Shown: positions 1 to 64,000 of the stretch, one piece after another
How the letters are laid out: each line of letters starts with the position of its first letter
How positions within the stretch are numbered: position 1 is the first letter of the stretch
Source: an uncultured Bacteroidota bacterium
GTDB lineage: Bacteria > Bacteroidota > Bacteroidia > Bacteroidales > WCHB1-69
DNA length: 64,000 nt
Assembly (NCBI GenBank): GCA_902786595.1
Contig: CADADB010000012.1
Coordinates: 1 to 64,000, forward strand
Reading direction: 5' to 3'
Position numbers and translations under genes: made by a program
The notes under the pieces: model-generated
Database searches by the model: none
Told to the model about the DNA's origin: nothing
What the model saw: only the letters and a program-made list of their open reading frames with translations

Positions 1-167
1 TACCGAGCCCGGCAGACCTAGCGGCCTGCCGATTCCCGTGTCCGAAACGGATTTGGGAGCCTTTGTTGCCCGCACACCTGACGGCGTGCGAACCCGTACC
101 GTGCCCGTTTGCGCTACCGAGCCCGACAGACCTAGCGGCCTGCCGATTCCCGTGTCCGTAACGGATT
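1..167. repeat. Direct repeat, 53-bp unit at 114-bp spacing
   Basis: Bases 1-53 recur at 115-167 with only two differences. Each unit contains the imperfect stem GGCAGACC-TAGC-GGCCTGCC. The spacer (54-114) holds another hairpin, CGCACACC-TGAC-GGCGTGCG. The first copy may be incomplete because the window begins there. Confidence 0.85.
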
Positions 168-438
168 GTGGGAAATCGTATCGAATTTGGATACGTCCGG
201 TGCGTCTGCCACGGTTTTCGTTGCGAATTTGGGGAACGGCTCCGACCCCGAAGCAGCCCGTTAGGGCTGAAGGGCTCGGTAGCCCAGGGTGGAGCGCAGC
301 GACACCCTGGGATGGATGTCGTGCCCGATCCCCACGCCCAATGCCCCGCCCCCGACGATGTTTCCGGCAACGGCCATCCCGCACGCCGTTAGGTGTGCGG
401 GCAAAATCTTCGCGGCCGATTAATAAACAGATTCCGTA
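1..438. other. Repeat-rich intergenic DNA, no gene supported
   Basis: GC-rich stretch before the CDF transporter. Open frames here have no recognisable protein sequence and overlap each other. It holds a direct repeat of about 53 bp (1-53 and 115-167, two mismatches) and several hairpins with 4-nt loops: 11-30, 71-90, 254-269 (CAGCCC-GTTA-GGGCTG) and 378-401 (10-bp stem, GTTA loop). It reads as accumulated palindromic repeats, not as coding sequence. Confidence 0.6.
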
Positions 439-1338
439 ATGGCAAAGAGTATGAATCGCGAAAAGGAAATTTACAAAGTCACCCTCGTGGGCAGCGCGGG
501 CAATGTCGCGCTGATGGCCTTCAAGTTCGTGGCTGGCATCTTGGGACACAGCGCCGCCATGGTGGCCGATGCGGTGCATTCGCTGTCGGACTTCGTCACC
601 GACCTCATCGTCATCTGCTTCGTGCGGGTCAGCGCGAAGCCGCAGGACGAGTCGCACGACTACGGCCACGGCAAGTTCGAGACTATGGCCTCCTTTTTCG
701 TGGGATTGGCGCTGACCGCCGCCGCCATCGGCATCATCGTTTCCGGTGCGTTGAAACTCGTTGACTGGCTTCACGGGGAACAACTGCCCGCTCCCGGGCG
801 ACTGGCACTTTGGGCAGCCCTTATCTCTATCGCGGTCAAGGAGTTGCTCTATCAATACACGGCGCGTGCTGGCAAACGTTTGGATTCGCAAGCCGTGGTG
901 GCCAACGCTTGGCATCACCGCAGCGACGCCCTCTCCTCCATCGGAGCAGCCATCGGCATTGGCGGGGCCATCCTGCTCGGCGACCGCTGGACCGTGCTCG
1001 ACCCGCTGGCCTCCATCGTGGTCGGTGCGATGCTGGTGAAAGTGGCCGTGAATGTGCTCCATGGCAGTATGAACGAGCTGACGGAATGTTCTTTGCCTGC
1101 CGAGACGGAACGCGAAATCGAAGATATAATCCGCTCCTGTCCGGACGTATGCGAACCGCATAACCTGCGTACCCGCAAGATTGGCGCCCGCATCGCCATC
1201 GAGGCGCACATCCGCATGGACGGCAACACCACCCTTAACGTCGCTCACGACCGCGCCACCTTTATTGAAAATCTTCTGAAAGAGCGTTTTGGGGCGGAGA
1301 CGCACGTGACGCTCCATATGGAGCCGAAAAAGGGATGA
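439..1338 (+). CDS. Cation diffusion facilitator (CDF) metal exporter
   Basis: About 299 residues, the usual CDF length. These inner-membrane proteins export divalent metals (Zn, Fe, Mn, Co or Cd) in exchange for protons. The N-terminal half is a run of membrane helices. The family metal-site motifs are visible: ADAVHSLSDFVTD near residue 50 and HHRSDALSS near residue 160. The last ~85 residues form the cytoplasmic dimerisation domain (ECSLPAETEREIEDII onward). A second in-frame ATG four codons in (MNREKE) could be the true start. The gene stands alone and is followed by a heptamer tract and the ffh promoter. The transported metal cannot be told from sequence. Confidence 0.93.
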   Translation: MAKSMNREKEIYKVTLVGSAGNVALMAFKFVAGILGHSAAMVADAVHSLSDFVTDLIVICFVRVSAKPQDESHDYGHGKFETMASFFVGLALTAAAIGIIVSGALKLVDWLHGEQLPAPGRLALWAALISIAVKELLYQYTARAGKRLDSQAVVANAWHHRSDALSSIGAAIGIGGAILLGDRWTVLDPLASIVVGAMLVKVAVNVLHGSMNELTECSLPAETEREIEDIIRSCPDVCEPHNLRTRKIGARIAIEAHIRMDGNTTLNVAHDRATFIENLLKERFGAETHVTLHMEPKKG

Positions 1339-1342
1339 AAAT

Positions 1343-1379
1343 GGTTTAAGGGTTAAGGGTTAAGGTTTAAGGGTTAAGG
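1343..1379. repeat. Heptamer tract (GGGTTAA/GGTTTAA)n
   Basis: Five degenerate 7-bp units between the CDF gene and the ffh promoter. It is one of many period-7 tracts in this window. The same motif recurs at 6780-6836 and 22004-22037, and in reverse complement at 20903-21038. Confidence 0.85.
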
Positions 1380-1432
1380 AAGGACAATGCACTATCATTA
1401 TATACCGTTAACCGATTAACCGCTAAAAAGTG

Positions 1433-1440
1433 TATCTTTG
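1433..1440 (+). promoter_or_regulatory. Bacteroidota -7 promoter element for ffh
   Basis: TATCTTTG matches the Bacteroidetes housekeeping sigma consensus TAnnTTTG and lies 39 bp before the ffh ATG. No clear -33 TTG box is seen upstream. Confidence 0.7.
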
Positions 1441-1479
1441 CGCCTTCAAAAAAATGAATGAAAAACTAATGATATAACC

Positions 1480-2820
1480 ATGTTTGAAAGTTTATCTGAC
1501 AGATTAGAACGCTCGTTTAAGATATTGAAAGGCCAAGGCCGGATCACCGAGATCAACGTGGCCGAGACCACCAAGGAGATCCGCAAGGCGCTTATTGACG
1601 CCGATGTGAGCTATGCCATCGCCAAGGAATTCACCAACAGTGTGAAAGAGAAGGCCATCGGCATGAATGTCATCAACGCCGTGTCGCCCAACCAGTTGAT
1701 GGTGAAGATCACCTACGATGAGCTTATCTCGCTCATGGGCAACCAGGCGGTCGATATCAACCTCAAGGGCTCACCTGCCATTATCTTGATGGCCGGTCTG
1801 CAGGGTTCCGGTAAAACCACCCACAGTGCGAAGCTTGCCAACCTTCTGAAAACGAAACGCGGTAAAAAGCCGTTGCTGGCTGCTTGTGACGTATATCGTC
1901 CTGCCGCTATTGACCAACTGCAGGTGCTCGGGCAACAGGTGGGCGTCGAAGTCTATACTGAACCCGACAACAAAAAACCTGTTGAGATCGCCAAGAATGC
2001 TGTCCGTCATGCCAAAGACTATGGCTATGATGTGGTCATCATCGATACCGCTGGCCGTCTTGCTGTGGATGAGGAGATGATGAACGAGATCTCCAACATC
2101 AAGGAGGCCGTCAACCCGCAGGAAATCCTCTTTGTGGTGGACGCCATGACGGGTCAGGACGCGGTGAACACGGCTAAAGCTTTCAACGACCGACTCAACT
2201 TTGACGGTGTTATCCTCACCAAGCTCGACGGCGATACCCGTGGCGGTGCCGCGCTTACCATCCGCAAGGTTACGGGCAAACCCATCAAGTTTGTTGGTAT
2301 GGGCGAGAAGATGGAGGCACTCGATGTCTTCCATCCGGAACGTATGGCCGAGCGTATCCTCGGTATGGGTGACATCCGCTCCTTCGTGGAACGTGCGCAA
2401 GAGCAGTTCGACGACGAGGAGGCCGCCAAACTGTCCAAGAAGCTGGCCAAGAACCAGTTCGACTTCAACGACTTCAACCAGCAGATCCAGCAGATCAAGA
2501 AGATGGGCAACGTGAAGGATCTCATGGGCATGATTCCGGGTATGGGCAAGATTATCCGTAACATGGACATTGACGATGATGTCTTCAAGAGCGTTGAGGT
2601 GATGATCCAGTCGATGACCCCTGAGGAGCGCGCCAACCCCGACATTATCAACGGTTCTCGCCGCAAACGTATCGCACGCGGCTCCGGCCGTGATATTCAG
2701 GATGTTAACCGCCTTATCAAGCAGTTCGACGACATCCGCAAGGTGATGAAGGCCGTGAACAATGGCTCTGGCAAAACCAGAGGGCTGATGCGTGCCATGA
2801 ATGCCCGTGGAAGAAGATAA
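1480..2820 (+). CDS. ffh: Signal recognition particle protein Ffh (SRP54)
   Basis: 446 residues, full length. Ffh is the GTPase that binds 4.5S RNA and delivers nascent membrane proteins to FtsY. It has the N-terminal helical bundle (residues 1-90), then the G domain with P-loop GLQGSGKTTHSAK near 105, DTAGR near 190 and TKLDGD near 247, and then the methionine-rich M domain from about 325. The M domain includes the RNA-binding stretch around SRRKRIARGSGR. The gene has its own promoter at 1433-1440. msrA follows after 8 nt and may be cotranscribed. Confidence 0.98.
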   Translation: MFESLSDRLERSFKILKGQGRITEINVAETTKEIRKALIDADVSYAIAKEFTNSVKEKAIGMNVINAVSPNQLMVKITYDELISLMGNQAVDINLKGSPAIILMAGLQGSGKTTHSAKLANLLKTKRGKKPLLAACDVYRPAAIDQLQVLGQQVGVEVYTEPDNKKPVEIAKNAVRHAKDYGYDVVIIDTAGRLAVDEEMMNEISNIKEAVNPQEILFVVDAMTGQDAVNTAKAFNDRLNFDGVILTKLDGDTRGGAALTIRKVTGKPIKFVGMGEKMEALDVFHPERMAERILGMGDIRSFVERAQEQFDDEEAAKLSKKLAKNQFDFNDFNQQIQQIKKMGNVKDLMGMIPGMGKIIRNMDIDDDVFKSVEVMIQSMTPEERANPDIINGSRRKRIARGSGRDIQDVNRLIKQFDDIRKVMKAVNNGSGKTRGLMRAMNARGRR

Positions 2821-2828
2821 CGGTCGCT

Positions 2829-3335
2829 ATGAAAGAGATTTATTTGGCCGGCGGCTGCTTTTGGGGCACCGAGCACTACTTCAAACAGATTGACGGAGTC
2901 TTGGAAACCGAGACGGGCTTCGCCAACGGCAACACCGATAATCCGACCTACGAGGAAGTCTATACCGATACCACTGGCTACGCCGAAACGGTGAAGGTGG
3001 TTTATGACGAAACAAGGGTCAGTTTGGAATTTCTTATCGACATGTTCTTCCATGCCATTGACCCTACATTGCTTAACCGCCAAGGGCATGACGAGGGTAC
3101 GCGCTACCGGACAGGCGTGTATTACACGGATGAGGTGGAACTACCGGTTATCAAACGCATTTTCGATGAAAAACAGAAGTTGTACGATCAGCCGATTGTG
3201 ACGGAGATTGCCCCGCTGCGAAATTTCTTCCCCGCCGATGAGTACCATCAGGACTATCTGGACAAGCACCCCGATGGCTATTGTCATCTTCCTCTTGAAC
3301 TCTTCGAATTCGCCCGCAAATCTTCCCACCGCTAA
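2829..3335 (+). CDS. msrA: Peptide methionine-S-sulfoxide reductase MsrA
   Basis: 168 residues, typical for a stand-alone MsrA with no fused MsrB domain. It reduces methionine-S-sulfoxide in proteins. The catalytic signature GCFWGTEHYFK is at residues 9-19, with Cys10 as the nucleophile, and the downstream conserved DPTLLNRQGHDEGTRYR is intact. Only 8 nt separate it from ffh, suggesting one transcript that ends at the hairpin at 3358. Confidence 0.97.
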   Translation: MKEIYLAGGCFWGTEHYFKQIDGVLETETGFANGNTDNPTYEEVYTDTTGYAETVKVVYDETRVSLEFLIDMFFHAIDPTLLNRQGHDEGTRYRTGVYYTDEVELPVIKRIFDEKQKLYDQPIVTEIAPLRNFFPADEYHQDYLDKHPDGYCHLPLELFEFARKSSHR

Positions 3336-3357
3336 CCTTCTAACCTTAAACACAAAC

Positions 3358-3389
3358 AAAGCCCCGAAAGATTCATCTCCCGGGGCTTT
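3358..3389. terminator. Rho-independent terminator, likely bidirectional
   Basis: AAAGCCCCG and CGGGGCTTT form a 9-bp stem around a ~14-nt loop, with A-rich sequence before and a T-containing run after. It sits between the convergent msrA (+) and gpmA (-) and can serve both. Confidence 0.85.
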
Positions 3390-3414
3390 GCTCATTAATA
3401 TTTTCGCTATAAAG

Positions 3415-4167
3415 TCACGCTTTGGTTTGGTTCGCGACACCGTCCTGCTTGGCTTTCAGCTCTTCGTCGGAGAGGCCGAGGTAGCGGTCGCTGATGACCT
3501 GCATTTCACTGTCCAATTCCAGAAGATAAGGTACCCCGGTGGGGATGTTGAGCTTCACAATCTCCTCGTTGGACATGTTTTTCATGAACTTGATGATACC
3601 GCGGATACTGTTGCCGTGAGCCACAACCAGCACCTGCTTGTATTGGCGAAGTGACTCCACGATGCTGACGTTCCACAACGGGATAATACGCTTTGTGGCG
3701 TCCATCAGCGATTCGGTGGCGGGGCGGGCGGCCTTGAATTTGATATCTTGGTAGCGGATGTCGAATTTCGGGTGGCGCGGGTCGTCGTCGGCCAACGGCT
3801 CGGGTTCCACGTCATAGCTGCGGCGCCACTTGGTGACCTGTTCTTCGCCATAAATAGACACGGCCTCCTTCTTGTTCTGTCCTTGCAGCGCACCGTAGTG
3901 CTTCTCGTTCAGTCGCCAGGTCTTATAAACGGGCAGCCACATCCGGTCCATCTCCTCCAACACATAGTTCAGCGTCTTGATGGCGCGTTTCAGGAACGAG
4001 GTGTAGGTGTAGCGGATGTCCAACCCCGGTTCGTCGCGCAGGATGCGGCCCGCCTGCTTCGCCTCTTCGATGCCCTGCGGCGTGAGATCCACATCCGTCC
4101 ATCCCGTAAACTGGTTCGACAGATTCCATTCGCTTTGTCCGTGTCTTATCAATATGAGTTTGTACAT
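3415..4167 (-). CDS. gpmA: 2,3-bisphosphoglycerate-dependent phosphoglycerate mutase
   Basis: 250 residues, the standard dPGM length. It interconverts 3- and 2-phosphoglycerate in glycolysis and gluconeogenesis. The phosphohistidine motif LIRHGQSEWN is at residues 6-15. YGALQGQNKKEA, the WRRSYDVEPEPL substrate region and VVAHGNSIRG with the second active-site His are all present. The start codon follows a 7-bp repeat leader (4171-4210) nearly identical to the one before panD. Confidence 0.97.
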   Translation of the reverse strand: MYKLILIRHGQSEWNLSNQFTGWTDVDLTPQGIEEAKQAGRILRDEPGLDIRYTYTSFLKRAIKTLNYVLEEMDRMWLPVYKTWRLNEKHYGALQGQNKKEAVSIYGEEQVTKWRRSYDVEPEPLADDDPRHPKFDIRYQDIKFKAARPATESLMDATKRIIPLWNVSIVESLRQYKQVLVVAHGNSIRGIIKFMKNMSNEEIVKLNIPTGVPYLLELDSEMQVISDRYLGLSDEELKAKQDGVANQTKA

Positions 4168-4170
4168 TCT

Positions 4171-4210
4171 TTATAATGGTTATGGGTTATGGGTTATTGG
4201 TTATTGAAGC
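4171..4210 (-). repeat. Shared heptamer leader before gpmA
   Basis: Read on the minus strand, this is GCTTCAATAACC followed by (A/C)ATAACC units and ATTATAA, ending 3 nt before the gpmA ATG. The same ~30-40 bp sequence precedes panD (4661-4700) and the DUF2461 gene (15005-15034), so unrelated genes share a 5' leader that includes the ribosome-binding region. Confidence 0.85.
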
Positions 4211-4239
4211 TTGGGGTTAGTGAATTGTGATTGGTCAAA

Positions 4240-4314
4240 AGTCATTAGTCTAAGTCTAAGTTTATGTCTAAGTCAAAGGTTAAAAGCTAACAGCTAACAG
4301 CTAACAGCTAAAAG
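4240..4314. repeat. Hexamer/heptamer tracts (GTCTAA)n and (AGCTAAC)n
   Basis: Two short-period tracts lie between gpmA and panD: 6-bp GTCTAA-like units (about 4246-4275) and 7-bp AGCTAAC/AGCTAAA units (about 4283-4314). The latter abuts panD so closely that the panD stop codon TAG is the edge of the repeat motif. Confidence 0.8.
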
Positions 4315-4659
4315 CTACAGTTTGTTCTCCCCGTTCGGGAACACAATCGTCGGCTTGAAACGCTTCGCCTCTTCGAAGTCCATGGAGGCGTAGGAGATGA
4401 TGACCACTACATCGCCGACGGCGGCTTTGCGGGCGGCGGGACCGTTCAGACAGATCACGCCGGAGTCTTTCGCCCCCTTGATGACGTAGGTTTCCAAACG
4501 CTCGCCGTTGTTGACGTTCAGCACCTGCACTTTCTCGTTCTCGATCATGTTGGCGGCCTCCATCAGCGTCTCGTCGATGGTGATGCTGCCCACGTAGTTC
4601 AGATTCGCCTCCGTGACGGTGGCCTTGTGTATTTTCGATTTCAGGACTTCTATATTCAT
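4315..4659 (-). CDS. panD: Aspartate 1-decarboxylase proenzyme PanD
   Basis: 114 residues. It makes beta-alanine from aspartate for pantothenate and CoA synthesis. It is a pyruvoyl enzyme: the self-cleavage site is Gly24-Ser25 in NYVGSITID, and Ser25 becomes the pyruvoyl group. The conserved [12 protein letters not shown] and [12 protein letters not shown] blocks are intact. panC lies upstream on the same strand, about 150 bp away across a repeat-filled gap. Its stop codon coincides with the start of a heptamer tract. Confidence 0.97.
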
Positions 4660-4660
4660 C

Positions 4661-4700
4661 TTATAATGGTTATGGGTTATAGGTTATTGGTTATTGAAGC
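4661..4700 (-). repeat. Shared heptamer leader before panD
   Basis: Minus-strand sequence GCTTCAATAACCAATAACC, then TATAACCCATAACCATTATAAG, directly before the panD ATG. It differs from the gpmA leader at one base in the repeat units. Confidence 0.85.
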
Positions 4701-4757
4701 TAATGATATAAGGTTAGGGAGTAATAGCTTAAAGATTAGAAATTATCGGTTTGCAAG

Positions 4758-4787
4758 TGTAGAGACGTTTCCTGAAACGTCTCTACA
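4758..4787. repeat. GTAG-type palindrome (GTAGAGACG family)
   Basis: A 13-bp perfect stem (TGTAGAGACGTTT) with a CCTG loop. It shares the GTAGAGACG...CGTCTCTAC arms with the element inside the coding sequence at 16365-16392. It lies between panC and panD and could also act as a weak terminator or mRNA-stabilising hairpin. Confidence 0.9.
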
Positions 4788-4807
4788 GGACAAATAATAG
4801 GCTATAG

Positions 4808-5635
4808 CTAATACCTCACGTTGTCGATGAGCCGCACCGGTCCGACATACACCGTGATGAATCCCATCACGCCGTTCGGGTTGTCGAGCGTGTCGGTGGT
4901 GAGGAGGGTCTTGGCATCGGCGATTTCGAAGTAGTCGAGCTGGAATTCGGGGATCTTGGCGATTTCCGATTCCACGAACTGTTGGATTTCCGGCACGCTC
5001 TTGCACTGCTTGGATGCTTCGAGGATGCGGTGGATGTTGGCGGCGGTCTCGAACTCGTGGGCCGAGAGGCGGCGGTTGCGGGAGCTCATGGCCAGACCGT
5101 TGGGCTCGCGCACGATAGGGCAGGGGACGATTTCGGCAAGGATGCGGCACTGGGCGCACATCTCGCGGATGACGGCAATCTGCTGGTAGTCCTTCTCCCC
5201 GAAGTAGGCCTTGTGCGGACGTACCCATTCGAGCAGACGGCGCACAATGACGCCCACGCCGTTGAAATGTCCCGGGCGTGCGGCGCCTTCCATCACGTTG
5301 GCCACGGTGCCGAAGTCATAAACCTCGGTGGGCGCGACGGGGAAGACCTCCTCCACAGTGGGCGCAAACACGTAATCGGCAAGGTCGCCAATCAGCTTCA
5401 CGTCGGCCTCCAGGGTGCGGGGATACTTCTCCAAGTCCTCGGCATTGTTGAACTGCACGGGATTCACGAAAATGGAGCAGAACACCACATCGTTCTCCTC
5501 GTGAGCGCGGCGGATGAGCGAGAGATGCCCCTCATGGAGAGCACCCATAGTCGGCACCATACCGATGGTCTTACCTGCGGCACGTTCGCGCACGGCAACC
5601 TCCATCAACTTCTCAACAGTTTTGATGATTTCCAT
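4808..5635 (-). CDS. panC: Pantothenate synthetase PanC
   Basis: 275 residues, normal length. It condenses pantoate and beta-alanine using ATP. The N-terminal nucleotide-binding signature MVPTMGALHEGHLSLIRRAH (residues 26-45) contains the HxGH-type motif. FVNPVQFN, YFGEKDYQQ and SSRNRRLS follow as expected. With panD and the distant panB (18080) it gives most of the CoA precursor route. A minus-strand TACCTTTG lies 56 bp before the ATG. Confidence 0.97.
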   Translation of the reverse strand: MEIIKTVEKLMEVAVRERAAGKTIGMVPTMGALHEGHLSLIRRAHEENDVVFCSIFVNPVQFNNAEDLEKYPRTLEADVKLIGDLADYVFAPTVEEVFPVAPTEVYDFGTVANVMEGAARPGHFNGVGVIVRRLLEWVRPHKAYFGEKDYQQIAVIREMCAQCRILAEIVPCPIVREPNGLAMSSRNRRLSAHEFETAANIHRILEASKQCKSVPEIQQFVESEIAKIPEFQLDYFEIADAKTLLTTDTLDNPNGVMGFITVYVGPVRLIDNVRY

Positions 5636-5690
5636 ATTGATTTGAAATTCAATTACTTACAAATGAATATTGCTTTGCAAAAAGCGGTCG

Positions 5691-5698
5691 CAAAGGTA
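5691..5698 (-). promoter_or_regulatory. -7 promoter element for panC
   Basis: Reads TACCTTTG on the minus strand (CAAAGGTA on the plus strand), matching TAnnTTTG, 56 bp before the panC start. Confidence 0.65.
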
Positions 5699-5729
5699 TA
5701 TTTTTTTTTGATATATGTGAACCTGTTGT

Positions 5730-5877
5730 TTTGGCTTTTGGCTTTTGGCTTTTAGCTTTTAGCTTTTGGCTTTGACCTTTGATCTTTTGCCCACGTTCTT
5801 GCCCCAACGTCTCACGTCTTACGTCTTACGTCTTACGTCTCACGTCTCACGTCTTACGTCTCACGTCTTACGTCTTT
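5730..5877. repeat. Two heptamer tracts, (GGCTTTT)n and (ACGTCTT)n
   Basis: Positions 5730-5775 hold GGCTTTT/AGCTTTT units. Positions 5806-5877 hold about ten ACGTCTT/ACGTCTC units. Both have period 7 but unrelated sequence, and they occupy most of the gap between panC and the HATPase gene. Confidence 0.9.
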
Positions 5878-5886
5878 GATTAAGCC

Positions 5887-6432
5887 CTATCGTATATTCT
5901 CCTCCACCATCTCTTTCAGGTACGCCATCACTTCGGGCTCCTGCAACGATACGCCGTCGAGCGCTTCATACACTTCATCCGTGTCCAACACGTATTCAAC
6001 CTCTTCCTTCCCGTCTTTAACCCGTTGGAAATGAAACACAAAGTGGATTTCGGGATGGGCGGCAATCGTGAGCACCATGGTACCGGCGAGGTCACCCATA
6101 GGGGGACGGTCAAGGTGTGTCAAACCAAAGATGGCGGTGACAGTGGTGCCGACGCCCAGCTCGCTCTCAATCTTCATGGAGCCGCCGGTCTGCTCGGTGT
6201 TCTGCTTTAGCAGGGGCAACCCGAGGCCGACCTTGCGCGTGGTGCGCGTGGTGAAGAACGGGTTTATGACCTTCTCCACGGTTTCCGCGCTCATGCCGCA
6301 GCCGTCGTCCTTGAATATCAACGTCAGTGTGTCCGCATCGTGGTTTTCCAGAACCTCAAGCGTGATGTTGTTTGCTTTTGCACGGGTGGAATTCTGGAGA
6401 ATGTCCATGATGTGCATCGACAAATCTTTCAT
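5887..6432 (-). CDS. HATPase-domain protein (histidine-kinase-like ATPase)
   Basis: 181 residues. It is a lone GHKL ATPase domain without a sensor or phosphoacceptor His domain. The N box is LQNSTRAKANNI near residue 14, the G1 box DDGCGM near 43 and the G2-like box TTRKVGLGLPLLKQ near 65. The last ~75 residues are an uncharacterised tail. It lies 2 nt after the DRTGG gene, with the PHP gene before that. In anaerobes this trio usually accompanies electron-bifurcating [FeFe] hydrogenase genes, where its role is thought to be regulatory or maturational. No hydrogenase gene is present here. Confidence 0.85.
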   Translation of the reverse strand: MKDLSMHIMDILQNSTRAKANNITLEVLENHDADTLTLIFKDDGCGMSAETVEKVINPFFTTRTTRKVGLGLPLLKQNTEQTGGSMKIESELGVGTTVTAIFGLTHLDRPPMGDLAGTMVLTIAAHPEIHFVFHFQRVKDGKEEVEYVLDTDEVYEALDGVSLQEPEVMAYLKEMVEENIR

Positions 6433-6434
6433 AA

Positions 6435-6770
6435 CTAAGCGTTTAGATAAGTGTAGATTTGTCCGGCCACCTCAAAGGTCTGCTCAGTGGTTCCCAACAC
6501 GGGGATGTCCTCTTCCTTGGCCTGCTCCAGCATGTCTTCATCGGGTTTGTTGCCCTTCACGAGGATAACGCACGCCAGCTCTTTCAGCGAAGCGATGGCG
6601 ATGACGTTCTTGTGGGTCTGCAAGGTCACCCAAGCGTGGCCTTCCTGCGCGAAGCCCATCACATCGCTCAGCAAATCAGAGACATAGCCGCCCTTGATTT
6701 CGGTGTCCATATTGTCCTCACCACAAAACACGGTGAGATTCATTTTTTCTACTAATTCTTTTACGGTCAT
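6435..6770 (-). CDS. DRTGG-domain protein
   Basis: About 111 residues from the ATG at 6770. The frame stays open to a TTG at 6791, but that start would lie inside a repeat tract. The sequence resembles stand-alone DRTGG domains: KGGYVSDLLSDVMGFA near the start, and VTLQTHKNVIAIASLKE in the middle. The molecular function of these domains is unknown; they occur next to PHP and HATPase genes in hydrogenase clusters. It is the middle gene of a three-gene leftward operon. Confidence 0.8.
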   Translation of the reverse strand: MTVKELVEKMNLTVFCGEDNMDTEIKGGYVSDLLSDVMGFAQEGHAWVTLQTHKNVIAIASLKELACVILVKGNKPDEDMLEQAKEEDIPVLGTTEQTFEVAGQIYTYLNA

Positions 6771-6779
6771 ATTGGTTGG

Positions 6780-6836
6780 TTTAAAGTTCAAAGTTTAAGG
6801 GTTAAAGTTTAAGGGTTAAAGTTTAAGGTTTAAAGT
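6780..6836. repeat. Heptamer tract (GGGTTAAA/GTTTAAG)n running into a gene end
   Basis: Degenerate AAGTTTA/GGGTTAA units between the PHP and DRTGG genes. The tract continues into the 3' end of the PHP gene, so its last residues (TLNLKL) and stop codon are encoded by repeat units. Confidence 0.85.
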
Positions 6837-7580
6837 TTCAAGTGTCAGTAGGACTTCGCGGCCGTCTTCGCCGTGGAGGGCTTTCCGGATTTCCTCGAAG
6901 CTGCGGGTTTCCATCTTCAGGTAGCAGGGGGCGGTGCCGATCACATCGGGTATGTGAGCGTCAGAGCTTCTGGTGAACATCTTGTTTTTCAGATATTTGT
7001 GGACTTTCAAGATTTCGTCTTTGTTGCCGTGCTTGGAGAGTTCCACCGCATCATAGTCCAAGTCGAACGGGATGAAACCCAATTGCGCGATGAGACTGTT
7101 CTTCATCTTGTCGATGTGCGCGGGCACGAACAAACCGCCCAATTCGTGGACTTTGTCCGCGATCTGGTTGACATTCTGGTCGATGGCGGAGGTTAACAGA
7201 CGCGGCTCCTCATACACGATGTTCATCTCTTCGTCAATTTGCACCTGGTCGCCGAAAATGTCAGGGTCGTTGGGTATGTTCGGAAGGTGTTCATCGAGGT
7301 AGGCCTGGAACTTGTCCAATGACTCGTGGTCGCCGAAATAAGCCAGACAGTGCGCCTCCTCCTTGGTGGTCACCTCCGCGCCGCAGAGCACGAAAATGTC
7401 GCGGTTGTGCGAGTAGTGCTCGGCCAGACGGCAGTGCCGCGTGGCATTGTGGTCGGTGATGGCGATCACATCGATGCCCCTCTCCAATGCGAGCGCGATG
7501 ATGTTTTCCGGCGTCATGTCCAAATCACCGCAAGGAGAGAAAAGCGTATGCGTATGTAAATCAGCTTTATAGATGTTCAT
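6816..7580 (-). CDS. PHP-domain phosphoesterase, hydrogenase-cluster type
   Basis: 254 residues. It is a PHP-fold metal-dependent phosphoesterase with DLHTHTLFSPCGD (residues 6-18), AITDHNATRHC near 40 and RSSDAHIPD near 208. These are the expected His/Asp metal ligands. The substrate is not known. It begins a leftward operon with the DRTGG and HATPase genes. A minus-strand TATCTTTG is 20 bp before its ATG. Its C-terminus is formed by the adjacent heptamer repeat. Confidence 0.88.
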   Translation of the reverse strand: MNIYKADLHTHTLFSPCGDLDMTPENIIALALERGIDVIAITDHNATRHCRLAEHYSHNRDIFVLCGAEVTTKEEAHCLAYFGDHESLDKFQAYLDEHLPNIPNDPDIFGDQVQIDEEMNIVYEEPRLLTSAIDQNVNQIADKVHELGGLFVPAHIDKMKNSLIAQLGFIPFDLDYDAVELSKHGNKDEILKVHKYLKNKMFTRSSDAHIPDVIGTAPCYLKMETRSFEEIRKALHGEDGREVLLTLETLNLKL

Positions 7581-7599
7581 TAACCAAAAAAATTGCGGG

Positions 7600-7607
7600 C
7601 AAAGATA
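7600..7607 (-). promoter_or_regulatory. -7 promoter element for the PHP-DRTGG-HATPase operon
   Basis: Minus-strand TATCTTTG, 20 bp before the PHP ATG, in a compact divergent promoter region shared with the glycogen gene. Confidence 0.7.
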
Positions 7608-7613
7608 CTATTT

Positions 7614-7645
7614 TTTGCAATATTGCCTATTTTTTGTTACATTTG
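7614..7645 (+). promoter_or_regulatory. Promoter of the glycogen synthase-phosphorylase gene
   Basis: TTTG at 7614-7617, a 20-bp spacer, and TACATTTG at 7638-7645 match the Bacteroidetes -33/-7 arrangement. The ATG is 40 bp downstream. Confidence 0.7.
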
Positions 7646-7685
7646 CAACTTGTTTATTGAATTGATAAATTTGCCTTAATTATTT

Positions 7686-10600
7686 ATGAATCAGAAGTAT
7701 AGCGATTACCTTTTTGAAACTTCCTGGGAGATTTGTAACAAAGTGGGCGGCATTTACACCGTCCTTTCCACCAAAGCGGCCACCGTGGTGGGCAACTATC
7801 ATGATCACTACATCTGTATCGGTCCTGACATTCCGAAAGAATATAACGACGATTTTGTGGAGGACCCCACGCTGTTCAAGAACTGGCGCGACATCGTGGC
7901 CCGCGACGGTCTGAAAGTGCGCATCGGCAGATGGCAGATTGTGGGTTCCCCGATTGTCTTTTTGGTGGATTTTACCAGCTTTTTTGAGAAAAAGAACGAG
8001 ATTCTGACCAAATTCTGGCTTCGTTACAAACTGGATTCGATTTCCGGACAGTGGGATTATATCGAGCCCGCGTTGTTCGGCTATGCTGCTGGCCGCGTGA
8101 TTGAGAGTTTCTACAACTTCTATTGCAGCTCGATGGACAAGATCGTGGCGCACTTCCATGAGTGGATGACGGGTACGGGTATTCTCTACTTGGAATCTGT
8201 GGCCCCGCAGATTGCCACGGTGTTCACCACCCACGCCACCGTCCTCGGTCGTTGCATTGCCGGGAATGGTCTTCCGCTATACGCTGATATTCAGCAATAT
8301 AATCCGTTTGATACGGCTCAACGCTTCGGAGTTCAGTCCAAGTTTTCGTTGGAGTCTCTGTCGGCCAAGCACGCGGATGCCTACACCACGGTGAGTGAGA
8401 TCACCAATCGTGAGTGCGCGGCGTTCTTCGAGAGACCTGCCGATGTGATTACCATCAACGGTTTCGAGAATGCTTTTGTGCCGAAAGGTGAGGAGTTTGA
8501 CCGCAAACGCAAGGTTGCCCGTGAACGGCTTTTGCAGGTGGCCTCCACGCTGATCCAGACCCAGATTCCAGACGACGCCCTGCTGGTCATCAACAGCGGT
8601 CGCTATGAGTTCAAGAACAAGGGTATCGATGTGTTTATCAAGAGCTTGGCGAAGGTTGCCGAAGCCAATCCGGACCGCACCGTCGTGGCGTTCCTCACCG
8701 TGCCCGCCGGTCACAGCGGTCGCCAGGAAGAACTGGCCGCCCAAATGACCCAGCCCGTGAGCGGTGTGCCCATGTCCGACCGTTTCGTGACCCATGTGCT
8801 ACACGATCCCTACCATGACCCGATTCTCAACGAGTTGAACAATAACGGATTACATAACAGTCCTGAACAAAATGTGAAGGTGGTCTTTGCCCCTGTCTAT
8901 TTGGACGGCGAGGACGGCATCTTCAACATGAAATATTATGACTTGCTGATTGGCTTTGACCTCTCCGTGTTCCCATCTTATTATGAACCATGGGGTTATA
9001 CTCCGTTGGAGAGCATCGCGTTCGGTATCCCGACCATCACGACCTCGCTGGCCGGTTTCGGCGCGTGGGTGCAGGAGCACTTCACCCAGCAGCAGAGCGT
9101 CAGTGTGATTCAGCGCACTGACCACAACGACGATGAGGTGGTGAAGGCCATCGCGGACCAGATTCTGTTCTACAACCATTGTACCCCACAGGCCATGGCC
9201 GACATCCGCAAGACGGCGGTCAATATCGCTGAAAAAGCCCTGTGGACGCATCTTTTCGCCAATTATGAGAAGACGTACGACATTGCGTTGGGTAAGAGCG
9301 GCGAGCGTTACGCGCAATACCAGAACAAGACTTCCAATGTGGGCGTGATGGTGCAGGAACTTCAAGTGGAGAAACCGGACTGGCATCGCGTCTCTGTGAA
9401 ATCCCATCTGCCTGAGCAGCTGCGTCTTTTGGAGAAACTTTCGGAGAATTTGTGGTGGAGCTGGACGTTCGAGGCCCGCGAGTTGTTTGAGGAAATTGCC
9501 GGTCCCTCCCTCTGGAAGGCATGCGAAGAAAACCCTGTTCACATGTTGCAACTGCTGCCGCTGGAAAGAATGGAGAACTTCGCCCATAACGAAGAATATA
9601 TCAGCAAGTTGAAGAATGTATATGAACGGTTTACGGCCTATATGCAGGAGCCGTGCAACCGCGAGGAGGACCGTATCGCCTACTTCAGCATGGAGTTCGG
9701 TATCAGCAACGAGCTGAAGATTTTCTCCGGCGGTCTTGGCATGTTGGCCGGCGACTACCTCAAGGAGGCCAGCGACTGCAACGTGAACATGCTCGGTGTG
9801 GGACTGCTCTATCGCTATGGCTATTTCCAGCAGCAGATTTCCGCATACGGCGAGCAGGTCAACCTTTACCCGCCTCAAAGCTTCTCCAAACTGCCCATCA
9901 AGCCCTACAAGGACAAGGATGGCAACTGGCTCATGGTCAGCGTGGCGATGCCCGGCCGTAACCTCTACGCCCGCATCTGGCGCGTGGATGTCGGTCGTAT
10001 TCCGCTCTATCTCCTTGATACTGACTTTGATAAGAACTGGCAGGAGGATCGCGGTGTGACGGCCACCTTGTACGGCGGCGATGTCGAAAACCGTCTCAAA
10101 CAGGAGATTCTGCTCGGTATCGGCGGTGTGCGTATGCTCAAGGCCATCGGCGAAACCCCGACCATCTTCCATCTCAACGAAGGCCATGCCGCCTTCCTGA
10201 ATCTGGAACGCATCCTGCAAGTGATGCAGAATGAGCATGTGAATCGTCAGATGGCGGTCGAGTTGGTGAAGGCCTCGTCGCTTTACACCACCCACACGCC
10301 CGTGCCCGCCGGTCACGATGCCTTCACGGAAGATCTGATGCGCACCTATTTCGCCACCTACTCCCAGCAGTTCAACGTAAGTTGGGAGACGTTCATGGGC
10401 TTCGGCCGCAGACACGACGGAAACACCTTCGACAAGTTCTCGATGAGCATCCTCGCGTGCCGTTTCTCCCAGGAAATCAACGGGGTGAGCCGCATTCACG
10501 GGCGTGTGTCGCAGGAAATGTTCGCTGACCTCTATGAGGGGCGTTTCGCAGAAGAATCGCACATCGGCTATGTCACCAACGGCGTGCATTATCCGACATG

Positions 10601-11915
10601 GGCGCACAAGAAATGGCAGACATTGCACCGCAGCATTTTTGGCGAAGGCTTGACCAAGGATTGCTCCAATCCGATGGTATGGAAGAAGATAAACGACGTT
10701 CCCGATGCAGACCTGTGGCTCATCAAGCAGGAGTTGCGCCAGGAGATGATGACGGCCATCAAAGAGATGCTGGCCGAGCAGATGCGCACCCGCAACGAGT
10801 CGCCCGCGCTCATCGAAGCTACTCTCAAGGCGCTGCGCGATGATGTGCTCACCATCGGTTTCGCCCGTCGTTTCGCCACCTACAAACGTGCCCATCTGCT
10901 CTTCATGAATGAGCAGAAACTCAAGGCGTTGCTCAACAATCCCGAGCGACCGGTGCAGTTCATCTTCGCCGGCAAGGCGCACCCGCACGACAAGGCCGGT
11001 CAGGATCTCATCAAACGCATCATCGAGCTGAGCCGTCGTCCCGAATTTATCGGCAAGATCATCTTCGTGGAGAATTACAACATGATCTTGGCCAAGAAGT
11101 TGGTGTCGGGTTGCGATGTCTGGATGAACACGCCGACCCGTCCGTTGGAAGCTTCCGGCACCAGCGGTGAGAAAGCCGTGATGAACGGAGTGCTGAATCT
11201 CAGCGTGTTGGACGGCTGGTGGGCCGAGGGTTATGTTCCCGGTGCCGGCTGGGCGCTCAAAGAGCAGATTACCTATCAGGACAACCGTTTGCAGGACGAA
11301 TTGGATGCGGAAACGCTCTATAACATTATCGGAGAGCAGATTACGGCGGCATTCTACAATCGTGATGCGCAAGGCATTCCCACTGAGTGGGTTTCCATGA
11401 TGAAGAAATGTTTCACCCAGATTTCCCCGCATTTCACCATGAAGCGCCAGTTGGACGACTATTACCGCAAGTTCTATCACAAATTGATGAACAGAAGCCG
11501 TCTGTTGAGCGCCAATGACAACGAAAATGTCCGGATTCTGCTCAAATGGCGCGAGAACGTCCTTGCCGGTTGGAACGACATCGAGTGTGTCGGCGTGGAT
11601 TATCCCAAGAACGACAAGAACACCTATTGCGTGGGCGACCGTATGCAATGCCGCCTGGAGATGCGTCTCGGGTCGTTGCGTCCCCAGGATGTGAAAGTGG
11701 AGATGGTGTTTGTCACGGCTGAAGATCATGGCCGGAGACCCAAGTTGGAATACAAGGTGCCTTTCGTGTTCGAAACGGAGCGCGACGGCATCTGCACGTT
11801 CGTCTGTTGTGAGACGGCGCAGCGCATCGGTGTGTGGGACTGCGCGGTCCGCGTCATCCCCAACCACGAGTTGCTGCCGCACGACCAGGATTTCAATATT
11901 GTGAGATGGATCTAA
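7686..11915 (+). CDS. Fused glycogen synthase (GT3) and alpha-glucan phosphorylase (GT35)
   Basis: 1409 residues in one unbroken frame. Residues 1 to ~535 are a eukaryote-like GT3 glycogen synthase: WEICNKVGGIYTVLSTKA near 15, SGRYEFKNKGIDVF near 302 and the catalytic E-x7-E region YYEPWGYTPLES near 430. From ~560 comes a DUF3417-like segment (LSENLWWSW). The alpha-glucan phosphorylase follows: YFSMEFGISNELKIFSGGLG near 665, and the pyridoxal-phosphate lysine in SGTSGEKAVMNG at about Lys1163. One polypeptide thus carries glycogen elongation and phosphorolysis. The domains are recognised by motif; the fusion is seen directly. A long antisense frame across it is a shadow. Confidence 0.92.
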   Translation: MNQKYSDYLFETSWEICNKVGGIYTVLSTKAATVVGNYHDHYICIGPDIPKEYNDDFVEDPTLFKNWRDIVARDGLKVRIGRWQIVGSPIVFLVDFTSFFEKKNEILTKFWLRYKLDSISGQWDYIEPALFGYAAGRVIESFYNFYCSSMDKIVAHFHEWMTGTGILYLESVAPQIATVFTTHATVLGRCIAGNGLPLYADIQQYNPFDTAQRFGVQSKFSLESLSAKHADAYTTVSEITNRECAAFFERPADVITINGFENAFVPKGEEFDRKRKVARERLLQVASTLIQTQIPDDALLVINSGRYEFKNKGIDVFIKSLAKVAEANPDRTVVAFLTVPAGHSGRQEELAAQMTQPVSGVPMSDRFVTHVLHDPYHDPILNELNNNGLHNSPEQNVKVVFAPVYLDGEDGIFNMKYYDLLIGFDLSVFPSYYEPWGYTPLESIAFGIPTITTSLAGFGAWVQEHFTQQQSVSVIQRTDHNDDEVVKAIADQILFYNHCTPQAMADIRKTAVNIAEKALWTHLFANYEKTYDIALGKSGERYAQYQNKTSNVGVMVQELQVEKPDWHRVSVKSHLPEQLRLLEKLSENLWWSWTFEARELFEEIAGPSLWKACEENPVHMLQLLPLERMENFAHNEEYISKLKNVYERFTAYMQEPCNREEDRIAYFSMEFGISNELKIFSGGLGMLAGDYLKEASDCNVNMLGVGLLYRYGYFQQQISAYGEQVNLYPPQSFSKLPIKPYKDKDGNWLMVSVAMPGRNLYARIWRVDVGRIPLYLLDTDFDKNWQEDRGVTATLYGGDVENRLKQEILLGIGGVRMLKAIGETPTIFHLNEGHAAFLNLERILQVMQNEHVNRQMAVELVKASSLYTTHTPVPAGHDAFTEDLMRTYFATYSQQFNVSWETFMGFGRRHDGNTFDKFSMSILACRFSQEINGVSRIHGRVSQEMFADLYEGRFAEESHIGYVTNGVHYPTWAHKKWQTLHRSIFGEGLTKDCSNPMVWKKINDVPDADLWLIKQELRQEMMTAIKEMLAEQMRTRNESPALIEATLKALRDDVLTIGFARRFATYKRAHLLFMNEQKLKALLNNPERPVQFIFAGKAHPHDKAGQDLIKRIIELSRRPEFIGKIIFVENYNMILAKKLVSGCDVWMNTPTRPLEASGTSGEKAVMNGVLNLSVLDGWWAEGYVPGAGWALKEQITYQDNRLQDELDAETLYNIIGEQITAAFYNRDAQGIPTEWVSMMKKCFTQISPHFTMKRQLDDYYRKFYHKLMNRSRLLSANDNENVRILLKWRENVLAGWNDIECVGVDYPKNDKNTYCVGDRMQCRLEMRLGSLRPQDVKVEMVFVTAEDHGRRPKLEYKVPFVFETERDGICTFVCCETAQRIGVWDCAVRVIPNHELLPHDQDFNIVRWI

Positions 11916-11920
11916 TTATT

Positions 11921-11951
11921 TGATAATTGATAATGGATAATGGATAATTAG
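11921..11951. repeat. Heptamer tract (GATAATT/GATAATG)n
   Basis: About four GATAATT/GATAATG units directly after the glycogen gene. The same motif recurs at 15755-15799. Confidence 0.8.
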
Positions 11952-11983
11952 TGGTTGGTTTGGGTTCTATTTTGGATTTAGAC

Positions 11984-12643
11984 ATGAATCAATCTCTTAT
12001 ATCGTTCTGGCTGACGGAATTCGATCCTTTCACCACGGCAATTGTAGCCAACGGTGAGGTCCCTTCGTCTGAACTGTCAATACGGTTGTTACGTAAAATG
12101 AAGCGCATCATTTGTTGTGATGGTGCGCTTCAGAAGTTATTGTCTATAAACATTATACCAGATGTCATCGTGGGTGACGGGGATTCGATGGATCGCGAGG
12201 AGTTGTCGCGACACAATATCCCTTATCACGCTGACCGAAGTGAGGAATACAACGACCTCCAGAAGGCGTTGAAATATTGTCAGGCGAACGGATACGATGA
12301 CGTGTTGCTGTTGGGTTGCGGTGGTCTGCGCGAGGACCATTTCATCGCCAACCTGAGCATATTAGTGATGTGTTCCGAAACCATGAACCTTACAATGCTG
12401 ACCGAGCACGGCGTGTTCAACGTGATGCGCGGTACGTCCATGTTCCGTTCTGTTCCGGGAATGCAGGTCTCCGTCTTCCCGAGCAACTTGCACACGAAAC
12501 TTTCCTTCAACGGGCTGAAATATCCTGTAAACAACCGTTCTTTCAACTGGTTATGGGAAGGAAGTTTGAACGAAGCGGTAGGCGATGCATTCACCGTGGA
12601 GGCGGATGGTGGGGAGTCGGTGGTGGTGTATAGGACACTATAA
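11984..12643 (+). CDS. Thiamine pyrophosphokinase
   Basis: About 219 residues from the ATG at 11984; an upstream in-frame GTG at 11951 would begin in a repeat. It transfers pyrophosphate from ATP to thiamine. Family motifs are in order: AIVANGEVPS, IICCDGA, GDGDSM, NDLQKALKYC and GCGGLREDHFIANLS, with a beta-rich C-terminal thiamine-binding half. I see no TPP riboswitch upstream. It is separated from neighbours by repeat tracts. Confidence 0.9.
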   Translation: MNQSLISFWLTEFDPFTTAIVANGEVPSSELSIRLLRKMKRIICCDGALQKLLSINIIPDVIVGDGDSMDREELSRHNIPYHADRSEEYNDLQKALKYCQANGYDDVLLLGCGGLREDHFIANLSILVMCSETMNLTMLTEHGVFNVMRGTSMFRSVPGMQVSVFPSNLHTKLSFNGLKYPVNNRSFNWLWEGSLNEAVGDAFTVEADGGESVVVYRTL

Positions 12644-12680
12644 TGCTGAATGCTGAATGTTGAATGCTGAATGATGAATT
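12643..12680. repeat. Heptamer tract (TGAATGC)n
   Basis: About five TGAATGC/TGAATGT/TGAATGA units starting at the thiamine pyrophosphokinase stop codon. Confidence 0.85.
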
Positions 12681-13062
12681 ACTACTGATGCAATATTCTT
12701 AAGGACAGAATGTATCTGTCAAGCGATTTGATTTATTCCGAAGCTATCCTCTCGTACCAATGTGTTTTCTGGCACCGGCACCGCAGTGCCGGCGCGGGAG
12801 TATTCCCCGGGAATTTTCGCGACCGCACTTGTCGTGCGGAAAACGGGATTGATTACAAATTGTGACTGATTCACGGGTGCAAACATACAACAGAAAACCA
12901 TATCTGTCAAGTGTTTATAAAATTTTTTTGATATTGATTATCAATTTGATGTGATTTAATTTTAACAAATGTAATTCAATTAGTTAAATTATCCGATAGA
13001 ATTTTCGCGAGATTTTCATGAAGGAAGAATTTTTTGTACTTTTGCCGACTTAAAGTGATAAT
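12644..13062. other. 419-bp intergenic region with hairpins
   Basis: No convincing gene. After the heptamer tract come hairpins CCGGCAC-CGCA-GTGCCGG (12775-12792) and CCGCAC-TTGTC-GTGCGG (12823-12839) and the palindrome ATTCCCCGGGAAT. The decamer ATCTGTCAAG occurs twice, about 190 bp apart. From ~12905 the DNA is very AT-rich and leads into the promoter at 13037. Confidence 0.6.
13037..13044 (+). promoter_or_regulatory. -7 promoter element for the SDR gene
   Basis: TACTTTTG matches TAnnTTTG, 18 bp before the ATG at 13063, downstream of an AT-rich stretch. Confidence 0.6.
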
Positions 13063-13866
13063 ATGAAAAACACCTATACCAACAAAGTCGTCTGGATCAC
13101 CGGCACCTCCTCCGGCATCGGCAAGGAGACCGCTTTCCGCTTTGCGGAGGCGGGGGCGCGACTGATCCTCACGGCATTAGAACCCGATCTGCTGGAGCAG
13201 GTGCGCGAGGAGTGCCTGCGACTGGGCGCCAAAGACGTGACCTGCCTGCCGTTCGATCTTGGACAAACCGACGCGCTGCCGCAGCTCGCCGCTGATGCCC
13301 TCAACGCTTACGGGCGCATCGACGTCTTCTACAACAATGCCGGCATCAGCCAGCGCGGCACCACCGTGGAGACCGACATGGCCGTCATCCGCAAGGTGAT
13401 GGACATCGACTTTTACGCCCCGGTGATCCTTACCAAGGCCGTGCTGCCCAAGATGATCGAGCAGGGTGGGGGACAGTTAGCTGTCACCACCAGCATCGCC
13501 GGACTCTTCGGGTTCCCGCTGCGCTGCGCCTACTCGTCGGCCAAGCACGCCCTCTACGGCTTCTTCGAGACTGTGGCCGCCGAGAACTATAAGGACGGCA
13601 TCCGTGTCACCATCCTCACGCCCGGCCGCGTGCAGACCAACATCTCCGTCAATTCGTTGGAGAAGGACGGCCGCAAGCACGGCAAGATGGACGCGGGCCA
13701 GGCCGGCGGCATCACCCCCGAGAAGGCCTCCCGTATCATCTTCAACGCCATCGCCAAGGAGAAGCGCGAACAACTCGTCGGCAGCTCCGAACTCATCATG
13801 GCCCACATCAAACGGTTCTTCCCCGGATTGTGCGCCCGCCTCGCCCGCCGCATCACCCCCATGTGA
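13063..13866 (+). CDS. Short-chain dehydrogenase/reductase
   Basis: 267 residues. It is a Rossmann-fold NAD(P)-dependent oxidoreductase with cofactor motif WITGTSSGIGKET near residue 10, NNAGIS near 92 and the catalytic YSSAK near 157 with an upstream Ser (TTSIAG). The C-terminal ~30 residues contain a basic segment (KRFFPGLCARLARRI) typical of membrane-associated SDRs. The substrate cannot be inferred. It appears monocistronic, with its own promoter and a palindrome cluster after it. Confidence 0.88.
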   Translation: MKNTYTNKVVWITGTSSGIGKETAFRFAEAGARLILTALEPDLLEQVREECLRLGAKDVTCLPFDLGQTDALPQLAADALNAYGRIDVFYNNAGISQRGTTVETDMAVIRKVMDIDFYAPVILTKAVLPKMIEQGGGQLAVTTSIAGLFGFPLRCAYSSAKHALYGFFETVAAENYKDGIRVTILTPGRVQTNISVNSLEKDGRKHGKMDAGQAGGITPEKASRIIFNAIAKEKREQLVGSSELIMAHIKRFFPGLCARLARRITPM

Positions 13867-13918
13867 CGATGAGGCGATGAGACGATGAGACGATGAGACG
13901 ATGAATGGACGATGATTG
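13866..13918. repeat. Octamer tract (GATGAGAC)n
   Basis: About six GATGAGAC-like 8-bp units immediately after the SDR stop codon. Similar GCGATGA units occur at 14926-14950 and 17308-17345. Confidence 0.8.
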
Positions 13919-13940
13919 ACAAAAGATACGGTCGAAGCAC

Positions 13941-14014
13941 CACTCCCCCCTTTAGGGGGGATGCCCGCAGGGCAGGGGGGTAATAACCCCACACAAGCGA
14001 AGCGCAGTGTGGGG
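13941..14014. repeat. Composite palindrome cluster
   Basis: Three adjacent hairpins: CCCCCC-TTTA-GGGGGG (13945-13960), GCCC-GCA-GGGC (13963-13973) and CCCCACAC/GTGTGGGG (13987-13994 with 14007-14014). The first may terminate the SDR transcript. A related C-rich/G-rich string occurs at 17921-17944, so this looks like an interspersed element. Confidence 0.65.
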
Positions 14015-14049
14015 CTCACAAACGAAAGTATAAATAAAACCGAAATAGT

Positions 14050-14922
14050 ATGAAACCAACCCTACTTATCCTCGCCGCCGGCATGGGAAGCCGCTACGGC
14101 GGACTGAAACAGCTGGACCAGATGGGTCCGAATGGTGAAACCATCCTCGACTACTCCGTGAAGTACGCCGCGCAAGCCGGCTACGGCAAAGTAGTGCTCG
14201 TCATCCGCCGCAGCATGGAGGCCGACTTCCAGGAGTACATCCTGCCGAGATACAAGAACGTCATCCCGGTGGAGTACGTCTTCCAGGAATTGGACATGCT
14301 GCCCGCGGGCTTCTCCGTGAACCCCGAGCGCGTGAAACCCTACGGCACCGCGCACGCCATCTTGGTGGCAAAAGATGCTATCAAGGAACCCTTCACGGTG
14401 ATTAACGCCGACGACTTCTACGGCAAAGAGCCGTTCCAGATTCTGGGCGACTACCTGCGCGACGTCACGGCCAACGACCCCACTGCTTTCGCGATGGTCG
14501 GCTACCGTTTGGACAAGACCTTGTCGGAGAACGGCACCGTTTCGCGTGGTGTCTGCCAAGTTGATGGAAACGGCTACCTGACGATTGTCAAGGAGATGCG
14601 CAAGATCGCCCGCACGGCCGACGGCATCCAGAACGACGAGGACGGCGTGGTGACCCCGCTCACCGGCGAGGAACCCGTCTCCATGAACTTCTGGGGCTTC
14701 TCCCCGCGTTTCTTCGACACGCTGACAGAGATGTTCGCGCAGTTCCTGAAGGACAACGAAGGCAACATCAAGTCCGAATTCCCGATCCCCGACGCGGTGA
14801 CCTCCGTCATGCAGCGCGGTCTCGCCACCGTACGCGTCCTGCCCACCACCGCCGAATGGTTCGGCGTCACCTACGCGGAGGACAGACCGAAGGTCGTGGA
14901 GAAACTGAAACACGTGGAATGA
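14050..14922 (+). CDS. Sugar-phosphate nucleotidyltransferase family protein
   Basis: 290 residues. It has a GT-A-like nucleotidyltransferase fold with the N-terminal signature LLILAAGMGSRYGGLKQL (residues 5-22), which binds the nucleotide, and the metal-binding INADDFYG near 117. It resembles the family annotated as UTP-glucose-1-phosphate uridylyltransferase-like or mannose-1-phosphate guanylyltransferase-like, but the sugar and nucleotide are undetermined. It is not next to the surface-polymer locus and is flanked by palindromes, so it is probably a single-gene unit. Confidence 0.85.
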   Translation: MKPTLLILAAGMGSRYGGLKQLDQMGPNGETILDYSVKYAAQAGYGKVVLVIRRSMEADFQEYILPRYKNVIPVEYVFQELDMLPAGFSVNPERVKPYGTAHAILVAKDAIKEPFTVINADDFYGKEPFQILGDYLRDVTANDPTAFAMVGYRLDKTLSENGTVSRGVCQVDGNGYLTIVKEMRKIARTADGIQNDEDGVVTPLTGEEPVSMNFWGFSPRFFDTLTEMFAQFLKDNEGNIKSEFPIPDAVTSVMQRGLATVRVLPTTAEWFGVTYAEDRPKVVEKLKHVE

Positions 14923-14958
14923 TATTGCGATGATACGATGATGCGATGAATAGGACGT

Positions 14959-14988
14959 TGTAGGGGCGAATAATTATTCGCCCCTACA
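14959..14988. repeat. GTAG-type palindrome (GTAGGGGCG family), perfect
   Basis: A 30-bp perfect palindrome with arms TGTAGGGGCGAATAA. A one-mismatch copy is at 17630-17657 and a degraded copy lies inside a coding sequence at 16194-16221. Confidence 0.92.
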
Positions 14989-15004
14989 GGTCGTAAATCG
15001 CGCG

Positions 15005-15034
15005 GGCTTCAATAACCCATAACCCATAACCATT
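15005..15034 (+). repeat. Shared heptamer leader before the DUF2461 gene
   Basis: GCTTCAATAACC followed by CATAACC units and ATT, ending at the start codon. It has one repeat unit fewer than the gpmA and panD copies. Confidence 0.85.
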
Positions 15035-15742
15035 ATGAGTCCCAACGAAATCCTCTTTTCCTTCCTCCGTGAGCTGATTCCCAACAACAACCGCGAGTGG
15101 TTCAAGGCGCATCGCGAGCTGTACGATGCCGCGTGGGCGCAGTTTAACGTGCTGGTGGAGAATGTGATAGCAGCGATAGGGGAGTTCGACGAGTCCATCG
15201 CAGGACTCACGCCCAAGGACTGCACTTACCGCATCTACCGCGACATCCGTTTTTCGCCCGACAAGACCCCCTACAAAGGGCATCTCGGGGCGTACATGAA
15301 CCAGTACGGCAAAAAGGCCTACTGGGGCGGCTACTACATCCAGATCGAGCCGGAGCAGGTGATGTTGGCGAGCGGCGTGTGGTGGCTTCCCACGAAGGAG
15401 ATGCACCAGTTGCGCAGTGCCGTCGCTGAACAAATGGCTGATTTCGTGAAACTTGTGGAGGAGCCCGAGCTCAAGAAGTTGGTGCCGACCATCGGACAAG
15501 AACACTACAAACGCATCCCCAACGGTCTGCCGAAAGACTCTCCGCATCCCGAATACCTCACCTGCAAGGACTACGCCATGTCGTGCATGCTGAAGCCCAA
15601 GGACCTCTGCCGCGACGACTACGCGCAGCGCATCGCGCACGTCTTCCGCGTGATGAAGCCGGTCAACGACTTCCTCAGCGAGAATATCCTCATCAACATG
15701 GAGGAGATGGAGACGATGAAGAGTGTGGTGAAATATGTGTAG
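15035..15742 (+). CDS. DUF2461 family protein
   Basis: 235 residues, typical for the family (TIGR02453). The conserved start NREWFKAHRELYDAA (residues 20-34), YRIYRDIRFSPDKTPYKGH near 66 and the C-terminal FLSENI are present. The biochemical function is unknown. The stop codon TAG falls within TGTAGAGACGT (15738-15748), which is half of a GTAG-type palindrome, so the present C-terminus may have been set by insertion or decay of that repeat. Confidence 0.9.
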   Translation: MSPNEILFSFLRELIPNNNREWFKAHRELYDAAWAQFNVLVENVIAAIGEFDESIAGLTPKDCTYRIYRDIRFSPDKTPYKGHLGAYMNQYGKKAYWGGYYIQIEPEQVMLASGVWWLPTKEMHQLRSAVAEQMADFVKLVEEPELKKLVPTIGQEHYKRIPNGLPKDSPHPEYLTCKDYAMSCMLKPKDLCRDDYAQRIAHVFRVMKPVNDFLSENILINMEEMETMKSVVKYV

Positions 15743-15748
15743 AGACGT
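15738..15748. repeat. Half-copy of the GTAGAGACG palindrome overlapping a stop codon
   Basis: TGTAGAGACGT matches one arm of the elements at 4758 and 16365. No second arm follows. It supplies the TAG stop of the DUF2461 gene. Confidence 0.6.
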
Positions 15749-15754
15749 GAACAT

Positions 15755-15799
15755 TAATTGATAATGGATAATTGATAATGGATAATTGATAATGGATAA
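15755..15799. repeat. Heptamer tract (GATAATT/GATAATG)n
   Basis: About six alternating 7-bp GATAATT and GATAATG units between the DUF2461 gene and the FISUMP gene. Confidence 0.85.
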
Positions 15800-15848
15800 T
15801 TTTGGTGCCGTTGCCAGCACTGATTGTTTGTTTTTTAATCATAACGAT

Positions 15849-17237
15849 ATGAAAAGATTTTTTACAACAATGTTGTTATGTTGTCTGATGGTGACATTCT
15901 TGGATGCGCAGTCCACGGTAATTACATTTACTGGGCGCGATTCTATTAACCATCATATTCCCTTGAACCGTGTGGTTGTCAGCAATCTCACTAAGGGATG
16001 GCAGGAGACGCTGTTGTGGCCTGATACGGTGTTGTTGATGAGCGCCACGGGTGTTGACGACTATATGCAACAAGATGGTCTTGTATTGTCGCAGAACAAC
16101 CCCAATCCGTTCGACGGAACCACGTTTGTGAATCTGCAGGTGGCGGAACCGGGGGATGTGGCCATAGAAATAACAGACATAACTGGGCGTATCGTAGGGG
16201 CGAAAATTTTCTTGCCTCTACAACCGGGTATTCACGAAATACGTATTTCTCTCGCCTCCGCAGGCATCTATTTCCTGACGGCTCGCCAGAACGGTCGGAC
16301 GGCCTCGGTGAAGATGGTGAACCGTGGCAACGGCGGCGGTAATGTCATTACGATTGTTGGTATCGTAGAGACGTTGCGCGCAACGTCTCTACCGCAACCC
16401 AAAACCGCCCATCGTGGTGCCACCGACAACCCGTTCGATCTTGGCGATCAGATGGAATTTGTGGGATATTCTATTATCAACGGTGAGGAATTGGAGAGTA
16501 GGCATGTTATACAGGAGCTTTATGTTTCACAGACGATAATATTTTCGTTTACCTATGCCAAATCTTGTCCAAATATCCCAACTGTTACCGATAGGGATGG
16601 CAATGTCTATAACACGGTACAGATTGGGGATCAATGCTGGATGCGGGAGAATTTACGCACTACAAAGTACGCAAATGGTGCTTCGATCCCTACAGGCTCC
16701 ACCTGGAGTAATACCGATCCATACTACTATGATTACAGCAGTTCTAACATTCCATTAGAAGAACGAGGCTACCTGTATAATTGGCCTGCGGCGATGCATC
16801 TAAGCACTGGTGTTTATAATCCCGGATCGCAGGGGATTTGTCCCACGGGCTGGCATATTCCAAGTGGTGCGGAGTGGGCGCAGTTGACTGATTATTTGAG
16901 TTCACAAGAAGAATATATTTGTGGCAATGACAGCAATCAAATAGCCAAAGCTATGGTTTCCACGTCTTGGTGGGGCTATTTCGGCTTTGAATGGGAATGT
17001 GCTCCAGGTAATCAGAATGTGTACGCAAACAACGCATCTGGTTTTGGCGCTGTTCCTGCTGGTTACTGGTGCAATGGATTCTACTGTACGAATAGACATG
17101 CCTATTTTTGGACCTCAAGGGTAAACTATAATAACTATGTTTACGGCTGCTATTTACAGTGGAATACACTAACTGTGAAAACGGACTACGATGCCACAAA
17201 GTACTACGGTTATTCTGTCCGCTGCCTCCATGATTAA
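15849..17237 (+). CDS. Secreted FISUMP-domain protein with internal sorting-like domain
   Basis: About 462 residues from the ATG at 15849, which is followed by a clear signal peptide (MKRFFTTMLLCCLMVTFLDA); an earlier in-frame ATG would bury it. Residues ~80-160 resemble a type IX secretion C-terminal sorting domain (NNPNPFDGTTFVNLQV, ITDITGRIVG, GIYFLTARQNG), which normally lies at the end of a protein. Residues ~245-462 are a FISUMP (Fibrobacter succinogenes major paralogous) domain: DRDGNVYNTVQIGDQCWM, ENLRTTKYANG and GYSVRCLHD at the C-terminus. The domain's function is unknown; such proteins are exported. Two palindromic repeats lie inside the reading frame. Confidence 0.85.
   Translation: MKRFFTTMLLCCLMVTFLDAQSTVITFTGRDSINHHIPLNRVVVSNLTKGWQETLLWPDTVLLMSATGVDDYMQQDGLVLSQNNPNPFDGTTFVNLQVAEPGDVAIEITDITGRIVGAKIFLPLQPGIHEIRISLASAGIYFLTARQNGRTASVKMVNRGNGGGNVITIVGIVETLRATSLPQPKTAHRGATDNPFDLGDQMEFVGYSIINGEELESRHVIQELYVSQTIIFSFTYAKSCPNIPTVTDRDGNVYNTVQIGDQCWMRENLRTTKYANGASIPTGSTWSNTDPYYYDYSSSNIPLEERGYLYNWPAAMHLSTGVYNPGSQGICPTGWHIPSGAEWAQLTDYLSSQEEYICGNDSNQIAKAMVSTSWWGYFGFEWECAPGNQNVYANNASGFGAVPAGYWCNGFYCTNRHAYFWTSRVNYNNYVYGCYLQWNTLTVKTDYDATKYYGYSVRCLHD
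16194..16221. repeat. Degenerate GTAGGGGCG palindrome inside a coding sequence
   Basis: GTAGGGGCGAAAA and TTTCTTGCCTCTAC form an imperfect inverted repeat related to 14959-14988. It is translated in frame as VGAKIFLPL (residues 116-124 of the FISUMP protein). Confidence 0.6.
16365..16392. repeat. Perfect GTAGAGACG palindrome inside a coding sequence
   Basis: GTAGAGACGTTGCG and its exact reverse complement give a 28-bp palindrome. It is translated as VETLRATSL (residues 173-181) and keeps the frame open. It belongs to the same family as 4758-4787. Confidence 0.9.
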
Positions 17238-17349
17238 AATTAGACGTGAGACGTAGGAGGTGTGAGATGCAAGATTAGGGCGTGGCCGTGTGGGGCTGCG
17301 CGCTGTTTGCGATGAGACGATGAAGGGCGATGAGGCGATGAAAGGATTT

Positions 17350-17378
17350 GTAGGGCTGTCGCATTGCGGCAGCCCTAC
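17350..17378. repeat. GTAG-type palindrome (GTAGGGCTG family)
   Basis: GTAGGGCTG and CAGCCCTAC form a 9-bp stem, with an inner CGCA/TGCG pair. It is a third sequence family sharing the GTAG/CTAC ends. Confidence 0.85.
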
Positions 17379-17629
17379 TGGCGGTTCGGGTCGGTTTCTA
17401 CAGAGCGGGTGCAATATCGTTATGGCTGATGGTCAACCGCCTTAGCGGTTGCATGTCTGTAGCCGGATTCGGGCACGGATTCCATCATCGGAGGATGGTT
17501 CGGGTGCGGGGTTCGCGGCGCGGGAAAATGTTTCGGGCGAGGGGATCGGGTGATTCGCCGCGAAATGTGTAAATGTTTGGACGAGCGTGCGTTAGGGATG
17601 GAAACGGAAATGATTTTTGGCGCGGTGAT

Positions 17630-17657
17630 GTAGGGACGAATAATTATTCGCCCCTAC
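17630..17657. repeat. GTAG-type palindrome (GTAGGGGCG family), one mismatch
   Basis: GTAGGGACGAATAA / TTATTCGCCCCTAC is the same element as 14959-14988 with one changed base in the left arm. Confidence 0.9.
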
Positions 17658-18050
17658 CGTGAGGTTATGTCGCATTTTTGCATGTTGTATCGAGGGCCAA
17701 AAATCATTGTAGTGGACAGCCCGACGGCGCGGATGGAGGGAGGAACGATATGCGAGAATGGGTGGATGATGTTTTTTGCGACGCTTGGAAGCGTTGTTTC
17801 CTCGCGCCGGAACGCCCAGAATAATAATAGTGATTAGTGAGTGGATGTTTAGTCATTGTTAATGTCATAATCTGTGTCGGGAGTCTATGTCTAAGTCATT
17901 AGTTTAAGTCAATAAGAATCCCCCTGGCCCCCCTAAAGAAGGGAGTCTAATGCCTGTCGTTGCTATGTGCAAGTCCCAAGTCCTCAGTCCCAAGTCCTCA
18001 GTCCTCAAAAAGCTAATAGCTAAAAGCCAACAGCCAATAGCAAAAAATTA

Positions 18051-18058
18051 TATCTTTG
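18051..18058 (+). promoter_or_regulatory. -7 promoter element for panB
   Basis: TATCTTTG lies 21 bp before the ATG at 18080. Confidence 0.7.
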
Positions 18059-18079
18059 CCGCCATAATTTTTGAAAGAA

Positions 18080-18901
18080 ATGTCACAGTATTTATCCACG
18101 GATGTCACGAAGGTGACGACGAACACTTTGATGAAGATGCGCCAGCAGGGCGAGCGCATCGCGATGTTAACCGCCTACGACTATTCCATCGCCAAGTTGC
18201 TGGATATGGCCAAGATAGACGTGATTTTGGTGGGCGATTCCGCCGCCAATGTGATGGCTGGTTACAAGACCACGCTGCCCATCACGCTCAACGAGATGAT
18301 CTACCACGCCTCGTCGGTGGTGCGTGCCGTGAAGCGCGCTCTCGTGGTGGTGGATATGCCGTTCGGCACCTACCAGGGCAACTCCAAAGAGGCGCTCAAC
18401 TCGGCCATCCGCATCATGAAGGAGTCTGGCGCCGACGCCATCAAACTGGAGGGCGGCTCGGAGGTCATCGAGTCCATCGACCGTATCCTCAGCGCGGGCA
18501 TCCCCGTGATGGGTCACCTCGGTTTGACTCCGCAATCCATCAATAAATTCGGTACTTACGCGGTGCGCGCTACATCCGAGGAAGAAGCCGAGCAGCTCCG
18601 TAAAAACGCACTGTTGTTGCAAGAGCACGGCTGTTTCGGACTGGTGCTGGAGAAGATTCCCGCTTCCCTCGCCAAAGAGGTGACGGAGAGTCTGGAAATC
18701 CCGACCATCGGCATCGGCGCCGGCCGCCACACTTCCGGTCAGGTGCTCGTTTTCCACGACATGATGGGCATCACCCAGCAGTTCACCCCGCGTTTCCTGC
18801 GCCGCTATCTCAACCTGAGCGAGGAGATTGTGGGCGCCATCGAGCACTATATCTCCGATGTGAAAGAAAACAGCTTCCCGAATGAATCAGAACAATACTG
18901 A
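18080..18901 (+). CDS. panB: Ketopantoate hydroxymethyltransferase PanB
   Basis: 273 residues from ATG 18080; a TTG three codons earlier is less likely. It converts 2-ketoisovalerate to ketopantoate using methylene-tetrahydrofolate. The signatures [32 protein letters not shown] (Mg-binding Asp), [12 protein letters not shown] and IKLEGG are present, as is [18 protein letters not shown]. It is 12 kb from panC/panD and overlaps the downstream pseudouridine synthase by 20 nt. Confidence 0.97.
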
Positions 18902-19613
18902 GACCCGAGAGGAATTTACCAAACGCATTCTCTACGAGGACAACCACCTGGTTATCATGAACAAACTGCCTGGGGAACTGGCGCAGGGCGATGACACGGG
19001 TGCGGAACCGCTGGTGGAGAAGGTGCGCGACTACATCCGCGTGCAGAAGCAGAAGGAAGGCAACGTTTTCTGCGGTCTCATCCATCGTATCGACCGGCCG
19101 GTGAGCGGTGCGATTGCCTTCGCACGCACCTCCAAGGCCCTTGACCGCATGAACAAACTGTTGAAGGCACACGAGATGCACAAGTTCTATTGGGCGATCG
19201 TGGAGGGCATCCCGGAGATTCCGCAACGGAAACTGGTGAACTATATGTTCAAAAATGCGGAAAAGAATAAGTCGTATATCTCTGACACAGAGAAAGAAGG
19301 ATGGAAATATGCCGAACTGGACTACACTTTGTTAGCGCATTCGGAACGGTATTCGTTGCTGGAGGTGGAACTGCACACCGGCCGTCACCACCAGATCCGG
19401 GCACAACTGTCGCACATCGGACATCCCATCAAAGGGGACCTCAAGTACGGTGCCAAACGCCCCGAACTCGACGCCTCCATCTGTCTCCACGCCCGCCGGC
19501 TCTATTTCGACCACCCCGTAACCCACAACCAAGTCCTCGTCGAAGCCGAACCCTTCAACCCGCTCTTCAAGAAGATTCTCCAAGGTATAATCCTCGATGA
19601 AAATAGGCAATAA
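18882..19613 (+). CDS. RluA-family RNA pseudouridine synthase
   Basis: 243 residues, starting 20 nt inside panB in another frame, so probably translationally coupled. It isomerises uridine to pseudouridine in rRNA or tRNA. The catalytic block [14 protein letters not shown] contains the essential Asp, and [19 protein letters not shown] and [10 protein letters not shown] follow as in RluA/RluC/RluD proteins. There is no N-terminal S4 domain; the sequence begins near the catalytic domain. The target site is unknown. Confidence 0.93.
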
Positions 19614-19678
19614 TCGTTCTATGAAACCAACCGCGAAACCGTAAATCGTAAATCGCAAATCGCAAATCGAAAAAAGTG

Positions 19679-19686
19679 TATCTTTG
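19679..19686 (+). promoter_or_regulatory. -7 promoter element for the cysteine desulfurase-like gene
   Basis: TATCTTTG, 28 bp before the ATG at 19715. Confidence 0.65.
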
Positions 19687-19714
19687 CCGCTTGGAAAATT
19701 CAAAACATAAGAAT

Positions 19715-20869
19715 ATGATATATTTAGACAATTCAGCAACATCTTTCCCGAAACCGAATGAGGTTTACGAGTTTATGGATCATTTCTATCGTGTTCACGG
19801 TGTGAGCCCCGGACGTGCGGGCTATGACGCCGGTATTGAGACGGGTGAAGTTCTGACGGAAACGCGCCGAATGCTCACCAAGCTCTTCAACGGCGGTACC
19901 GATGAGAAACGTCTGACGTTCAGCTACAACGCCACCGATTCCCTGAACATCCTGATTCAGGGTCTGGCGCAGAAGGGCTCTCATGTCATCACCACGATGT
20001 TGGAGCACAACTCCGTGCTTCGTCCGCTCTATCATCTTGAGAAAGAGGGGATTATCGAGGTGACCTATCTGCCTTTCGATGCGGCGGGCTATGTGCATCC
20101 GGAACAGTTCGAAGAAGCTATTCGTCCGAACACCAAGATGGTGGTCTGCACGCAATGCTCCAACGTCATCGGCACGGTGCAACCCATCAAGGAGATCGGT
20201 AAGGTCTGCAAGGAACACGGCATCACCTTCGTGGTCGATGGTAGCCAGGGCGCCGGTGCGGTGAAGATGGACATGATCGACTATAACGTTGACGCATACG
20301 CCTTTACGGGCCACAAATGCCTGATGGGACCCACCGGTATCGGGGGCAGCTACGTGCGCGAAGGCGTTGAGGTGCGCCACACCCGCTTCGGTGGCACTGG
20401 CGTGAAATCCGCCGTCCGTGACCACCTTGAGGAATATCCGTATCGTCTCGAAGCCGGTACCATCAACATGTTGGGTATCAGCGGTCTGCACGCTGGCGTG
20501 AAGTGGATTACCGAGAAGGGTATCGAGAACATCCACAATCAGGAGATGGCCTTGTGGAAACGTCTCCGCGACGGCATCAAGGACGTTCCCGGCGTGATCA
20601 TCTACTGCGCCACCTCCGTGGAGAACCAGAATCCTGTGCTCTCCATCAACATCAAGGGCTTCGAAGCCATGGACGTGGGCACCATGCTGGATGTCGATTA
20701 CGACATTGCTTGCCGCACGGGTCTGCAGTGCGCCCCGCTGGTACACGAATGCCTCGGCACGCTCAAGATTGACGGTACGGTGCGTCTCAGCATCGGCGCC
20801 TTCAACACCGAAGCCGACATCGACGCCTGCATCCAAGCCGTCAAAGAGATCGCCGCGATGAAAAACTAA
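19715..20869 (+). CDS. Class V aminotransferase-fold enzyme, cysteine desulfurase-like
   Basis: 384 residues from ATG 19715 (MIYLDNSATSFPKP). The track upstream is open but would start before the promoter. It is PLP-dependent: the aspartate in FVVDGSQGAG and the Schiff-base lysine in TGHKCLMGPTG (about Lys201) are intact. It fits the family annotated as cysteine desulfurase-like (TIGR01977), which is distinct from SufS/IscS. RTGLQCAPLVHE near the C-terminus carries a candidate active-site Cys. It appears monocistronic, with no suf or isc genes nearby. Confidence 0.88.
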   Translation: MIYLDNSATSFPKPNEVYEFMDHFYRVHGVSPGRAGYDAGIETGEVLTETRRMLTKLFNGGTDEKRLTFSYNATDSLNILIQGLAQKGSHVITTMLEHNSVLRPLYHLEKEGIIEVTYLPFDAAGYVHPEQFEEAIRPNTKMVVCTQCSNVIGTVQPIKEIGKVCKEHGITFVVDGSQGAGAVKMDMIDYNVDAYAFTGHKCLMGPTGIGGSYVREGVEVRHTRFGGTGVKSAVRDHLEEYPYRLEAGTINMLGISGLHAGVKWITEKGIENIHNQEMALWKRLRDGIKDVPGVIIYCATSVENQNPVLSINIKGFEAMDVGTMLDVDYDIACRTGLQCAPLVHECLGTLKIDGTVRLSIGAFNTEADIDACIQAVKEIAAMKN

Positions 20870-20870
20870 C

Positions 20871-21038
20871 GAAGACGTAAGACGTAAGACGTAAGACTTA
20901 GGACCTTACCCCTTACCCCTTACCCCTTAACCCTTACCCCTTAACCCTTAACCCTTAACCCTTAACCCTTAACCCTTAACCCTTACCCCTTAACCCTTAA
21001 CCCTTAACCCTTAACCCTTAACCCTTAACCCTTAACCC
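20871..21038. repeat. Telomere-like heptamer satellite (CCCTTAA)n with a (GACGTAA)n lead-in
   Basis: Positions 20871-20900 hold about four GACGTAA units. Positions 20903-21038 hold about nineteen CCCTTAA/CCCTTAC units, the longest tandem tract in the window. It lies between the desulfurase-like gene and a terminator hairpin. Confidence 0.95.
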
Positions 21039-21043
21039 AAACC

Positions 21044-21076
21044 AGGGCTCTGCCATAACCGGCAACAGCCCTTTTT
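21044..21076 (+). terminator. Rho-independent terminator
   Basis: AGGGCT (21044-21049) pairs with AGCCCT (21067-21072), with an inner GCC/GGC pair and a following T5 run. It is placed to end the transcript of the desulfurase-like gene after the satellite. Confidence 0.75.
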
Positions 21077-21094
21077 AATTATGCATTATGCATT

Positions 21095-22006
21095 ATGAAT
21101 TCTGAATTAAACAAGAAATGGATCGGTCACCTTGCGGTGCTCACCGTCTATATCATCTTCGGGGTGAATCCGAACTGTTCGAAGGCGGTGGTGCCGGAGT
21201 ATATCACTCCGGAGGTCTACACGGCGTTGCGACTGGTGGTCGGGGCGGCGGGTTTTTGGCTGATTTCGCTCTTCACCCCGCGGGAAAGGGTAGGGTGGCA
21301 CGATATGCGGATCATCATCCTCGGGGCGGTTTCCCTCTACGGTACATTATGGGCATTTGCCGAGGCAATGCGTTATATATCACCCACTTACGTCTCTCTG
21401 ATTTCGGCCATGTCACCCTTGGTGGTGATGCTGATGGCCGCTGTTTTCCTGAAAGAGCCGATCACCACCCGCAAGGCCGCGGGCGTCTTCTTCGGCATTG
21501 CCGGTGCGCTGATGATGATTCTCTTTTCGCTGCACGGAGACGCCCACTACAGCAACACCGGGGCACTGCTCTGTTTCGTGAATATTTTGTTCTACGCCAC
21601 CTACCTCCTGATCACCCGCGCCATCTCCCCGAAATACTCGCCCGTGACCATGATGAAATGGATGTTCCTGTTCAGCGCCATCCTGAGTCTTCCGCTCGCC
21701 ATCCCCACCGTGAAAGATTCTCCGCTTCTCATGGGCACCGCCCCAGCCATGGCCTACGTCAACATGGGCATTGTCGCCATCTTCGCCACGGTGCTGGCCT
21801 ACTACCTCCTGCCTGTCGCGCTGCGCCACATTCGCCCGACCACCGTCAGCATGTACAGCAACCTGCAGCCCATCATCACCGCTGCCCTGGCCATCGCGGT
21901 CGGACAGGATGTCTTCACCTGGAATAAACCGATTGCGTTGGTGCTGGTTATTTTCGGCGTGTTCTTGGTTACTACTAGCAGGGCGAAAGACAGTGTTAAG
22001 GTTTAA
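21095..22006 (+). CDS. EamA/DMT-family membrane transporter
   Basis: 303 residues with ten predicted hydrophobic helices and two EamA repeats, as in drug/metabolite exporters. It starts WIGHLAVLTVYIIFGVN, and the second repeat begins near YSNTGALLCFVN. The substrate is unknown. The start codon ATG is itself part of an ATGCATT heptamer tract directly upstream, and another tract follows the stop codon. Confidence 0.9.
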   Translation: MNSELNKKWIGHLAVLTVYIIFGVNPNCSKAVVPEYITPEVYTALRLVVGAAGFWLISLFTPRERVGWHDMRIIILGAVSLYGTLWAFAEAMRYISPTYVSLISAMSPLVVMLMAAVFLKEPITTRKAAGVFFGIAGALMMILFSLHGDAHYSNTGALLCFVNILFYATYLLITRAISPKYSPVTMMKWMFLFSAILSLPLAIPTVKDSPLLMGTAPAMAYVNMGIVAIFATVLAYYLLPVALRHIRPTTVSMYSNLQPIITAALAIAVGQDVFTWNKPIALVLVIFGVFLVTTSRAKDSVKV

Positions 22007-22070
22007 GGTTTAAGGGTTAAGGGTTAAGGGTTAAGGTCTCAAGTCCCAAGTCTCAAGTCCCAAGTTCAAT
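22004..22070. repeat. Heptamer tracts (GGGTTAA)n and (AAGTCCC/AAGTCTC)n
   Basis: GGTTTAA/GGGTTAA units begin at the EamA stop codon and are followed by CAAGTCC/CAAGTCT units. A hairpin GCCCC-GTCA-GGGGC lies just downstream at 22094-22107. Confidence 0.85.
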
Positions 22071-22164
22071 TAAAAAAGACATTTTCCTTAAGCAGCCCCG
22101 TCAGGGGCAAGAGCTTGGTAGAGATAGTTAGTCCCAAGTCATACATCACACGTCAAATTTATTA

Positions 22165-22194
22165 TTGCAGAATTCTCAAAATATATTATCTTTG
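22165..22194 (+). promoter_or_regulatory. Promoter of the foldase operon
   Basis: TTG at 22165-22167, a 19-bp spacer, and TATCTTTG at 22187-22194 match the Bacteroidetes -33/-7 arrangement. The 5' UTR would be about 50 nt. Confidence 0.75.
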
Positions 22195-22249
22195 CCATAT
22201 TTAAAAGAAGCATAGATATTAATTGATAGTTATTGATATTCAGTAAATT

Positions 22250-23995
22250 ATGAAAAAGATTATTTGTTTGATGCTGTCGTTGTTGCTCTTGTCGATGACC
22301 TCTTTGCGGGCTCAGAATGACGATCCCGTCTTGATGACGGTGGGTTCGGAAAAGGTCACGAAGTCGGATTTCATCAAAGCTTATCAGAAGAACAGCATGT
22401 TGTCGGAGGCCACGGAGGCGGATTTGCGGGAGTATTTGCGGCTATACTCGGATTACAGAATGAAGGTTCAGGAAGCCCGGGCCATGAAATTGGACACGGC
22501 CAAAGTCTTCCAAAGAGAATGGGAATCCTATAAGAACCAATATGCGCAGCAGTATTTGATCGACACGGAAGTCAGTGACCAGTTGCTGAATGAAACCACC
22601 GACAGGGCACGCTATCATGTCCGCGCGTCCCATATCCTGATTATGATGCCCGAGGATGCCTCCCCGAAGGATACCCTTGCTGCATATCATAAGGCGTTGA
22701 AAATCAGGGATGAAATTGTCAACGGATTGGATTTTAATGAAGCTGCGGTCCGTTATTCCGACGATCCCTCCGCGCAAGACCGTGTCAACCCGCAGACTCA
22801 CCGTACCCAGTATGGGAACCGCGGGGAATTGGGCTATTTTTCAGTCCTGGAGATGATTTATCCGTTTGAGAGCGCAGCGTACACCACCCCGGTGGGGCAA
22901 GTCTCCATGCCGGTGCGCACGCAGTTCGGCTACCATCTGGTGTATGTGCAGGACAAGATTCCCGCAGTGGCGAAACTGTATGTGTCCCAGATCTTTATCA
23001 AGGACACCAATGCGTTGAACAGTAAGGTGAATCATGATGAGGAGATGAAAAAATGCGCCTACATCAAGCAGAAATTCCAAGGCGGGACCTCTTTCAATGA
23101 CATTGCGGCCGAGTGCTCCGACGATGTCGCCACCAAAAACAACGGGGGACGGATGGAACCCTTCACCCCGAACCGCCGTCCGGGCAATTATGTCCATGCC
23201 GCCCTCAGTCTCAAACAAGGCGAAATCTCCGATCCTGTCCCTTCCGCCATCGGCTGGCATATCCTCCGTCTGGATTCCGTCATCTACACCACGGTGAATG
23301 ACGAGTTCAAGTACATGATTAAGAGCAGGTTGGCGAGAGACGCCCGCTCTAAGAAGAGCAAGGAGTCTTTGGTGGAGAAGTTGAAAGTCGAGTATAATTA
23401 CGAGGAAAGCGGTAAAAAAGCGGCGATGAAATTCTTCAAGAAAAACATGCCCGACAACTACTTCCAGTCCCAAAATGTGGCCGTCGATTCCCTGAAAGGC
23501 ATCGAAAAGCTCAAACCGATGTGCACTTATGCGGATCAGCGCATCACGGCTCAGGATTTCGGATTCTACCTCTCCCGTTTCCAGGGGGCCCAATTGAAAG
23601 TCCCGATGGCCACCTTCCTGGAACAGGTCTTCCCTAGCTTCGTGGGAGATGATATTTTGCAGTATGAGAGTACACAGCTGATGACCAAATATCCCGAATA
23701 TCGCGATGTAGTGAACGAAGTGTATGACGGCTTGATGATTTATGAGATCAATTCGGTGAAGGTGTGGAACGCCGCCATCAAGGACACGGTGGGCACCGAG
23801 CAGTTCTACGAACAGATCAAGACCCAATTCGCCACCGGCGACTCGCTCAACCCTTACAAACCCTTGGAAGAGGTCCGTGCCGTGGTCATCAGCCAATATC
23901 AAGACAAACTGGAGAAAGAATGGGTGGAGGAGCTTCACAAAAAGTATCCCGTGAAACTCAATGAGGAGGTTTTCCGTTCCATATTGAAGAGATAG
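22250..23995 (+). CDS. Periplasmic SurA/PpiC-type peptidyl-prolyl isomerase
   Basis: 581 residues with a signal peptide (MKKIICLMLSLLLLSMTSLRA). It probably assists folding of outer-membrane and secreted proteins. It has an N-terminal chaperone-like region, a first parvulin domain (VRASHILIMMPEDA near 125; GELGYFSVLEMI near 193) and a second (LYVSQIFIKDT near 245; NGGRMEPFTPN near 298), then a long helical C-terminal part. It overlaps the next gene by one base (TAGTG), indicating a tightly coupled operon. Confidence 0.92.
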   Translation: MKKIICLMLSLLLLSMTSLRAQNDDPVLMTVGSEKVTKSDFIKAYQKNSMLSEATEADLREYLRLYSDYRMKVQEARAMKLDTAKVFQREWESYKNQYAQQYLIDTEVSDQLLNETTDRARYHVRASHILIMMPEDASPKDTLAAYHKALKIRDEIVNGLDFNEAAVRYSDDPSAQDRVNPQTHRTQYGNRGELGYFSVLEMIYPFESAAYTTPVGQVSMPVRTQFGYHLVYVQDKIPAVAKLYVSQIFIKDTNALNSKVNHDEEMKKCAYIKQKFQGGTSFNDIAAECSDDVATKNNGGRMEPFTPNRRPGNYVHAALSLKQGEISDPVPSAIGWHILRLDSVIYTTVNDEFKYMIKSRLARDARSKKSKESLVEKLKVEYNYEESGKKAAMKFFKKNMPDNYFQSQNVAVDSLKGIEKLKPMCTYADQRITAQDFGFYLSRFQGAQLKVPMATFLEQVFPSFVGDDILQYESTQLMTKYPEYRDVVNEVYDGLMIYEINSVKVWNAAIKDTVGTEQFYEQIKTQFATGDSLNPYKPLEEVRAVVISQYQDKLEKEWVEELHKKYPVKLNEEVFRSILKR

Positions 23996-24837
23996 TGAAA
24001 AAAACACTCCTTTGGCTCTCTTTTGCGCTCCTGCTCTGCTCCTCCTGCCGCAGGAATGAGGACCCGGTGGTGGCGCAGGTGTACCAGTACAAGCTTTATA
24101 CCTCCGAGGTGCAGGCGGGTATGCCGTCCGGACTGTCGCAGGAAGACAGTCTCGCCTTGGTGCGTGACTTCATAGACAACTGGGTGAAGGAAAAGCTGAT
24201 CTTGCACGAGGCAGAACGCCACCTCTCTCCGCGGGAGAAGAACTTCGACCGCGAAATGACCGAGTACCGCAATTCCCTCCTGACGCAAAGGTATCTGGAC
24301 AAGATATGGATGAACGACACAGCCAACAATGCCATCACCGATCGGGAAATCTCGAACTTCGCCCACTCCTTGGACGACCGCTATACCGTCGAAAAGGAGA
24401 TTGTGCGGGTGAATTACGTGAAACTGCCCACGAACTCGGAACTGCTGCCTCACGTGCGGGAGATCCTCTTTGACGAAAACAAACGCGTGGAACAAAAAGA
24501 TGTCCTCATCGCCATGCTGGGCGACTCCATCGAGTATCTGCTGGATGACGACGAATGGCTCTACCTCGATGACCTGCAGAACGAGGTCTCTTTCCAGATT
24601 GATGCTCAGAAAGTTGGAGGTCGCAACAGCGCCTTGCAAATCGAAAAGGAAGTAGGGGAGAACTCCGTGCTGCTGGTGATGCTCGACTACCGCGCCCAAC
24701 GCTCGGTGAATGAAACCAAAGAAGAACGCGCCGCCGCCGGCATGCTCCTGCTCAACCAACGCCGCACCCAAGTCGTCAACCAGTACATCCAAGACCTCTA
24801 CGACCGCGCCCTGAAAGAAGGGAAGATAGTGCAATAA
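23995..24837 (+). CDS. Lipoprotein, SurA N-domain-like foldase
   Basis: 280 residues from a GTG start that overlaps the previous stop by one base. A lipoprotein signal is visible (LLWLSFALLLCSSCRR). It has the helical SurA N-terminal organisation (QEDSLALVRDFIDNWVKEKL) but no recognisable parvulin domain, so it is probably a chaperone-like partner of the preceding isomerase. The role is inferred mainly from position and general resemblance. Confidence 0.75.
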   Translation: MKKTLLWLSFALLLCSSCRRNEDPVVAQVYQYKLYTSEVQAGMPSGLSQEDSLALVRDFIDNWVKEKLILHEAERHLSPREKNFDREMTEYRNSLLTQRYLDKIWMNDTANNAITDREISNFAHSLDDRYTVEKEIVRVNYVKLPTNSELLPHVREILFDENKRVEQKDVLIAMLGDSIEYLLDDDEWLYLDDLQNEVSFQIDAQKVGGRNSALQIEKEVGENSVLLVMLDYRAQRSVNETKEERAAAGMLLLNQRRTQVVNQYIQDLYDRALKEGKIVQ

Positions 24838-24855
24838 CCCTTAACCCTTAAACCA

Positions 24856-25299
24856 ATGCAAGTAAAGATATACAACCACTCCCACAACGAATTACCCTCC
24901 TACGCATCTACCTCCGCCGCTGGCATGGATTTGCGTGCAGATCTCTCAGAACCTGTTGTGCTGCAACCTCTTGAGCGGAAGCTGATCCCCACGGGGCTGT
25001 TCATCGAGTTGCCGGACGATTGCGAGGCGCAGGTGCGTCCACGGAGCGGGTTGGCACTCAAACACGGCATCACCGTGCTCAACAGTCCGGGCACCATCGA
25101 CGCCGACTACCGGGGCGAGATAGGGGTCATCCTGATCAATCTGTCGCAGGAACCCTTTGAAATCCAGCCCGGCGAGCGCATCGCCCAGATGGTGATCGCC
25201 CAGTTCCGACAGGTGGAGCTGGTGGAGGTCGCCTCCATGGATGAATTGTCGGGCACCGAACGGGGTGCCGGGGGGTTCGGTCACAGCGGAAAACAGTAA
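24856..25299 (+). CDS. dut: dUTP diphosphatase
   Basis: 147 residues, trimeric dUTPase type. It hydrolyses dUTP to dUMP. All five motifs are seen: [40 protein letters not shown] and the C-terminal glycine-rich [10 protein letters not shown]. It lies 18 nt after the foldase gene and 11 nt before the TPR gene, so it may be in the same operon. The Shine-Dalgarno region contains two CCCTTAA units. Confidence 0.97.
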
Positions 25300-25310
25300 T
25301 ACAGCCGATA

Positions 25311-26273
25311 ATGAGAAAGTTGTTGCTTATATGGATGATGGGGGCTCTATGGCTCTCCGGCGTCGCCCAGCCGGCGAAGAAGACCCGCAACACGGCGTCC
25401 AACACGAAGGAGGCCGTGACGGAGCGCGCGATTTCAAGACGCTTCAACCAGGGCTTGCGCTACTATTACACGGCGCAGTACGAGGACGCGTTGCAGTCTT
25501 TCTCGGGCATCCTTTCGGACGCGCCCAAGCACGCCCCTTCCTACTTCATGCTTTCGCGCGTGTATGCGGAGCGACAACAGTTTACGGAAGCGGAAAATGC
25601 ACTGAAACAGGCGGTTAAGCTGGACAAGAAAAATATCTGGTATCAAGTGGAACTTGCCCGGGCGTACATGACCGCGGACAACTACAAGGAGGCCACCCCA
25701 ATGTGGGAGGCCGTCTGTCGCGAGATCCCCGACAATCCCGAATTCCTCGGCTCTTTGGCCACGTGCTACACGAAAACCGGAGCTCCTGACAAGGCCTCCG
25801 AAATCCAGTCGCGCCTGGAGGTTCTGACCGGGGTGGATGCTGCTGACAATCAACCCGATAGCGCGCCAGAGACCCCGACGGAAAACAGCGGCTACAGAAG
25901 TCAGGGGGTGGCGGCTATGAGTGCGCGGCAATACGAGCAGGCCGTCGCCTGTTTCGAGTCGGCGCTGCGTGAGGACGACACGGACTACGACCTTTGGATG
26001 CAATTTGCGGAGGCCGTCGCAAAGTCCGGACAGTGGCTTGAGCTGACCGCCCTGGAGGAGGACCTGACCACGCTGTTCCCGCAGTCGTCTGCGTTGCTTT
26101 CGGCCTTGGCGGACGCCTTCCTGCACACCAGCCAACCCGACCACGCTGTGGAGTATTACAAACAGGCCCTTGCTTTCGCTTTCGACCCCGACCAGATTCA
26201 AGCTGTTCGCAAGGGACTGTATGATGCCTACACGCAGCTGGGAGATGCGGAAAACGCCGCCCGCTACAGATAA
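25311..26273 (+). CDS. Exported tetratricopeptide-repeat protein
   Basis: 320 residues with a signal peptide (MRKLLLIWMMGALWLSGVAQ). TPR-like helical repeats run from about residue 45 to the end, for example YYYTAQYEDALQSFSGIL, SYFMLSRVYAERQQFTEAE and DHAVEYYKQALAFA. Such proteins usually scaffold envelope complexes; the specific role is not determinable. It lies 11 nt after dut and is the last gene before the surface-polymer locus. Confidence 0.88.
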   Translation: MRKLLLIWMMGALWLSGVAQPAKKTRNTASNTKEAVTERAISRRFNQGLRYYYTAQYEDALQSFSGILSDAPKHAPSYFMLSRVYAERQQFTEAENALKQAVKLDKKNIWYQVELARAYMTADNYKEATPMWEAVCREIPDNPEFLGSLATCYTKTGAPDKASEIQSRLEVLTGVDAADNQPDSAPETPTENSGYRSQGVAAMSARQYEQAVACFESALREDDTDYDLWMQFAEAVAKSGQWLELTALEEDLTTLFPQSSALLSALADAFLHTSQPDHAVEYYKQALAFAFDPDQIQAVRKGLYDAYTQLGDAENAARYR

Positions 26274-26615
26274 CCCGTTTCCCCTTAATCCACTCTTTCA
26301 TTGTGAATTCCTTACTAACTAAAGGGTTAGTGGGGAGGTGCCGTTTATTAACCTCTTGTTGATAAAAAACGGGAGGAAAAATATTGCATTTTACTAATAT
26401 CTATTAAGAAAAATGTTTATCTTTGCCGATAGGTTTAATTGTATAATAAGGGGAAGTCTATACATGGCCTTTTGGGTTCATAAGGTCTTAGATTTCAGCA
26501 TGTTAACAAATAACATCCCCTGCGAAACCTCCGCTTTTTTGGGGAGGGAATAGTTGGTTTTGTACTTGTTAAACCATGGTTGATAGATGCATTATCGTTA
26601 AAATAGTCAGAAAAC
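26274..26615. other. Promoter and leader region of the surface-polymer locus
   Basis: 342 bp without a gene. A hairpin at 26341-26372 (CCGTTTATTAAC...GTTGAT...AAACGG) may end the upstream operon. TATCTTTG at 26418 is the likely promoter. The remaining ~190 nt form an untranslated leader with weak stems (GGCCTT/AAGGTC at 26466-26487; CCTCC/GGAGG near 26529-26547; GGTTT/AAACC near 26556-26575). UpxY-type antiterminators act on such leaders in Bacteroides. I saw no inverted repeats flanking the promoter. Confidence 0.6.
26418..26425 (+). promoter_or_regulatory. -7 promoter element of the polymer locus
   Basis: TATCTTTG, about 190 bp upstream of the upxY-like start codon; the longest 5' leader in this window. 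Confidence 0.7.
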
Positions 26616-27158
26616 GTGACACAGCAAGAGGATAGCGCACGACATTGGTATGCTTTTAAGGTCTTCTATAACAAAGTGTTAGAAATAGACCGGGACTTCC
26701 AGAAACAAGGGGTTGAAACCTTCTATCCTAAAGTCAGGGAGTATAAGCTGTTGGAAGATAAGCAAAAAGAGATTATAAAACCTGCCATATCCTCATTGAT
26801 ATTCGTGCATTGCTCAGAAGAAAAGGTCTGGGACTTGCAGAAAGCCCTTTATGGAAGAGTGATGTTATATACCCACAAAACAAACGGCAACAAAATTGCC
26901 TCTCCAGTAGATGAAGAGGAGATGCGGGTGTTTATGTTGGTCACCTCGGTGGAAGATGAAAGACTGGAGTATCTTGACGTTGAAAGTGTCAAATACAAAG
27001 AGGGACAAAGGGTGAAAGTCCTGGACGGCCCCTACAAGGATTGTGTGGGATACATCAAACGCATCAAGGGTAACCGCCGTCTCTTGGTGGCGGTGGAAGG
27101 CCTGGCACTGGTGGCCACCTCCTACATCCCCTCCGTGTTCTTGGAAAAGATAAATTAA
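26616..27158 (+). CDS. upxY: UpxY-family transcription antiterminator (NusG-like)
   Basis: 180 residues from a GTG start. A NusG N-terminal domain (HWYAFKVFYNKVLEIDRDFQ, SSLIFVHCSEEKV) and a C-terminal KOW domain (YKEGQRVKVLDGPYKDCVGY) are visible. UpxY proteins are locus-specific elongation factors that let polymerase read through capsule operons. It is the first gene after the long leader, as in Bacteroides capsule loci. No UpxZ-like gene follows, unlike in Bacteroides. Confidence 0.92.
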   Translation: MTQQEDSARHWYAFKVFYNKVLEIDRDFQKQGVETFYPKVREYKLLEDKQKEIIKPAISSLIFVHCSEEKVWDLQKALYGRVMLYTHKTNGNKIASPVDEEEMRVFMLVTSVEDERLEYLDVESVKYKEGQRVKVLDGPYKDCVGYIKRIKGNRRLLVAVEGLALVATSYIPSVFLEKIN

Positions 27159-27169
27159 ATCATACGTAC

Positions 27170-27994
27170 ATGAAAAATCACAAATTACTCTTATTGGCTT
27201 TTGCCTGCTTTTTGTTCGCCTCTTGCGCAACGAACAAGAAGATTAGCTATTTTCAGGATGCTATAAACGCAGACTCGGCGAGAATAGCCCTGCCGTCACC
27301 GGATATCCGTTTTAGGACAGAAGACAAGTTGTCTATTATAGTGAATTGCAACGATCCCGATCTTACCGCGTTATTTAATTTACCTTACGTCAATCGATAT
27401 GTGGGCGGAGAGGTTAACAATAACATGACTGGTTCAAGGGGGGTTTTGTGCTATATTGTTGATCAGAACGGAAATATCGATTTCCCTGTGCTGGGAACAA
27501 TCCACATTGCTGGAATGACGCGTAATGAGGTGGTCAATTACATAAAAAATGAGTTGATTTCCAGAAATTTGGCAAACGACCCGATAGTGACAGTGGATTA
27601 TGCCAATCTCCAGTATACGATTTTCGGTGAGGTTCGATCTCCTGGTCGATACAATATCAATTCGGATAGGACAACGTTACTAGAGGCCATTAGTAGAGCT
27701 GGTGACATGACCATTAATGGTAAACGTCAGAATGTGATGGTGCTTCGATCTGATTCTCTGGGAAATGTCTTGACATATACGGTGAATATGACCTCAATTG
27801 ACTCGGTGATCAATTCTCCAGTGTACTATCTTTGTCAAAACGACATGGTTTATGTGGAACCCACCAGAAAGCGTGCCCGCGAGTCCACTGCCAATGGAAA
27901 TGTGTTTTCCTCGCCTTCTTTCTGGATTTCCACCGCATCAGCCATTGCAACCCTTATCTCTACCATTTTGCTTATCAGGAACAGAGTCCAATAA
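27170..27994 (+). CDS. Wza-family polysaccharide export lipoprotein
   Basis: 274 residues. A lipoprotein signal ends at Cys19 (AFACFLFASC). A poly-export domain (FRTEDKLSIIVNCNDPDLT near 45; VDQNGNIDFPVLGTIHIAG near 100) is followed by an SLBB-like region (YTIFGEVRSPGRYNIN). A C-terminal hydrophobic segment (FWISTASAIATLISTILLI) probably crosses the outer membrane. It is expected to form the polymer exit channel with the downstream Wzc-like protein. Confidence 0.93.
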   Translation: MKNHKLLLLAFACFLFASCATNKKISYFQDAINADSARIALPSPDIRFRTEDKLSIIVNCNDPDLTALFNLPYVNRYVGGEVNNNMTGSRGVLCYIVDQNGNIDFPVLGTIHIAGMTRNEVVNYIKNELISRNLANDPIVTVDYANLQYTIFGEVRSPGRYNINSDRTTLLEAISRAGDMTINGKRQNVMVLRSDSLGNVLTYTVNMTSIDSVINSPVYYLCQNDMVYVEPTRKRARESTANGNVFSSPSFWISTASAIATLISTILLIRNRVQ

Positions 27995-28039
27995 CTATAC
28001 TTCATTTTAATCGTAAACATTCAACCCCTAGCAAATAGT

Positions 28040-30532
28040 ATGGAAAATCAAAATCAAATAGCAGAAGAAAAAACTCAGGAAGTGGTTCTGAAGGACTGGA
28101 TATACATGTGTGTAAACCGCTGGTACTGGTTCCTGATTTCTATCGTGATTATGCTTGCCGGCGCAACTTTTTACATCTTGAAGACGGCTCCGGTATATCA
28201 GCGAACGGCCAAATTATTGGTTAAGGCCGACAAAAAAGGTGGGTCCGCTATAAATGTTTCAGATTTCACAGATGTGGGAATGTTGAGCACGAATGTAAAT
28301 GTGCAGAACGAGCTGATTACAATTCAATCCATGGATAATAAAATGGAGACAGTCAGACAGTTGAATCTTGATGTGAACTATACGACTGATGGATTGTTTC
28401 GCCCGACAACGCTCTATGATGAGACGCTTCCAGTAAAGGTGAACTTTTTGGATCTTACGGATGAGCAATATGCTTCGTTGGTGATGAAACTGGAAAAAAA
28501 TCAAGTTGTGTTGTCTGATTTTAAATTCAAGGGAGAAAATGTGTCTTCCCCGAAAATAACGGTGAGATTTGGTGATACGATTTCCACACCTGTCGGTAGA
28601 ATTGCGGTTACCAAGACCGATTTTTATAAGGCAAAGTCTTGGCCGAAAATTAATGTGTCTCGTTCTACCATGAATTCCGCTTGTCGATCCTTGTCGAGTA
28701 AAATTTCTGTTTCACAAATGAATAAATCGGCGGATGTTCTCTCTATTAGTGTGGAAGATGTCATTAAAAAACGGGCTGATGACATTATCAATATGTTGAT
28801 TGCTGTGTATAATGGAAACTGGTTGAAGGACAAAAATCAGATTACATTGAGCACCTCTCAATTTATTGATGATCGCTTGCAAGTAATAGAAGGTGATCTT
28901 GGAGATGTGGACGATGATATTTCCGCATACAAAAGCGCCAATCTTCTGCCTGATGTGAAGGCCGTTTCCTCTATGTATTTGGGCCAAAACCGCGAAGTGA
29001 CTCAAAACATTGTGGAGTTGAACAATCGGTTGACCATTACCCAATACATTCGCAATTATATCGCATCAGAAGCATCTCACGATCAATTACTTCCAGTCAA
29101 TTCTGGATTGAACAACCTTGGTATTGAAGGTCAAATATCTAGGTATAACGAAATGATGATGCGTCGAAACAGCCTTGTGGCAAGTAGCAGTAGCCAAAAT
29201 CCGCTAGTACTGGAATTGGATGAGAAAATTACCGCTTTGCGTGGTGCTATAATCGCTTCGCTTGATAACCAGATAACCTCATTGAACAAACTGATGCAAA
29301 GCGCTCTTTCCACAGAAAAAAATGTTAATGCTCATTTGGCTGCAAGTCCCACCCAAGCCAAATATCTTCTTTCTGTGGAACGCCAGCAAAAAGTTAAGGA
29401 ATCGTTGTACCTTTATCTGTTGCAAAAGAGAGAGGAAAATGAACTCTCACAGGCGTTTACTGCATACAATAACAGAGTTATTGAGCATCCGAATGGTGGA
29501 TCAAGTCCTATCAAGCCCAAAAAGATGATGATATTCCTTATTGCTTTTGTGTTGGGTTTGATTATTCCTATAGCTATTATCTTTATGCGGGAACAGATGA
29601 ACACATCTTTACGAGGTCGTGATGACTTGAAGAATGTGAAGGTGCCGTTCATTGCTGAAATTCCGCTTACAGGAGAAGCGGCGGCTAAAAATGATACTCG
29701 TAAGAATTTAATCATCAGAGGACTTTTGGGAAAGAAGAAGGATGATAAGGAAACTAATGCCAAACTGGCCGAAATTGTTGTCAAGGCAGGATCCAGAAGT
29801 ACTATTAATGAGGCGTTCCGTGTCATGCGTACGAATGTGGAGTTTATGTGCAAAGGTGATGATTGTCATGTGTTGATGTTTACTTCTTTCAATCCAGGAA
29901 GCGGTAAGTCTTTTATCACTATGAATTTCGCTATGTCATTGGCTATCAAGAATAAACGGATTCTGGTCATTGATGGTGACATGCGTCACTGCTCCATGTC
30001 CCAATATGTGAATGGCCCTCGTGTCGGTATGAGTAATTACCTGGCCGAAAAGATTGATGATGTGCGTAGCGTACTGGTGCCGATTAACAACAGACACCCG
30101 AACTTGAAAGTGCTGCCGGTGGGTACAATTCCGCCTAATCCGACCGAGTTGCTTGCCACAGATCGATTTGCTGAAATGGTCAAAGATTTGCGCAAGGACT
30201 TCGATTACATCTTTATTGACTGTCCGCCTATCGATATCGTGGCTGATACTCAGATTATCAGTGGGATGGCGGATTATACAGTCTTCATCGTACGTGCTGG
30301 TAATTTGGAACTCAGCATGTTGCCGGAACTGGACAAACTTTACGAATCGCACAAGTACAATAATATGTGCTTGGTTCTGAATGGTACATACTCGCATGAG
30401 GGTCGTTATGGATACAGATACGGTTACCGCTATGGTTACCGCTATGGTTATCGCTATGGTTACCATTATGGCAGCTATTACCACGATGAAGATGATAATG
30501 GTGCTTCAAACAAAATTAACGATAAAGCATAA
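28040..30532 (+). CDS. Wzc-like polysaccharide co-polymerase and tyrosine autokinase
   Basis: 830 residues. An N-terminal Wzz domain has one membrane helix near residue 35 and a second near 500 (MMIFLIAFVLGLIIPIAIIF), with a long periplasmic coiled-coil region between. The cytoplasmic BY-kinase has Walker A FNPGSGKSF near 617, Walker A' ILVIDGDMRH near 637 and Walker B YIFIDCPP near 725. The C-terminal tail is a Tyr cluster made of six YGYR-type units (residues ~790-813), the autophosphorylation target. The CpsB-like phosphatase follows after 2 nt. It controls polymer length and export. Confidence 0.95.
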   Translation: MENQNQIAEEKTQEVVLKDWIYMCVNRWYWFLISIVIMLAGATFYILKTAPVYQRTAKLLVKADKKGGSAINVSDFTDVGMLSTNVNVQNELITIQSMDNKMETVRQLNLDVNYTTDGLFRPTTLYDETLPVKVNFLDLTDEQYASLVMKLEKNQVVLSDFKFKGENVSSPKITVRFGDTISTPVGRIAVTKTDFYKAKSWPKINVSRSTMNSACRSLSSKISVSQMNKSADVLSISVEDVIKKRADDIINMLIAVYNGNWLKDKNQITLSTSQFIDDRLQVIEGDLGDVDDDISAYKSANLLPDVKAVSSMYLGQNREVTQNIVELNNRLTITQYIRNYIASEASHDQLLPVNSGLNNLGIEGQISRYNEMMMRRNSLVASSSSQNPLVLELDEKITALRGAIIASLDNQITSLNKLMQSALSTEKNVNAHLAASPTQAKYLLSVERQQKVKESLYLYLLQKREENELSQAFTAYNNRVIEHPNGGSSPIKPKKMMIFLIAFVLGLIIPIAIIFMREQMNTSLRGRDDLKNVKVPFIAEIPLTGEAAAKNDTRKNLIIRGLLGKKKDDKETNAKLAEIVVKAGSRSTINEAFRVMRTNVEFMCKGDDCHVLMFTSFNPGSGKSFITMNFAMSLAIKNKRILVIDGDMRHCSMSQYVNGPRVGMSNYLAEKIDDVRSVLVPINNRHPNLKVLPVGTIPPNPTELLATDRFAEMVKDLRKDFDYIFIDCPPIDIVADTQIISGMADYTVFIVRAGNLELSMLPELDKLYESHKYNNMCLVLNGTYSHEGRYGYRYGYRYGYRYGYRYGYHYGSYYHDEDDNGASNKINDKA
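30407..30478 (+). repeat. Six 12-bp coding repeats for the kinase Tyr tail
   Basis: Six in-frame units of TATGGTTACCGC type encode YGYR, YGYR, YGYR, YGYR, YGYH and YGSY. Unit changes by slippage would alter the number of phosphorylatable tyrosines without shifting frame. Confidence 0.9.
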
Positions 30533-30534
30533 TT

Positions 30535-31224
30535 ATGTTGTTCGGAAAAAGACAAATTGCTGACGTTTGGGTCGGCGCTACAGATTGTCATTCCCATATT
30601 CTTCCAGGAGTGGACGACGGGGTCTCTGATATGGAGACCTCTTTGAGTATATTAGCAGCATATGAAAAGCTGCAAATTAAAGAGGTTTGGTGTACACCAC
30701 ACGTCATGGAGGACATTCCTAATACAACAGAAGGATTAAAAGCAAGGTTCGCTGAGCTTGAAGCTGCGTACCAAGGCCCCCTGCATCTGAACTTGGCTGC
30801 TGAATATATGATGGACGGCCTGTTCTTGGATCGGCTAGAGAAAGATGATCTTCTTACGCACGGCCACGAGGGCAATTCCTTGTTGGTGGAGACCTCCTAT
30901 TACACCCCTCCGATGGATCTGCATGATATTTTGGACTCTATCAAACGAAAAGGATATTATCCCATTTTGGCGCATCCGGAGCGTTATTTGTATATGAAAA
31001 TAAGTGACTATGCGCCTTTGAAGAAGATGGGACTGCGGTTTCAACTTAATGTTGCCTCCCTGTCTGGCGCTTATGGCGGTGATGCTGTGAAAAAAGCCCA
31101 CTATTTGTTAAAAGAGGGTGCATACAACTATATCGGGAGCGATATTCATCGTTTCCGTCAGTTGCAAATCTGGGACTCCAAAGTTCCCAAAAAATGGTTG
31201 CAAAAGGTTTTGGAAATATCTTAA
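30535..31224 (+). CDS. CpsB/CapC-type PHP tyrosine phosphatase
   Basis: 229 residues. It is a manganese-dependent PHP-fold protein-tyrosine phosphatase with DCHSHILPGVDDGVSDMETS near 18, CTPHVMED near 53, AHPERY near 142 and the terminal GSDIHRF. It should dephosphorylate the Wzc-like kinase tail, completing the phosphorylation cycle needed for assembly. It starts 2 nt after the kinase gene. Confidence 0.94.
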   Translation: MLFGKRQIADVWVGATDCHSHILPGVDDGVSDMETSLSILAAYEKLQIKEVWCTPHVMEDIPNTTEGLKARFAELEAAYQGPLHLNLAAEYMMDGLFLDRLEKDDLLTHGHEGNSLLVETSYYTPPMDLHDILDSIKRKGYYPILAHPERYLYMKISDYAPLKKMGLRFQLNVASLSGAYGGDAVKKAHYLLKEGAYNYIGSDIHRFRQLQIWDSKVPKKWLQKVLEIS

Positions 31225-31284
31225 CTATCAACTTTTTTAACAAAGTTTATTATTCATAAATCATAAGTTCAAGTTATAAGTCTG

Positions 31285-32535
31285 ATGAACATCTCTGTTG
31301 CTGGAACCGGTTATGTGGGGTTGAGTGTCGCTACATTGTTGGCGCAACACCACCGTGTAACTGCAGTGGATGTTGTGCCCGCCCGTGTGGACATGGTGAA
31401 CAACCGTAAATCACCCATTCAGGATGAATATATTGAGGATTATCTGGCCAATAAACCACTGCAGCTTCGTGCAACACTAGATTGGGAAGATGGTTATGGT
31501 GATGCCGAATTTGTGGTCATTGCCGCTCCTACCAATTATGACAGTACGAAGAATTTCTTCGATACCAGCGCCGTGGAAGATGTTATCGGAAAGGTACTCC
31601 AAGTGAACCCGGAGGCGACGATGGTTATCAAGAGTACCATTCCTGTGGGTTATACGGTCGCGGTGAGAGAGAAATTTATCCGCAACGGTCGCAAACCGAA
31701 CATCATCTTCGCCCCAGAATTTCTGCGGGAGAGCAAAGCGCTTTATGACAATCTTTATCCCTCCAGGATTATCGTGGGTTATGATCAAGATAACACATAT
31801 TTGGAGGAGCAGGCACATTGTTTCGCTGCTATTATCAAAGAGGGTGCTATCAAAGAAGATATACCTATATTATTTATGGGCAGTACAGAAGCTGAAGCGG
31901 TGAAGCTTTTTGCGAACACTTATCTTGCGTTAAGGGTGTCCTACTTCAACGAATTGGACACATACGCAGAGATGAAAGGGTTGAATACGCAGGATATTAT
32001 CAATGGGGTATGCTTGGATCCGCGTATCGGTACACATTATAACAATCCGAGCTTCGGATACGGTGGCTATTGTCTTCCCAAGGATACTAAGCAGTTGTTG
32101 GCCAATTACGCCGATGTGCCGCAGAACATGATGTCGGCCATTGTGGAGAGTAACCGTACACGTAAGGATTTCATTGCAGATCAGGTTCTGAAGAAAGCCG
32201 GATATTACGATTATTACAACCGTGGCGACTATGATGCCGCCAGCGAACGGGAGTGTGTGATAGGGGTTTACCGGCTCACGATGAAGTCCAACAGCGACAA
32301 CTTCCGGCAAAGCAGCATCCAGGGGGTTATGAAGCGGGTGAAAGCCAAAGGTGCCAAAGTCATTATCTATGAACCAACTCTCCCCGACGGCAGCACATTC
32401 TTCGGCTCATTTGTCGTCAATGATTTGGAAGAGTTTAAGAAACAATCCCAGGCCATCATCGCTAACCGCTATGACTCCTGTCTCGATGATGTCTTTGAAA
32501 AAGTTTACACCCGCGACATTTTCAAAAGAGACTGA
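31285..32535 (+). CDS. ugd: UDP-glucose 6-dehydrogenase
   Basis: 416 residues, the short bacterial form. It oxidises UDP-glucose to UDP-glucuronic acid with NAD. The Rossmann motif [15 protein letters not shown] is at residues 6-20, KSTIPVGYT near 115, and the catalytic cysteine in [16 protein letters not shown] near 255. It supplies a uronic acid whose carboxyl group could be amidated by the ATP-grasp ligases further on (inference). Confidence 0.93.
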
Positions 32536-32588
32536 TATAAATATGGACATTAGACTTATACATAAACTTAAAAAACTCAAAAGTCACT

Positions 32589-32628
32589 AATTCTTAATTC
32601 TTAATTCTTAATTCTTAATTCTTAATTC
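32589..32628. repeat. Heptamer tract (TTCTTAA)n abutting rfbA
   Basis: Six TTCTTAA units run right up to the rfbA ATG and so make up the translation-initiation region. Two more units precede rfbB at 33541-33558 and overlap the rfbA stop codon. Confidence 0.9.
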
Positions 32629-33558
32629 ATGAAAGGTATCGTTCTCGCCGGAGGATCTGGCACTAGATTGTACCCCATCACGAAAGGGGTTAGCAAACAG
32701 CTGCTACCCATCTATGACAAACCTATGGTCTATTACCCGATCTCGGCATTGATGTTGGCGGGAATCAGGGAAATTCTGATCATTTCCACACCCTACGATC
32801 TGCCTGGATTCCAGCGCCTTTTGGGTGATGGTTCCGATTATGGCGTGCATTTCGAATACGCAGAACAACCTTCTCCGGATGGTTTGGCGCAAGCATTCAT
32901 CATTGGCGAGAAATTCATCGGCAATGACTGTGCATGTCTTGTGTTGGGTGACAATATTTTCTATGGAAATGGATTCACTAAATTGTTGCGTGACGCTGTA
33001 TATGCTGCAGAAAATGAATCAAAGGCCACGGTCTTTGGTTATTGGGTGGTCGATCCTGAGCGTTACGGTGTGGCTGAATTTGACAAAAATGGCAACTGCT
33101 TGAGCATAGAAGAGAAGCCCAAACACCCCAAGAGCAATTATGCCGTGGTAGGACTCTATTTCTATCCTAACAAGGTGGTGAACGTGGCCAAAACCATCAA
33201 ACCTTCCGCAAGAGGCGAGCTGGAAATCACCACGGTGAACCAGCACTTCTTGAAAGATGGAGAGCTGAAGGTCCAAACCCTTGGGCGCGGATTTGCCTGG
33301 TTGGACACGGGTACGCACGACAGTCTCTCCGAAGCCTCCACTTTCGTGGAAGTCATCGAAAAACGTACGGGTCTGAAAGTCGCCTGCCTTGAAGGCATTG
33401 CCTACCGCAACGGCTGGATTACGGAAGAACGTATGCGTGAAATTGCTCAGCCGATGCTTAAAAACCAGTATGGACAATACCTTCTCCGTGTCATCGATGA
33501 ACTCAAAGAAGACATCACCTCCGACACTTTTAGGAAAGGTTCAATTCTTAATTCTTAA
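32629..33558 (+). CDS. rfbA: Glucose-1-phosphate thymidylyltransferase
   Basis: 309 residues, slightly longer than the usual ~290. It makes dTDP-glucose. The signature [20 protein letters not shown] is at residues 3-22, followed by [23 protein letters not shown] near 105 and [11 protein letters not shown] near 223. The last few codons (FRKGSILNS) are extra and end inside a TTCTTAA tract, so the C-terminus has been extended by the repeat. It is followed by rfbB. Confidence 0.96.
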
Positions 33559-33576
33559 TTCATAACTCATAATTAA

Positions 33577-34713
33577 ATGAAGCGGACCATCATCATAACT
33601 GGCGGTGCCGGATTTATTGGCAGCCATGTTGTTCGCCTTTTCGTGAACAAATATCCAGAATATAAAATCATCAACCTCGACAAGTTGACCTACGCGGGCA
33701 ACTTGGCCAATCTGAAAGATGTCGAGGACAAACCCAGCTACAAGTTCGTCAAGATGGACATCTGCGATTTCGATGGTGTTTATAAGCTGATGCAGGATGA
33801 GCATGTCGATGGTATTATCCACTTGGCTGCGGAAAGCCATGTGGATCGCTCTATCAAAGACCCCTTCACCTTTGCGCAGACAAATGTGATGGGGACTTTG
33901 TCGTTATTGCAGGCGGCAAAACTCTATTGGGAAAGTCTTCCCGAGAAATGGGAGGGTAAGCGTTTTTATCATATCTCAACCGATGAGGTTTACGGTGCTC
34001 TCGAGCTTACGCATCCCCAAGGAATTCAACCGCCTTTCAGCACTAAGGCAAGCAGCGGCAAGCACCATCTTGCCTATGGCGACAAGTTCTTCACCGAAGA
34101 CCTGAAATATCTGCCGCATAGTCCATATAGCGCCGCCAAGGCAGCCAGCGACCATTTTGTGAGAGCTTTCCATGACACCTACGGATTGCCGACGGTTGTT
34201 ACTAACTGCTCTAATAACTATGGTCCCTATCAGTTTCCTGAGAAATTGATTCCATTGTTTATCAACAATATTCGTCACAAAAAACCGCTGCCGGTCTATG
34301 GCAAAGGCGAGAACGTGCGCGACTGGCTTTATGTGGAAGACCATGCGAGAGCCATCGACCTCATTTTCCACAAGGGCAAGGTGGCTGAAACCTACAATAT
34401 CGGTGGCTTTAACGAGTGGAAGAACATTGACCTCATTAAAGTCCTCATCAACACGGTGGATCGCTTGTTGGGCAGGGCAGAGGGCGAAGATCTCAACCTC
34501 ATCACCTACGTCACCGACCGCGCCGGCCACGACATGCGCTACGCCATCGATTCTTCAAAGTTCCAAAAAGAGCTGGGCTGGGAGCCGTCCTTACAATTTG
34601 AAGAGGGCATTGAGAAGACGGTCCGTTGGTATTTGGACAACCAGGAGTGGATGGATAATGTTACTAGTGGGGATTATCAGAAATACTATGAAGAAATGTA
34701 CAAGGGAAGGTAA
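33577..34713 (+). CDS. rfbB: dTDP-glucose 4,6-dehydratase
   Basis: 378 residues. It forms dTDP-4-keto-6-deoxyglucose. The NAD motif TGGAGFIGSHVVRLF is at residues 8-22; HLAAESHVDRSI near 84, ISTDEVYG near 134 and the catalytic YSAAKAASDHF near 184 are present. RfbC and RfbD genes for rhamnose are absent in this window, so the product probably feeds the VioA-like aminotransferase at 57710. Confidence 0.96.
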   Translation: MKRTIIITGGAGFIGSHVVRLFVNKYPEYKIINLDKLTYAGNLANLKDVEDKPSYKFVKMDICDFDGVYKLMQDEHVDGIIHLAAESHVDRSIKDPFTFAQTNVMGTLSLLQAAKLYWESLPEKWEGKRFYHISTDEVYGALELTHPQGIQPPFSTKASSGKHHLAYGDKFFTEDLKYLPHSPYSAAKAASDHFVRAFHDTYGLPTVVTNCSNNYGPYQFPEKLIPLFINNIRHKKPLPVYGKGENVRDWLYVEDHARAIDLIFHKGKVAETYNIGGFNEWKNIDLIKVLINTVDRLLGRAEGEDLNLITYVTDRAGHDMRYAIDSSKFQKELGWEPSLQFEEGIEKTVRWYLDNQEWMDNVTSGDYQKYYEEMYKGR

Positions 34714-34759
34714 GTTTCCCCTCTGTTTCGCTTGAAATTGAGACCTTTTTGATTGTTGC

Positions 34760-36004
34760 ATGAATCAAAATGTTTTTGAAAAATATATTATTCCATGGTC
34801 GGGAGCTTTGTGGTTTCTGGTCGCGATAGATTCATTCTTCCTGTGGTGGAACTTCAGCATTGTCATACGTGCTATTTCATTGTTGGGAATACTTCTTTCA
34901 TCCATGAAACTATCCAACAGATTTCATGCAAATGCACGTAAAGTAGCTGTTCTATTATCACTGTTGTTGTATGTTTTTTGGTTGTTTTCTTTTTTCAGTA
35001 ATAAGGTTCTAATAGTTATTAAAGCGGTCGATTTTGCAGGTTTTTTTCTTCTGCTTTTTTGGCCCAAAGATGAGTTAGAAAAGACTTACCTCCTATTAAG
35101 AAAAATAATTATCTTTTTCGCCATCGGCTCAAGTGTGATTTCTGTTTTATCTTTTGCGGGAGTTCTGCACTATTTACCTCATTTTACATTTGAAGGACGC
35201 TCTACATTACATCAAAGTAAAGGTATAAGTTATTATGTATATGGTGCTTTTGTGACGCTTCATTCAAAAGCAGGTATTGTCTCAGCCAGAACATGTGGTC
35301 CATTGCAAGAACCTGGACATTGGGCGATTATCCTTGGCTTTTTTTATCTGATTGAATGGTTTACGTTGAAAAAAAGAAATTTTTGGATTATTTTATGTGG
35401 AGTTTTGACTTTTTCATCTGGCTTCTTGTTGATTTTTTTGTTTGTAGAATGTATGAACATGTTCTCGAGCATGGCTTTGAAAAAATCTATATATTTGATA
35501 CTTATTATTATCGGCTTTTCCCTTACATATTTGATATTACCTCAAAACATCAGACGAGATGTCAGAACTTTGTTTTTCGAACGGAATTTGGAAAAAGTAT
35601 ATGAAAATTATGACGAAACAGGATCCATTCAAAAGGCTCTTGACGCAAGAGCAGGTGATTATTCGCTAAGCAAGTATCATAATTTGAAATCTTATGATTT
35701 TTTGTTTGGATACGGATATAGAGACACAACGGATGCCTTGTCGGACTATAGGGGAACTATATTGTTTATTGGACTAATAGGTCTAATTTTGAGTATAATA
35801 CCTTCTGTATTAATAATCAGAAGGGCAAGGTGGCGATTGCTATTGTCTCTGCTGCTTAGTTTGATTTTAGTCTACCTTCATAGAGGTTGGATGTTTTACG
35901 CCCCTTATATTTATTTTTTGTCGTTTTTAGCTATTACTCTTGGCTCTGATTCAAAAACAGGAATGCATAATCAATCAATAAGGAAGATTGCGGTTGATAA
36001 TTGA
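34760..36004 (+). CDS. Multi-pass membrane protein, probable Wzy-type polymerase
   Basis: 414 residues with about ten hydrophobic segments. It contains a periplasmic-loop-like region with GPLQEPGHWAIILGF near 180, as in some O-antigen polymerase/ligase-like proteins. Wzy proteins diverge widely, so the call rests on topology, length and location between sugar genes and the flippase. The base composition is clearly more AT-rich than rfbA/rfbB, consistent with acquisition of variable locus genes. Confidence 0.65.
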   Translation: MNQNVFEKYIIPWSGALWFLVAIDSFFLWWNFSIVIRAISLLGILLSSMKLSNRFHANARKVAVLLSLLLYVFWLFSFFSNKVLIVIKAVDFAGFFLLLFWPKDELEKTYLLLRKIIIFFAIGSSVISVLSFAGVLHYLPHFTFEGRSTLHQSKGISYYVYGAFVTLHSKAGIVSARTCGPLQEPGHWAIILGFFYLIEWFTLKKRNFWIILCGVLTFSSGFLLIFLFVECMNMFSSMALKKSIYLILIIIGFSLTYLILPQNIRRDVRTLFFERNLEKVYENYDETGSIQKALDARAGDYSLSKYHNLKSYDFLFGYGYRDTTDALSDYRGTILFIGLIGLILSIIPSVLIIRRARWRLLLSLLLSLILVYLHRGWMFYAPYIYFLSFLAITLGSDSKTGMHNQSIRKIAVDN

Positions 36005-36051
36005 CAGAAATGTAAGTGTTTTTATAAGTAATAATATTTAATTGAATTAAC

Positions 36052-36282
36052 ATGGATATTAAGGATTTTATTGAAAAATTTGCCGAACAATTTGATGATA
36101 CACCGATAGAGAATTTGACTGCAGAGGTAAGATTCAAAGAACTGGATGAATGGAGTTCTTTGATTGCTCTTTCTGTTATCGCCATGGCGGACGAAGAATA
36201 CAATGTCACTTTGGTGGCAACGGATATTCGTAATTCTGAAACCATTGAGGATCTGTTTAATGCAGTGCAATCAAAGCTTTAG
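36052..36282 (+). CDS. Acyl carrier protein (first copy)
   Basis: 76 residues. The phosphopantetheine attachment motif is DEWSSL (Ser near 37), with a helical, acidic sequence typical of ACP. It is specialised, unlike the housekeeping AcpP motif DSL. It is 2 nt before an SDR gene. A second ACP lies at 39300, so this section encodes a carrier-bound acyl pathway. Confidence 0.85.
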   Translation: MDIKDFIEKFAEQFDDTPIENLTAEVRFKELDEWSSLIALSVIAMADEEYNVTLVATDIRNSETIEDLFNAVQSKL

Positions 36283-36284
36283 TA

Positions 36285-37028
36285 ATGGCATACAACCCAT
36301 TCACTCTTGAAGGAAAAACGATTCTGGTGACAGGGGCCGCCGGAGGCATCGGGCGTGCCACTAGCATTGAGTGTGCCAAACTCGGGGCAAAACTTGTGTT
36401 GACCGACATCAATGAGGCTGGTCTCCAAGAAACGCTGTCATCATTGGAAGGCGTTGGCCATGAGTTCAAAGTGGCAGACCTGACATCTCAGGATGCTCTT
36501 GACACCTTGGTTGCAGAACTGCCTTTGTTGGACGGTTTTGTGAGCAATGCCGGCGTCACCAAACCCACTCCGGTTAAATTCATCAACAATACGGATTTGG
36601 AGCGGATTATGTCCATCAACACGTTTGCACCAATATACCTCACCCAGCGCTTGTTGAAGAAAAAGAAATTCAACAGTGGCGCTTCGTTGGTGTTCACGGT
36701 TTCAATAGGCGGGGTTTATACCACTGCGCCGGGAAACGCGATGTACGGAGCATCCAAAGGGGCATTACAAGTGTTTGTGCGCAATGTGGCTTTAGAAGGA
36801 GCGCCTCGTATCCGTTGCAATAGTGTCAATCCAGGTATGGTCAATACTAATTTGGCAGGGCGCAGCTATTCTGACGAAGATAAAGCTAAGGATATGGAAA
36901 CATATCCGATGAAACGCTATGGTGAACCTCGTGATGTGGCATTGGCTATCGTCTATTTGCTTTCTGACGCCTCGTCTTGGGTGACAGGCCATTCTTTGAT
37001 TATAGACGGGGGGAAAACTTTATACTAA
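36285..37028 (+). CDS. SDR oxidoreductase, FabG-like (first copy)
   Basis: 247 residues. NAD(P) motif ILVTGAAGGIGRATS near 12, SNAGVT near 86, and the catalytic YGASKGA near 152 with an upstream Ser. The C-terminus SWVTGHSLIIDGG is FabG-like. It probably reduces a beta-ketoacyl group held on one of the neighbouring ACPs. The next SDR begins 2 nt later. Confidence 0.88.
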   Translation: MAYNPFTLEGKTILVTGAAGGIGRATSIECAKLGAKLVLTDINEAGLQETLSSLEGVGHEFKVADLTSQDALDTLVAELPLLDGFVSNAGVTKPTPVKFINNTDLERIMSINTFAPIYLTQRLLKKKKFNSGASLVFTVSIGGVYTTAPGNAMYGASKGALQVFVRNVALEGAPRIRCNSVNPGMVNTNLAGRSYSDEDKAKDMETYPMKRYGEPRDVALAIVYLLSDASSWVTGHSLIIDGGKTLY

Positions 37029-37030
37029 CT

Positions 37031-37789
37031 ATGGAAAGGTTACTTGAAAGAAAAATCTGCCTTGTTACTGGCGCCGGCCGTGGCATTGGTCGTGTGATTG
37101 CCAACCAGCTCGCCTCCGATGGTGCGGTGGTGTATGCCGCTGACCTCGTCATGGACGATATGGAACCTTGGGCTGCGGAAAAATCCACGGAATGTGATAC
37201 CAAAATTGTCCCTGTGGTGATGGATGTGACCGATACAGCTGCTGTGAAGGCAGGATTGATGTCCATCCATAAGACAGAAGGCAGGATTGACGTGGTGGTG
37301 AACAACGCTGCCATCATCCAGAACCAGAAATTGGGCATGGTGACTAAACCGATGTTGGAGAAGATGTTCGCCGTGAACGTGTTCGCCGTTATCGACATGA
37401 TGCAGATTGTATCGCGCTTGATGGCTCGCACGGGTGGCGGCAGTATTGTTAATATTGCCTCCATTACAGGCGTGGTCGGTTCTCCTGGACAGGTAGCATA
37501 CAGTTCTACCAAAGGCGCCGTCATTTCCGCTACAAAATCAGCTGCAAAGGAATTGTCGCCTATGCAGATCAGAGTGAACGCGGTGGCCCCGGGCATCATC
37601 AAGACGGAACGTTTCGAGGAATTGTACGAAGCTTCCGGAGATAAAATCGACCAACGGATCAGCCGTATTGCTTTAGGGCGTCTCGGTACTCCGCAGGATG
37701 TTGCTAATGCGGTGGCTTTTCTTGCCTCGGATAGAGCTTCCTACATTAGCGGGCACATATTGGGAGTGGATGGCTGCGCCTCTATCTAA
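37031..37789 (+). CDS. SDR oxidoreductase, FabG-like (second copy)
   Basis: 252 residues from ATG 37031; an upstream in-frame ATG would overlap the previous gene by ~50 nt. CLVTGAGRGIGRVIA near 11, NNAAII near 92, YSSTKGAV near 158 and the ending SGHILGVDG are visible. Two different FabG-like reductases in a row suggest either a heteromeric enzyme or two reduction steps in acyl-group formation. Confidence 0.88.
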   Translation: MERLLERKICLVTGAGRGIGRVIANQLASDGAVVYAADLVMDDMEPWAAEKSTECDTKIVPVVMDVTDTAAVKAGLMSIHKTEGRIDVVVNNAAIIQNQKLGMVTKPMLEKMFAVNVFAVIDMMQIVSRLMARTGGGSIVNIASITGVVGSPGQVAYSSTKGAVISATKSAAKELSPMQIRVNAVAPGIIKTERFEELYEASGDKIDQRISRIALGRLGTPQDVANAVAFLASDRASYISGHILGVDGCASI

Positions 37790-37821
37790 TGTGGAATGCA
37801 GAATGCAGAATATAATATAAG

Positions 37822-39201
37822 GTGTTTTTAGATATAGACAAGAAGGAACGTGATAAGATTGCTGTTGTTGATGACAGCGGTGAACAGCTGACATACGGTG
37901 ATCTTTGCGATTTTTCGGAAGAGTTTGCAGAACTTTTGCCGAAAAGGTCGTTGATATTCTTGATGGCAGAGAACAGCAATGGTTCACTTTTGGGTTACAT
38001 CGCGTCTCTTGCTAATGGCATTGTTCCGTTGATTCTAAGTGCTAAGACAGAGGAGATCCTGTATATGACTCTTCGCGACCTGTACCAGCCAGAATACCTT
38101 TGGGCCCCAGACGGAATGGTCGAGAATCTGGGATATGAGAAGGTGTTTTCCTCCCATGGCTATTCTTTGTTGAAGACAGAGTACGCGCCCGTTGCCATGC
38201 ATCCTGATCTTGCTCTCCTGTTACCCACTTCAGGATCTACAGGAAGCCCTAAACTAGTGCGGCACAGTCTGCACAATATTGAAGCCAATGCCGACAATGT
38301 GCGGAGGATGTTCGAGATGGACGGCACGGAAAAAGCGATGGCCATTCTGCCGATGCACTACACTATGGGGCTCTCGGTCATAGCGAGCCATCTGTTGGCA
38401 GGAGCCACTTTGTTGCTGTCTGGCCGCTCTTTGTTAGATAGAGGTTTTTGGGCTATGCTGAAAGAGGCGACGAGTTTCACAGGAGTCCCATACAGTTACG
38501 AGCTGCTAATGAAGATGCGTTTCACGAGGATGGATTTGCCCAATCTCCGCATCATCACGCAGGGCGGCGGCAAGTTGACGGAGGAGATGTTCCGCGCTTT
38601 GGCGCAATATGCCCACGACAAGGACAAAAAGTTCATCGCCACCTTCGGACAGTCGGAGTGCACGGCGCGAATGGCCTATCTGCCTGCCGAATTGGCCATG
38701 GAGAAAACGTGTAGCATTGGCATGGCGGAACCCGGAGGGCAGTTGTCCATTGTGGACGAGAACGGTGTTGAGTCTTTTGAGGGAGAAGCGACAGGCGAGA
38801 TGGTCTATCGTGGCGAAAACGTCACGTTGGGTTATGCCAATAGCAAGGAGGACTTGCTGAAAGGGGACGAGAATCACGGCGTGATGCACACGGGCGACCT
38901 TGCACGGCGCGACGCTGACGGATGTTATTTCATCGTCGGGCGTTTGAAACGGTTTTTGAAAATTTTCGGACTGCGCATCGGTTTGGATGAGGTGGAGAAC
39001 CTCATCAAGTCGGAATACGGCATTGACTGCTACTGCAAGGGCAACGATGAGAAACTCATTGTCTTGATCACAAAACCTGAACTCGTTGATAGTCTTCCTG
39101 GATTCATAGAAGAGAAAACACATCTTTTCCATAAGAACATAGAGATACAGCTCGTTGACACCATTTTGCGCAACGAGGCGGGGAAGGTGGTTAATCAATA
39201 A
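37822..39201 (+). CDS. AMP-binding acyl/amino-acid ligase
   Basis: 459 residues from a GTG start. It belongs to the acyl-adenylate-forming superfamily: P-loop LLPTSGSTGSPKLVRHS near 133, YRGENVTLGY near 333, and HTGDLARRDADG near 357 with the core GRLKRFLKIFGLRI near 375. It is shorter than usual (~500-550), with a reduced C-terminal subdomain. It probably loads an acyl or amino acid onto one of the ACPs. The substrate is not predictable by eye. Confidence 0.87.
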   Translation: MFLDIDKKERDKIAVVDDSGEQLTYGDLCDFSEEFAELLPKRSLIFLMAENSNGSLLGYIASLANGIVPLILSAKTEEILYMTLRDLYQPEYLWAPDGMVENLGYEKVFSSHGYSLLKTEYAPVAMHPDLALLLPTSGSTGSPKLVRHSLHNIEANADNVRRMFEMDGTEKAMAILPMHYTMGLSVIASHLLAGATLLLSGRSLLDRGFWAMLKEATSFTGVPYSYELLMKMRFTRMDLPNLRIITQGGGKLTEEMFRALAQYAHDKDKKFIATFGQSECTARMAYLPAELAMEKTCSIGMAEPGGQLSIVDENGVESFEGEATGEMVYRGENVTLGYANSKEDLLKGDENHGVMHTGDLARRDADGCYFIVGRLKRFLKIFGLRIGLDEVENLIKSEYGIDCYCKGNDEKLIVLITKPELVDSLPGFIEEKTHLFHKNIEIQLVDTILRNEAGKVVNQ

Positions 39202-39256
39202 CTTAGACTTAAACTTAAACTTAAACTAAGACTTAAACTAAGACTTAGAATTAGAC
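39201..39256. repeat. Hexamer tract (ACTTAA/ACTAAG)n
   Basis: About nine ACTTAA/ACTAAG/ACTTAG 6-bp units directly after the AMP-ligase stop codon. Confidence 0.85.
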
Positions 39257-39299
39257 AGAACTTAAGATAATTTTGATATAAAAACAAGAATAGGCAACA

Positions 39300-39539
39300 A
39301 TGACAAATTTAGAAAAGTTGAACGCGATTTTTTGCGAAGTTTTCGGAGTCGAGGTTTCGGCTTTGGGAACAGAGTTTGACAACAAAAGCGTGGAAGGGTG
39401 GGATAGTGTGCGCCAGTTGAGCCTCACGACCGCTGTGGAGGACACGTTTGACATCATGCTTGATCCTGAAGACATCCTCGAGTTCACCTCATACGATAAC
39501 GCCAAAACCATCCTTGGCAAATACGAAATAGAATTGTAA
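39300..39539 (+). CDS. Acyl carrier protein (second copy)
   Basis: 79 residues with attachment motif VEGWDSVRQ (Ser near 41). It overlaps the KAS III gene by 1 nt, so the two are coupled. It differs clearly from the ACP at 36052, suggesting separate acyl substrates or steps. Confidence 0.87.
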   Translation: MTNLEKLNAIFCEVFGVEVSALGTEFDNKSVEGWDSVRQLSLTTAVEDTFDIMLDPEDILEFTSYDNAKTILGKYEIEL

Positions 39540-40594
39540 TGGCACTTTGGGAAATCAAGAATGTGGCGGTGCGCGGTGTTACGGGCACTGTTCCGAACCA
39601 TGCGGTGAAGACCGCCGACTTCGATATCTTCACCCAAGAAGAAGCTGATATTTTCGACAACACCGTCGGCATCAAGAATCGTTACATCGGTTCTGATGAC
39701 ATTTGCACTTCCGACTTGTGTTTCGATGCAGCCGAACGTTTGCTGGCCGCGTTGGGGTGGGAGAAGGAGAGCATTGATGTGCTGGTGTTCGGGTCGGTGA
39801 CGGGTGACTACAAAACGCCCCCGACAGCGGGTATCCTGCAACATCGTTTGGGCTTGCCGACGAGCACTTTCGTGTTGGATATTCCGATGGGTTGTTGTGG
39901 CAGTATGTATGCCATCAACGTAGCGGGCAACCTGCTCAGTGCGGGTACGGTGAAACGTGCTTTGCTGTTGGTGGGAGATACAGCATTGCGCATGGGCTCG
40001 CTGAAGGACAAGAGCCGTGTGCCTCTGTTTGGTGACAGCGGCACAGCGATGGCGTTGGAGTACGATCCGACGGCAGAGGATATCGTCATAGAGTTCAACA
40101 CTCTCGGCTCGGGTTATGAGGCATTGATCACGCCTCATGGCGGGTTCCGTCATCCCATTACGGCGGAATCGTTTCTCGAAGAGGATTTCGGCAATGGTAT
40201 CATCCGTGCCCCGAAAGACACTCTTATCAGCGGCATGGATGTGTTTTCGTTCGCCATTTCAAGACCGCCTATCAGCATCAAGAAAATGATGGAGAAATAC
40301 GAATTGACGACAGAGAATGTGGACTATTTTCTTATCCATCAGGCCAACAAGCTGATTGTTGATCGTATCGTGAAGAAACTGAAGCTCCCGTTGGAGAAGA
40401 CTCCTTACGATTTGCAGGAGTTTGGCAACCTGGGAGGAGCTTCCGTGCCGATGCTGATGACATACAACCTCCGTGAGGAGTTGCAATCCCGTCCTTTGAC
40501 GTTGTTGTGCTCGTCGTTCGGCCTTGGGTTGACGTGGGGCACCATGATATTGAGGACGCAGAAGATGTTGGTGGAGGAAGTGGGGAAAATTTGA
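39539..40594 (+). CDS. 3-oxoacyl-ACP synthase III-like enzyme
   Basis: 351 residues with a thiolase fold. The FabH catalytic residues are visible: Cys in DIPMGCCGSMY near 118, His in YFLIHQANKL near 265 and Asn in FGNLGGASVP near 300. It would start or extend a short acyl chain on the coupled ACP. With the ligase and two reductases, the set could make a short 3-hydroxyacyl group for N- or O-acylation of a sugar (inference). Confidence 0.9.
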   Translation: MALWEIKNVAVRGVTGTVPNHAVKTADFDIFTQEEADIFDNTVGIKNRYIGSDDICTSDLCFDAAERLLAALGWEKESIDVLVFGSVTGDYKTPPTAGILQHRLGLPTSTFVLDIPMGCCGSMYAINVAGNLLSAGTVKRALLLVGDTALRMGSLKDKSRVPLFGDSGTAMALEYDPTAEDIVIEFNTLGSGYEALITPHGGFRHPITAESFLEEDFGNGIIRAPKDTLISGMDVFSFAISRPPISIKKMMEKYELTTENVDYFLIHQANKLIVDRIVKKLKLPLEKTPYDLQEFGNLGGASVPMLMTYNLREELQSRPLTLLCSSFGLGLTWGTMILRTQKMLVEEVGKI

Positions 40595-40655
40595 GATTAG
40601 TAAATGTGACAGATTGTGTTTGAATTGCTTATAATAAAATAAATAAATAAATAAT

Positions 40656-41744
40656 ATGAAATTTACAATTATCGGTTGTGGCAACTCTGGTCTTATCCAT
40701 GCAGCCAAATTATACGAAAAAGGACATGAAGTTGCATTGTTGAAGACGTCCAACACTAATGGCCGCTTTTTTGACATCATGCAAGAAGAAAACGGTTTTA
40801 AGGTGAAAGATGATACGGTTCAAGGTAATGGACATTCGTTTTTTGTTAAGCCCGTGTTGATAACTAGAAATGTGAAAGAAGCTGTGCAGTTTGCTGATGT
40901 TATCATGGTGACAACAACGACTCTTCAGCATGGGTTTGTCGCGGAACTTATTGCATCTTTTGTTCGTGATGGGCAGATAATAGTCCTTGTTCCCGGCTAT
41001 ATGGGCAGTCTGATCTTCAAAAAGTATATTAATAAGGATGTTACTTATTGTGAATGGGAAACTACAGCGTACAATGGGCGAATCGTTAATAACGAGTATG
41101 TCAGGATTTCGTTCTATAATCCGAGAAACGCCATATCGGTGCTTCCTGTAGCTAGAACACAAGAGGTTCTTGACACACTTTCACAGTGTTTCGACAACAC
41201 CAAATACACCCGTAAACATATCCTTGAATCGGCATTCCACAATCCTAATATGATTGTTCATCCGATCGGTATCTTGTTTTCCGCTTCGCGTATCGAATAC
41301 AGCAACGGAGAGTTTTGGATGTATCGTGAGGCATTCACGCCTTCCGTAGTCAATGTTATTAAAGCTTTTGATGTAGAGAAAAACAAGGTTTTGCAGGCCT
41401 TTGATTGTGAACCTCTGGATTATTTCGAAGCTGCCAAATGGCGCAATGAAGAGGATTTGAATATTGATGCCATGGCTGTGTTCCGCTCGTTTGCCGATTC
41501 TAGTAACAAGGGCCCTTCATTCATCAACCACCGCTATCTGCTTGAGGATGTTCCGATGGGGTTGGGGCTTTATATCTCTGTGGCCAAATTAGTGGGTGTT
41601 GACACCTCCATACAGGAGGGTATAGCCTCTCTCGCTTCGGCTTTGTTGAACAAGGACTTGAAGTCGAATGCAAGAACGATCCAATATCTGTTGGGGAAGA
41701 AGGATGTGACAGTTGAGGATATCAAAAAAGCTATTATCGAATAG
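40656..41744 (+). CDS. Opine (octopine/nopaline) dehydrogenase family protein
   Basis: 362 residues. The N-terminal Rossmann motif is FTIIGCGNSGLIHAAKLYE (residues 3-21). The C-terminal half matches the octopine dehydrogenase domain, with the conserved FHNPNMIVHPIG near 204 (catalytic His) and LEDVPMGLG near 295. Such enzymes reductively join an amino acid to an alpha-keto acid. N-(1-carboxyethyl) amino acids of this kind are known amide substituents of uronic acids in some O-antigens. The actual substrates here are unknown. Confidence 0.85.
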   Translation: MKFTIIGCGNSGLIHAAKLYEKGHEVALLKTSNTNGRFFDIMQEENGFKVKDDTVQGNGHSFFVKPVLITRNVKEAVQFADVIMVTTTTLQHGFVAELIASFVRDGQIIVLVPGYMGSLIFKKYINKDVTYCEWETTAYNGRIVNNEYVRISFYNPRNAISVLPVARTQEVLDTLSQCFDNTKYTRKHILESAFHNPNMIVHPIGILFSASRIEYSNGEFWMYREAFTPSVVNVIKAFDVEKNKVLQAFDCEPLDYFEAAKWRNEEDLNIDAMAVFRSFADSSNKGPSFINHRYLLEDVPMGLGLYISVAKLVGVDTSIQEGIASLASALLNKDLKSNARTIQYLLGKKDVTVEDIKKAIIE

Positions 41745-41752
41745 CTAATTCT

Positions 41753-43225
41753 ATGGCAGAGAAAAATCTAAAGAAAAAAGCCGCCTCCGGGATGGTGTGG
41801 ACAGCGTTGCAGAAGTACTCAACGATGTTCATTTCTTTTGTTTCGGGTATTATTCTTGCTCGATTGCTGACGCCACATGACTATGGATGCATTGGTATGC
41901 TTGCTATCTTCATGGTGCTGGCAGAAGCCTTCATTGATGGTGGTTTTGGTTCCGCTTTGATCCAGAAAAAGCAACCTACTCAAGAGGACTATTCCACTAT
42001 TTTCTTTTGGAATCTTGGTATGGCGGTTTTGATGTATTCCATATTGTTTTTCTGTGCTCCTGCTATTGCGAGATTTTATGACATTCCGCTGTTATGCGAT
42101 GTGCTTCGTGTACAGGGTGTGATCCTTTTTATATATGCTTTTAACATCGTACAACGCAATCAACTGAAGAAAAAACTGAATTTTAAAGTATTATCAATTG
42201 TCACAATAACTACTTCGCTGATTGCATTAAGTGTTACCATTTTCATGGCTTATAAAGGTTTTGGCGTTTGGGCCTTGGTGGCGCAAAACATTATTACAGC
42301 TGCAATTCCAGCCATGGTGTTCTGGTTTTATATCAAATGGCGGCCCATCTGGACTTTTTCATGGAAATCGTTTAAAGAGTTGTTTAGTTTTGGGTTTTAT
42401 ATGTTTTTGACACATTTATTAAACAATTTTGGTACGCAAATACAAGGGCTATTGATAGGAAGGGTATATAACCCTTCCACAATGGGCTATTATTCAAAAG
42501 CATTAGGAACCGAAAGATTGGCGACAAGTAGTATTTCGTCTATTATTACCCAAGTCACATATCCATTATATGCAGCGGTTCAAGATGATAAGAATGCTAT
42601 GATAAATATCATAAAACGCCTGACCGTGACGATTGCTTATATCACTTTTCCTTTCGTTTTTATTTTGATTCTTACGGCAAAACCAATATTTGTGTTGTTG
42701 TATTCTGATAGATGGTTACAAAGCGTACCATATTTTCAAGTGCTTTGCTTAGCCGGTTTGGTGAACTGTTTGATTAATGTGAATATACAGACAATATCTG
42801 CAATAGGGAAAAGTAAGGTCATGTTTGTGTGGACGCTTATTAAAAGAACTATTGGAATAGCTCTGGTTGTAGTCGGATTGATGCTGTTTGGAATGAAAGG
42901 ATTATTATGTGGAGTGGTGTTGAATACATGGTTTTCGTTTTTTGTCAATATTGGTTTAGTGTCAAAACACATTGGATATAAATGGACACGACAATTAATG
43001 GATATTATGCCTGTTGGGGTGGCTTCTGTTATAGCTGCCGTAATCAGTTATGTTTCAGGCTATTTTCTTCATCTTGGATTGTATCCAGACGGAATAGTTA
43101 AGGCCTTGATTTTTCTTCTTATTTATTTCGGTTGGTCAATTCTATTTAAACCGGAAGCGTTTACTTATACTTTAACAAATATCCCAAGCCGATTTCAGTT
43201 TTGGAAAAGAAAAAAACATGAGTGA
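41753..43225 (+). CDS. Wzx-type polysaccharide flippase
   Basis: 490 residues with 12-14 hydrophobic helices and the polysaccharide-synthase signature at the start (GMVWTALQKYSTMFISFVSG) and FVSGIILARLLTPHDYG near 30. It should flip the lipid-linked repeat unit across the inner membrane. AT-rich composition. It overlaps the CapA-like gene by 8 nt. Confidence 0.92.
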   Translation: MAEKNLKKKAASGMVWTALQKYSTMFISFVSGIILARLLTPHDYGCIGMLAIFMVLAEAFIDGGFGSALIQKKQPTQEDYSTIFFWNLGMAVLMYSILFFCAPAIARFYDIPLLCDVLRVQGVILFIYAFNIVQRNQLKKKLNFKVLSIVTITTSLIALSVTIFMAYKGFGVWALVAQNIITAAIPAMVFWFYIKWRPIWTFSWKSFKELFSFGFYMFLTHLLNNFGTQIQGLLIGRVYNPSTMGYYSKALGTERLATSSISSIITQVTYPLYAAVQDDKNAMINIIKRLTVTIAYITFPFVFILILTAKPIFVLLYSDRWLQSVPYFQVLCLAGLVNCLINVNIQTISAIGKSKVMFVWTLIKRTIGIALVVVGLMLFGMKGLLCGVVLNTWFSFFVNIGLVSKHIGYKWTRQLMDIMPVGVASVIAAVISYVSGYFLHLGLYPDGIVKALIFLLIYFGWSILFKPEAFTYTLTNIPSRFQFWKRKKHE

Positions 43226-44369
43226 CATTATTAAACTTTTTTTTGCTGGTGACTTTTGCTCTAAGCCATCCACTTCTTTTATCACCCCAAGTGATGAGTT
43301 GAAAAGTGTTATAACATCGTGCGATTGCAGTATTGTTAATTTTGAGGTTCCTTTAAAACCAGATATAGAGCTCCCTCCAAGAAAGGATGAAAGGTTTTTT
43401 CAAAATGACGACACACCTGAATTTCTGCGCCATCTTGGTTTCGATTTGTTTTCAATAGCAAACAACCACGCCTTTGACTGGGGTGATGAAGGCTTCAAGA
43501 AAACAAAAGCCGCCTTAGGAGATGCTTCATTCGGCGCGGGAACATATGATGAAGCGTATCAGGTGAAAGTGGTTGAAATCAAAGGGAAGAAAATCGGTTT
43601 TCTGGCCTTGTCGTTTGCGGCTTATACATGGCCCTTGCTGGATACGGATGAACGGAAAGGGTTGGGTTGCGCCTATATCAATGACCTTAAAGTTAACCAC
43701 GTGATTGTGGAGGCGAAGAAAGAATTGGATTATTTGTTCGTGTTACCCCATGACGGAATCGAATATGTGGATGCACCAATGCCGGAAACCATTGCAAGAT
43801 ACAGGGATTTTATTGACTATGGTGCTGATGGCGTTTTTGGATCACATCCGCATTGTCCACAAGGCTGGGAAGATTATAAAGGAAAACCGATTTTTTATAG
43901 TTTAGGGAATTTCTTTTTCAATAGTAAGAAAGACACCTTGTATCGCGCTTGGAATCGTCCTCACTGGTATGAGGGAAGGTGTGTCGTGGTTACTATAGAG
44001 AATGGACAAATTACATACGAAGTGGTCAACACTCGCAATATAGACAACATTGCAATTGAAATAGACCATAGCGAGGAGTCAATGCGTCATAATGAATATG
44101 TTTGTGGATTGTTGACCAATAGGCAGGCATACCATGATTATATATACCCAATCATTCAAAAACAGGTTGACGGTTATTTTGGCAAGATGGAGATGTTGTT
44201 CCAACCCCAAACGGTTAAGCAAACTCTAAAGAGTTTAAAAAACTGTTTAGTTGGGAGAAATAAAAACAAAGTGGCCGTGGCAAATAGCAAAGACTTGTTG
44301 TATTTGTTCAGGAATGATTTGAGAAGAGCTCAAATACTGAGATTTTTAATGGGGAAAACAAAGAAATAA
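43218..44369 (+). CDS. CapA-family metallophosphatase-like protein
   Basis: 383 residues without a signal peptide. CapA/PgsA homologues support export or attachment of poly-gamma-glutamate capsule in Bacillus. The motifs FAGDFCSKPS near 9, IVNFEVPL near 39, SIANNHAFDWGDEG near 78, LPHDGIEY near 177 and GSHPHCPQGWE near 209 match the family. It overlaps the Wzx gene and precedes five ATP-grasp ligases, which fits a polymer with peptide or amino-acid chemistry. Soluble forms of unknown role also exist. Confidence 0.87.
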   Translation: MSDIIKLFFAGDFCSKPSTSFITPSDELKSVITSCDCSIVNFEVPLKPDIELPPRKDERFFQNDDTPEFLRHLGFDLFSIANNHAFDWGDEGFKKTKAALGDASFGAGTYDEAYQVKVVEIKGKKIGFLALSFAAYTWPLLDTDERKGLGCAYINDLKVNHVIVEAKKELDYLFVLPHDGIEYVDAPMPETIARYRDFIDYGADGVFGSHPHCPQGWEDYKGKPIFYSLGNFFFNSKKDTLYRAWNRPHWYEGRCVVVTIENGQITYEVVNTRNIDNIAIEIDHSEESMRHNEYVCGLLTNRQAYHDYIYPIIQKQVDGYFGKMEMLFQPQTVKQTLKSLKNCLVGRNKNKVAVANSKDLLYLFRNDLRRAQILRFLMGKTKK

Positions 44370-44383
44370 ACACAAATATCGTC

Positions 44384-45523
44384 ATGGGACTTAAAACAAA
44401 AATTCAAAACAGTCTTTTCATCGAGAAGTATCTGAAGCAAGTCAATGAGAGTTATCGGAAACTACCTAATAAAGTTGAATTGACAAAAGAACAGGAGCGA
44501 GCTATACAAGACTATTGGCAAAGTTTGATAGGATTTGAGATCCCGACAGACTGGCACCGGTATTTTTATGCTCGGACGGGGCTGTTTTCAGTAAAATATA
44601 TTCCAACCAGTCTGTACCGTTTGGAATTAACAGGGCGTTTAAATCAACTGCCATGGTGCGTCCCTTTTTCGGATAAGAATCTGAATGACATTTTGCTGCC
44701 GGATATGAAGCAGCCGCACACACATTTGAAAAACAGAAATGGGTATTTTTTTGTTGAAAACAAAGCAGTAAGTTTGGAGGATGCTGTAAATTTATGTGCC
44801 AACATTGGGGATGTGATCATCAAACCCACGCTGTCTTCACATGGGGATGGTGTGAAAAAACTGCATGTCGAGAATGAGATTGTTGATGAGAAGGGCACAA
44901 CCCTTAAGGATTTGCTTGTGAAATATGGGAAAAACTATTTGATACAGGATTTGGTGAAACAACATCCCATCATGAATGCTCTGAATCCGGATTCTATAAA
45001 TACCATCAGGATTGTGACCTACCGTAAGGGAATGGAGGTGTTTGTGCTGTATGCCGCCATCCGGATAGGAAGGGAAGGACAGGCCATTGATAACGAGTCG
45101 GCGGGAGGCATTAGCACCAAAATCAATATGGACGGCACGTTATGCAAGTTTGCATACGGCGCCCCAGGACAGGATAAAATTGAGCTGACGGATTCGGGGG
45201 TCAAATTGGAAGGGTATCAGGTGCCTTCATTTGAAAAGGCGATAGCCCTGGTGAAAGAACAACATCTGAATTTGCCGTTCCAGGATTTGTTGGGATGGGA
45301 TATCTGTATTGACGAGGCGGGAGATCCGGTCATGTTGGAATGGAACACCACTCCGGAACTTAGCCAGTCGGCCGTGGGACCGGCGTTCGGGGATTATACC
45401 GAAATGGTGATTAAGGATGCCATGAGCAAGCCTAACTCACGCGTAGGGGATCCTTCATATCGCATGTTGGTGCCAGTTAATATTAAAACCGTAGTGAAAT
45501 ACTGTCGGCAAAAACTTTTTTGA
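44384..45523 (+). CDS. Sugar-transfer-associated ATP-grasp ligase A1
   Basis: 379 residues. It matches the ATP-grasp family ATPgrasp_ST: IIKPTLSSHGDGVKKL near 145 (nucleotide-binding loop), NPDSINTIRIVTYRKG near 203, IDNESAGGISTKI near 235, GWDICIDEAGDPVMLEWN near 305. The EWN pair provides metal ligands. These enzymes are predicted carboxylate-amine ligases of surface-polysaccharide loci. It is the most divergent of the three A-type copies (no KxHP-T-ILK variant of A2/A3), suggesting it is the oldest. Confidence 0.88.
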   Translation: MGLKTKIQNSLFIEKYLKQVNESYRKLPNKVELTKEQERAIQDYWQSLIGFEIPTDWHRYFYARTGLFSVKYIPTSLYRLELTGRLNQLPWCVPFSDKNLNDILLPDMKQPHTHLKNRNGYFFVENKAVSLEDAVNLCANIGDVIIKPTLSSHGDGVKKLHVENEIVDEKGTTLKDLLVKYGKNYLIQDLVKQHPIMNALNPDSINTIRIVTYRKGMEVFVLYAAIRIGREGQAIDNESAGGISTKINMDGTLCKFAYGAPGQDKIELTDSGVKLEGYQVPSFEKAIALVKEQHLNLPFQDLLGWDICIDEAGDPVMLEWNTTPELSQSAVGPAFGDYTEMVIKDAMSKPNSRVGDPSYRMLVPVNIKTVVKYCRQKLF

Positions 45524-45548
45524 TGTTTAAGCGATACTTTTTGTTACA

Positions 45549-46637
45549 ATGTTTAAGAAAATTAAAAAAATAATCGATCTTTATACAAAATATTGTGTCG
45601 GTCAAATACAGGAGCGGTATATCAAAAAATCGCTTAATGCATTAAGTGAAAGGAAAACACTTACCAAAGTCCAGAAACGGGAAATTCAAGAATTTTACAA
45701 GGGACTCATTGGAAAAAAGATTTCATTAACCAGTCACCAATATTTTTATTCCCGTTCCGGTGTTTACTCGAAAGAATATGTGCCGACGTATCTGTATCAC
45801 ACCGATATTATCGGTAAGGCGAATATGATGCCATATAGAAATGCCTTGGCTGATAAAAACATGTGTGACATTATTCTACCTGATGTCAAGCATCCTAAAA
45901 CCATTCTGAAAAACATGAATGGTTATTTCTATTTTGAAGGAGAACCAGTTTCTAAGGAAGATGCGGTTCGCCGTTGCCAGAATATGCACAATATGCTAAT
46001 CAAACCATCGCTTGACAAACATGGAACCGGCGTTAAAAGTCTGGAAGTGACAAATGGCGTCACAAATCATGATGGGGCCACAGTTGAACAGGTTTTTGAC
46101 AAGTATAAGAAAAACTTCCAAATTCAAGAGCGTCTGAAGCAACATGAAAGAATGAGCGCCTTGAACCCGACATCGGTTAACACCATCAGAATCTTAAGTT
46201 ACCGTTCTGGTATGGAAGTGTTAATTGTGTACGCAGTGGTGCGTATCGGAAGAAAAGGCCAGGTGATTGACAACCAAAGTGCAGGCGGTATGAGTGCCAA
46301 TATTGGCAAGGATGGCAGGCTGGAAAAGTATGCATACGGCGGATCTGTTGAAGACAAAATTACAGAAACGGATTCCGGAGTGGTATTGGAAGGTTATGAG
46401 ATTCCTTCGTATGACAAAGTGATAGAAACGGTGAAAAGATTGCATTTTAAAATGCCGTTTTTTGATTTGGTGGGATGGGATATGGCCGTTGACGATGTTG
46501 GCGACCCTGTCGTTTTGGAATGGAATGCTAATACAGGATTAAGTCAGTCTGCTTTTGGCCCCGGATTTGGAGAATACACGGAAAGGATTATTAAGGAGCT
46601 ATGGCCAAGATCAAATAATTTCAACAGTAACTGGTAA
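45549..46637 (+). CDS. Sugar-transfer-associated ATP-grasp ligase A2
   Basis: 362 residues. ATPgrasp_ST motifs: LIKPSLDKHGTGVKSLEV near 152, NPTSVNTIRILSYRSG near 208, IDNQSAGGMSANI near 241, GWDMAVDDVGDPVVLEWN near 309, LSQSAFGPGFGEYTE near the end. It is by eye closest to A3 at 47906 over its whole length. It is followed by the B-type copy B1, forming one A-B module. AT-rich. Confidence 0.87.
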   Translation: MFKKIKKIIDLYTKYCVGQIQERYIKKSLNALSERKTLTKVQKREIQEFYKGLIGKKISLTSHQYFYSRSGVYSKEYVPTYLYHTDIIGKANMMPYRNALADKNMCDIILPDVKHPKTILKNMNGYFYFEGEPVSKEDAVRRCQNMHNMLIKPSLDKHGTGVKSLEVTNGVTNHDGATVEQVFDKYKKNFQIQERLKQHERMSALNPTSVNTIRILSYRSGMEVLIVYAVVRIGRKGQVIDNQSAGGMSANIGKDGRLEKYAYGGSVEDKITETDSGVVLEGYEIPSYDKVIETVKRLHFKMPFFDLVGWDMAVDDVGDPVVLEWNANTGLSQSAFGPGFGEYTERIIKELWPRSNNFNSNW

Positions 46638-46720
46638 ATGGAAGTAAAGCAAGGTGTTGAGAATCTTGTTTGATGCTGTTTTTATGCCTGATGAAATTAA
46701 AAACAGAGTGTGTTGACATT

Positions 46721-47791
46721 ATGAAAATAAAAGAAATATTTTTTTCCAGCAGATTGTTTGAGTTCAGCATGGAGGTTATACTGTGGTTTCGACAAAGGTA
46801 TGAATCCCTTAAAGAGGCTAAACAACATTTTAAGACGGATAAGCCTGATGTTGGATCATTCGCTGATTTCAAAAGCGCCAACTGGAAACATAGGGTCACC
46901 TATTCGGAATACATGTATAGTTACGAGTACTGGAAGCTGAATGAAGAACAAAGGGATGAGTTTGTTTCCTCATCGGAAATGCGTTGCATCTATAGGAAAT
47001 TAAGTGATAGAAACGTGAGAGGGCTCTTTTTTGACAAAGTCAGATTCCTGAAAGAATACCATACGTTTATTCATAGGCAATGGTCTTTGGCTAAGGATTT
47101 GAGCAAGGAACAGTTTAAGTTGATGATCCAGCAACATGATTGCATTGCAAAGCCTGTTGACGGCACGCAGGGGAAAGGTGTCTTTAAGATTTGCGCAGAT
47201 GCAGTAGATGATTTGGATGCTTTGTATTCCAAATGCGTGAAAGAAGACTTGTTGATAGAAGAGTGTGTCCAAGCTTGTGACGAGATAGCGGCGTTCCATC
47301 CGAGTTCCTTGAATACAATTCGGGTTGTCACGTTTTCAAGCCAAGATAAATGTGTTGTTTTTGGTGCTTTGTTCCGCATGGGAGCGCATGGGAATGTAGT
47401 GGACAACACTCATGCAGGTGGTGTTTATGCCCCAGTCAATGTGGAGACGGGAACCATAGAGATAGATGCAATTGATGCTGAAAATCATCATTATTCAAAT
47501 CATCCAGACACAGGTAAACCAATCAAAGGATTTACCATTCCATATTGGGAGCAAATTCTCGAGACTTGTAAAGCCGCATCTTTGGCTGTCCCCAATGTTC
47601 GTTTTGCAGGCTGGGATATATGTGTGACAAATGATGGTCGGGTTGAACTGATTGAAGGAAATCATGCCCCTGATTTTGACGGAGGGATGCAAGCACCATT
47701 AAAGATAGGTGTAAAGAAAAAAGTGCAAGAAACGGTATTGGATGTTATGGGGGTGGATCCGCTTAAATATATCTCAATTTGGAAATATTAA
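46721..47791 (+). CDS. Sugar-transfer-associated ATP-grasp ligase B1
   Basis: 356 residues from ATG 46721 (MKIKEIFFSS); an upstream TTG at 46670 is possible. B-type motifs: CIAKPVDGTQGKGVFKI near 142, HPSSLNTIRVVTFSS near 192, VVDNTHAGGVYAPVN near 223, SNHPDTGKPIKGFTIPYWEQ near 253, GWDICVTNDGRVELIEGN near 292. The EGN replaces EWN of type A. It is closest to B2 at 49076, so A2-B1 and A3-B2 look like two copies of one module. Confidence 0.86.
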   Translation: MKIKEIFFSSRLFEFSMEVILWFRQRYESLKEAKQHFKTDKPDVGSFADFKSANWKHRVTYSEYMYSYEYWKLNEEQRDEFVSSSEMRCIYRKLSDRNVRGLFFDKVRFLKEYHTFIHRQWSLAKDLSKEQFKLMIQQHDCIAKPVDGTQGKGVFKICADAVDDLDALYSKCVKEDLLIEECVQACDEIAAFHPSSLNTIRVVTFSSQDKCVVFGALFRMGAHGNVVDNTHAGGVYAPVNVETGTIEIDAIDAENHHYSNHPDTGKPIKGFTIPYWEQILETCKAASLAVPNVRFAGWDICVTNDGRVELIEGNHAPDFDGGMQAPLKIGVKKKVQETVLDVMGVDPLKYISIWKY

Positions 47792-47793
47792 GG

Positions 47794-47889
47794 GTGAAAA
47801 AACAAAAAAAAGAATTAATAGCCTTTGAGCCAGACAAAACAGGAAATGTTTTGTCAGATTTCAACAAGCCAGTGATGGAACAATTATAG
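47794..47889 (+). CDS. Possible 31-residue peptide (uncertain)
   Basis: A GTG-started frame in the 114-nt gap between B1 and A3. It begins VKKQKKELIAFEPDK and ends NKPVMEQL before TAG. A hairpin GACAAAAC/GTTTTGTC (47833-47855) lies inside it. It could be a small peptide, a gene remnant or non-coding. No homology judgement is possible by eye and the ribosome-binding site is weak. Confidence 0.2.
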   Translation: MKKQKKELIAFEPDKTGNVLSDFNKPVMEQL

Positions 47890-47905
47890 AAACAAATCTG
47901 TTGTT

Positions 47906-49039
47906 ATGGGTATGAGTGTGAAAAAACTTAGTAATAGTTTAAAAGGATTGTTATACAATCTTTGTAAGAACGGATATGCGCTTGTTAATAGAATGGTGGA
48001 TAGTTTAAGAAAGAAAATTATCTGCTTGCATCTTGATGTTTTCATAAAAAAACAATATTTGAAACTGTCGGATAAAAAGAAGCTCACAAAGGAACAAAAA
48101 AGAGAAATTCAAAGCTTTTATAAAGATATTATTGGAAAAAAGATAAGATTGTATTCACACGAGTATTTTTATTCGCGTACAGGATTTTATTCAAAAAAGT
48201 ATGTCCCTAAAAGTTTACATGAGGTGGAAATGATACCGAAGGCAAACAAGATGTCTTATCGTGACGCGTACGCTGACAAAAACATGTTGGACACCCTACT
48301 GCCTAATGTGAAACACCCCCACACCATTCTAAAAAGAATGAACGGTTATTTTTACTATGAAAACAAACCTGTTTCAAAACAAGATGCTGTTATCTTATGC
48401 CAAAATATGGACCACGCTATCATAAAACCTGTCCTGAATCACAGTGGAGAAGGAATCAATGGATTGGAAGTGAAAGATGGGATAACGAATATTAACGGAT
48501 GGACTGTTGAACAACTTTTCGATCATTACGGCAAAGATTTTCAGATTCAAGAGAGACTTAAGCAACATGAAAAAATGAACCAGTTGAACGAGTCGTCGGT
48601 AAACACGATAAGGATAGTCACTTATCGTTCTGATATGGATATTTTGGTGATTTATTCGGTGGTTCGCATTGGGAGAAAGGGGGCCGTGATAGACAATCAA
48701 TGCGCTGGAGGTATCAGTGCGGTCATCGGCGAGGATGGCAAAATAGGAGGAACTGCTTTTGGCGGATTTACGGAAGACGGAATTCTTAAAACAGATTCCG
48801 GAACTGTATTGGATGGATTTGAAATCCCGTCGTATCAGGAGGCCATAGAGACCGTGAAACAGCTTCATTACCAACTGCCATTCTTCAACATGATCGGCTG
48901 GGATGTGGCTATTGATGAAGCAGGAGATCCTGTGATTATAGAATGGAATGCCTGCCCGGGATTGAGCCAGTCTGCATTCGGCCCTGGCTATGGGAAATAT
49001 ACGGAGAAAATTTTGCGGGAGATATGGCACAATAATTAA
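47906..49039 (+). CDS. Sugar-transfer-associated ATP-grasp ligase A3
   Basis: 377 residues, with a 30-residue N-terminal extension relative to A2. Motifs: IIKPVLNHSGEGINGLEV near 172, NESSVNTIRIVTYRSD near 228, IDNQCAGGISAVIG near 261, GWDVAIDEAGDPVIIEWN near 330, LSQSAFGPGYGKYTE near the end. It shares with A2 the blocks KREIQ-FYK, GKK-I-L-SH-YFYSR and KHP-TILK-MNGYF. AT-rich. It is followed after 36 nt by B2. Confidence 0.87.
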   Translation: MGMSVKKLSNSLKGLLYNLCKNGYALVNRMVDSLRKKIICLHLDVFIKKQYLKLSDKKKLTKEQKREIQSFYKDIIGKKIRLYSHEYFYSRTGFYSKKYVPKSLHEVEMIPKANKMSYRDAYADKNMLDTLLPNVKHPHTILKRMNGYFYYENKPVSKQDAVILCQNMDHAIIKPVLNHSGEGINGLEVKDGITNINGWTVEQLFDHYGKDFQIQERLKQHEKMNQLNESSVNTIRIVTYRSDMDILVIYSVVRIGRKGAVIDNQCAGGISAVIGEDGKIGGTAFGGFTEDGILKTDSGTVLDGFEIPSYQEAIETVKQLHYQLPFFNMIGWDVAIDEAGDPVIIEWNACPGLSQSAFGPGYGKYTEKILREIWHNN

Positions 49040-49075
49040 GTTTAGCAAAAATATTTGGACAATCATAAATGAATT

Positions 49076-50164
49076 ATGAGCAGTAAAGGGAAGATACATT
49101 CTTTCATGTTAGGCATAGTCTATTCGCCATGGGTCAATCAACTGATATCACGTGCGGGAGGCCAGAGACTATATGCCGAATTCCTTGTCCGACAAACAAA
49201 AAAACGTCTTTTGGCAGAGGCAGAAAAGGAATTTGAGGGAGGGGCATCGTCAGGAAGTTTTGACGATTATAAACAGGCTTTGGAAAAGCATTGGGTCTCG
49301 TATTTGGAGTATGCCGAAATGTATAAGTTCTATAATAAATCGGAAGAAGAACGGTCCGAGTATGTCTCTTTATTGAAAATGATTTATTTCTATAGGAGAT
49401 ATAATAATGGATCGGTATTGCCTGTCTTCCGGGATAAACAAAGATTCCTCAAGAAATATAGTAAGTATATCTATAGAAAGTGGCTGTTTGCCCCTGAGGC
49501 GACGTTTGAACAATTTACAGAATTGATAACCCGTTATGATTGTATTGTCAAGCCATGTGATGAAGCAAGAGGGAAAGGTGTTTTCAAGATATATAAAGAA
49601 GACGATTATCAAGATAAAAGGGCTCTGTATGAATCATGTGTGAAAAACCGAATGGTAGTGGAACAGTGTATCGAGTCTTGCGATGAACTTAAAGTATTTC
49701 ATCCGAAGAGTCTGAACACCCTACGTGTTGTCACTGTTGGGAGTAAGGAAAAAGCATGTGTGTTTTCAGGAGTGTTTAGAGTGGGGGTTGGTGACAGCGT
49801 GGTGGACAATACTCATGCAGGTGGTATCTCTGCTCAAATAAATCCCCATGACGGCACCATTGAGACGGATGGCGCGGATTCCAAGGGTAACAGGTATGTT
49901 TGTCATCCAGACAGCGGGATCCAATTCCAAGGGTACACCATACCCCAATGGAATGCGATTGTGGAAAACTGTTGTGAATTGGCAAAAGAGACGGATAATC
50001 CTATAACAGGTTGGGATGTGGTGATCAATAACCAAAGAGAAGTGGAATTTATTGAGGCAAATTTTGGTCCGGATTTGGACGTGATGCAGGTTCGCTATGG
50101 GCATGGCGTGAAAAAACAATTATTTGCTTTGATAAAGGAGTTTTGTGGCATAGAAATGAATTGA
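49076..50164 (+). CDS. Sugar-transfer-associated ATP-grasp ligase B2
   Basis: 362 residues. B-type motifs: CIVKPCDEARGKGVFKI near 155, HPKSLNTLRVVTVGS near 208, VVDNTHAGGISAQIN near 240, HPDSGIQFQGYTIPQWN near 278, GWDVVINNQREVEFIEAN near 312 (EAN in place of EGN). It shares with B1 an N-terminal helical region that lacks counterpart in A types (SFDDYKQA---KHWVSYLEY versus SFADFKSA---KHRVTYSEY). It is the last of five consecutive ATP-grasp genes. Confidence 0.86.
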   Translation: MSSKGKIHSFMLGIVYSPWVNQLISRAGGQRLYAEFLVRQTKKRLLAEAEKEFEGGASSGSFDDYKQALEKHWVSYLEYAEMYKFYNKSEEERSEYVSLLKMIYFYRRYNNGSVLPVFRDKQRFLKKYSKYIYRKWLFAPEATFEQFTELITRYDCIVKPCDEARGKGVFKIYKEDDYQDKRALYESCVKNRMVVEQCIESCDELKVFHPKSLNTLRVVTVGSKEKACVFSGVFRVGVGDSVVDNTHAGGISAQINPHDGTIETDGADSKGNRYVCHPDSGIQFQGYTIPQWNAIVENCCELAKETDNPITGWDVVINNQREVEFIEANFGPDLDVMQVRYGHGVKKQLFALIKEFCGIEMN

Positions 50165-50207
50165 TTTTAATAAATAGATCCCATAATTAGTGAAATATTG
50201 ACGGATT

Positions 50208-50669
50208 ATGAGTAAAAACAGAGGCTTTTTTAGTGAAATGAGACGACGGCTTTGGTTTGTGACTGTCAGATTTACGAATTGGAAGCTGAAGAAAATATTC
50301 GGAATGGACATAGGCGAAAATGTTAGAATCGCTCGAAGTGCTCATTTGGATAAGAATATTAATCCAAAAGGAATACATATTGGTGATGGATGTCAAGTGT
50401 TGTTCGATTCTGTTATTTTGGCGCATGATGATTGTAGAAAATACAAGGCCGACACTGTGATTGGCAAGAATTGCATCATAGGTGTTCGTTCTGTCATTAT
50501 GCCTGGTGTTCATGTCGGGGATTCTTCTGTGGTGGCAGCGGGCAGTGTTGTGGTGAAAGATGTTCCAGCCAATAGCATGGTGGCCGGGAATCCGGCAAAA
50601 TTGATCAAAGAGGGTGTTGTGGTGGAAAATGGTCGAATCTTGGATGGCGGGCATAAAGTTTTGAAATGA
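50208..50669 (+). CDS. Hexapeptide-repeat acyltransferase
   Basis: 153 residues forming a left-handed beta-helix of the serine acetyltransferase/maltose acetyltransferase type. Repeats such as VRIARSAHLDKNI, IHIGDGCQVLFDSVILAHD and VIGKNCIIGVRSVIMPGVHV are visible, with the closing VKDVPANSMVAGNPAKLIK. It probably O- or N-acetylates a sugar or amino-acid substituent. The His in ILAHDD is the likely catalytic base. Confidence 0.85.
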   Translation: MSKNRGFFSEMRRRLWFVTVRFTNWKLKKIFGMDIGENVRIARSAHLDKNINPKGIHIGDGCQVLFDSVILAHDDCRKYKADTVIGKNCIIGVRSVIMPGVHVGDSSVVAAGSVVVKDVPANSMVAGNPAKLIKEGVVVENGRILDGGHKVLK

Positions 50670-50682
50670 GTGTTTTTTAATC

Positions 50683-51345
50683 ATGTATAGGAATCTCTTG
50701 AAACGTCTTTTCGATTTTTGCATATCACTCGTTGCCATGATATGCATCTCGCCGCTGCTGTTTGTGCTGATGCTCTGGTTGCATTTCGCCAACAAGGGGG
50801 CAGGTGTGTTTTTTACCCAAGACCGTGCAGGCAAGGATGCCAAGTTATTCAAGTGCATCAAATTCAAAACCATGACCGATGAGCGGTATCCAGACGGCCG
50901 TTTGTTGCCGGACGACAAACGGCTGACAAAAGTGGGCCGTTTCATCCGAGCGCTTTCCCTGGATGAGTTGCCGCAACTTTTTAATGTCTTGAAAGGAGAC
51001 ATGGCTTTGATCGGTCCGAGACCGCTCACCCCCGTGTATTTGGAACTTTATAACGAGGAGCAAGCCCGCCGAATGGAAGTGCGCCCTGGTATTACGGGGT
51101 GGGCACAAGTGAACGGACGGAACCACTGCAAACTCAGTAAGAAATTTGAACTGGATGTATGGTATGTAGACCACCTAACCTTAGGACTTGATATCAAAAT
51201 CCTTTGGATGACAGTGATTAACGTGATCAAGCGGGAAGATGTGGGCACAGGAAATGCCGATATGCAGGAAGTGGATGACTTGGGCTTTTTGCCAAAAGTG
51301 CGAGAGTATTACGCGAAAAAAAGACAACAACAAGATGCTGAGTGA
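50683..51345 (+). CDS. Phosphoglycosyl transferase (PglC/WbaP C-domain type)
   Basis: 220 residues, the minimal monotopic form. It transfers a sugar-1-phosphate to undecaprenyl phosphate to start the repeat unit. The N-terminal re-entrant hydrophobic helix (LFDFCISLVAMICISPLLFV), the FKTM motif near 66 (KCIKFKTMTDE), the LDELPQLFNVLKGDM region near 95 with the catalytic Asp-Glu dyad and SLIGPRPL-like LIGPRPLTP, and the ending PGITGWAQVNGRN are present. It is the only sugar-transferring enzyme I recognise in the locus. Confidence 0.93.
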   Translation: MYRNLLKRLFDFCISLVAMICISPLLFVLMLWLHFANKGAGVFFTQDRAGKDAKLFKCIKFKTMTDERYPDGRLLPDDKRLTKVGRFIRALSLDELPQLFNVLKGDMALIGPRPLTPVYLELYNEEQARRMEVRPGITGWAQVNGRNHCKLSKKFELDVWYVDHLTLGLDIKILWMTVINVIKREDVGTGNADMQEVDDLGFLPKVREYYAKKRQQQDAE

Positions 51346-52426
51346 AATAGGAAGTAATTTTTGGATCAACCCTAACGAGGAGCTGAAAGACTTGCCGCTG
51401 GGGACACCAGAACAGTTCGGCTGCAAAGGAAATGACTTTGTATGGCTGTCAACGGGCCGTTCGGCCATCAGCTTTGCCATTAAGACCATTGAAGAAAGGA
51501 ATCCGCAGTTGAAGAAATCGGCGGTACTTCCTCCATTTACTTGTCATACGGTGATTGAGCCGTTCTTGAATGCGGATTATGAGGTGTATCATTATCCTAT
51601 CAATGAAAAGCTGGAGACATCCGCCGACCTTATTCTCCAATGTGTGAAAGATCATGATGCTGCGGTCGTGTTGTTCCACAGATATTTTGGCTTCAACACG
51701 GTGAAGGGATCCGATAGTTTGTGCCGGGAACTTCGTGAGCAAAACAAATTCAGTATTGAAGATTGTACGCAATGTCTATATGATGGAAAAAACAAGTCGG
51801 ATGCTGATTTTTTTGTGGGCAGCATCCGTAAATGGCAGGGTACCCCTGATGGAGGTTTTGCAGTGTGTCGCGAGGGTGAGTTCCAAGATAAACCGAAGCA
51901 GCCTGATACCCCTTTGGAACAGGCAAAAATAAAAGCTTCGTATGCCAAATACAAGTATCTGTTTGATCATGAAGGGGAGAAGCCGGCGTTCCTTCAACTA
52001 TACCGTGAGGCTGAGGATATTTTGATAGCTCAAGATGGTTTTCGTAGCATAAGCCCAACCTCTCAGAAGATGCAAAGCAATTTGGATGTCTGTTTTCTCC
52101 AGAATCGCAGAAGGGAGAATTTTCAGATTCTGCTTTTGGGACTGGCCGATTTTCAGGATGTCCGTCCTATGTTTGACAGATTAAATGCAGACATTGTTCC
52201 GCTTTATTTCCCGATATTGACAAAAGACAGGGCGGCTTTACAGGCACATCTGGTGCAGCATGCTATCTATGCTCCTGTCGTATGGCCCAAAGCGGAGTGT
52301 TTGGGCGAAGTCTGCAAAGAAGCTGAATATTTGTACCAACACCTTCTTTGCATCCCGATAGACCAGCGTTATGATAAGGATGACATGAACCGTGTTCTGG
52401 AAACCATAAACCAGTTCTGTAAATGA
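51335..52426 (+). CDS. PLP-fold aminotransferase-like protein (DegT-related), copy 1
   Basis: 363 residues from ATG 51335, overlapping the phosphoglycosyl transferase by 11 nt. Aminotransferase-like features are STGRSAISFAIKTIE near 38, IEDCTQCL near 144 (PLP-binding acid) and SIRKWQGTPDGGFAV near 163 (candidate Schiff-base lysine). It is a paralogue of the gene at 60024 (compare SPRKYVGVPDGG; both end near PIDQRY). The reaction is not known. The following ATP-grasp gene overlaps by 4 nt, so they are probably partners. Confidence 0.7.
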   Translation: MLSEIGSNFWINPNEELKDLPLGTPEQFGCKGNDFVWLSTGRSAISFAIKTIEERNPQLKKSAVLPPFTCHTVIEPFLNADYEVYHYPINEKLETSADLILQCVKDHDAAVVLFHRYFGFNTVKGSDSLCRELREQNKFSIEDCTQCLYDGKNKSDADFFVGSIRKWQGTPDGGFAVCREGEFQDKPKQPDTPLEQAKIKASYAKYKYLFDHEGEKPAFLQLYREAEDILIAQDGFRSISPTSQKMQSNLDVCFLQNRRRENFQILLLGLADFQDVRPMFDRLNADIVPLYFPILTKDRAALQAHLVQHAIYAPVVWPKAECLGEVCKEAEYLYQHLLCIPIDQRYDKDDMNRVLETINQFCK

Positions 52427-53544
52427 TGAACAAGAAAATAGCTATTTTAGGAGCCAATTACCAGTATCTTTCCTTCTATAGACAGACGAAAGCCTTGGGA
52501 TATGAGATTTATTCTTTTGGAAGGGAAAGCGACGACCATATCGCTGCTGAAAAATATGCAGACCATTTCTATGATATCTCTTTTAGGGAACCGGAAAGGA
52601 TTCTTGAGATATGCAAGCATGAAGGTGTGCAAGGAGTTACCTCTTTTATTATAGAATCGGCTTTGCCGTATGTCTATTATATTTCAAGAGGACTGGGGGT
52701 CCCGTGTAATTCGCCGGAATGTGAAGCCTTAACGGAAAATAAGTTCACCATGCGCGAGCAGATGAAAAAGGAAGGCGTGACATGTCCGGATTACAAAGCC
52801 ATCAAATCCGTTGAAGAGGCGGATGGCATCCCCTTTCCGGTGATTGTCAAACCGTCGGACAGTGGCGGTAGCCGGGGTATTACACTAGTGACGGAAAAGA
52901 AAGATTTGCCCGCCGCTGTAGATAGAGCTTTTGACTGGTCTCCTACGCGAACGGCTCTTGTAGAACAGTTTATCGAAGGAAGGGAATTCAGCATTGAAGC
53001 CATCACCTATAAACGGAAGCATTATATTCTCCAGATTACGGACAAGGACACCACGGGAGCGCCTTATTTTGTGGAAATGGGGCATCACCAGCCTGCCAAT
53101 CTGAACCAGAAACAGTGGGAGGACATTTCGAATCTGACTCTGAAACTGCTCAATTCCCTTAAGGTGGAGTATGGTGCGTCGCATACCGAAATCAAAATGA
53201 ATAATGAAGGTGTGCCTTACGTCATAGAGATGGGTGCCCGTATGGGTGGAGGATACATCAACTCCGATATGGTAAGGCTTTCTACGGGGTATGATTTCGT
53301 GAAAGGAGTTTTGGAAATTGCAACGGGTACTTTCACTGAACCGGTTTTCACCTGCAGGAAATATGCAGGGGTGTACTTCCTTTGCGAAGAGACTAAAAAC
53401 AGAGTTCTGCCTTACATTGAGAACAAAGACAAATATCCTTTTGTCTATGATGCTGATATATGGGGGAAGATTCAAAAGGTGCAGTGCAACAGTGACAGGG
53501 GAGGGTATTTTATTTATCAATCAGATCATAAAATTGAGTTGTAA
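52423..53544 (+). CDS. CarB-like ATP-grasp ligase
   Basis: 373 residues. An N-terminal nucleotide/pre-ATP-grasp domain (KIAILGANYQYLSFYRQT) is followed by the ATP-grasp: PVIVKPSDSGGSRGITLV near 143, VEQFIEGREFSIEAI near 183 and VIEMGARMGGGYINSD near 266. It belongs to the broad carbamoyl-phosphate-synthase-like carboxylate-amine ligases and not to ATPgrasp_ST. It starts within the stop codon of the preceding PLP-fold gene (ATGA overlap). Confidence 0.87.
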   Translation: MMNKKIAILGANYQYLSFYRQTKALGYEIYSFGRESDDHIAAEKYADHFYDISFREPERILEICKHEGVQGVTSFIIESALPYVYYISRGLGVPCNSPECEALTENKFTMREQMKKEGVTCPDYKAIKSVEEADGIPFPVIVKPSDSGGSRGITLVTEKKDLPAAVDRAFDWSPTRTALVEQFIEGREFSIEAITYKRKHYILQITDKDTTGAPYFVEMGHHQPANLNQKQWEDISNLTLKLLNSLKVEYGASHTEIKMNNEGVPYVIEMGARMGGGYINSDMVRLSTGYDFVKGVLEIATGTFTEPVFTCRKYAGVYFLCEETKNRVLPYIENKDKYPFVYDADIWGKIQKVQCNSDRGGYFIYQSDHKIEL

Positions 53545-53545
53545 T

Positions 53546-54160
53546 ATGGAAAAAACGGTTTATTTCAGGGCGTTTGAAGAAGAAGATGCAAATCTTATCT
53601 ATCAATGGATGAACGATGACGAGCTTAAAAAACTGAGTACGGGATTAAACCGCCGAATTTGCAGGGAAGAAGCTGCGGAGTGGGTGAAGGCGCGGATGCG
53701 TCATAATCCATACCAGGTGTTTTGGGCAATATGTGCAAAGGATACGGATAAAATGATAGGTTATGCCTGCCTGAGTGATATACATTATATCAATAGCTCT
53801 GCGAATTTCAGTGGTGTGCTCATAGGCGACAAGAATTATCAGGATGGCATGGCATGGATTGAGACATATATATTCATTTATGAATATGCTTTTGAGCGGT
53901 TGAAACTGAATCGATTATATGGATCGGCAATTGATGAGCACAAGACAACGATGGCCATGAGAAAAGCGATGTTCAACACAACAGAGGGCGTGATGCGACA
54001 GGCAGCTTTCAAAAATGGAAGATATTACGATGTGTCAATGAGTTCCATCTTAAGAGATGAATATTTTGAACATAAAAATGCCGGGGAGTATGAGATCATG
54101 TCCGTTTTGAAACGACTGACGCGTATCTCAAGAGAGCAGAAGAATAAGCAAAGTCAATAA
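53546..54160 (+). CDS. GNAT N-acetyltransferase
   Basis: 204 residues from ATG 53546; longer upstream frames overlap the ATP-grasp gene. A RimJ/RimL-like GNAT fold is suggested by VYFRAFEEEDANLIYQWMND at the start, IGYACLSDIHYINSSANFSG near 72 and YAFERLKLNRLYGSAID near 113. It may acetylate an amino sugar or amino-acid substituent. It lies 1 nt after the ligase gene. Confidence 0.82.
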   Translation: MEKTVYFRAFEEEDANLIYQWMNDDELKKLSTGLNRRICREEAAEWVKARMRHNPYQVFWAICAKDTDKMIGYACLSDIHYINSSANFSGVLIGDKNYQDGMAWIETYIFIYEYAFERLKLNRLYGSAIDEHKTTMAMRKAMFNTTEGVMRQAAFKNGRYYDVSMSSILRDEYFEHKNAGEYEIMSVLKRLTRISREQKNKQSQ

Positions 54161-54169
54161 CATTCTGGT

Positions 54170-55333
54170 TTGATCAAACGTCTGTTACTCTCGATATTAT
54201 TGCTGGCGGTCACATTTGTTGCGGTAAGATGCCAGTCGTCAAAGCAATTTGATACTGTTCATGATGAAATCGAACACATCAGGCAGCAATATGGCAATTT
54301 AGGATTGACTGTGGTGGTGGTGAAGGAGGGTAAAATAGTGTATGCTGATGATTTCGGATACAATCCCGACAAAGAGAACCCTACACACGGAAATCCGATT
54401 CGAAAAGATGATCTGTTCTATATAGCTTCTATCTCAAAGACCTTCGTGGGGACTGCTATCATGCAGTTAGTGGAACAAGGAAAGCTGTCGTTGGATGATG
54501 ACGTGAATGGTTACCTTGATTTTAGTCTTAGGAATCCACAATTCCCAGATGTTCCCATTACGATTCGAATGCTTTTGTGTCATCGTTCAAGTCTGAGAAA
54601 GGGTGCTCCCTATGATGATTTTGACAAGGTTAATCCAGAAAAGTCAAGCGATGTGAGAGCCCTTTTTAATGACTATCCTCCTGGAGGGAAAGCTGATTAC
54701 AGTAATTTGGGCTTTGCGATTCTTGGGGCTGTCGTTGAAAAGGCGTCAGGGTTGAGGTATGATGTTTATGTGCAGAAAAACATATTAGCCCCGTTGCGTC
54801 TTTACGGCGGGTATGATGTTTCGAAATTGGACAGCACAAAATTCGTCAATTCGTGTCGGTATAATGCAAAGAAGGATTCCTTTGTGGTACAGAGGAAGGC
54901 ATTTGCTCGAAAAGCGGAGAAGATGAACCAGTATATACTTGGATATAGCACTACGGCTCTACGACCTGCGTCGGGGATGATCCTATCATCAACTGATCTG
55001 GCAAATTATATGATGATGCACATGGCGGATGGGAAAGGCAGGCATGGAAAGCGTGTGCTGAAAAAAAACAGTGAGAGACAAATGAGGGAAGGGCAAAACA
55101 AAACCGTGTATGGGTTGTCGTTTGTGCATTTTCTTAATGTAATACCAGACGAAGATTTGATAGGGATGAATGGTGCCGGTTATGGCACACACAGTGCTAT
55201 GTTTTTTAACCCAGACAGGAAATTCGGGTTTGTTGTGATTTGTAACGGGTGCAAATCCAAAACATACGCGGATAGTGGACTGAATGACGATGTGGTCAGA
55301 TTTTTGTATGATTATTTTATTGAAAAACAGTAA
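54170..55333 (+). CDS. Exported serine hydrolase, class C beta-lactamase family
   Basis: 387 residues from a TTG start, 9 nt after the GNAT gene. A signal sequence is seen (RLLLSILLLAVTFVAV). The catalytic SxxK motif is Ser87-Ile-Ser-Lys90 (ASISKTF), and the Tyr motif is YSNLG near 180. Homologues include D-aminopeptidases, esterases and DD-peptidases. Its presence in a polymer locus suggests periplasmic trimming of an ester- or amide-linked group (inference). Confidence 0.85.
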   Translation: MIKRLLLSILLLAVTFVAVRCQSSKQFDTVHDEIEHIRQQYGNLGLTVVVVKEGKIVYADDFGYNPDKENPTHGNPIRKDDLFYIASISKTFVGTAIMQLVEQGKLSLDDDVNGYLDFSLRNPQFPDVPITIRMLLCHRSSLRKGAPYDDFDKVNPEKSSDVRALFNDYPPGGKADYSNLGFAILGAVVEKASGLRYDVYVQKNILAPLRLYGGYDVSKLDSTKFVNSCRYNAKKDSFVVQRKAFARKAEKMNQYILGYSTTALRPASGMILSSTDLANYMMMHMADGKGRHGKRVLKKNSERQMREGQNKTVYGLSFVHFLNVIPDEDLIGMNGAGYGTHSAMFFNPDRKFGFVVICNGCKSKTYADSGLNDDVVRFLYDYFIEKQ

Positions 55334-55374
55334 ATAACAGAAACTGTTTTCGTGATAGAAATATAATAAAAACT

Positions 55375-56358
55375 ATGCCGGATTTATATTTTAATCCCAA
55401 TTATGCCAAAGTTTATAAGGATATAGACGGTGATAGTGAAACATATTTTTTCGAATCACCTTATGGCCGAATTACATATACTTATATTTTAAGAAAGATA
55501 AAATGGCCGATTGACGGGCGGATTTATTATGATATTGTGACTCCATATGGTTATGGGGGACCATTATGTGAGAATGTGACCGATATTGAGAAGTTAATGG
55601 ATGCATACTTGACTGCTTTCTCGAGCTATTGCAGGGAACATAATATTATTTGTGAGTTCCACAGGTTTCATTTGTTCGACAATGTCGATTTCCGCGAGCA
55701 TTATTATGGCGAGACCATTGAGCTTCTTGCCAATGTGGTTGTTAATACAATCGGTGATTTTGAAACCGACATTTGGAACCGTTATGACCGGAAGGTGCGA
55801 AAAAATGTCAGGAAAGCGGAATCGAGTGGTTTGGAAATCATTATGGAGAACAGCACGGCGCATTTGGACGACTTTATTCATATTTATGACAAAACGATGG
55901 ATCGCAATAATGCAGAATCGTATTATTATTTTGGAAAGGATTATTTTGAACGTATTGCGAAACTGCTTCCTGACAACTTCATGTATTTTCATGTATGCAA
56001 GGATGGAGTTATCATTTCAACAGAATTAGTGTTGTGCTCTGAGAAATATGCATATTCGTTTTTAGGAGGCACGCTTGAGGAGTATTACGAATACAGACCT
56101 AATGATTTCTTGAAAAACGAAGTTTTGAAATGGTGTAACCGTACCGGGCGTGAAAAGTTTATCCTGGGTGGCGGTTACCATAAGGATGACGGTATTTATA
56201 AATACAAACGAAGTTTTACTCCCGATCCGGATGTTTCTTTCTATATTGGGAAATATATCTTTAACGAAGACATTTATAAAAAAGCTGTTATGGCCAGAAA
56301 AAAAGAGGATCCTGCTTTTACTGGAGAATCAGGTTATTTCCCTTTATATCGAGCATAA
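55375..56358 (+). CDS. FemAB/GNAT-fold aminoacyl- or acyl-transferase
   Basis: 327 residues. It resembles FemAB-like and BioF2-like acetyltransferase proteins: DRKVRKNVRKAESSGLEI near 143, a helical segment with YYYFGKDYFERIAKLLPDN near 178 and GGGYHKDDGIYKYKRSF near 262. FemAB members move amino acids from aminoacyl-tRNA onto peptidoglycan; other members N-acylate sugars. Either would suit this locus. Strongly AT-rich coding sequence. Confidence 0.78.
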   Translation: MPDLYFNPNYAKVYKDIDGDSETYFFESPYGRITYTYILRKIKWPIDGRIYYDIVTPYGYGGPLCENVTDIEKLMDAYLTAFSSYCREHNIICEFHRFHLFDNVDFREHYYGETIELLANVVVNTIGDFETDIWNRYDRKVRKNVRKAESSGLEIIMENSTAHLDDFIHIYDKTMDRNNAESYYYFGKDYFERIAKLLPDNFMYFHVCKDGVIISTELVLCSEKYAYSFLGGTLEEYYEYRPNDFLKNEVLKWCNRTGREKFILGGGYHKDDGIYKYKRSFTPDPDVSFYIGKYIFNEDIYKKAVMARKKEDPAFTGESGYFPLYRA

Positions 56359-56397
56359 GTAATAATACTTTTTCTAATTTGTAAAATTAAAATACCA

Positions 56398-57648
56398 ATG
56401 ACAAAAAACCGCATCTACCTTTGCCTCGCCCACATGAGCGATGCAGGTGTTGAGCAAAAATATATCAAAGAAGCCTTTGACACTAATTGGGTGGTGCCGC
56501 TTGGACCGAATGTGAACGGGTTTGAGGCCGATTTGGAACAATTTGTCGGGAAGAATAAGCGTGTCGTAGCCCTTTGCTCCGGCACGGCTGCGGTGCACCT
56601 TGCCCTCATTGCCTGTGGCGTGGGTCCCGGTGATGAGGTCATCGTGCAGTCGTTCACTTTTTGCGCCTCCTCGCACCCTATTACCTACCTCGGTGCGACA
56701 CCGGTGTTTGTGGATTCAGCGAAAGACTCCTGGAACATGGATCCCGATCTGATGGAGGAAGCCATCAAGGACAGAATTGCCAAGACTGGCAAGAAACCGA
56801 AGGCCATTGTACCCGTAGCGCTTTACGGCATGCCATACGACATTGATCGCATTATGGAAATTGCATCGAAATATGACATTCCCGTCATTGAGGATGCCGC
56901 AGAAGGTTTCGGCAGCCGTTGGAAAGGCCAGGTGCTTGGCACCTTTGGCGAGTATGGTGTCCTGAGCTTCAACGGCAACAAGATGATTACCACATCAGGC
57001 GGCGGCGCATTGGTTTGCCCCGATGAGCAGGCATGGCAGAGAGTCATGTGGTTGGCGACTCAAGCACGCGAGGCGTATTCTTATTACCAACATGAGGTCA
57101 TCGGCTACAACTATCGTTTGAGCAATATTTGTGCTGGTATAGGTCGAGGGCAGATGACCGTTTTGAATGACCATATTCGCCACCATAAGTATGTGCAAAA
57201 ATTCTATGAGAAAGCTTTCGCTGATGTGCCTGGAATTATGGTCCACAGCCATCCAGATGAACGCTATGATTCGAACTTTTGGCTCTGCACCATTCTGTTG
57301 GACGAGCGGCTGAAGGTAAAAGGGCAGGAGAGTGCCTACGGTGTCGCTGTACAAGGAGCAGTGGGCGGCGCAGCTGGAGTAGTACACGGTGGCGGGACTC
57401 TGCATACCGATTGCGAACCCAATGCTAATGTGGAAGCCATGCGCGTGTGGCTTGACCTAAAGGGGATTGAAGCCCGTCCTTTGTGGAAACCGATGCACAA
57501 ACAGCCCGTCTATAAGAATGCCCCTGCATACGTGAATGGCGTTTCCGAATCGTTGTTCAAGGTCGGCATGTGTCTCCCCAGCGGTCCAATGGTCACGGAT
57601 GAGGATTTGGCATACATTGTTGCGAGTATCAAAGAAGCTATCTTATAA
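56398..57648 (+). CDS. DegT/DnrJ/EryC1 sugar aminotransferase with an insertion
   Basis: 416 residues. PLP-dependent sugar aminotransferase: LCSGTAAVHLALIACGV near 60, IEDAAEGFGSRWKG near 160 (Asp for the cofactor) and SFNGNKMITTSGGGAL near 190 (Schiff-base lysine). It resembles enzymes that make UDP-4-amino-4,6-dideoxy-GlcNAc, but no UDP-GlcNAc 4,6-dehydratase gene is visible. Residues ~306-342 are a Gly/Ala-rich insertion not in typical homologues. Confidence 0.9.
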   Translation: MTKNRIYLCLAHMSDAGVEQKYIKEAFDTNWVVPLGPNVNGFEADLEQFVGKNKRVVALCSGTAAVHLALIACGVGPGDEVIVQSFTFCASSHPITYLGATPVFVDSAKDSWNMDPDLMEEAIKDRIAKTGKKPKAIVPVALYGMPYDIDRIMEIASKYDIPVIEDAAEGFGSRWKGQVLGTFGEYGVLSFNGNKMITTSGGGALVCPDEQAWQRVMWLATQAREAYSYYQHEVIGYNYRLSNICAGIGRGQMTVLNDHIRHHKYVQKFYEKAFADVPGIMVHSHPDERYDSNFWLCTILLDERLKVKGQESAYGVAVQGAVGGAAGVVHGGGTLHTDCEPNANVEAMRVWLDLKGIEARPLWKPMHKQPVYKNAPAYVNGVSESLFKVGMCLPSGPMVTDEDLAYIVASIKEAIL

Positions 57649-57659
57649 CCCATTGTTTC

Positions 57660-57709
57660 ATCATAACGGCCAATAGCTAATAGCTAAAAGCCAACAACCA
57701 ACCGCCAAT
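57660..57709. repeat. Heptamer-like tract (CCAATAG/AGCTAAA)n
   Basis: Degenerate units GCCAATA, GCTAATA, GCTAAAA, GCCAACA and ACCAACC fill the gap between the two DegT-type genes. Confidence 0.65.
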
Positions 57710-58819
57710 ATGGACAAAAACACGATTACCGTTACGTCGCCTCTGCTGCCTGACAGAGCGGAGTTTGAGCAGATGCTCAAGGAAATTTGGGACAGCAAGT
57801 GGATTACTAACAACGGACAGTTCCACAAGCAGTTGGAGAAAGCTTTGTGCGAGTATCTTAAGGTACCGTTTGTAAGTCTCTTTACTAACGGTACTTTGCC
57901 GTTGCTTACCGCTTTGCAGGCGTTGCGCATCACGGGTGAGGTTATCACCACCCCATACAGCTTTGTTGCAACCACTCACAGCATTTGGTGGAACGGTTGT
58001 AAACCTGTGTTTGTGGATATCGAGGAAAGCACCTGTGGCATGGATCCCGACCGGATTGAATCGGCCATCACGCCTCATACTACAGCCATCATGCCGGTGC
58101 ATTGCTATGGCAAACCGTGTGACATGGATCGTATCCAAGCCATTGCCGATAAATACGGCTTAAAGGTGATTTACGATGCTGCTCATGCATTCGGGGTGGA
58201 GGTAAAAGGTAAGTCTGTCCTTGAGCAAGGGGACATGGCAACATTGAGTTTTCATGCGACTAAAGTCTATAACACCCTGGAGGGTGGTGCGTTAGTGATG
58301 CATGATGCTGAAACAAAAAAACGTATTGACTATCTTAAGAATTTCGGATTTGCGGGCGAGACAGAGGTGGTGGCCCCCGGTATTAACAGCAAGATGGATG
58401 AGGTGCGTTCCGCTTACGGTCTGTTGAATCTCCGACAGGTAGATGATGCGATAGAAAAACGTCATCAAGTGGCGATTCGATATCGTGCTGTGTTGCGCAA
58501 TGTGAAAGGCGTACGTTTCTTTGATGACATGCCCTATGTACGGCACAACTACAGCTATTTTCCCATCTTTGTTAATGCAGAAGAGTACGGCATGACTCGC
58601 GATGAACTCTACTTCAAGATGAAAGAAAGAGGAGTGTTTGGCAGACGTTACTTCTACCCGCTGATCAGCACATTCAGCACCTATTGCGGTTTGCCGAGCG
58701 CGGCACCAGAGAATCTGCCAGTGGCCACCAGAATCGCCAATGAGGTGATTTGCCTCCCGATGCACCACTTGTTGGACGACGAGGATATGGATAGAATATT
58801 TGATTTGGTGGTGAGATAA
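57710..58819 (+). CDS. VioA-like dTDP-sugar aminotransferase (DegT family)
   Basis: 369 residues. Its start ITVTSPLLPDRAEFEQ and order of motifs resemble dTDP-4-amino-4,6-dideoxyglucose transaminase (VioA). LFTNGTLPLLTALQAL near 58, IYDAAHAFGVEVKG near 150 and SFHATKVYNTLEGGAL near 177 (Schiff-base lysine) are present. Working after RfbA and RfbB it would give dTDP-4-amino-4,6-dideoxyglucose, an amino sugar that is often N-acylated. The next ATP-grasp gene starts 2 nt later. Confidence 0.88.
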   Translation: MDKNTITVTSPLLPDRAEFEQMLKEIWDSKWITNNGQFHKQLEKALCEYLKVPFVSLFTNGTLPLLTALQALRITGEVITTPYSFVATTHSIWWNGCKPVFVDIEESTCGMDPDRIESAITPHTTAIMPVHCYGKPCDMDRIQAIADKYGLKVIYDAAHAFGVEVKGKSVLEQGDMATLSFHATKVYNTLEGGALVMHDAETKKRIDYLKNFGFAGETEVVAPGINSKMDEVRSAYGLLNLRQVDDAIEKRHQVAIRYRAVLRNVKGVRFFDDMPYVRHNYSYFPIFVNAEEYGMTRDELYFKMKERGVFGRRYFYPLISTFSTYCGLPSAAPENLPVATRIANEVICLPMHHLLDDEDMDRIFDLVVR

Positions 58820-58821
58820 AC

Positions 58822-60027
58822 ATGCAAAAGAAACTAATGCTTCTTGGCGGAATCCGTTATCTGCTGCCAGTCATCAAGGCGGCGCACGAGCAGGGATTTT
58901 ATGTGATTACTGCTGACTATTTGCCAGACAATATTGCTCACAAACACAGTGATGAGTATGTCAATGTTAGTATCATTGATAAGGAAGCCGTATTGAAAGT
59001 TGCTCAAGAAAAAAAGATTGACGGAATCATGTCGTTCGGGGTGGATCCGGGTGTAGTCAGTGCGGCATATGTCGCAGAACGTATGGGACTGCCGTTTCAG
59101 TGCTCTTACGAATCTGCTTGTGTCCTTCAAGATAAATCCCAATTCCGCCAATTCCTTACGGATCACGGGTTCAATTGTCCTAAGGCAAAAGGTTATGAAA
59201 ATATCGATGAAGCAATAAATGACAAGGATATCTTCACATGGCCTGTTATAGTGAAACCTGTGGATTCTGCTGGAAGCAAAGGGGTTACGAAGGTTGAAAG
59301 GGAAGAAGATTTACGCAGTTCCATTGAAAATGCATTAGAGGTTTCTTTTTCCAAAAGATTTATCATAGAGGATTTTTTGGATATAGTGGGCTATCAATCC
59401 AGCGCAGATGTCTTCGCCGTGGATGGAAAATTGGTCTATCCGGCTTTTTCAGATCAATTGTTTGACGTGTCAGCTGCTAATCCTTACACTCCTGCTATCG
59501 AAATATGGCCGTCTTCCATGCCTTGGGATTCTCAAAAAGAGTTGTCGAATGAATTGCAGCGGCTTTTTACTCTGCTGGAAATCAAAACCGGTATCTTTAA
59601 TGTTGAAAGCAGACTGTGCTCGAATGGAAAGGCATATCTGATGGAAGTGTCTCCCCGTGGCGGTGGCAACCGCATCGCGGAACTTCAGACCATGGCTACC
59701 GGACAGGATTTGGTTACGGCTGAGGTTAAACAGGTGATGGGAATGCACGTTGAGAATGTCATAACGCCCCAGTATGACGGGGTGTGGTGCAATTATATTC
59801 TTCATTCGTCAAAGAAAGGGATTCTGAAATCCATTGACATTGAGCCGGATTTTATGAAAAAGTATGTGAAAGATGAGGGCTATAGTGCAAAGCCAGGGGA
59901 CAAAATTGTTCTTTTTACAGGAGCAAATACTTCTCTTGGCACTCTTTTCCTCAGAACGGAAACCCGAAAGGAAATGGATGCCATTTTGCAAGATATCAAC
60001 AAATATATGAGCATTGTCTTGGAATGA
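58822..60027 (+). CDS. CarB-like ATP-grasp ligase
   Basis: 401 residues. Pre-ATP-grasp domain KLMLLGGIRYLLPVIKAAHE at the start; ATP-grasp motifs WPVIVKPVDSAGSKGVTKV near 147, IIEDFLDIVGYQSSADVF near 182 and YLMEVSPRGGGNRIAEL near 274. The next gene starts 4 nt before its stop (ATGA), giving a coupled ATP-grasp/PLP-fold pair like 51335-53544 in the opposite gene order. Confidence 0.88.
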   Translation: MQKKLMLLGGIRYLLPVIKAAHEQGFYVITADYLPDNIAHKHSDEYVNVSIIDKEAVLKVAQEKKIDGIMSFGVDPGVVSAAYVAERMGLPFQCSYESACVLQDKSQFRQFLTDHGFNCPKAKGYENIDEAINDKDIFTWPVIVKPVDSAGSKGVTKVEREEDLRSSIENALEVSFSKRFIIEDFLDIVGYQSSADVFAVDGKLVYPAFSDQLFDVSAANPYTPAIEIWPSSMPWDSQKELSNELQRLFTLLEIKTGIFNVESRLCSNGKAYLMEVSPRGGGNRIAELQTMATGQDLVTAEVKQVMGMHVENVITPQYDGVWCNYILHSSKKGILKSIDIEPDFMKKYVKDEGYSAKPGDKIVLFTGANTSLGTLFLRTETRKEMDAILQDINKYMSIVLE

Positions 60028-60989
60028 TAACGAGTGGAATAGGTGGCTATTTTGAGTTGGAGCTTCCCGACCGAGGTCATTTCTTTCATGATGACGGGGT
60101 GTTGCTTAATAGTGGCCGAAATGCACTGGAATATGTGCTTTGGTCGTTGGCAGATGTGAAGGGATTGTATTTGCCCTATTACACATGTGATGTGGTCGTA
60201 GAGCCAATTGAAAAATTGGGTGTTCCTTATACATTCTACCAGATAGATTCAAAACTCGAAATAGAAGATTTGCCCTCTTTGAAAAGCGGAGAATATCTTG
60301 TATACACTAACTACTTTGGCTTAAAAGACGAATACATAACGGCATTGGCGGATCAGTACGGCCAACAATTGATTGTGGATAATGCGCAAGCCTGGTTTGC
60401 GGAACCGATAAAAGGTGTCAGCACCATTTACAGTCCGAGAAAATACGTTGGGGTGCCGGATGGGGGAGTCGCCTATAGTCTGAAAAATATTGAAGAGATC
60501 ACATTTGAACGGGATTTGTCGTTTGATCATTGCGCCCATCTGTTAAAACGTATAGATTTGGGCCCTTCAGAAGGTTATGCCGATTTTAAATCGAACAGCA
60601 TACGGCTGATAGGGCAACCTATCAGACGTATGTCGGAACTGACACGGAGAATGCTTTCTTCCATTGATTTTGAAATCGTGAAAAGCAGGCGGCGGGAAAA
60701 TTTCGACTATTTGCATGAACATTTGCACAAAACGAATCATTTTGATGTCCCTTCAATGGATTCTTTTTCATGTCCTATGGTGTATCCATATCTGACTGAA
60801 GACGAGACGCTGAAACGGAAATTGATTGATAATAAGGTTTTTGTGGCCACCTATTGGCCGAATGTGAAAGAATGGGCGAAGGAGGGAATGTTGGAACATG
60901 ATTTGGCCGAGATGCTGATCCCTATACCTATTGACCAGCGGTATGGTATCAAAGAGATGGGGCTGATCAAGGATTTTGTTTTGAAATAG
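60024..60989 (+). CDS. PLP-fold aminotransferase-like protein (DegT-related), copy 2
   Basis: 321 residues, overlapping the preceding ligase by 4 nt. NSGRNALEYVLWSLA near 31, VDNAQAWFAEPIKG near 118 and SPRKYVGVPDGGVAYS near 137 match copy 1 at 51335. Both end near IPIPIDQRYG. It is shorter, lacking ~40 residues of copy 1. The DNAQ motif places an Asp at the PLP nitrogen and the PRK lysine could bind the cofactor, but the substrate is unknown. Confidence 0.7.
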   Translation: MITSGIGGYFELELPDRGHFFHDDGVLLNSGRNALEYVLWSLADVKGLYLPYYTCDVVVEPIEKLGVPYTFYQIDSKLEIEDLPSLKSGEYLVYTNYFGLKDEYITALADQYGQQLIVDNAQAWFAEPIKGVSTIYSPRKYVGVPDGGVAYSLKNIEEITFERDLSFDHCAHLLKRIDLGPSEGYADFKSNSIRLIGQPIRRMSELTRRMLSSIDFEIVKSRRRENFDYLHEHLHKTNHFDVPSMDSFSCPMVYPYLTEDETLKRKLIDNKVFVATYWPNVKEWAKEGMLEHDLAEMLIPIPIDQRYGIKEMGLIKDFVLK

Positions 60990-60998
60990 ATTACTTGT

Positions 60999-62258
60999 AT
61001 GAATATCAAAGGAAAAAAACTCTTAATATTAGGTGCCAATGCTATTAGTTGTGAAATTGTCAATGCGGCAAAGGCGTTGGGTGTATATACAATAGTGACA
61101 GATTACAATCCGGTAGAAAAAGCACCTGCCAAGTTGATAGCTGATGAGTATTGGAATGACAGCATTATGGATTATGACGTGTTGTTGCCCAAAATCAGAG
61201 AGCATCATGTTGATGGTCTTTTGACCGGCTTTATAGACTTAGTGTTGTTGCCGTACCAGCATCTGTGCGAACTGGCAGGGTTGCCCTGCTACGCCACGAA
61301 GGAGGTTTTTGAAACCACAATGGACAAGGCCAAATTCAAAAAGCTTTGTCGCGACAATGGTGTCCCAGTTATTCCAGAATATGATTTGGCTACATTTGAC
61401 CCAAATATTATCAATGAAAAGAATAAAGTGATTGTCAAGCCAGTTGATAATAGTGGCTCACGAGGAGTGGTGGTTTGTGACAAACCAGAGGGATTTGGCA
61501 AATGTCTTGATTACGCCTTGTCGTTTTCAAAGAAGAAACAAGTGGTAATTGAGAAGTATATGGAGTTAGACAGCATATCAATTTCCTATACTATTCAAGA
61601 CGGGATTGTTTCTTTGTCCACAACCGATGACCGATATGTCCATAAGTCTATGAATGGCGGTTCTGTGACGCAGTGCGGCATTTATCCCTCTAAATACACG
61701 AATGCTTATATAGAGAAACTCGATGCGAAAGTCCGGAAAATGTATGAGAAGGCAGGATTGAAAAACGGGGTTCTTGCCGTACAGTTTTTTACAGACGGGA
61801 ATGATTTTTATGTGATGGAGATGGGTCATCGTCTGTCGGGTGGCCAGCATTATACTTATACAATGGCAGAGAATGGCATTAGTGCTTTAGACCAGATGAT
61901 CCATTTTGCCATTACAGGCAGGATGGCTGATTTTTCTATTGCCGGAAAGGACAATCCCCGCTTCAAACATATCTATTGTCACTTGTTTATACTTGGTAAA
62001 GAGGCAATGATTGCACGTTTTGAAGGATTGGATTATATCTCGCAGTTGCCTGAGATAATGCACGTTACACAGATGAAGAAAGTTGGAGATATGATAGGGG
62101 CTGATGGCACCTCAGCCCAAAAAGTGGCAGGGTTGCATATGAAGGTCGAGAGTATTGCCCATCTTAAAAAAGTTATGGGAGATGTTGAAAAGCATTTCCA
62201 TTTTTATGATGAGGCAGGTAATGATTTGACGATTAATTTTAACAGAGATATTTTATGA
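60999..62258 (+). CDS. CarB-like ATP-grasp ligase
   Basis: 419 residues. KLLILGANAISCEIVNAAKA at the start; ATP-grasp motifs VIVKPVDNSGSRGVVVCDK near 145, VIEKYMELDSISISYT near 180 and YVMEMGHRLSGGQHYTYT near 269. An extra C-terminal domain (residues ~330-419) resembles those of biotin-carboxylase-like ligases. It overlaps the next gene by 4 nt. Confidence 0.88.
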   Translation: MNIKGKKLLILGANAISCEIVNAAKALGVYTIVTDYNPVEKAPAKLIADEYWNDSIMDYDVLLPKIREHHVDGLLTGFIDLVLLPYQHLCELAGLPCYATKEVFETTMDKAKFKKLCRDNGVPVIPEYDLATFDPNIINEKNKVIVKPVDNSGSRGVVVCDKPEGFGKCLDYALSFSKKKQVVIEKYMELDSISISYTIQDGIVSLSTTDDRYVHKSMNGGSVTQCGIYPSKYTNAYIEKLDAKVRKMYEKAGLKNGVLAVQFFTDGNDFYVMEMGHRLSGGQHYTYTMAENGISALDQMIHFAITGRMADFSIAGKDNPRFKHIYCHLFILGKEAMIARFEGLDYISQLPEIMHVTQMKKVGDMIGADGTSAQKVAGLHMKVESIAHLKKVMGDVEKHFHFYDEAGNDLTINFNRDIL

Positions 62259-63151
62259 AATATTACACGATGAATGAAACCCGCGAGTTTCTTGAGAGCA
62301 TCGGAATGCCGGGGGGCGATCTGTACGATTTGCCCACATCCGCAAAACGTTTCCAAGACGGAGGCCAGTATCGGTTTGAGGTGCCTGGAATCCAAGGCCC
62401 AGGACCAATGAAGGCATTGTTGGATGCTTTAGACGAGTACGGCATCCAAATACACCGTGTCACCCAGACAAAGGGTATCATGTTTCTTACGGATGACGAA
62501 ATCATCAAGATGGTGGAATATGCCAAGAAATGGAACGTTCAGCTCGTGTTGGCTTGCGGTCCACGTGCTACTACCGACACTTCTGCTTCAGTGAAAACAG
62601 AGGAAGGCCAGCGCATGGGTTACCGTTTGCGCGGTGAGGAGCAGATTGCACGTGGCATAGAGGAAATCCGTCGCGGTGCCCGCTTGGGAGTGCGTGGATT
62701 CTTGATTTATGACGAGGGATTGCTTTGGGCGTTAAATGAAGCCCGCAAAAGCGGATATATCCCTGCAGACTGCCACTTCAAGGTAAGTGCCCACTCGGGA
62801 CACGGCAATCCCTGCTCGGCGCATGTGCTGGAAACTTTAGGGGCAGACAGCATTAATCCGGTTCGTGACATTCAGATTCAAATGTTGGCAGCCATGCGCT
62901 CAGCTATCAATGTGCCGATTGATTTGCATACAGAGAATCCCAAATCCAGTGGTGGTTTCATCCGCCACTATGAGGTCCCGGACTTTATCCGTGTAGCCGC
63001 TCCGGTTTATCTTAAAACCGGTGGTTCTGTGGCTGCTAACCACAGTTACGATACCACAGAGAAAGAAGCTCGTCAGCGCGCCAAACAGGTAAGCTTGGTC
63101 AAGAGAGTGATTGACACCTATTATCCGGAAGCCATCGTTTCACCGAAGTGA
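62255..63151 (+). CDS. TIM-barrel-like protein of uncertain function
   Basis: 298 residues. I do not recognise the family with certainty; it resembles proteins annotated as U32-peptidase-like. Notable stretches are GMPGGDLYDLPTS near 17, LVLACGPRATTDTS near 94, GVRGFLIYDEGLLWALNEAR near 145, SAHSGHGNPCSAH near 178 and PIDLHTENP near 222. The alternating beta/alpha pattern and VAAPVYLKTGG near the end suit a barrel enzyme. It is coupled to the preceding ATP-grasp gene. Confidence 0.5.
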   Translation: MKYYTMNETREFLESIGMPGGDLYDLPTSAKRFQDGGQYRFEVPGIQGPGPMKALLDALDEYGIQIHRVTQTKGIMFLTDDEIIKMVEYAKKWNVQLVLACGPRATTDTSASVKTEEGQRMGYRLRGEEQIARGIEEIRRGARLGVRGFLIYDEGLLWALNEARKSGYIPADCHFKVSAHSGHGNPCSAHVLETLGADSINPVRDIQIQMLAAMRSAINVPIDLHTENPKSSGGFIRHYEVPDFIRVAAPVYLKTGGSVAANHSYDTTEKEARQRAKQVSLVKRVIDTYYPEAIVSPK

Positions 63152-63208
63152 GTTCAAAGTTCAATTTGAACCTGTTAAACATATTGAACTACTGAAATAC
63201 GAAATAAA

Positions 63209-64000
63209 ATGAAGCATCATCAGTATAATCCAAACTATCAGTTCGTGATTCCTCCTGTTGAGTTCAACAAATATACGGATCGGAGTCTTTTACAATATTG
63301 CCTGGGTGCTACCATGTACATGCCGGGCACGAAGGATTTCGCGCAAGCTATTATCGAAAAGAAATATCCAGGGCTCACTTCCATGGTGATGTGCTTTGAG
63401 GATGCTTGCAAGGAAGAGGATGTGCCGGTTGCGGAGCAGAACTGCCTAAAGGTGTTGGAGTCATTACGGCAAAAGGTGGAAGGTGGCGAGTTGGCGTACG
63501 AAAATATCCCGCTAATCTTTTTCCGAGTCCGCAGTGTGGACCAATTCAAGCATTTTGCCAAAATGCTGCCTATTGAATCCGTGCCGTTTATTACAGGTTT
63601 TAATTTCCCCAAATTCAACAGCATTAATGCAGCGGCTTACATGGACCATTTGGTGGATCTTAATGAGCGGGCTGGAGAAGTGTTGTATGGAATGCCCATC
63701 ATTGAGGATGCCCGTGTAGCTTACAAGGAGAGCCGATTGGAAGAGTTGATTGCCATAAAAAGGGTGCTTGACCACAACAAGGAACTTGTGCTGAATGTCC
63801 GCGTGGGCGGGACTGATTTCTCTTCGTGTTTCGGTGTCCGTCGAGGCATCAATTATACGATTTACGACATCATGACCGTGTCGAACTGCTTGATGGACAT
63901 ACTGAATGTCTTCACTCGCAACAACGATTATACGGTGAGCGGCCCCGTATGGGAGTATTTCCGTGCGAACAAACGGATGAAAGGATTGGCGGAGCTGCCC
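63209..64000 (+). CDS. HpcH/HpaI-like C-C bond lyase (citrate-lyase fold), partial
   Basis: 264 codons from ATG 63209, open to the window end, so the C-terminus is missing. The metal and substrate motifs of citrate-lyase-like TIM barrels appear: MYMPGTKDFAQAI near 36, TSMVMCFEDACKEEDVPVAE near 56 and IFFRVRSVDQF near 104, then GMPIIEDARVA near 160 and LNVRVGGTDFSSCFG near 194. This is the C-C bond lyase subtype found beside ATP-grasp and phosphoribosyltransferase genes in some stress-linked biosynthetic operons. It follows two ATP-grasp genes and a barrel gene. Confidence 0.8.
   Translation, partial: MKHHQYNPNYQFVIPPVEFNKYTDRSLLQYCLGATMYMPGTKDFAQAIIEKKYPGLTSMVMCFEDACKEEDVPVAEQNCLKVLESLRQKVEGGELAYENIPLIFFRVRSVDQFKHFAKMLPIESVPFITGFNFPKFNSINAAAYMDHLVDLNERAGEVLYGMPIIEDARVAYKESRLEELIAIKRVLDHNKELVLNVRVGGTDFSSCFGVRRGINYTIYDIMTVSNCLMDILNVFTRNNDYTVSGPVWEYFRANKRMKGLAELP

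Follow-up and report, generated by a model that had tools for sequence, protein, structure and literature searches.

The ligase array and its operon

The window, a stretch of 64,000 nucleotides of a Bacteroidales contig (C12), contains five intact ATP-grasp ligase genes that follow one another on the same strand, as the sequence-only reading had stated (Table 1). All five match the Pfam family PF14397 (ATPgrasp_ST, sugar-transfer associated), scoring 124-176 bits in a Pfam profile search against a cut-off of 31.4. Two further copies lie in the same operon, 4-6 kb beyond the window end (C12:67959-69056 and 69087-70175; 149 and 153 bits, above the cut-off), so that the operon holds seven; the genome's eighth copy is on contig C10. 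The surface-polysaccharide type of operon is shared with the family; what sets this locus apart is that seven copies, from three subfamilies or more, share one operon. The start of B1 is probably the ATG at 46721 and not the TTG at 46670 that opens its reading frame. Assignment of the genes by eye to types A and B was correct, since mutual identities separate the two: A2 and A3 share 60%, A1 and A2 48%, A1 and A3 46%, and B1 and B2 40%, as against 19-24% between A and B. A1 is also a full A-type gene. None of the five matches PF14305 (TupA-like) at E 0.001, and the genome gave no match to the ligase domain LAL_C2.

Table 1. Coordinates of the features in and around the ligase array.
Feature	Position	Strand	Match
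Operon head: NusG/UpxY-like, Wza-like (by eye), Wzc-like, CpsB/CapC phosphatase, UDP-glucose/GDP-mannose dehydrogenase family, RmlA-like, RmlB-like	26616..34713	+	Pfam
Acyl module: two SDR reductases, AMP-binding ligase, small carrier protein (39300-39536), KAS III	36285..40594	+	
Opine dehydrogenase, N-(1-carboxyethyl)amino-acid dehydrogenase type	40656..41744	+	PF02317, E 1.7e-31
Wzx-type flippase	41753..43225	+	PF13440, E 1.2e-93
PGA_cap (CapA-like) protein	43218..44369	+	PF09587, E 4.2e-43
A1, A-type ATPgrasp_ST ligase	44384..45523	+	PF14397, E 2.2e-42
A2, A-type ATPgrasp_ST ligase	45549..46637	+	PF14397, E 6e-36
B1, B-type ATPgrasp_ST ligase	46721..47791	+	PF14397, E 9.4e-52 (longer reading, from 46670)
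A3, A-type ATPgrasp_ST ligase	47906..49039	+	PF14397, E 9.8e-39
B2, B-type ATPgrasp_ST ligase	49076..50164	+	PF14397, E 9.7e-50
Hexapeptide acetyltransferase and initiating sugar-phosphate transferase (Bac_transf)	50208..51345	+	
Three pairs of a PLP-type gene and an other-family ATP-grasp gene: 51239/52423, 57710/58822, 60024/60999	51239..62258	+	
Protein without Pfam or NCBIfam match	62255..63151	+	94-95% to loci L016, L019, L014

The array is part of an operon of about 48 genes on one strand (26616-78704), in which 43 of 46 gaps are shorter than 100 bases. Its genes are those of a Wzx/Wzy-type Bacteroidales capsule operon: NusG/UpxY-like, Wzc, an initiating transferase, Wzx and a polymerase-like membrane protein at 34760, the last called by eye and having no Pfam match. 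The Wza-like gene (27170) was also named by eye, and the RmlA-like and RmlB-like genes by eye upon Pfam matches. The opine dehydrogenase, with the solved relative 1bg6 (E 1.3e-29), stands directly before the flippase, and A1 is the first ligase behind the opine dehydrogenase, Wzx and PGA_cap genes. Between the downstream pairs of PLP-type and ATP-grasp genes lie GNAT, serine-hydrolase and FemAB-like genes and another DegT gene; the PLP-type call was partly by eye, the gene at 51239 having a weak DegT match and that at 60024 none. Altogether the operon encodes ten ATP-grasp proteins, seven of ATPgrasp_ST and three of other families, and the glycosyltransferases recognised are two ordinary ones (GT2, GT4) and two of initiating type. 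The gene at 62255 is the first of a C-C lyase/fumarase/hydroxyacid dehydrogenase/MmgE-PrpD module that extends beyond the window (neighbours PF15617, PF02826, PF03972 and PF05683), and EpsG is encoded at C12:71220. Among the operon genes scanned, all but those at 27170 and 64844, neither a CapB Mur-type ligase nor CapC was found, leaving the CapA-like PGA_cap protein alone, and no operon gene scanned with Pfam matched TupA. As a candidate invertible promoter before the operon, a single 12-base inverted repeat with arms 715 bases apart was rejected as unconvincing.

Relationships and conservation of the ligases

The sequence-only reading had proposed that A2-B1 and A3-B2 are two locally made copies of one A-B module. 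Strict sister pairs were rejected by AU tests, for A2 with A3 (p 0.000972) as well as for B1 with B2 (p 0.000114), so that the refuting test set by that reading itself went against the module. Looser clades that admit relatives partly survived: A2 grouped with the relatives of A3 at p 0.33 (0.58 after L014_4178 was added), and B1, B2 and their relatives at p 0.026 (0.285 after L016_3055 was added). An older, looser duplication of A-B genes is excluded only in part by these tests. Six of the seven operon ligases have clearly closer kin in other genomes than within the operon. The closest relative of A1 is L030_8756 (83-85% identity), that of B1 is L016_5325 (76%), and that of A3 is L016_9872 (75-76%), with genes in L019, L015 and L014 also among its nearest; the relatives of B2 are L015_8797 and L016_8737 (61-65%). 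A2, with best relatives at 62-65%, is the only one of the seven lacking a much closer relative elsewhere. The A3-B2 pair is inverted in L015 and L016, where B precedes A, and the B1 relative in L016 has no A-type neighbour; neither arrangement is predicted by simple module copying. What stands of the proposal includes the frequent adjacency of the two types, as 8 of 10 B-type genes adjoin an A-type gene in ligase order; copying in place is not supported. By these comparisons, the ligase set looks gathered from several lineages.

The residues expected to bind ATP and metal are preserved throughout. In A2 numbering, K103, K152, G159, N211-T212-x-R214, D241, W310-D311, E324 and N326 are kept in all 43 aligned A-type rows, as are their counterparts in each of the 25 aligned rows of B-type, C10-type and related sequences; by analogy they would represent the catalytic lysines, the glycine loop and the metal-binding D/E/N residues. 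This alignment confirms the nucleotide-loop and metal-ligand motifs noticed earlier in all five ligases, and the idea of inactive copies among the five was rejected because every ATP/metal residue is present. Comparison with nearest relatives gave pN/pS values of 0.13-0.31 (eight comparisons covering all seven operon ligases), with synonymous sites saturated and nonsynonymous divergence low, which is what selected genes would show.

We found weak kinship to RimK-type and tubulin tyrosine ligase-like (TTLL) enzymes. The NCBIfam profile TIGR02291 (alpha-L-glutamate, RimK-type ligases) matches B1 at E 5.5e-10 and A2 at E 4.4e-5, far under its cut-off. B-type profiles weakly match TTLL and RimK-type proteins among known structures, and a B/C10 profile matches 7qys at E 0.004 with the GWDi...iEgN strand included; A-type profiles retrieved no ATP-grasp protein among solved structures, the best hit being a ribosomal protein (E 0.053). 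A weak relationship of ATPgrasp_ST ligases to alpha-L-glutamate ligases is suggested by these matches. Unlike the known enzymes, the genes here fall far below the equivalog cut-offs and have no protein substrate in their context.

Arrays and neighbours across relatives

The sequence-only reading took ATPgrasp_ST genes to occur usually as single copies. In 58 genomes of the family, however, 18 of 41 PF14397 clusters hold two or more: 23 are single, 13 double and three triple, one has five members (the window array) and one has six. Clusters allowed gaps up to 3 kb and were drawn from 69 above-cut-off positions, leaving out G072, where the match is in two pieces, and matches under the cut-off. 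A six-ligase array with open frames is found in another genome of the genus, and most relatives have one to three ligases per examined stretch. A survey of 393 genomes from the order detected B-type relatives at E 1e-60 in one alone, the window's own, and among 40 genomes of the genus they were present in 6; A2-like genes at E 1e-90 occur in 4 of the 393.

C10-type ligases precede A-type ones without exception, in 23 loci on 22 contigs. One carrier with a complete genome, Petrimonas sp. IBARAKI (locus L041), has the genes in the order saccharopine dehydrogenase-like, Wzx, acetyltransferase, C10-type ligase, PGA_cap, A-type ligase. Subfamily-order and A-B neighbour counts left out L055, L064, L068, L069 and L070, which are copies of other loci, the last four having been dropped before gene clustering too; L052 and L094 are one contig, as are L048 and L093. 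Gene calls in relatives are mechanical open reading frames clustered by BLAST, flanks of the named loci extend 10 kb at most, and the loci share descent. The commonest non-ligase neighbour of ATPgrasp_ST is PGA_cap, with 49 adjacencies where shuffles averaged 13.5, a count that left out L016, L013 and L064, as did the first flippase count below. PGA_cap matches occur in 41 of 58 genomes and are common without ligases too. In some relatives a PF14305 protein adjoins the ATPgrasp_ST genes.

Opine-type dehydrogenases of two unrelated families, the octopine and saccharopine kinds, are found beside Wzx. Of 36 Wzx stretches (in one, L058, the ligases lie in the neighbouring stretch L057), 23 have such a gene immediately upstream and 29 have one no more than three genes away; the two kinds never share a stretch. 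Across the 58 whole genomes an opine-type dehydrogenase lies within 1.5 kb of 30 of 54 Wzx genes; beside Wzx, 12 genomes carry the octopine kind and 18 the saccharopine kind, and none carries the two together. This association, together with the fixed order of C10-type before A-type ligases, is new here. Seven weak saccharopine dehydrogenase-like matches (31-35% identity) were kept separate, none of them beside Wzx, and 20 stretches picked for holding an opine-type dehydrogenase were unusable for frequencies. On a Wzx tree of 47 rows (FastTree) the dehydrogenase kind, scored anywhere in the stretch, switches at least ten times, with 4 of 51 rows that have no dehydrogenase uncounted.

Once Wzx is controlled for, the association of opine dehydrogenase with ligases is modest: the dehydrogenase is beside Wzx in 14 of 18 cases with a ligase within 10 kb and in 16 of 36 without (Fisher p 0.024), the rows being related by descent. 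An opine dehydrogenase is missing beside the other 24 of the 54 Wzx genes, four of which have ligases near. One Wzx gene without a dehydrogenase beside it is on contig C20 of the window's own genome, together with TupA and two glycosyltransferase genes. Elsewhere the dehydrogenase and Wzx are paired in the absence of ATPgrasp_ST, frequently alongside a TupA-type ATP-grasp gene, so TupA, not the ATPgrasp_ST ligases, may use the opine.

A proposed role in capsule assembly

We know of no tested function for ATPgrasp_ST, and no paper under that family name was found in the open-licence literature. Amino-acid substituents on capsules are known chemically, and O-antigens of Providencia and others carry opine substituents, N-(1-carboxyethyl)lysine among them; the gene content of this operon would suit an opine in amide linkage to a uronic acid. 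Our searches of the open-licence literature, which leaves most subscription papers outside, found little on ligases for capsule amino-acid substituents, no gene cluster for an opine-bearing O-antigen, and no description of ligase arrays, of ATPgrasp_ST function or of the opine dehydrogenase-flippase pair. In the capsule of C. jejuni, the TupA-like ATP-grasp domain at the C-terminus of Cj1438 (Cj1438C) is described as amidating glucuronic acid at its C6 carboxylate (PMC11800379). It resembles the proposed ligases as an ATP-grasp amide ligase serving a capsule, but belongs to another Pfam family (PF14305, assigned by name), and as described there it is fused to a glycosyltransferase and takes serinol-P or ethanolamine-P, where we would expect amino acids or opines. 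An 'ATP-grasp amino acyl ligase' is reported in a Clostridium polysaccharide cluster (PMC4000134) and an ATP-grasp protein in a Bacteroides capsule-type locus (PMC12118408), so that, on these accounts, single ligases in such loci are already known.

We consider it reasonably probable that the seven genes encode serial amide ligases, gathered by exchange, which would add opine-type and other unusual amino acids to a lipid-linked capsule unit ahead of its export; what the reaction is, on which substrates, in which bond order and where it takes place, is our inference. Each RimK/TTL-like ligase would probably activate a carboxylate as an acyl phosphate and join it to an amine. The set would decorate, or partly build, the lipid-linked repeat unit with several amino acids, and Wzx would then flip the unit. 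The dehydrogenase next to the flippase probably supplies at least one of the building blocks, an opine (an amino acid with a secondary amine). The carboxylate partner is likely a uronic acid, given the operon's gene of the UDP-glucose/GDP-mannose dehydrogenase family, and the amines are likely to be the opine or amino sugars made by DegT. The ligases would differ in specificity, already diverged genes having been exchanged between capsule loci, and the earlier suggestion that the array performs several different ligations is a sensible one.

It is unlikely that the ligases instead make a free or carrier-bound peptide-like polymer resembling poly-gamma-glutamate, with sugars secondary. The excess of PGA_cap next to ligases, the predominance of ATP-grasp genes over glycosyltransferases and the FemAB-like gene would all fit such a product; the operon nevertheless lacks CapB and CapC among its scanned genes, and with a flippase, an initiating sugar transferase, a Wzc-type protein and nucleotide-sugar genes it looks equipped for a lipid-linked sugar unit. 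Still less likely, we think, is that one or two ligases matter for the present product and the others are passengers of recombination or alternatives. Their mosaic origin and the small number of ligases in most relatives agree with this, but the catalytic positions are conserved in five copies, pN/pS is low in all seven, and the six-gene array elsewhere in the genus has retained open frames. Local duplication of one A-B module, with later divergence, is very improbable: A2-A3 and B1-B2 are the closest pairs within the array and A and B genes are often neighbours, yet the strict pairs fail, gene order is reversed in relatives, B1-B2 divergence far exceeds that of A2-A3, and B1, B2 and A3 have separate close relatives that all sit in one other locus, L016 (L015 being equally close for B2).

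Under the serial-ligase proposal, the locus and its relatives form a natural series, in which the ligases number one to seven, the opine-making enzyme is of either of two interchangeable kinds and the subfamily order is fixed; such a series would let ligase specificity be read comparatively. The proposal predicts opine-bearing surface glycans in a Bacteroidales family and, if true, opens up hybrid sugar-peptide polymers as a class, along with amide ligases that could serve as a toolkit. A bolder extension, which we put forward only tentatively, is a hybrid capsule with more amide than glycosidic bonds, in which opines and unusual amino acids extend a short sugar core in a defined series. Residue order would then be encoded by ligase subfamilies, C10-type first, then A, then B and the extras, and species would vary this 'sequence' by swapping ligases with matching substrate modules. 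One such match would be that of A3-type ligases with the C-C lyase/fumarase/MmgE module: among 25 loci of a 30-row tree group, a gene of the 62255 type, the first of this module, lies near all five A3-type loci and near 1 of the 20 others, and a C-C lyase gene is near 5 of 5 and 2 of 20, respectively.

Ligase array and its operon

The five open reading frames at 44384-50164 proved real, intact and on one strand, and all match the Pfam profile ATPgrasp_ST (PF14397), as the sequence-only reading had proposed. The host genome holds eight PF14397 copies above the cut-off: the five of the array, two more on the same contig (C12) and one on contig C10. The array lies in a + strand run (26616-78704) that reads as a single operon; among its 47 listed genes 43 of 46 gaps are shorter than 100 bases, and a small carrier-protein gene inside one long gap brings the count to about 48. 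The locus is capsule-type, and its ten ATP-grasp genes outnumber the recognised glycosyltransferases.

Features of the ligase operon (C12, host contig; L011, C12 past the window)
Feature	Position	Strand	Content
Operon head	within 26616-78704	+	NusG/UpxY-like first gene; export and kinase genes; UDP-glucose/GDP-mannose dehydrogenase family gene; RmlA/RmlB-like
Operon middle	within 26616-78704	+	Acyl module with own carrier protein, opine dehydrogenase, Wzx and ligases (itemised below); PGA_cap
Operon, also	within 26616-78704	+	Initiating sugar transferase (Bac_transf); several enzymes of PLP type; three ATP-grasp proteins outside ATPgrasp_ST (paired below)
Acyl set	36285-40594		Two SDRs; AMP-binding ligase; small carrier protein 39300-39536 (PP-binding, E 1.3e-5); KAS III
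Opine dehydrogenase and Wzx	40656-43225
Ligase A1	44384-45523	+	PF14397
Ligase A2	45549-46637	+	PF14397
Ligase B1	46721-47791	+	PF14397
Ligase A3	47906-49039	+	PF14397
Ligase B2	49076-50164	+	PF14397
PLP/ATP-grasp pairs	51239-62258		Three times a PLP-type enzyme, then an ATP-grasp of another family
Serine hydrolase	54170-55333		Beta-lactamase family PF00144; start lipoprotein-like by eye
Conserved module	62255-63151 and C12:63209-67968 (L011:1209-5968)	+	298-aa protein without assignment; C-C lyase; fumarase halves (one recognised by eye); 2-hydroxyacid dehydrogenase; MmgE/PrpD
Ligases B3 and A4	C12:67959-69056 and C12:69087-70175, shortly beyond window end	+	PF14397 above cut-off
Beyond window, further	same operon	+	GT2; EpsG protein
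Phospho-amine genes (putative)	C12:72294-76051 (L011:10294-14051)		Nucleotidyltransferase-aminotransferase fusion; second opine dehydrogenase-like gene; LicD
Beyond window, last	same operon	+	GT4; WecA-like protein

The acyl set constitutes a small acyl pathway within the capsule operon. The serine hydrolase inside the operon is perhaps a glycan-acting esterase or amidase.

Subfamilies, gene order and history of the ligases

One subfamily comprises A1-A4 (44-60% mutual identity), another B1 and B2 (40%); B3 and the C10 copy are more distant (19-28%). A survey of 58 family genomes gave 41 clusters of PF14397 genes: 23 single, 13 double, three triple, one of five (the host's) and one of six in another genome of the same genus. 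Five in a row is therefore close to the upper end of a continuous range and no lone oddity, which corrects the expectation that such genes usually stand singly. B-type genes are rare: at E 1e-60 they occur in 6 of 40 genus genomes, and across the order the host is the one carrier among 393. The array richly exemplifies a type of locus that recurs but, judging by the literature searched, has been little described.

A search for relatives in named genomes yielded 41 loci, at least 22 with titles indicating a ruminant or horse gut sample; by title two are Clostridia and the remainder Bacteroidales or their kin. Stretches from genus and family members were added. One tree took in 123 rows; more careful trees were built for the B side (19 rows) and the A side (42 rows). 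On the B side, B1 grouped with L016_5325, B2 with L015_8797 and L016_8737, and B3 with L030_2534; on the A side, A3 grouped with L016_9872, A1 with L030_8756 and A4 with L030_9956 (all reading frames in stretches from relatives).

The array had been read as a duplicated A-B pair, A2-B1 and A3-B2. Strict sister pairs were rejected for both B1 with B2 (p 0.000114) and A2 with A3 (p 0.000972), ruling out an A-B module copied within the host genome. A looser clade that places A2 with the relatives of A3 withstood the test (p 0.33 and 0.58); one of B1, B2 and their relatives gave p 0.026, or 0.285 with L016_3055 added. Since the looser clades fare better than strict pairs, an old A-B association may exist. 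The array observation is sound and its proposed history partly wrong. As a candidate for an ancient two-gene repeat, the PLP/ATP-grasp pairs fit better than the A-B pair; their three ATP-grasps are mutually ~24% identical and two of the PLP partners 26%.

C10-type genes lie upstream of A-type genes in all 23 loci holding both (22 contigs), and B-type genes adjoin A-type genes in 8 of 10 cases. The window's operon has no C10-type gene, the genome's single copy being that on contig C10. Within the limits set by flank length, the 62255 gene and its C-C lyase neighbour occur in 5/5 A3-type loci; in 20 other loci of the same tree group, the former occurs in one and the lyase in two. This co-occurrence hints that ligase and substrate module travel jointly. 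The 298-aa protein is 94-95% identical across genomes, and the module probably supplies the glycan with an unusual acid or amino acid.

Closest relatives of the operon genes are spread over several loci and at differing identity (62255 gene 95%, KAS III 97%, opine dehydrogenase and RmlB 92%, A1 83%, A2 merely 62-65%), which by sequence comparison marks the operon as a mosaic.

Opine-type dehydrogenases at the flippase

The pairing of an opine dehydrogenase with the flippase is the strongest new pattern and the most testable new result. Two unrelated kinds of dehydrogenase occupy the same site by Wzx, one of the octopine/N-(1-carboxyethyl)amino-acid type (1bg6, E 1.3e-29), the other of the saccharopine-dehydrogenase/LKR-like type (AASS, E 2.8e-30). 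Either kind stands directly upstream in 23 of 36 Wzx stretches and within three genes in 29; none of the 36 holds both. In whole genomes, an opine-type dehydrogenase lies within 1.5 kb of 30 of 54 Wzx genes, the first kind beside Wzx in 12 genomes, the second in 18 and both in none. A Wzx tree of 47 rows requires at least 10 changes of kind. Products of both families are secondary-amine amino acids (opines). This repeated exchange of two opine-making families suggests that the unit exported by Wzx bears an opine.

The excess of these pairs near ligases is modest: 14 of 18 Wzx genes with ATPgrasp_ST nearby have the dehydrogenase, against 16 of 36 with none near (Fisher p 0.024). Pairs also occur in loci devoid of ATPgrasp_ST, often with a TupA-type ATP-grasp, and a Wzx-TupA set on host contig C20 (L113) has no adjoining opine dehydrogenase; all three points count against a simple link to ATPgrasp_ST. 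Opine-type dehydrogenases stand beside many Wzx genes of the family, in the window and in stretches L078-L096. An example from loci devoid of these ligases is a small conserved set of opine dehydrogenase, Wzx, TupA and two glycosyltransferase genes, which recurs in L078, L079, L081, L082, L087, L088 and L089; in the host's version of this set (L113) the dehydrogenase is missing.

Likely chemistry and a proposed route

The A-type and B/C10-type profiles align over 276 columns (E 2.6e-44) and have lysines, a glycine, NTxR and WD...ExN residues in common. Both sides show weak kinship to alpha-L-glutamate ligases in NCBIfam (B1 E 5.5e-10, A2 E 4.4e-5). Against solved structures, the B/C10 profile matched alpha-L-glutamate ligases and tubulin polyglutamylases (best E 0.004); the A-type profile matched no such ligase, its best hit being a ribosomal protein (E 0.053). 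Because of this profile kinship, our best guess is a RimK/TTL-like amino-acid ligase.

The analysis shows which family the ligases belong to, that they are intact, how they are arranged and related, and which genes surround them; their reaction, substrates and order of action we infer as follows. The Bac_transf enzyme would begin a lipid-linked sugar, and the ATP-grasp ligases would join a uronic acid or amino sugar of that unit to the opine and further unusual amino acids. Wzx would then flip the completed unit, with polymerisation following. The nearest tested precedent in the literature searched is the Campylobacter jejuni capsule, for which a TupA-like ATP-grasp domain forms an amide on glucuronic acid ahead of the next sugar (PMC11800379).

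PGA_cap is the commonest non-ligase neighbour of ATPgrasp_ST, with 49 adjacencies against a mean of 13.5 and a maximum of 24 in 1000 shuffles, which ignore descent. It is also widespread on its own: 41 of 58 genomes have a match. Cleavage of the ligation product, or removal of phosphate from it, would be guesses at its role. The genes at C12:72294-76051 look like a set for activating a phospho-amine and transferring it onto the glycan.
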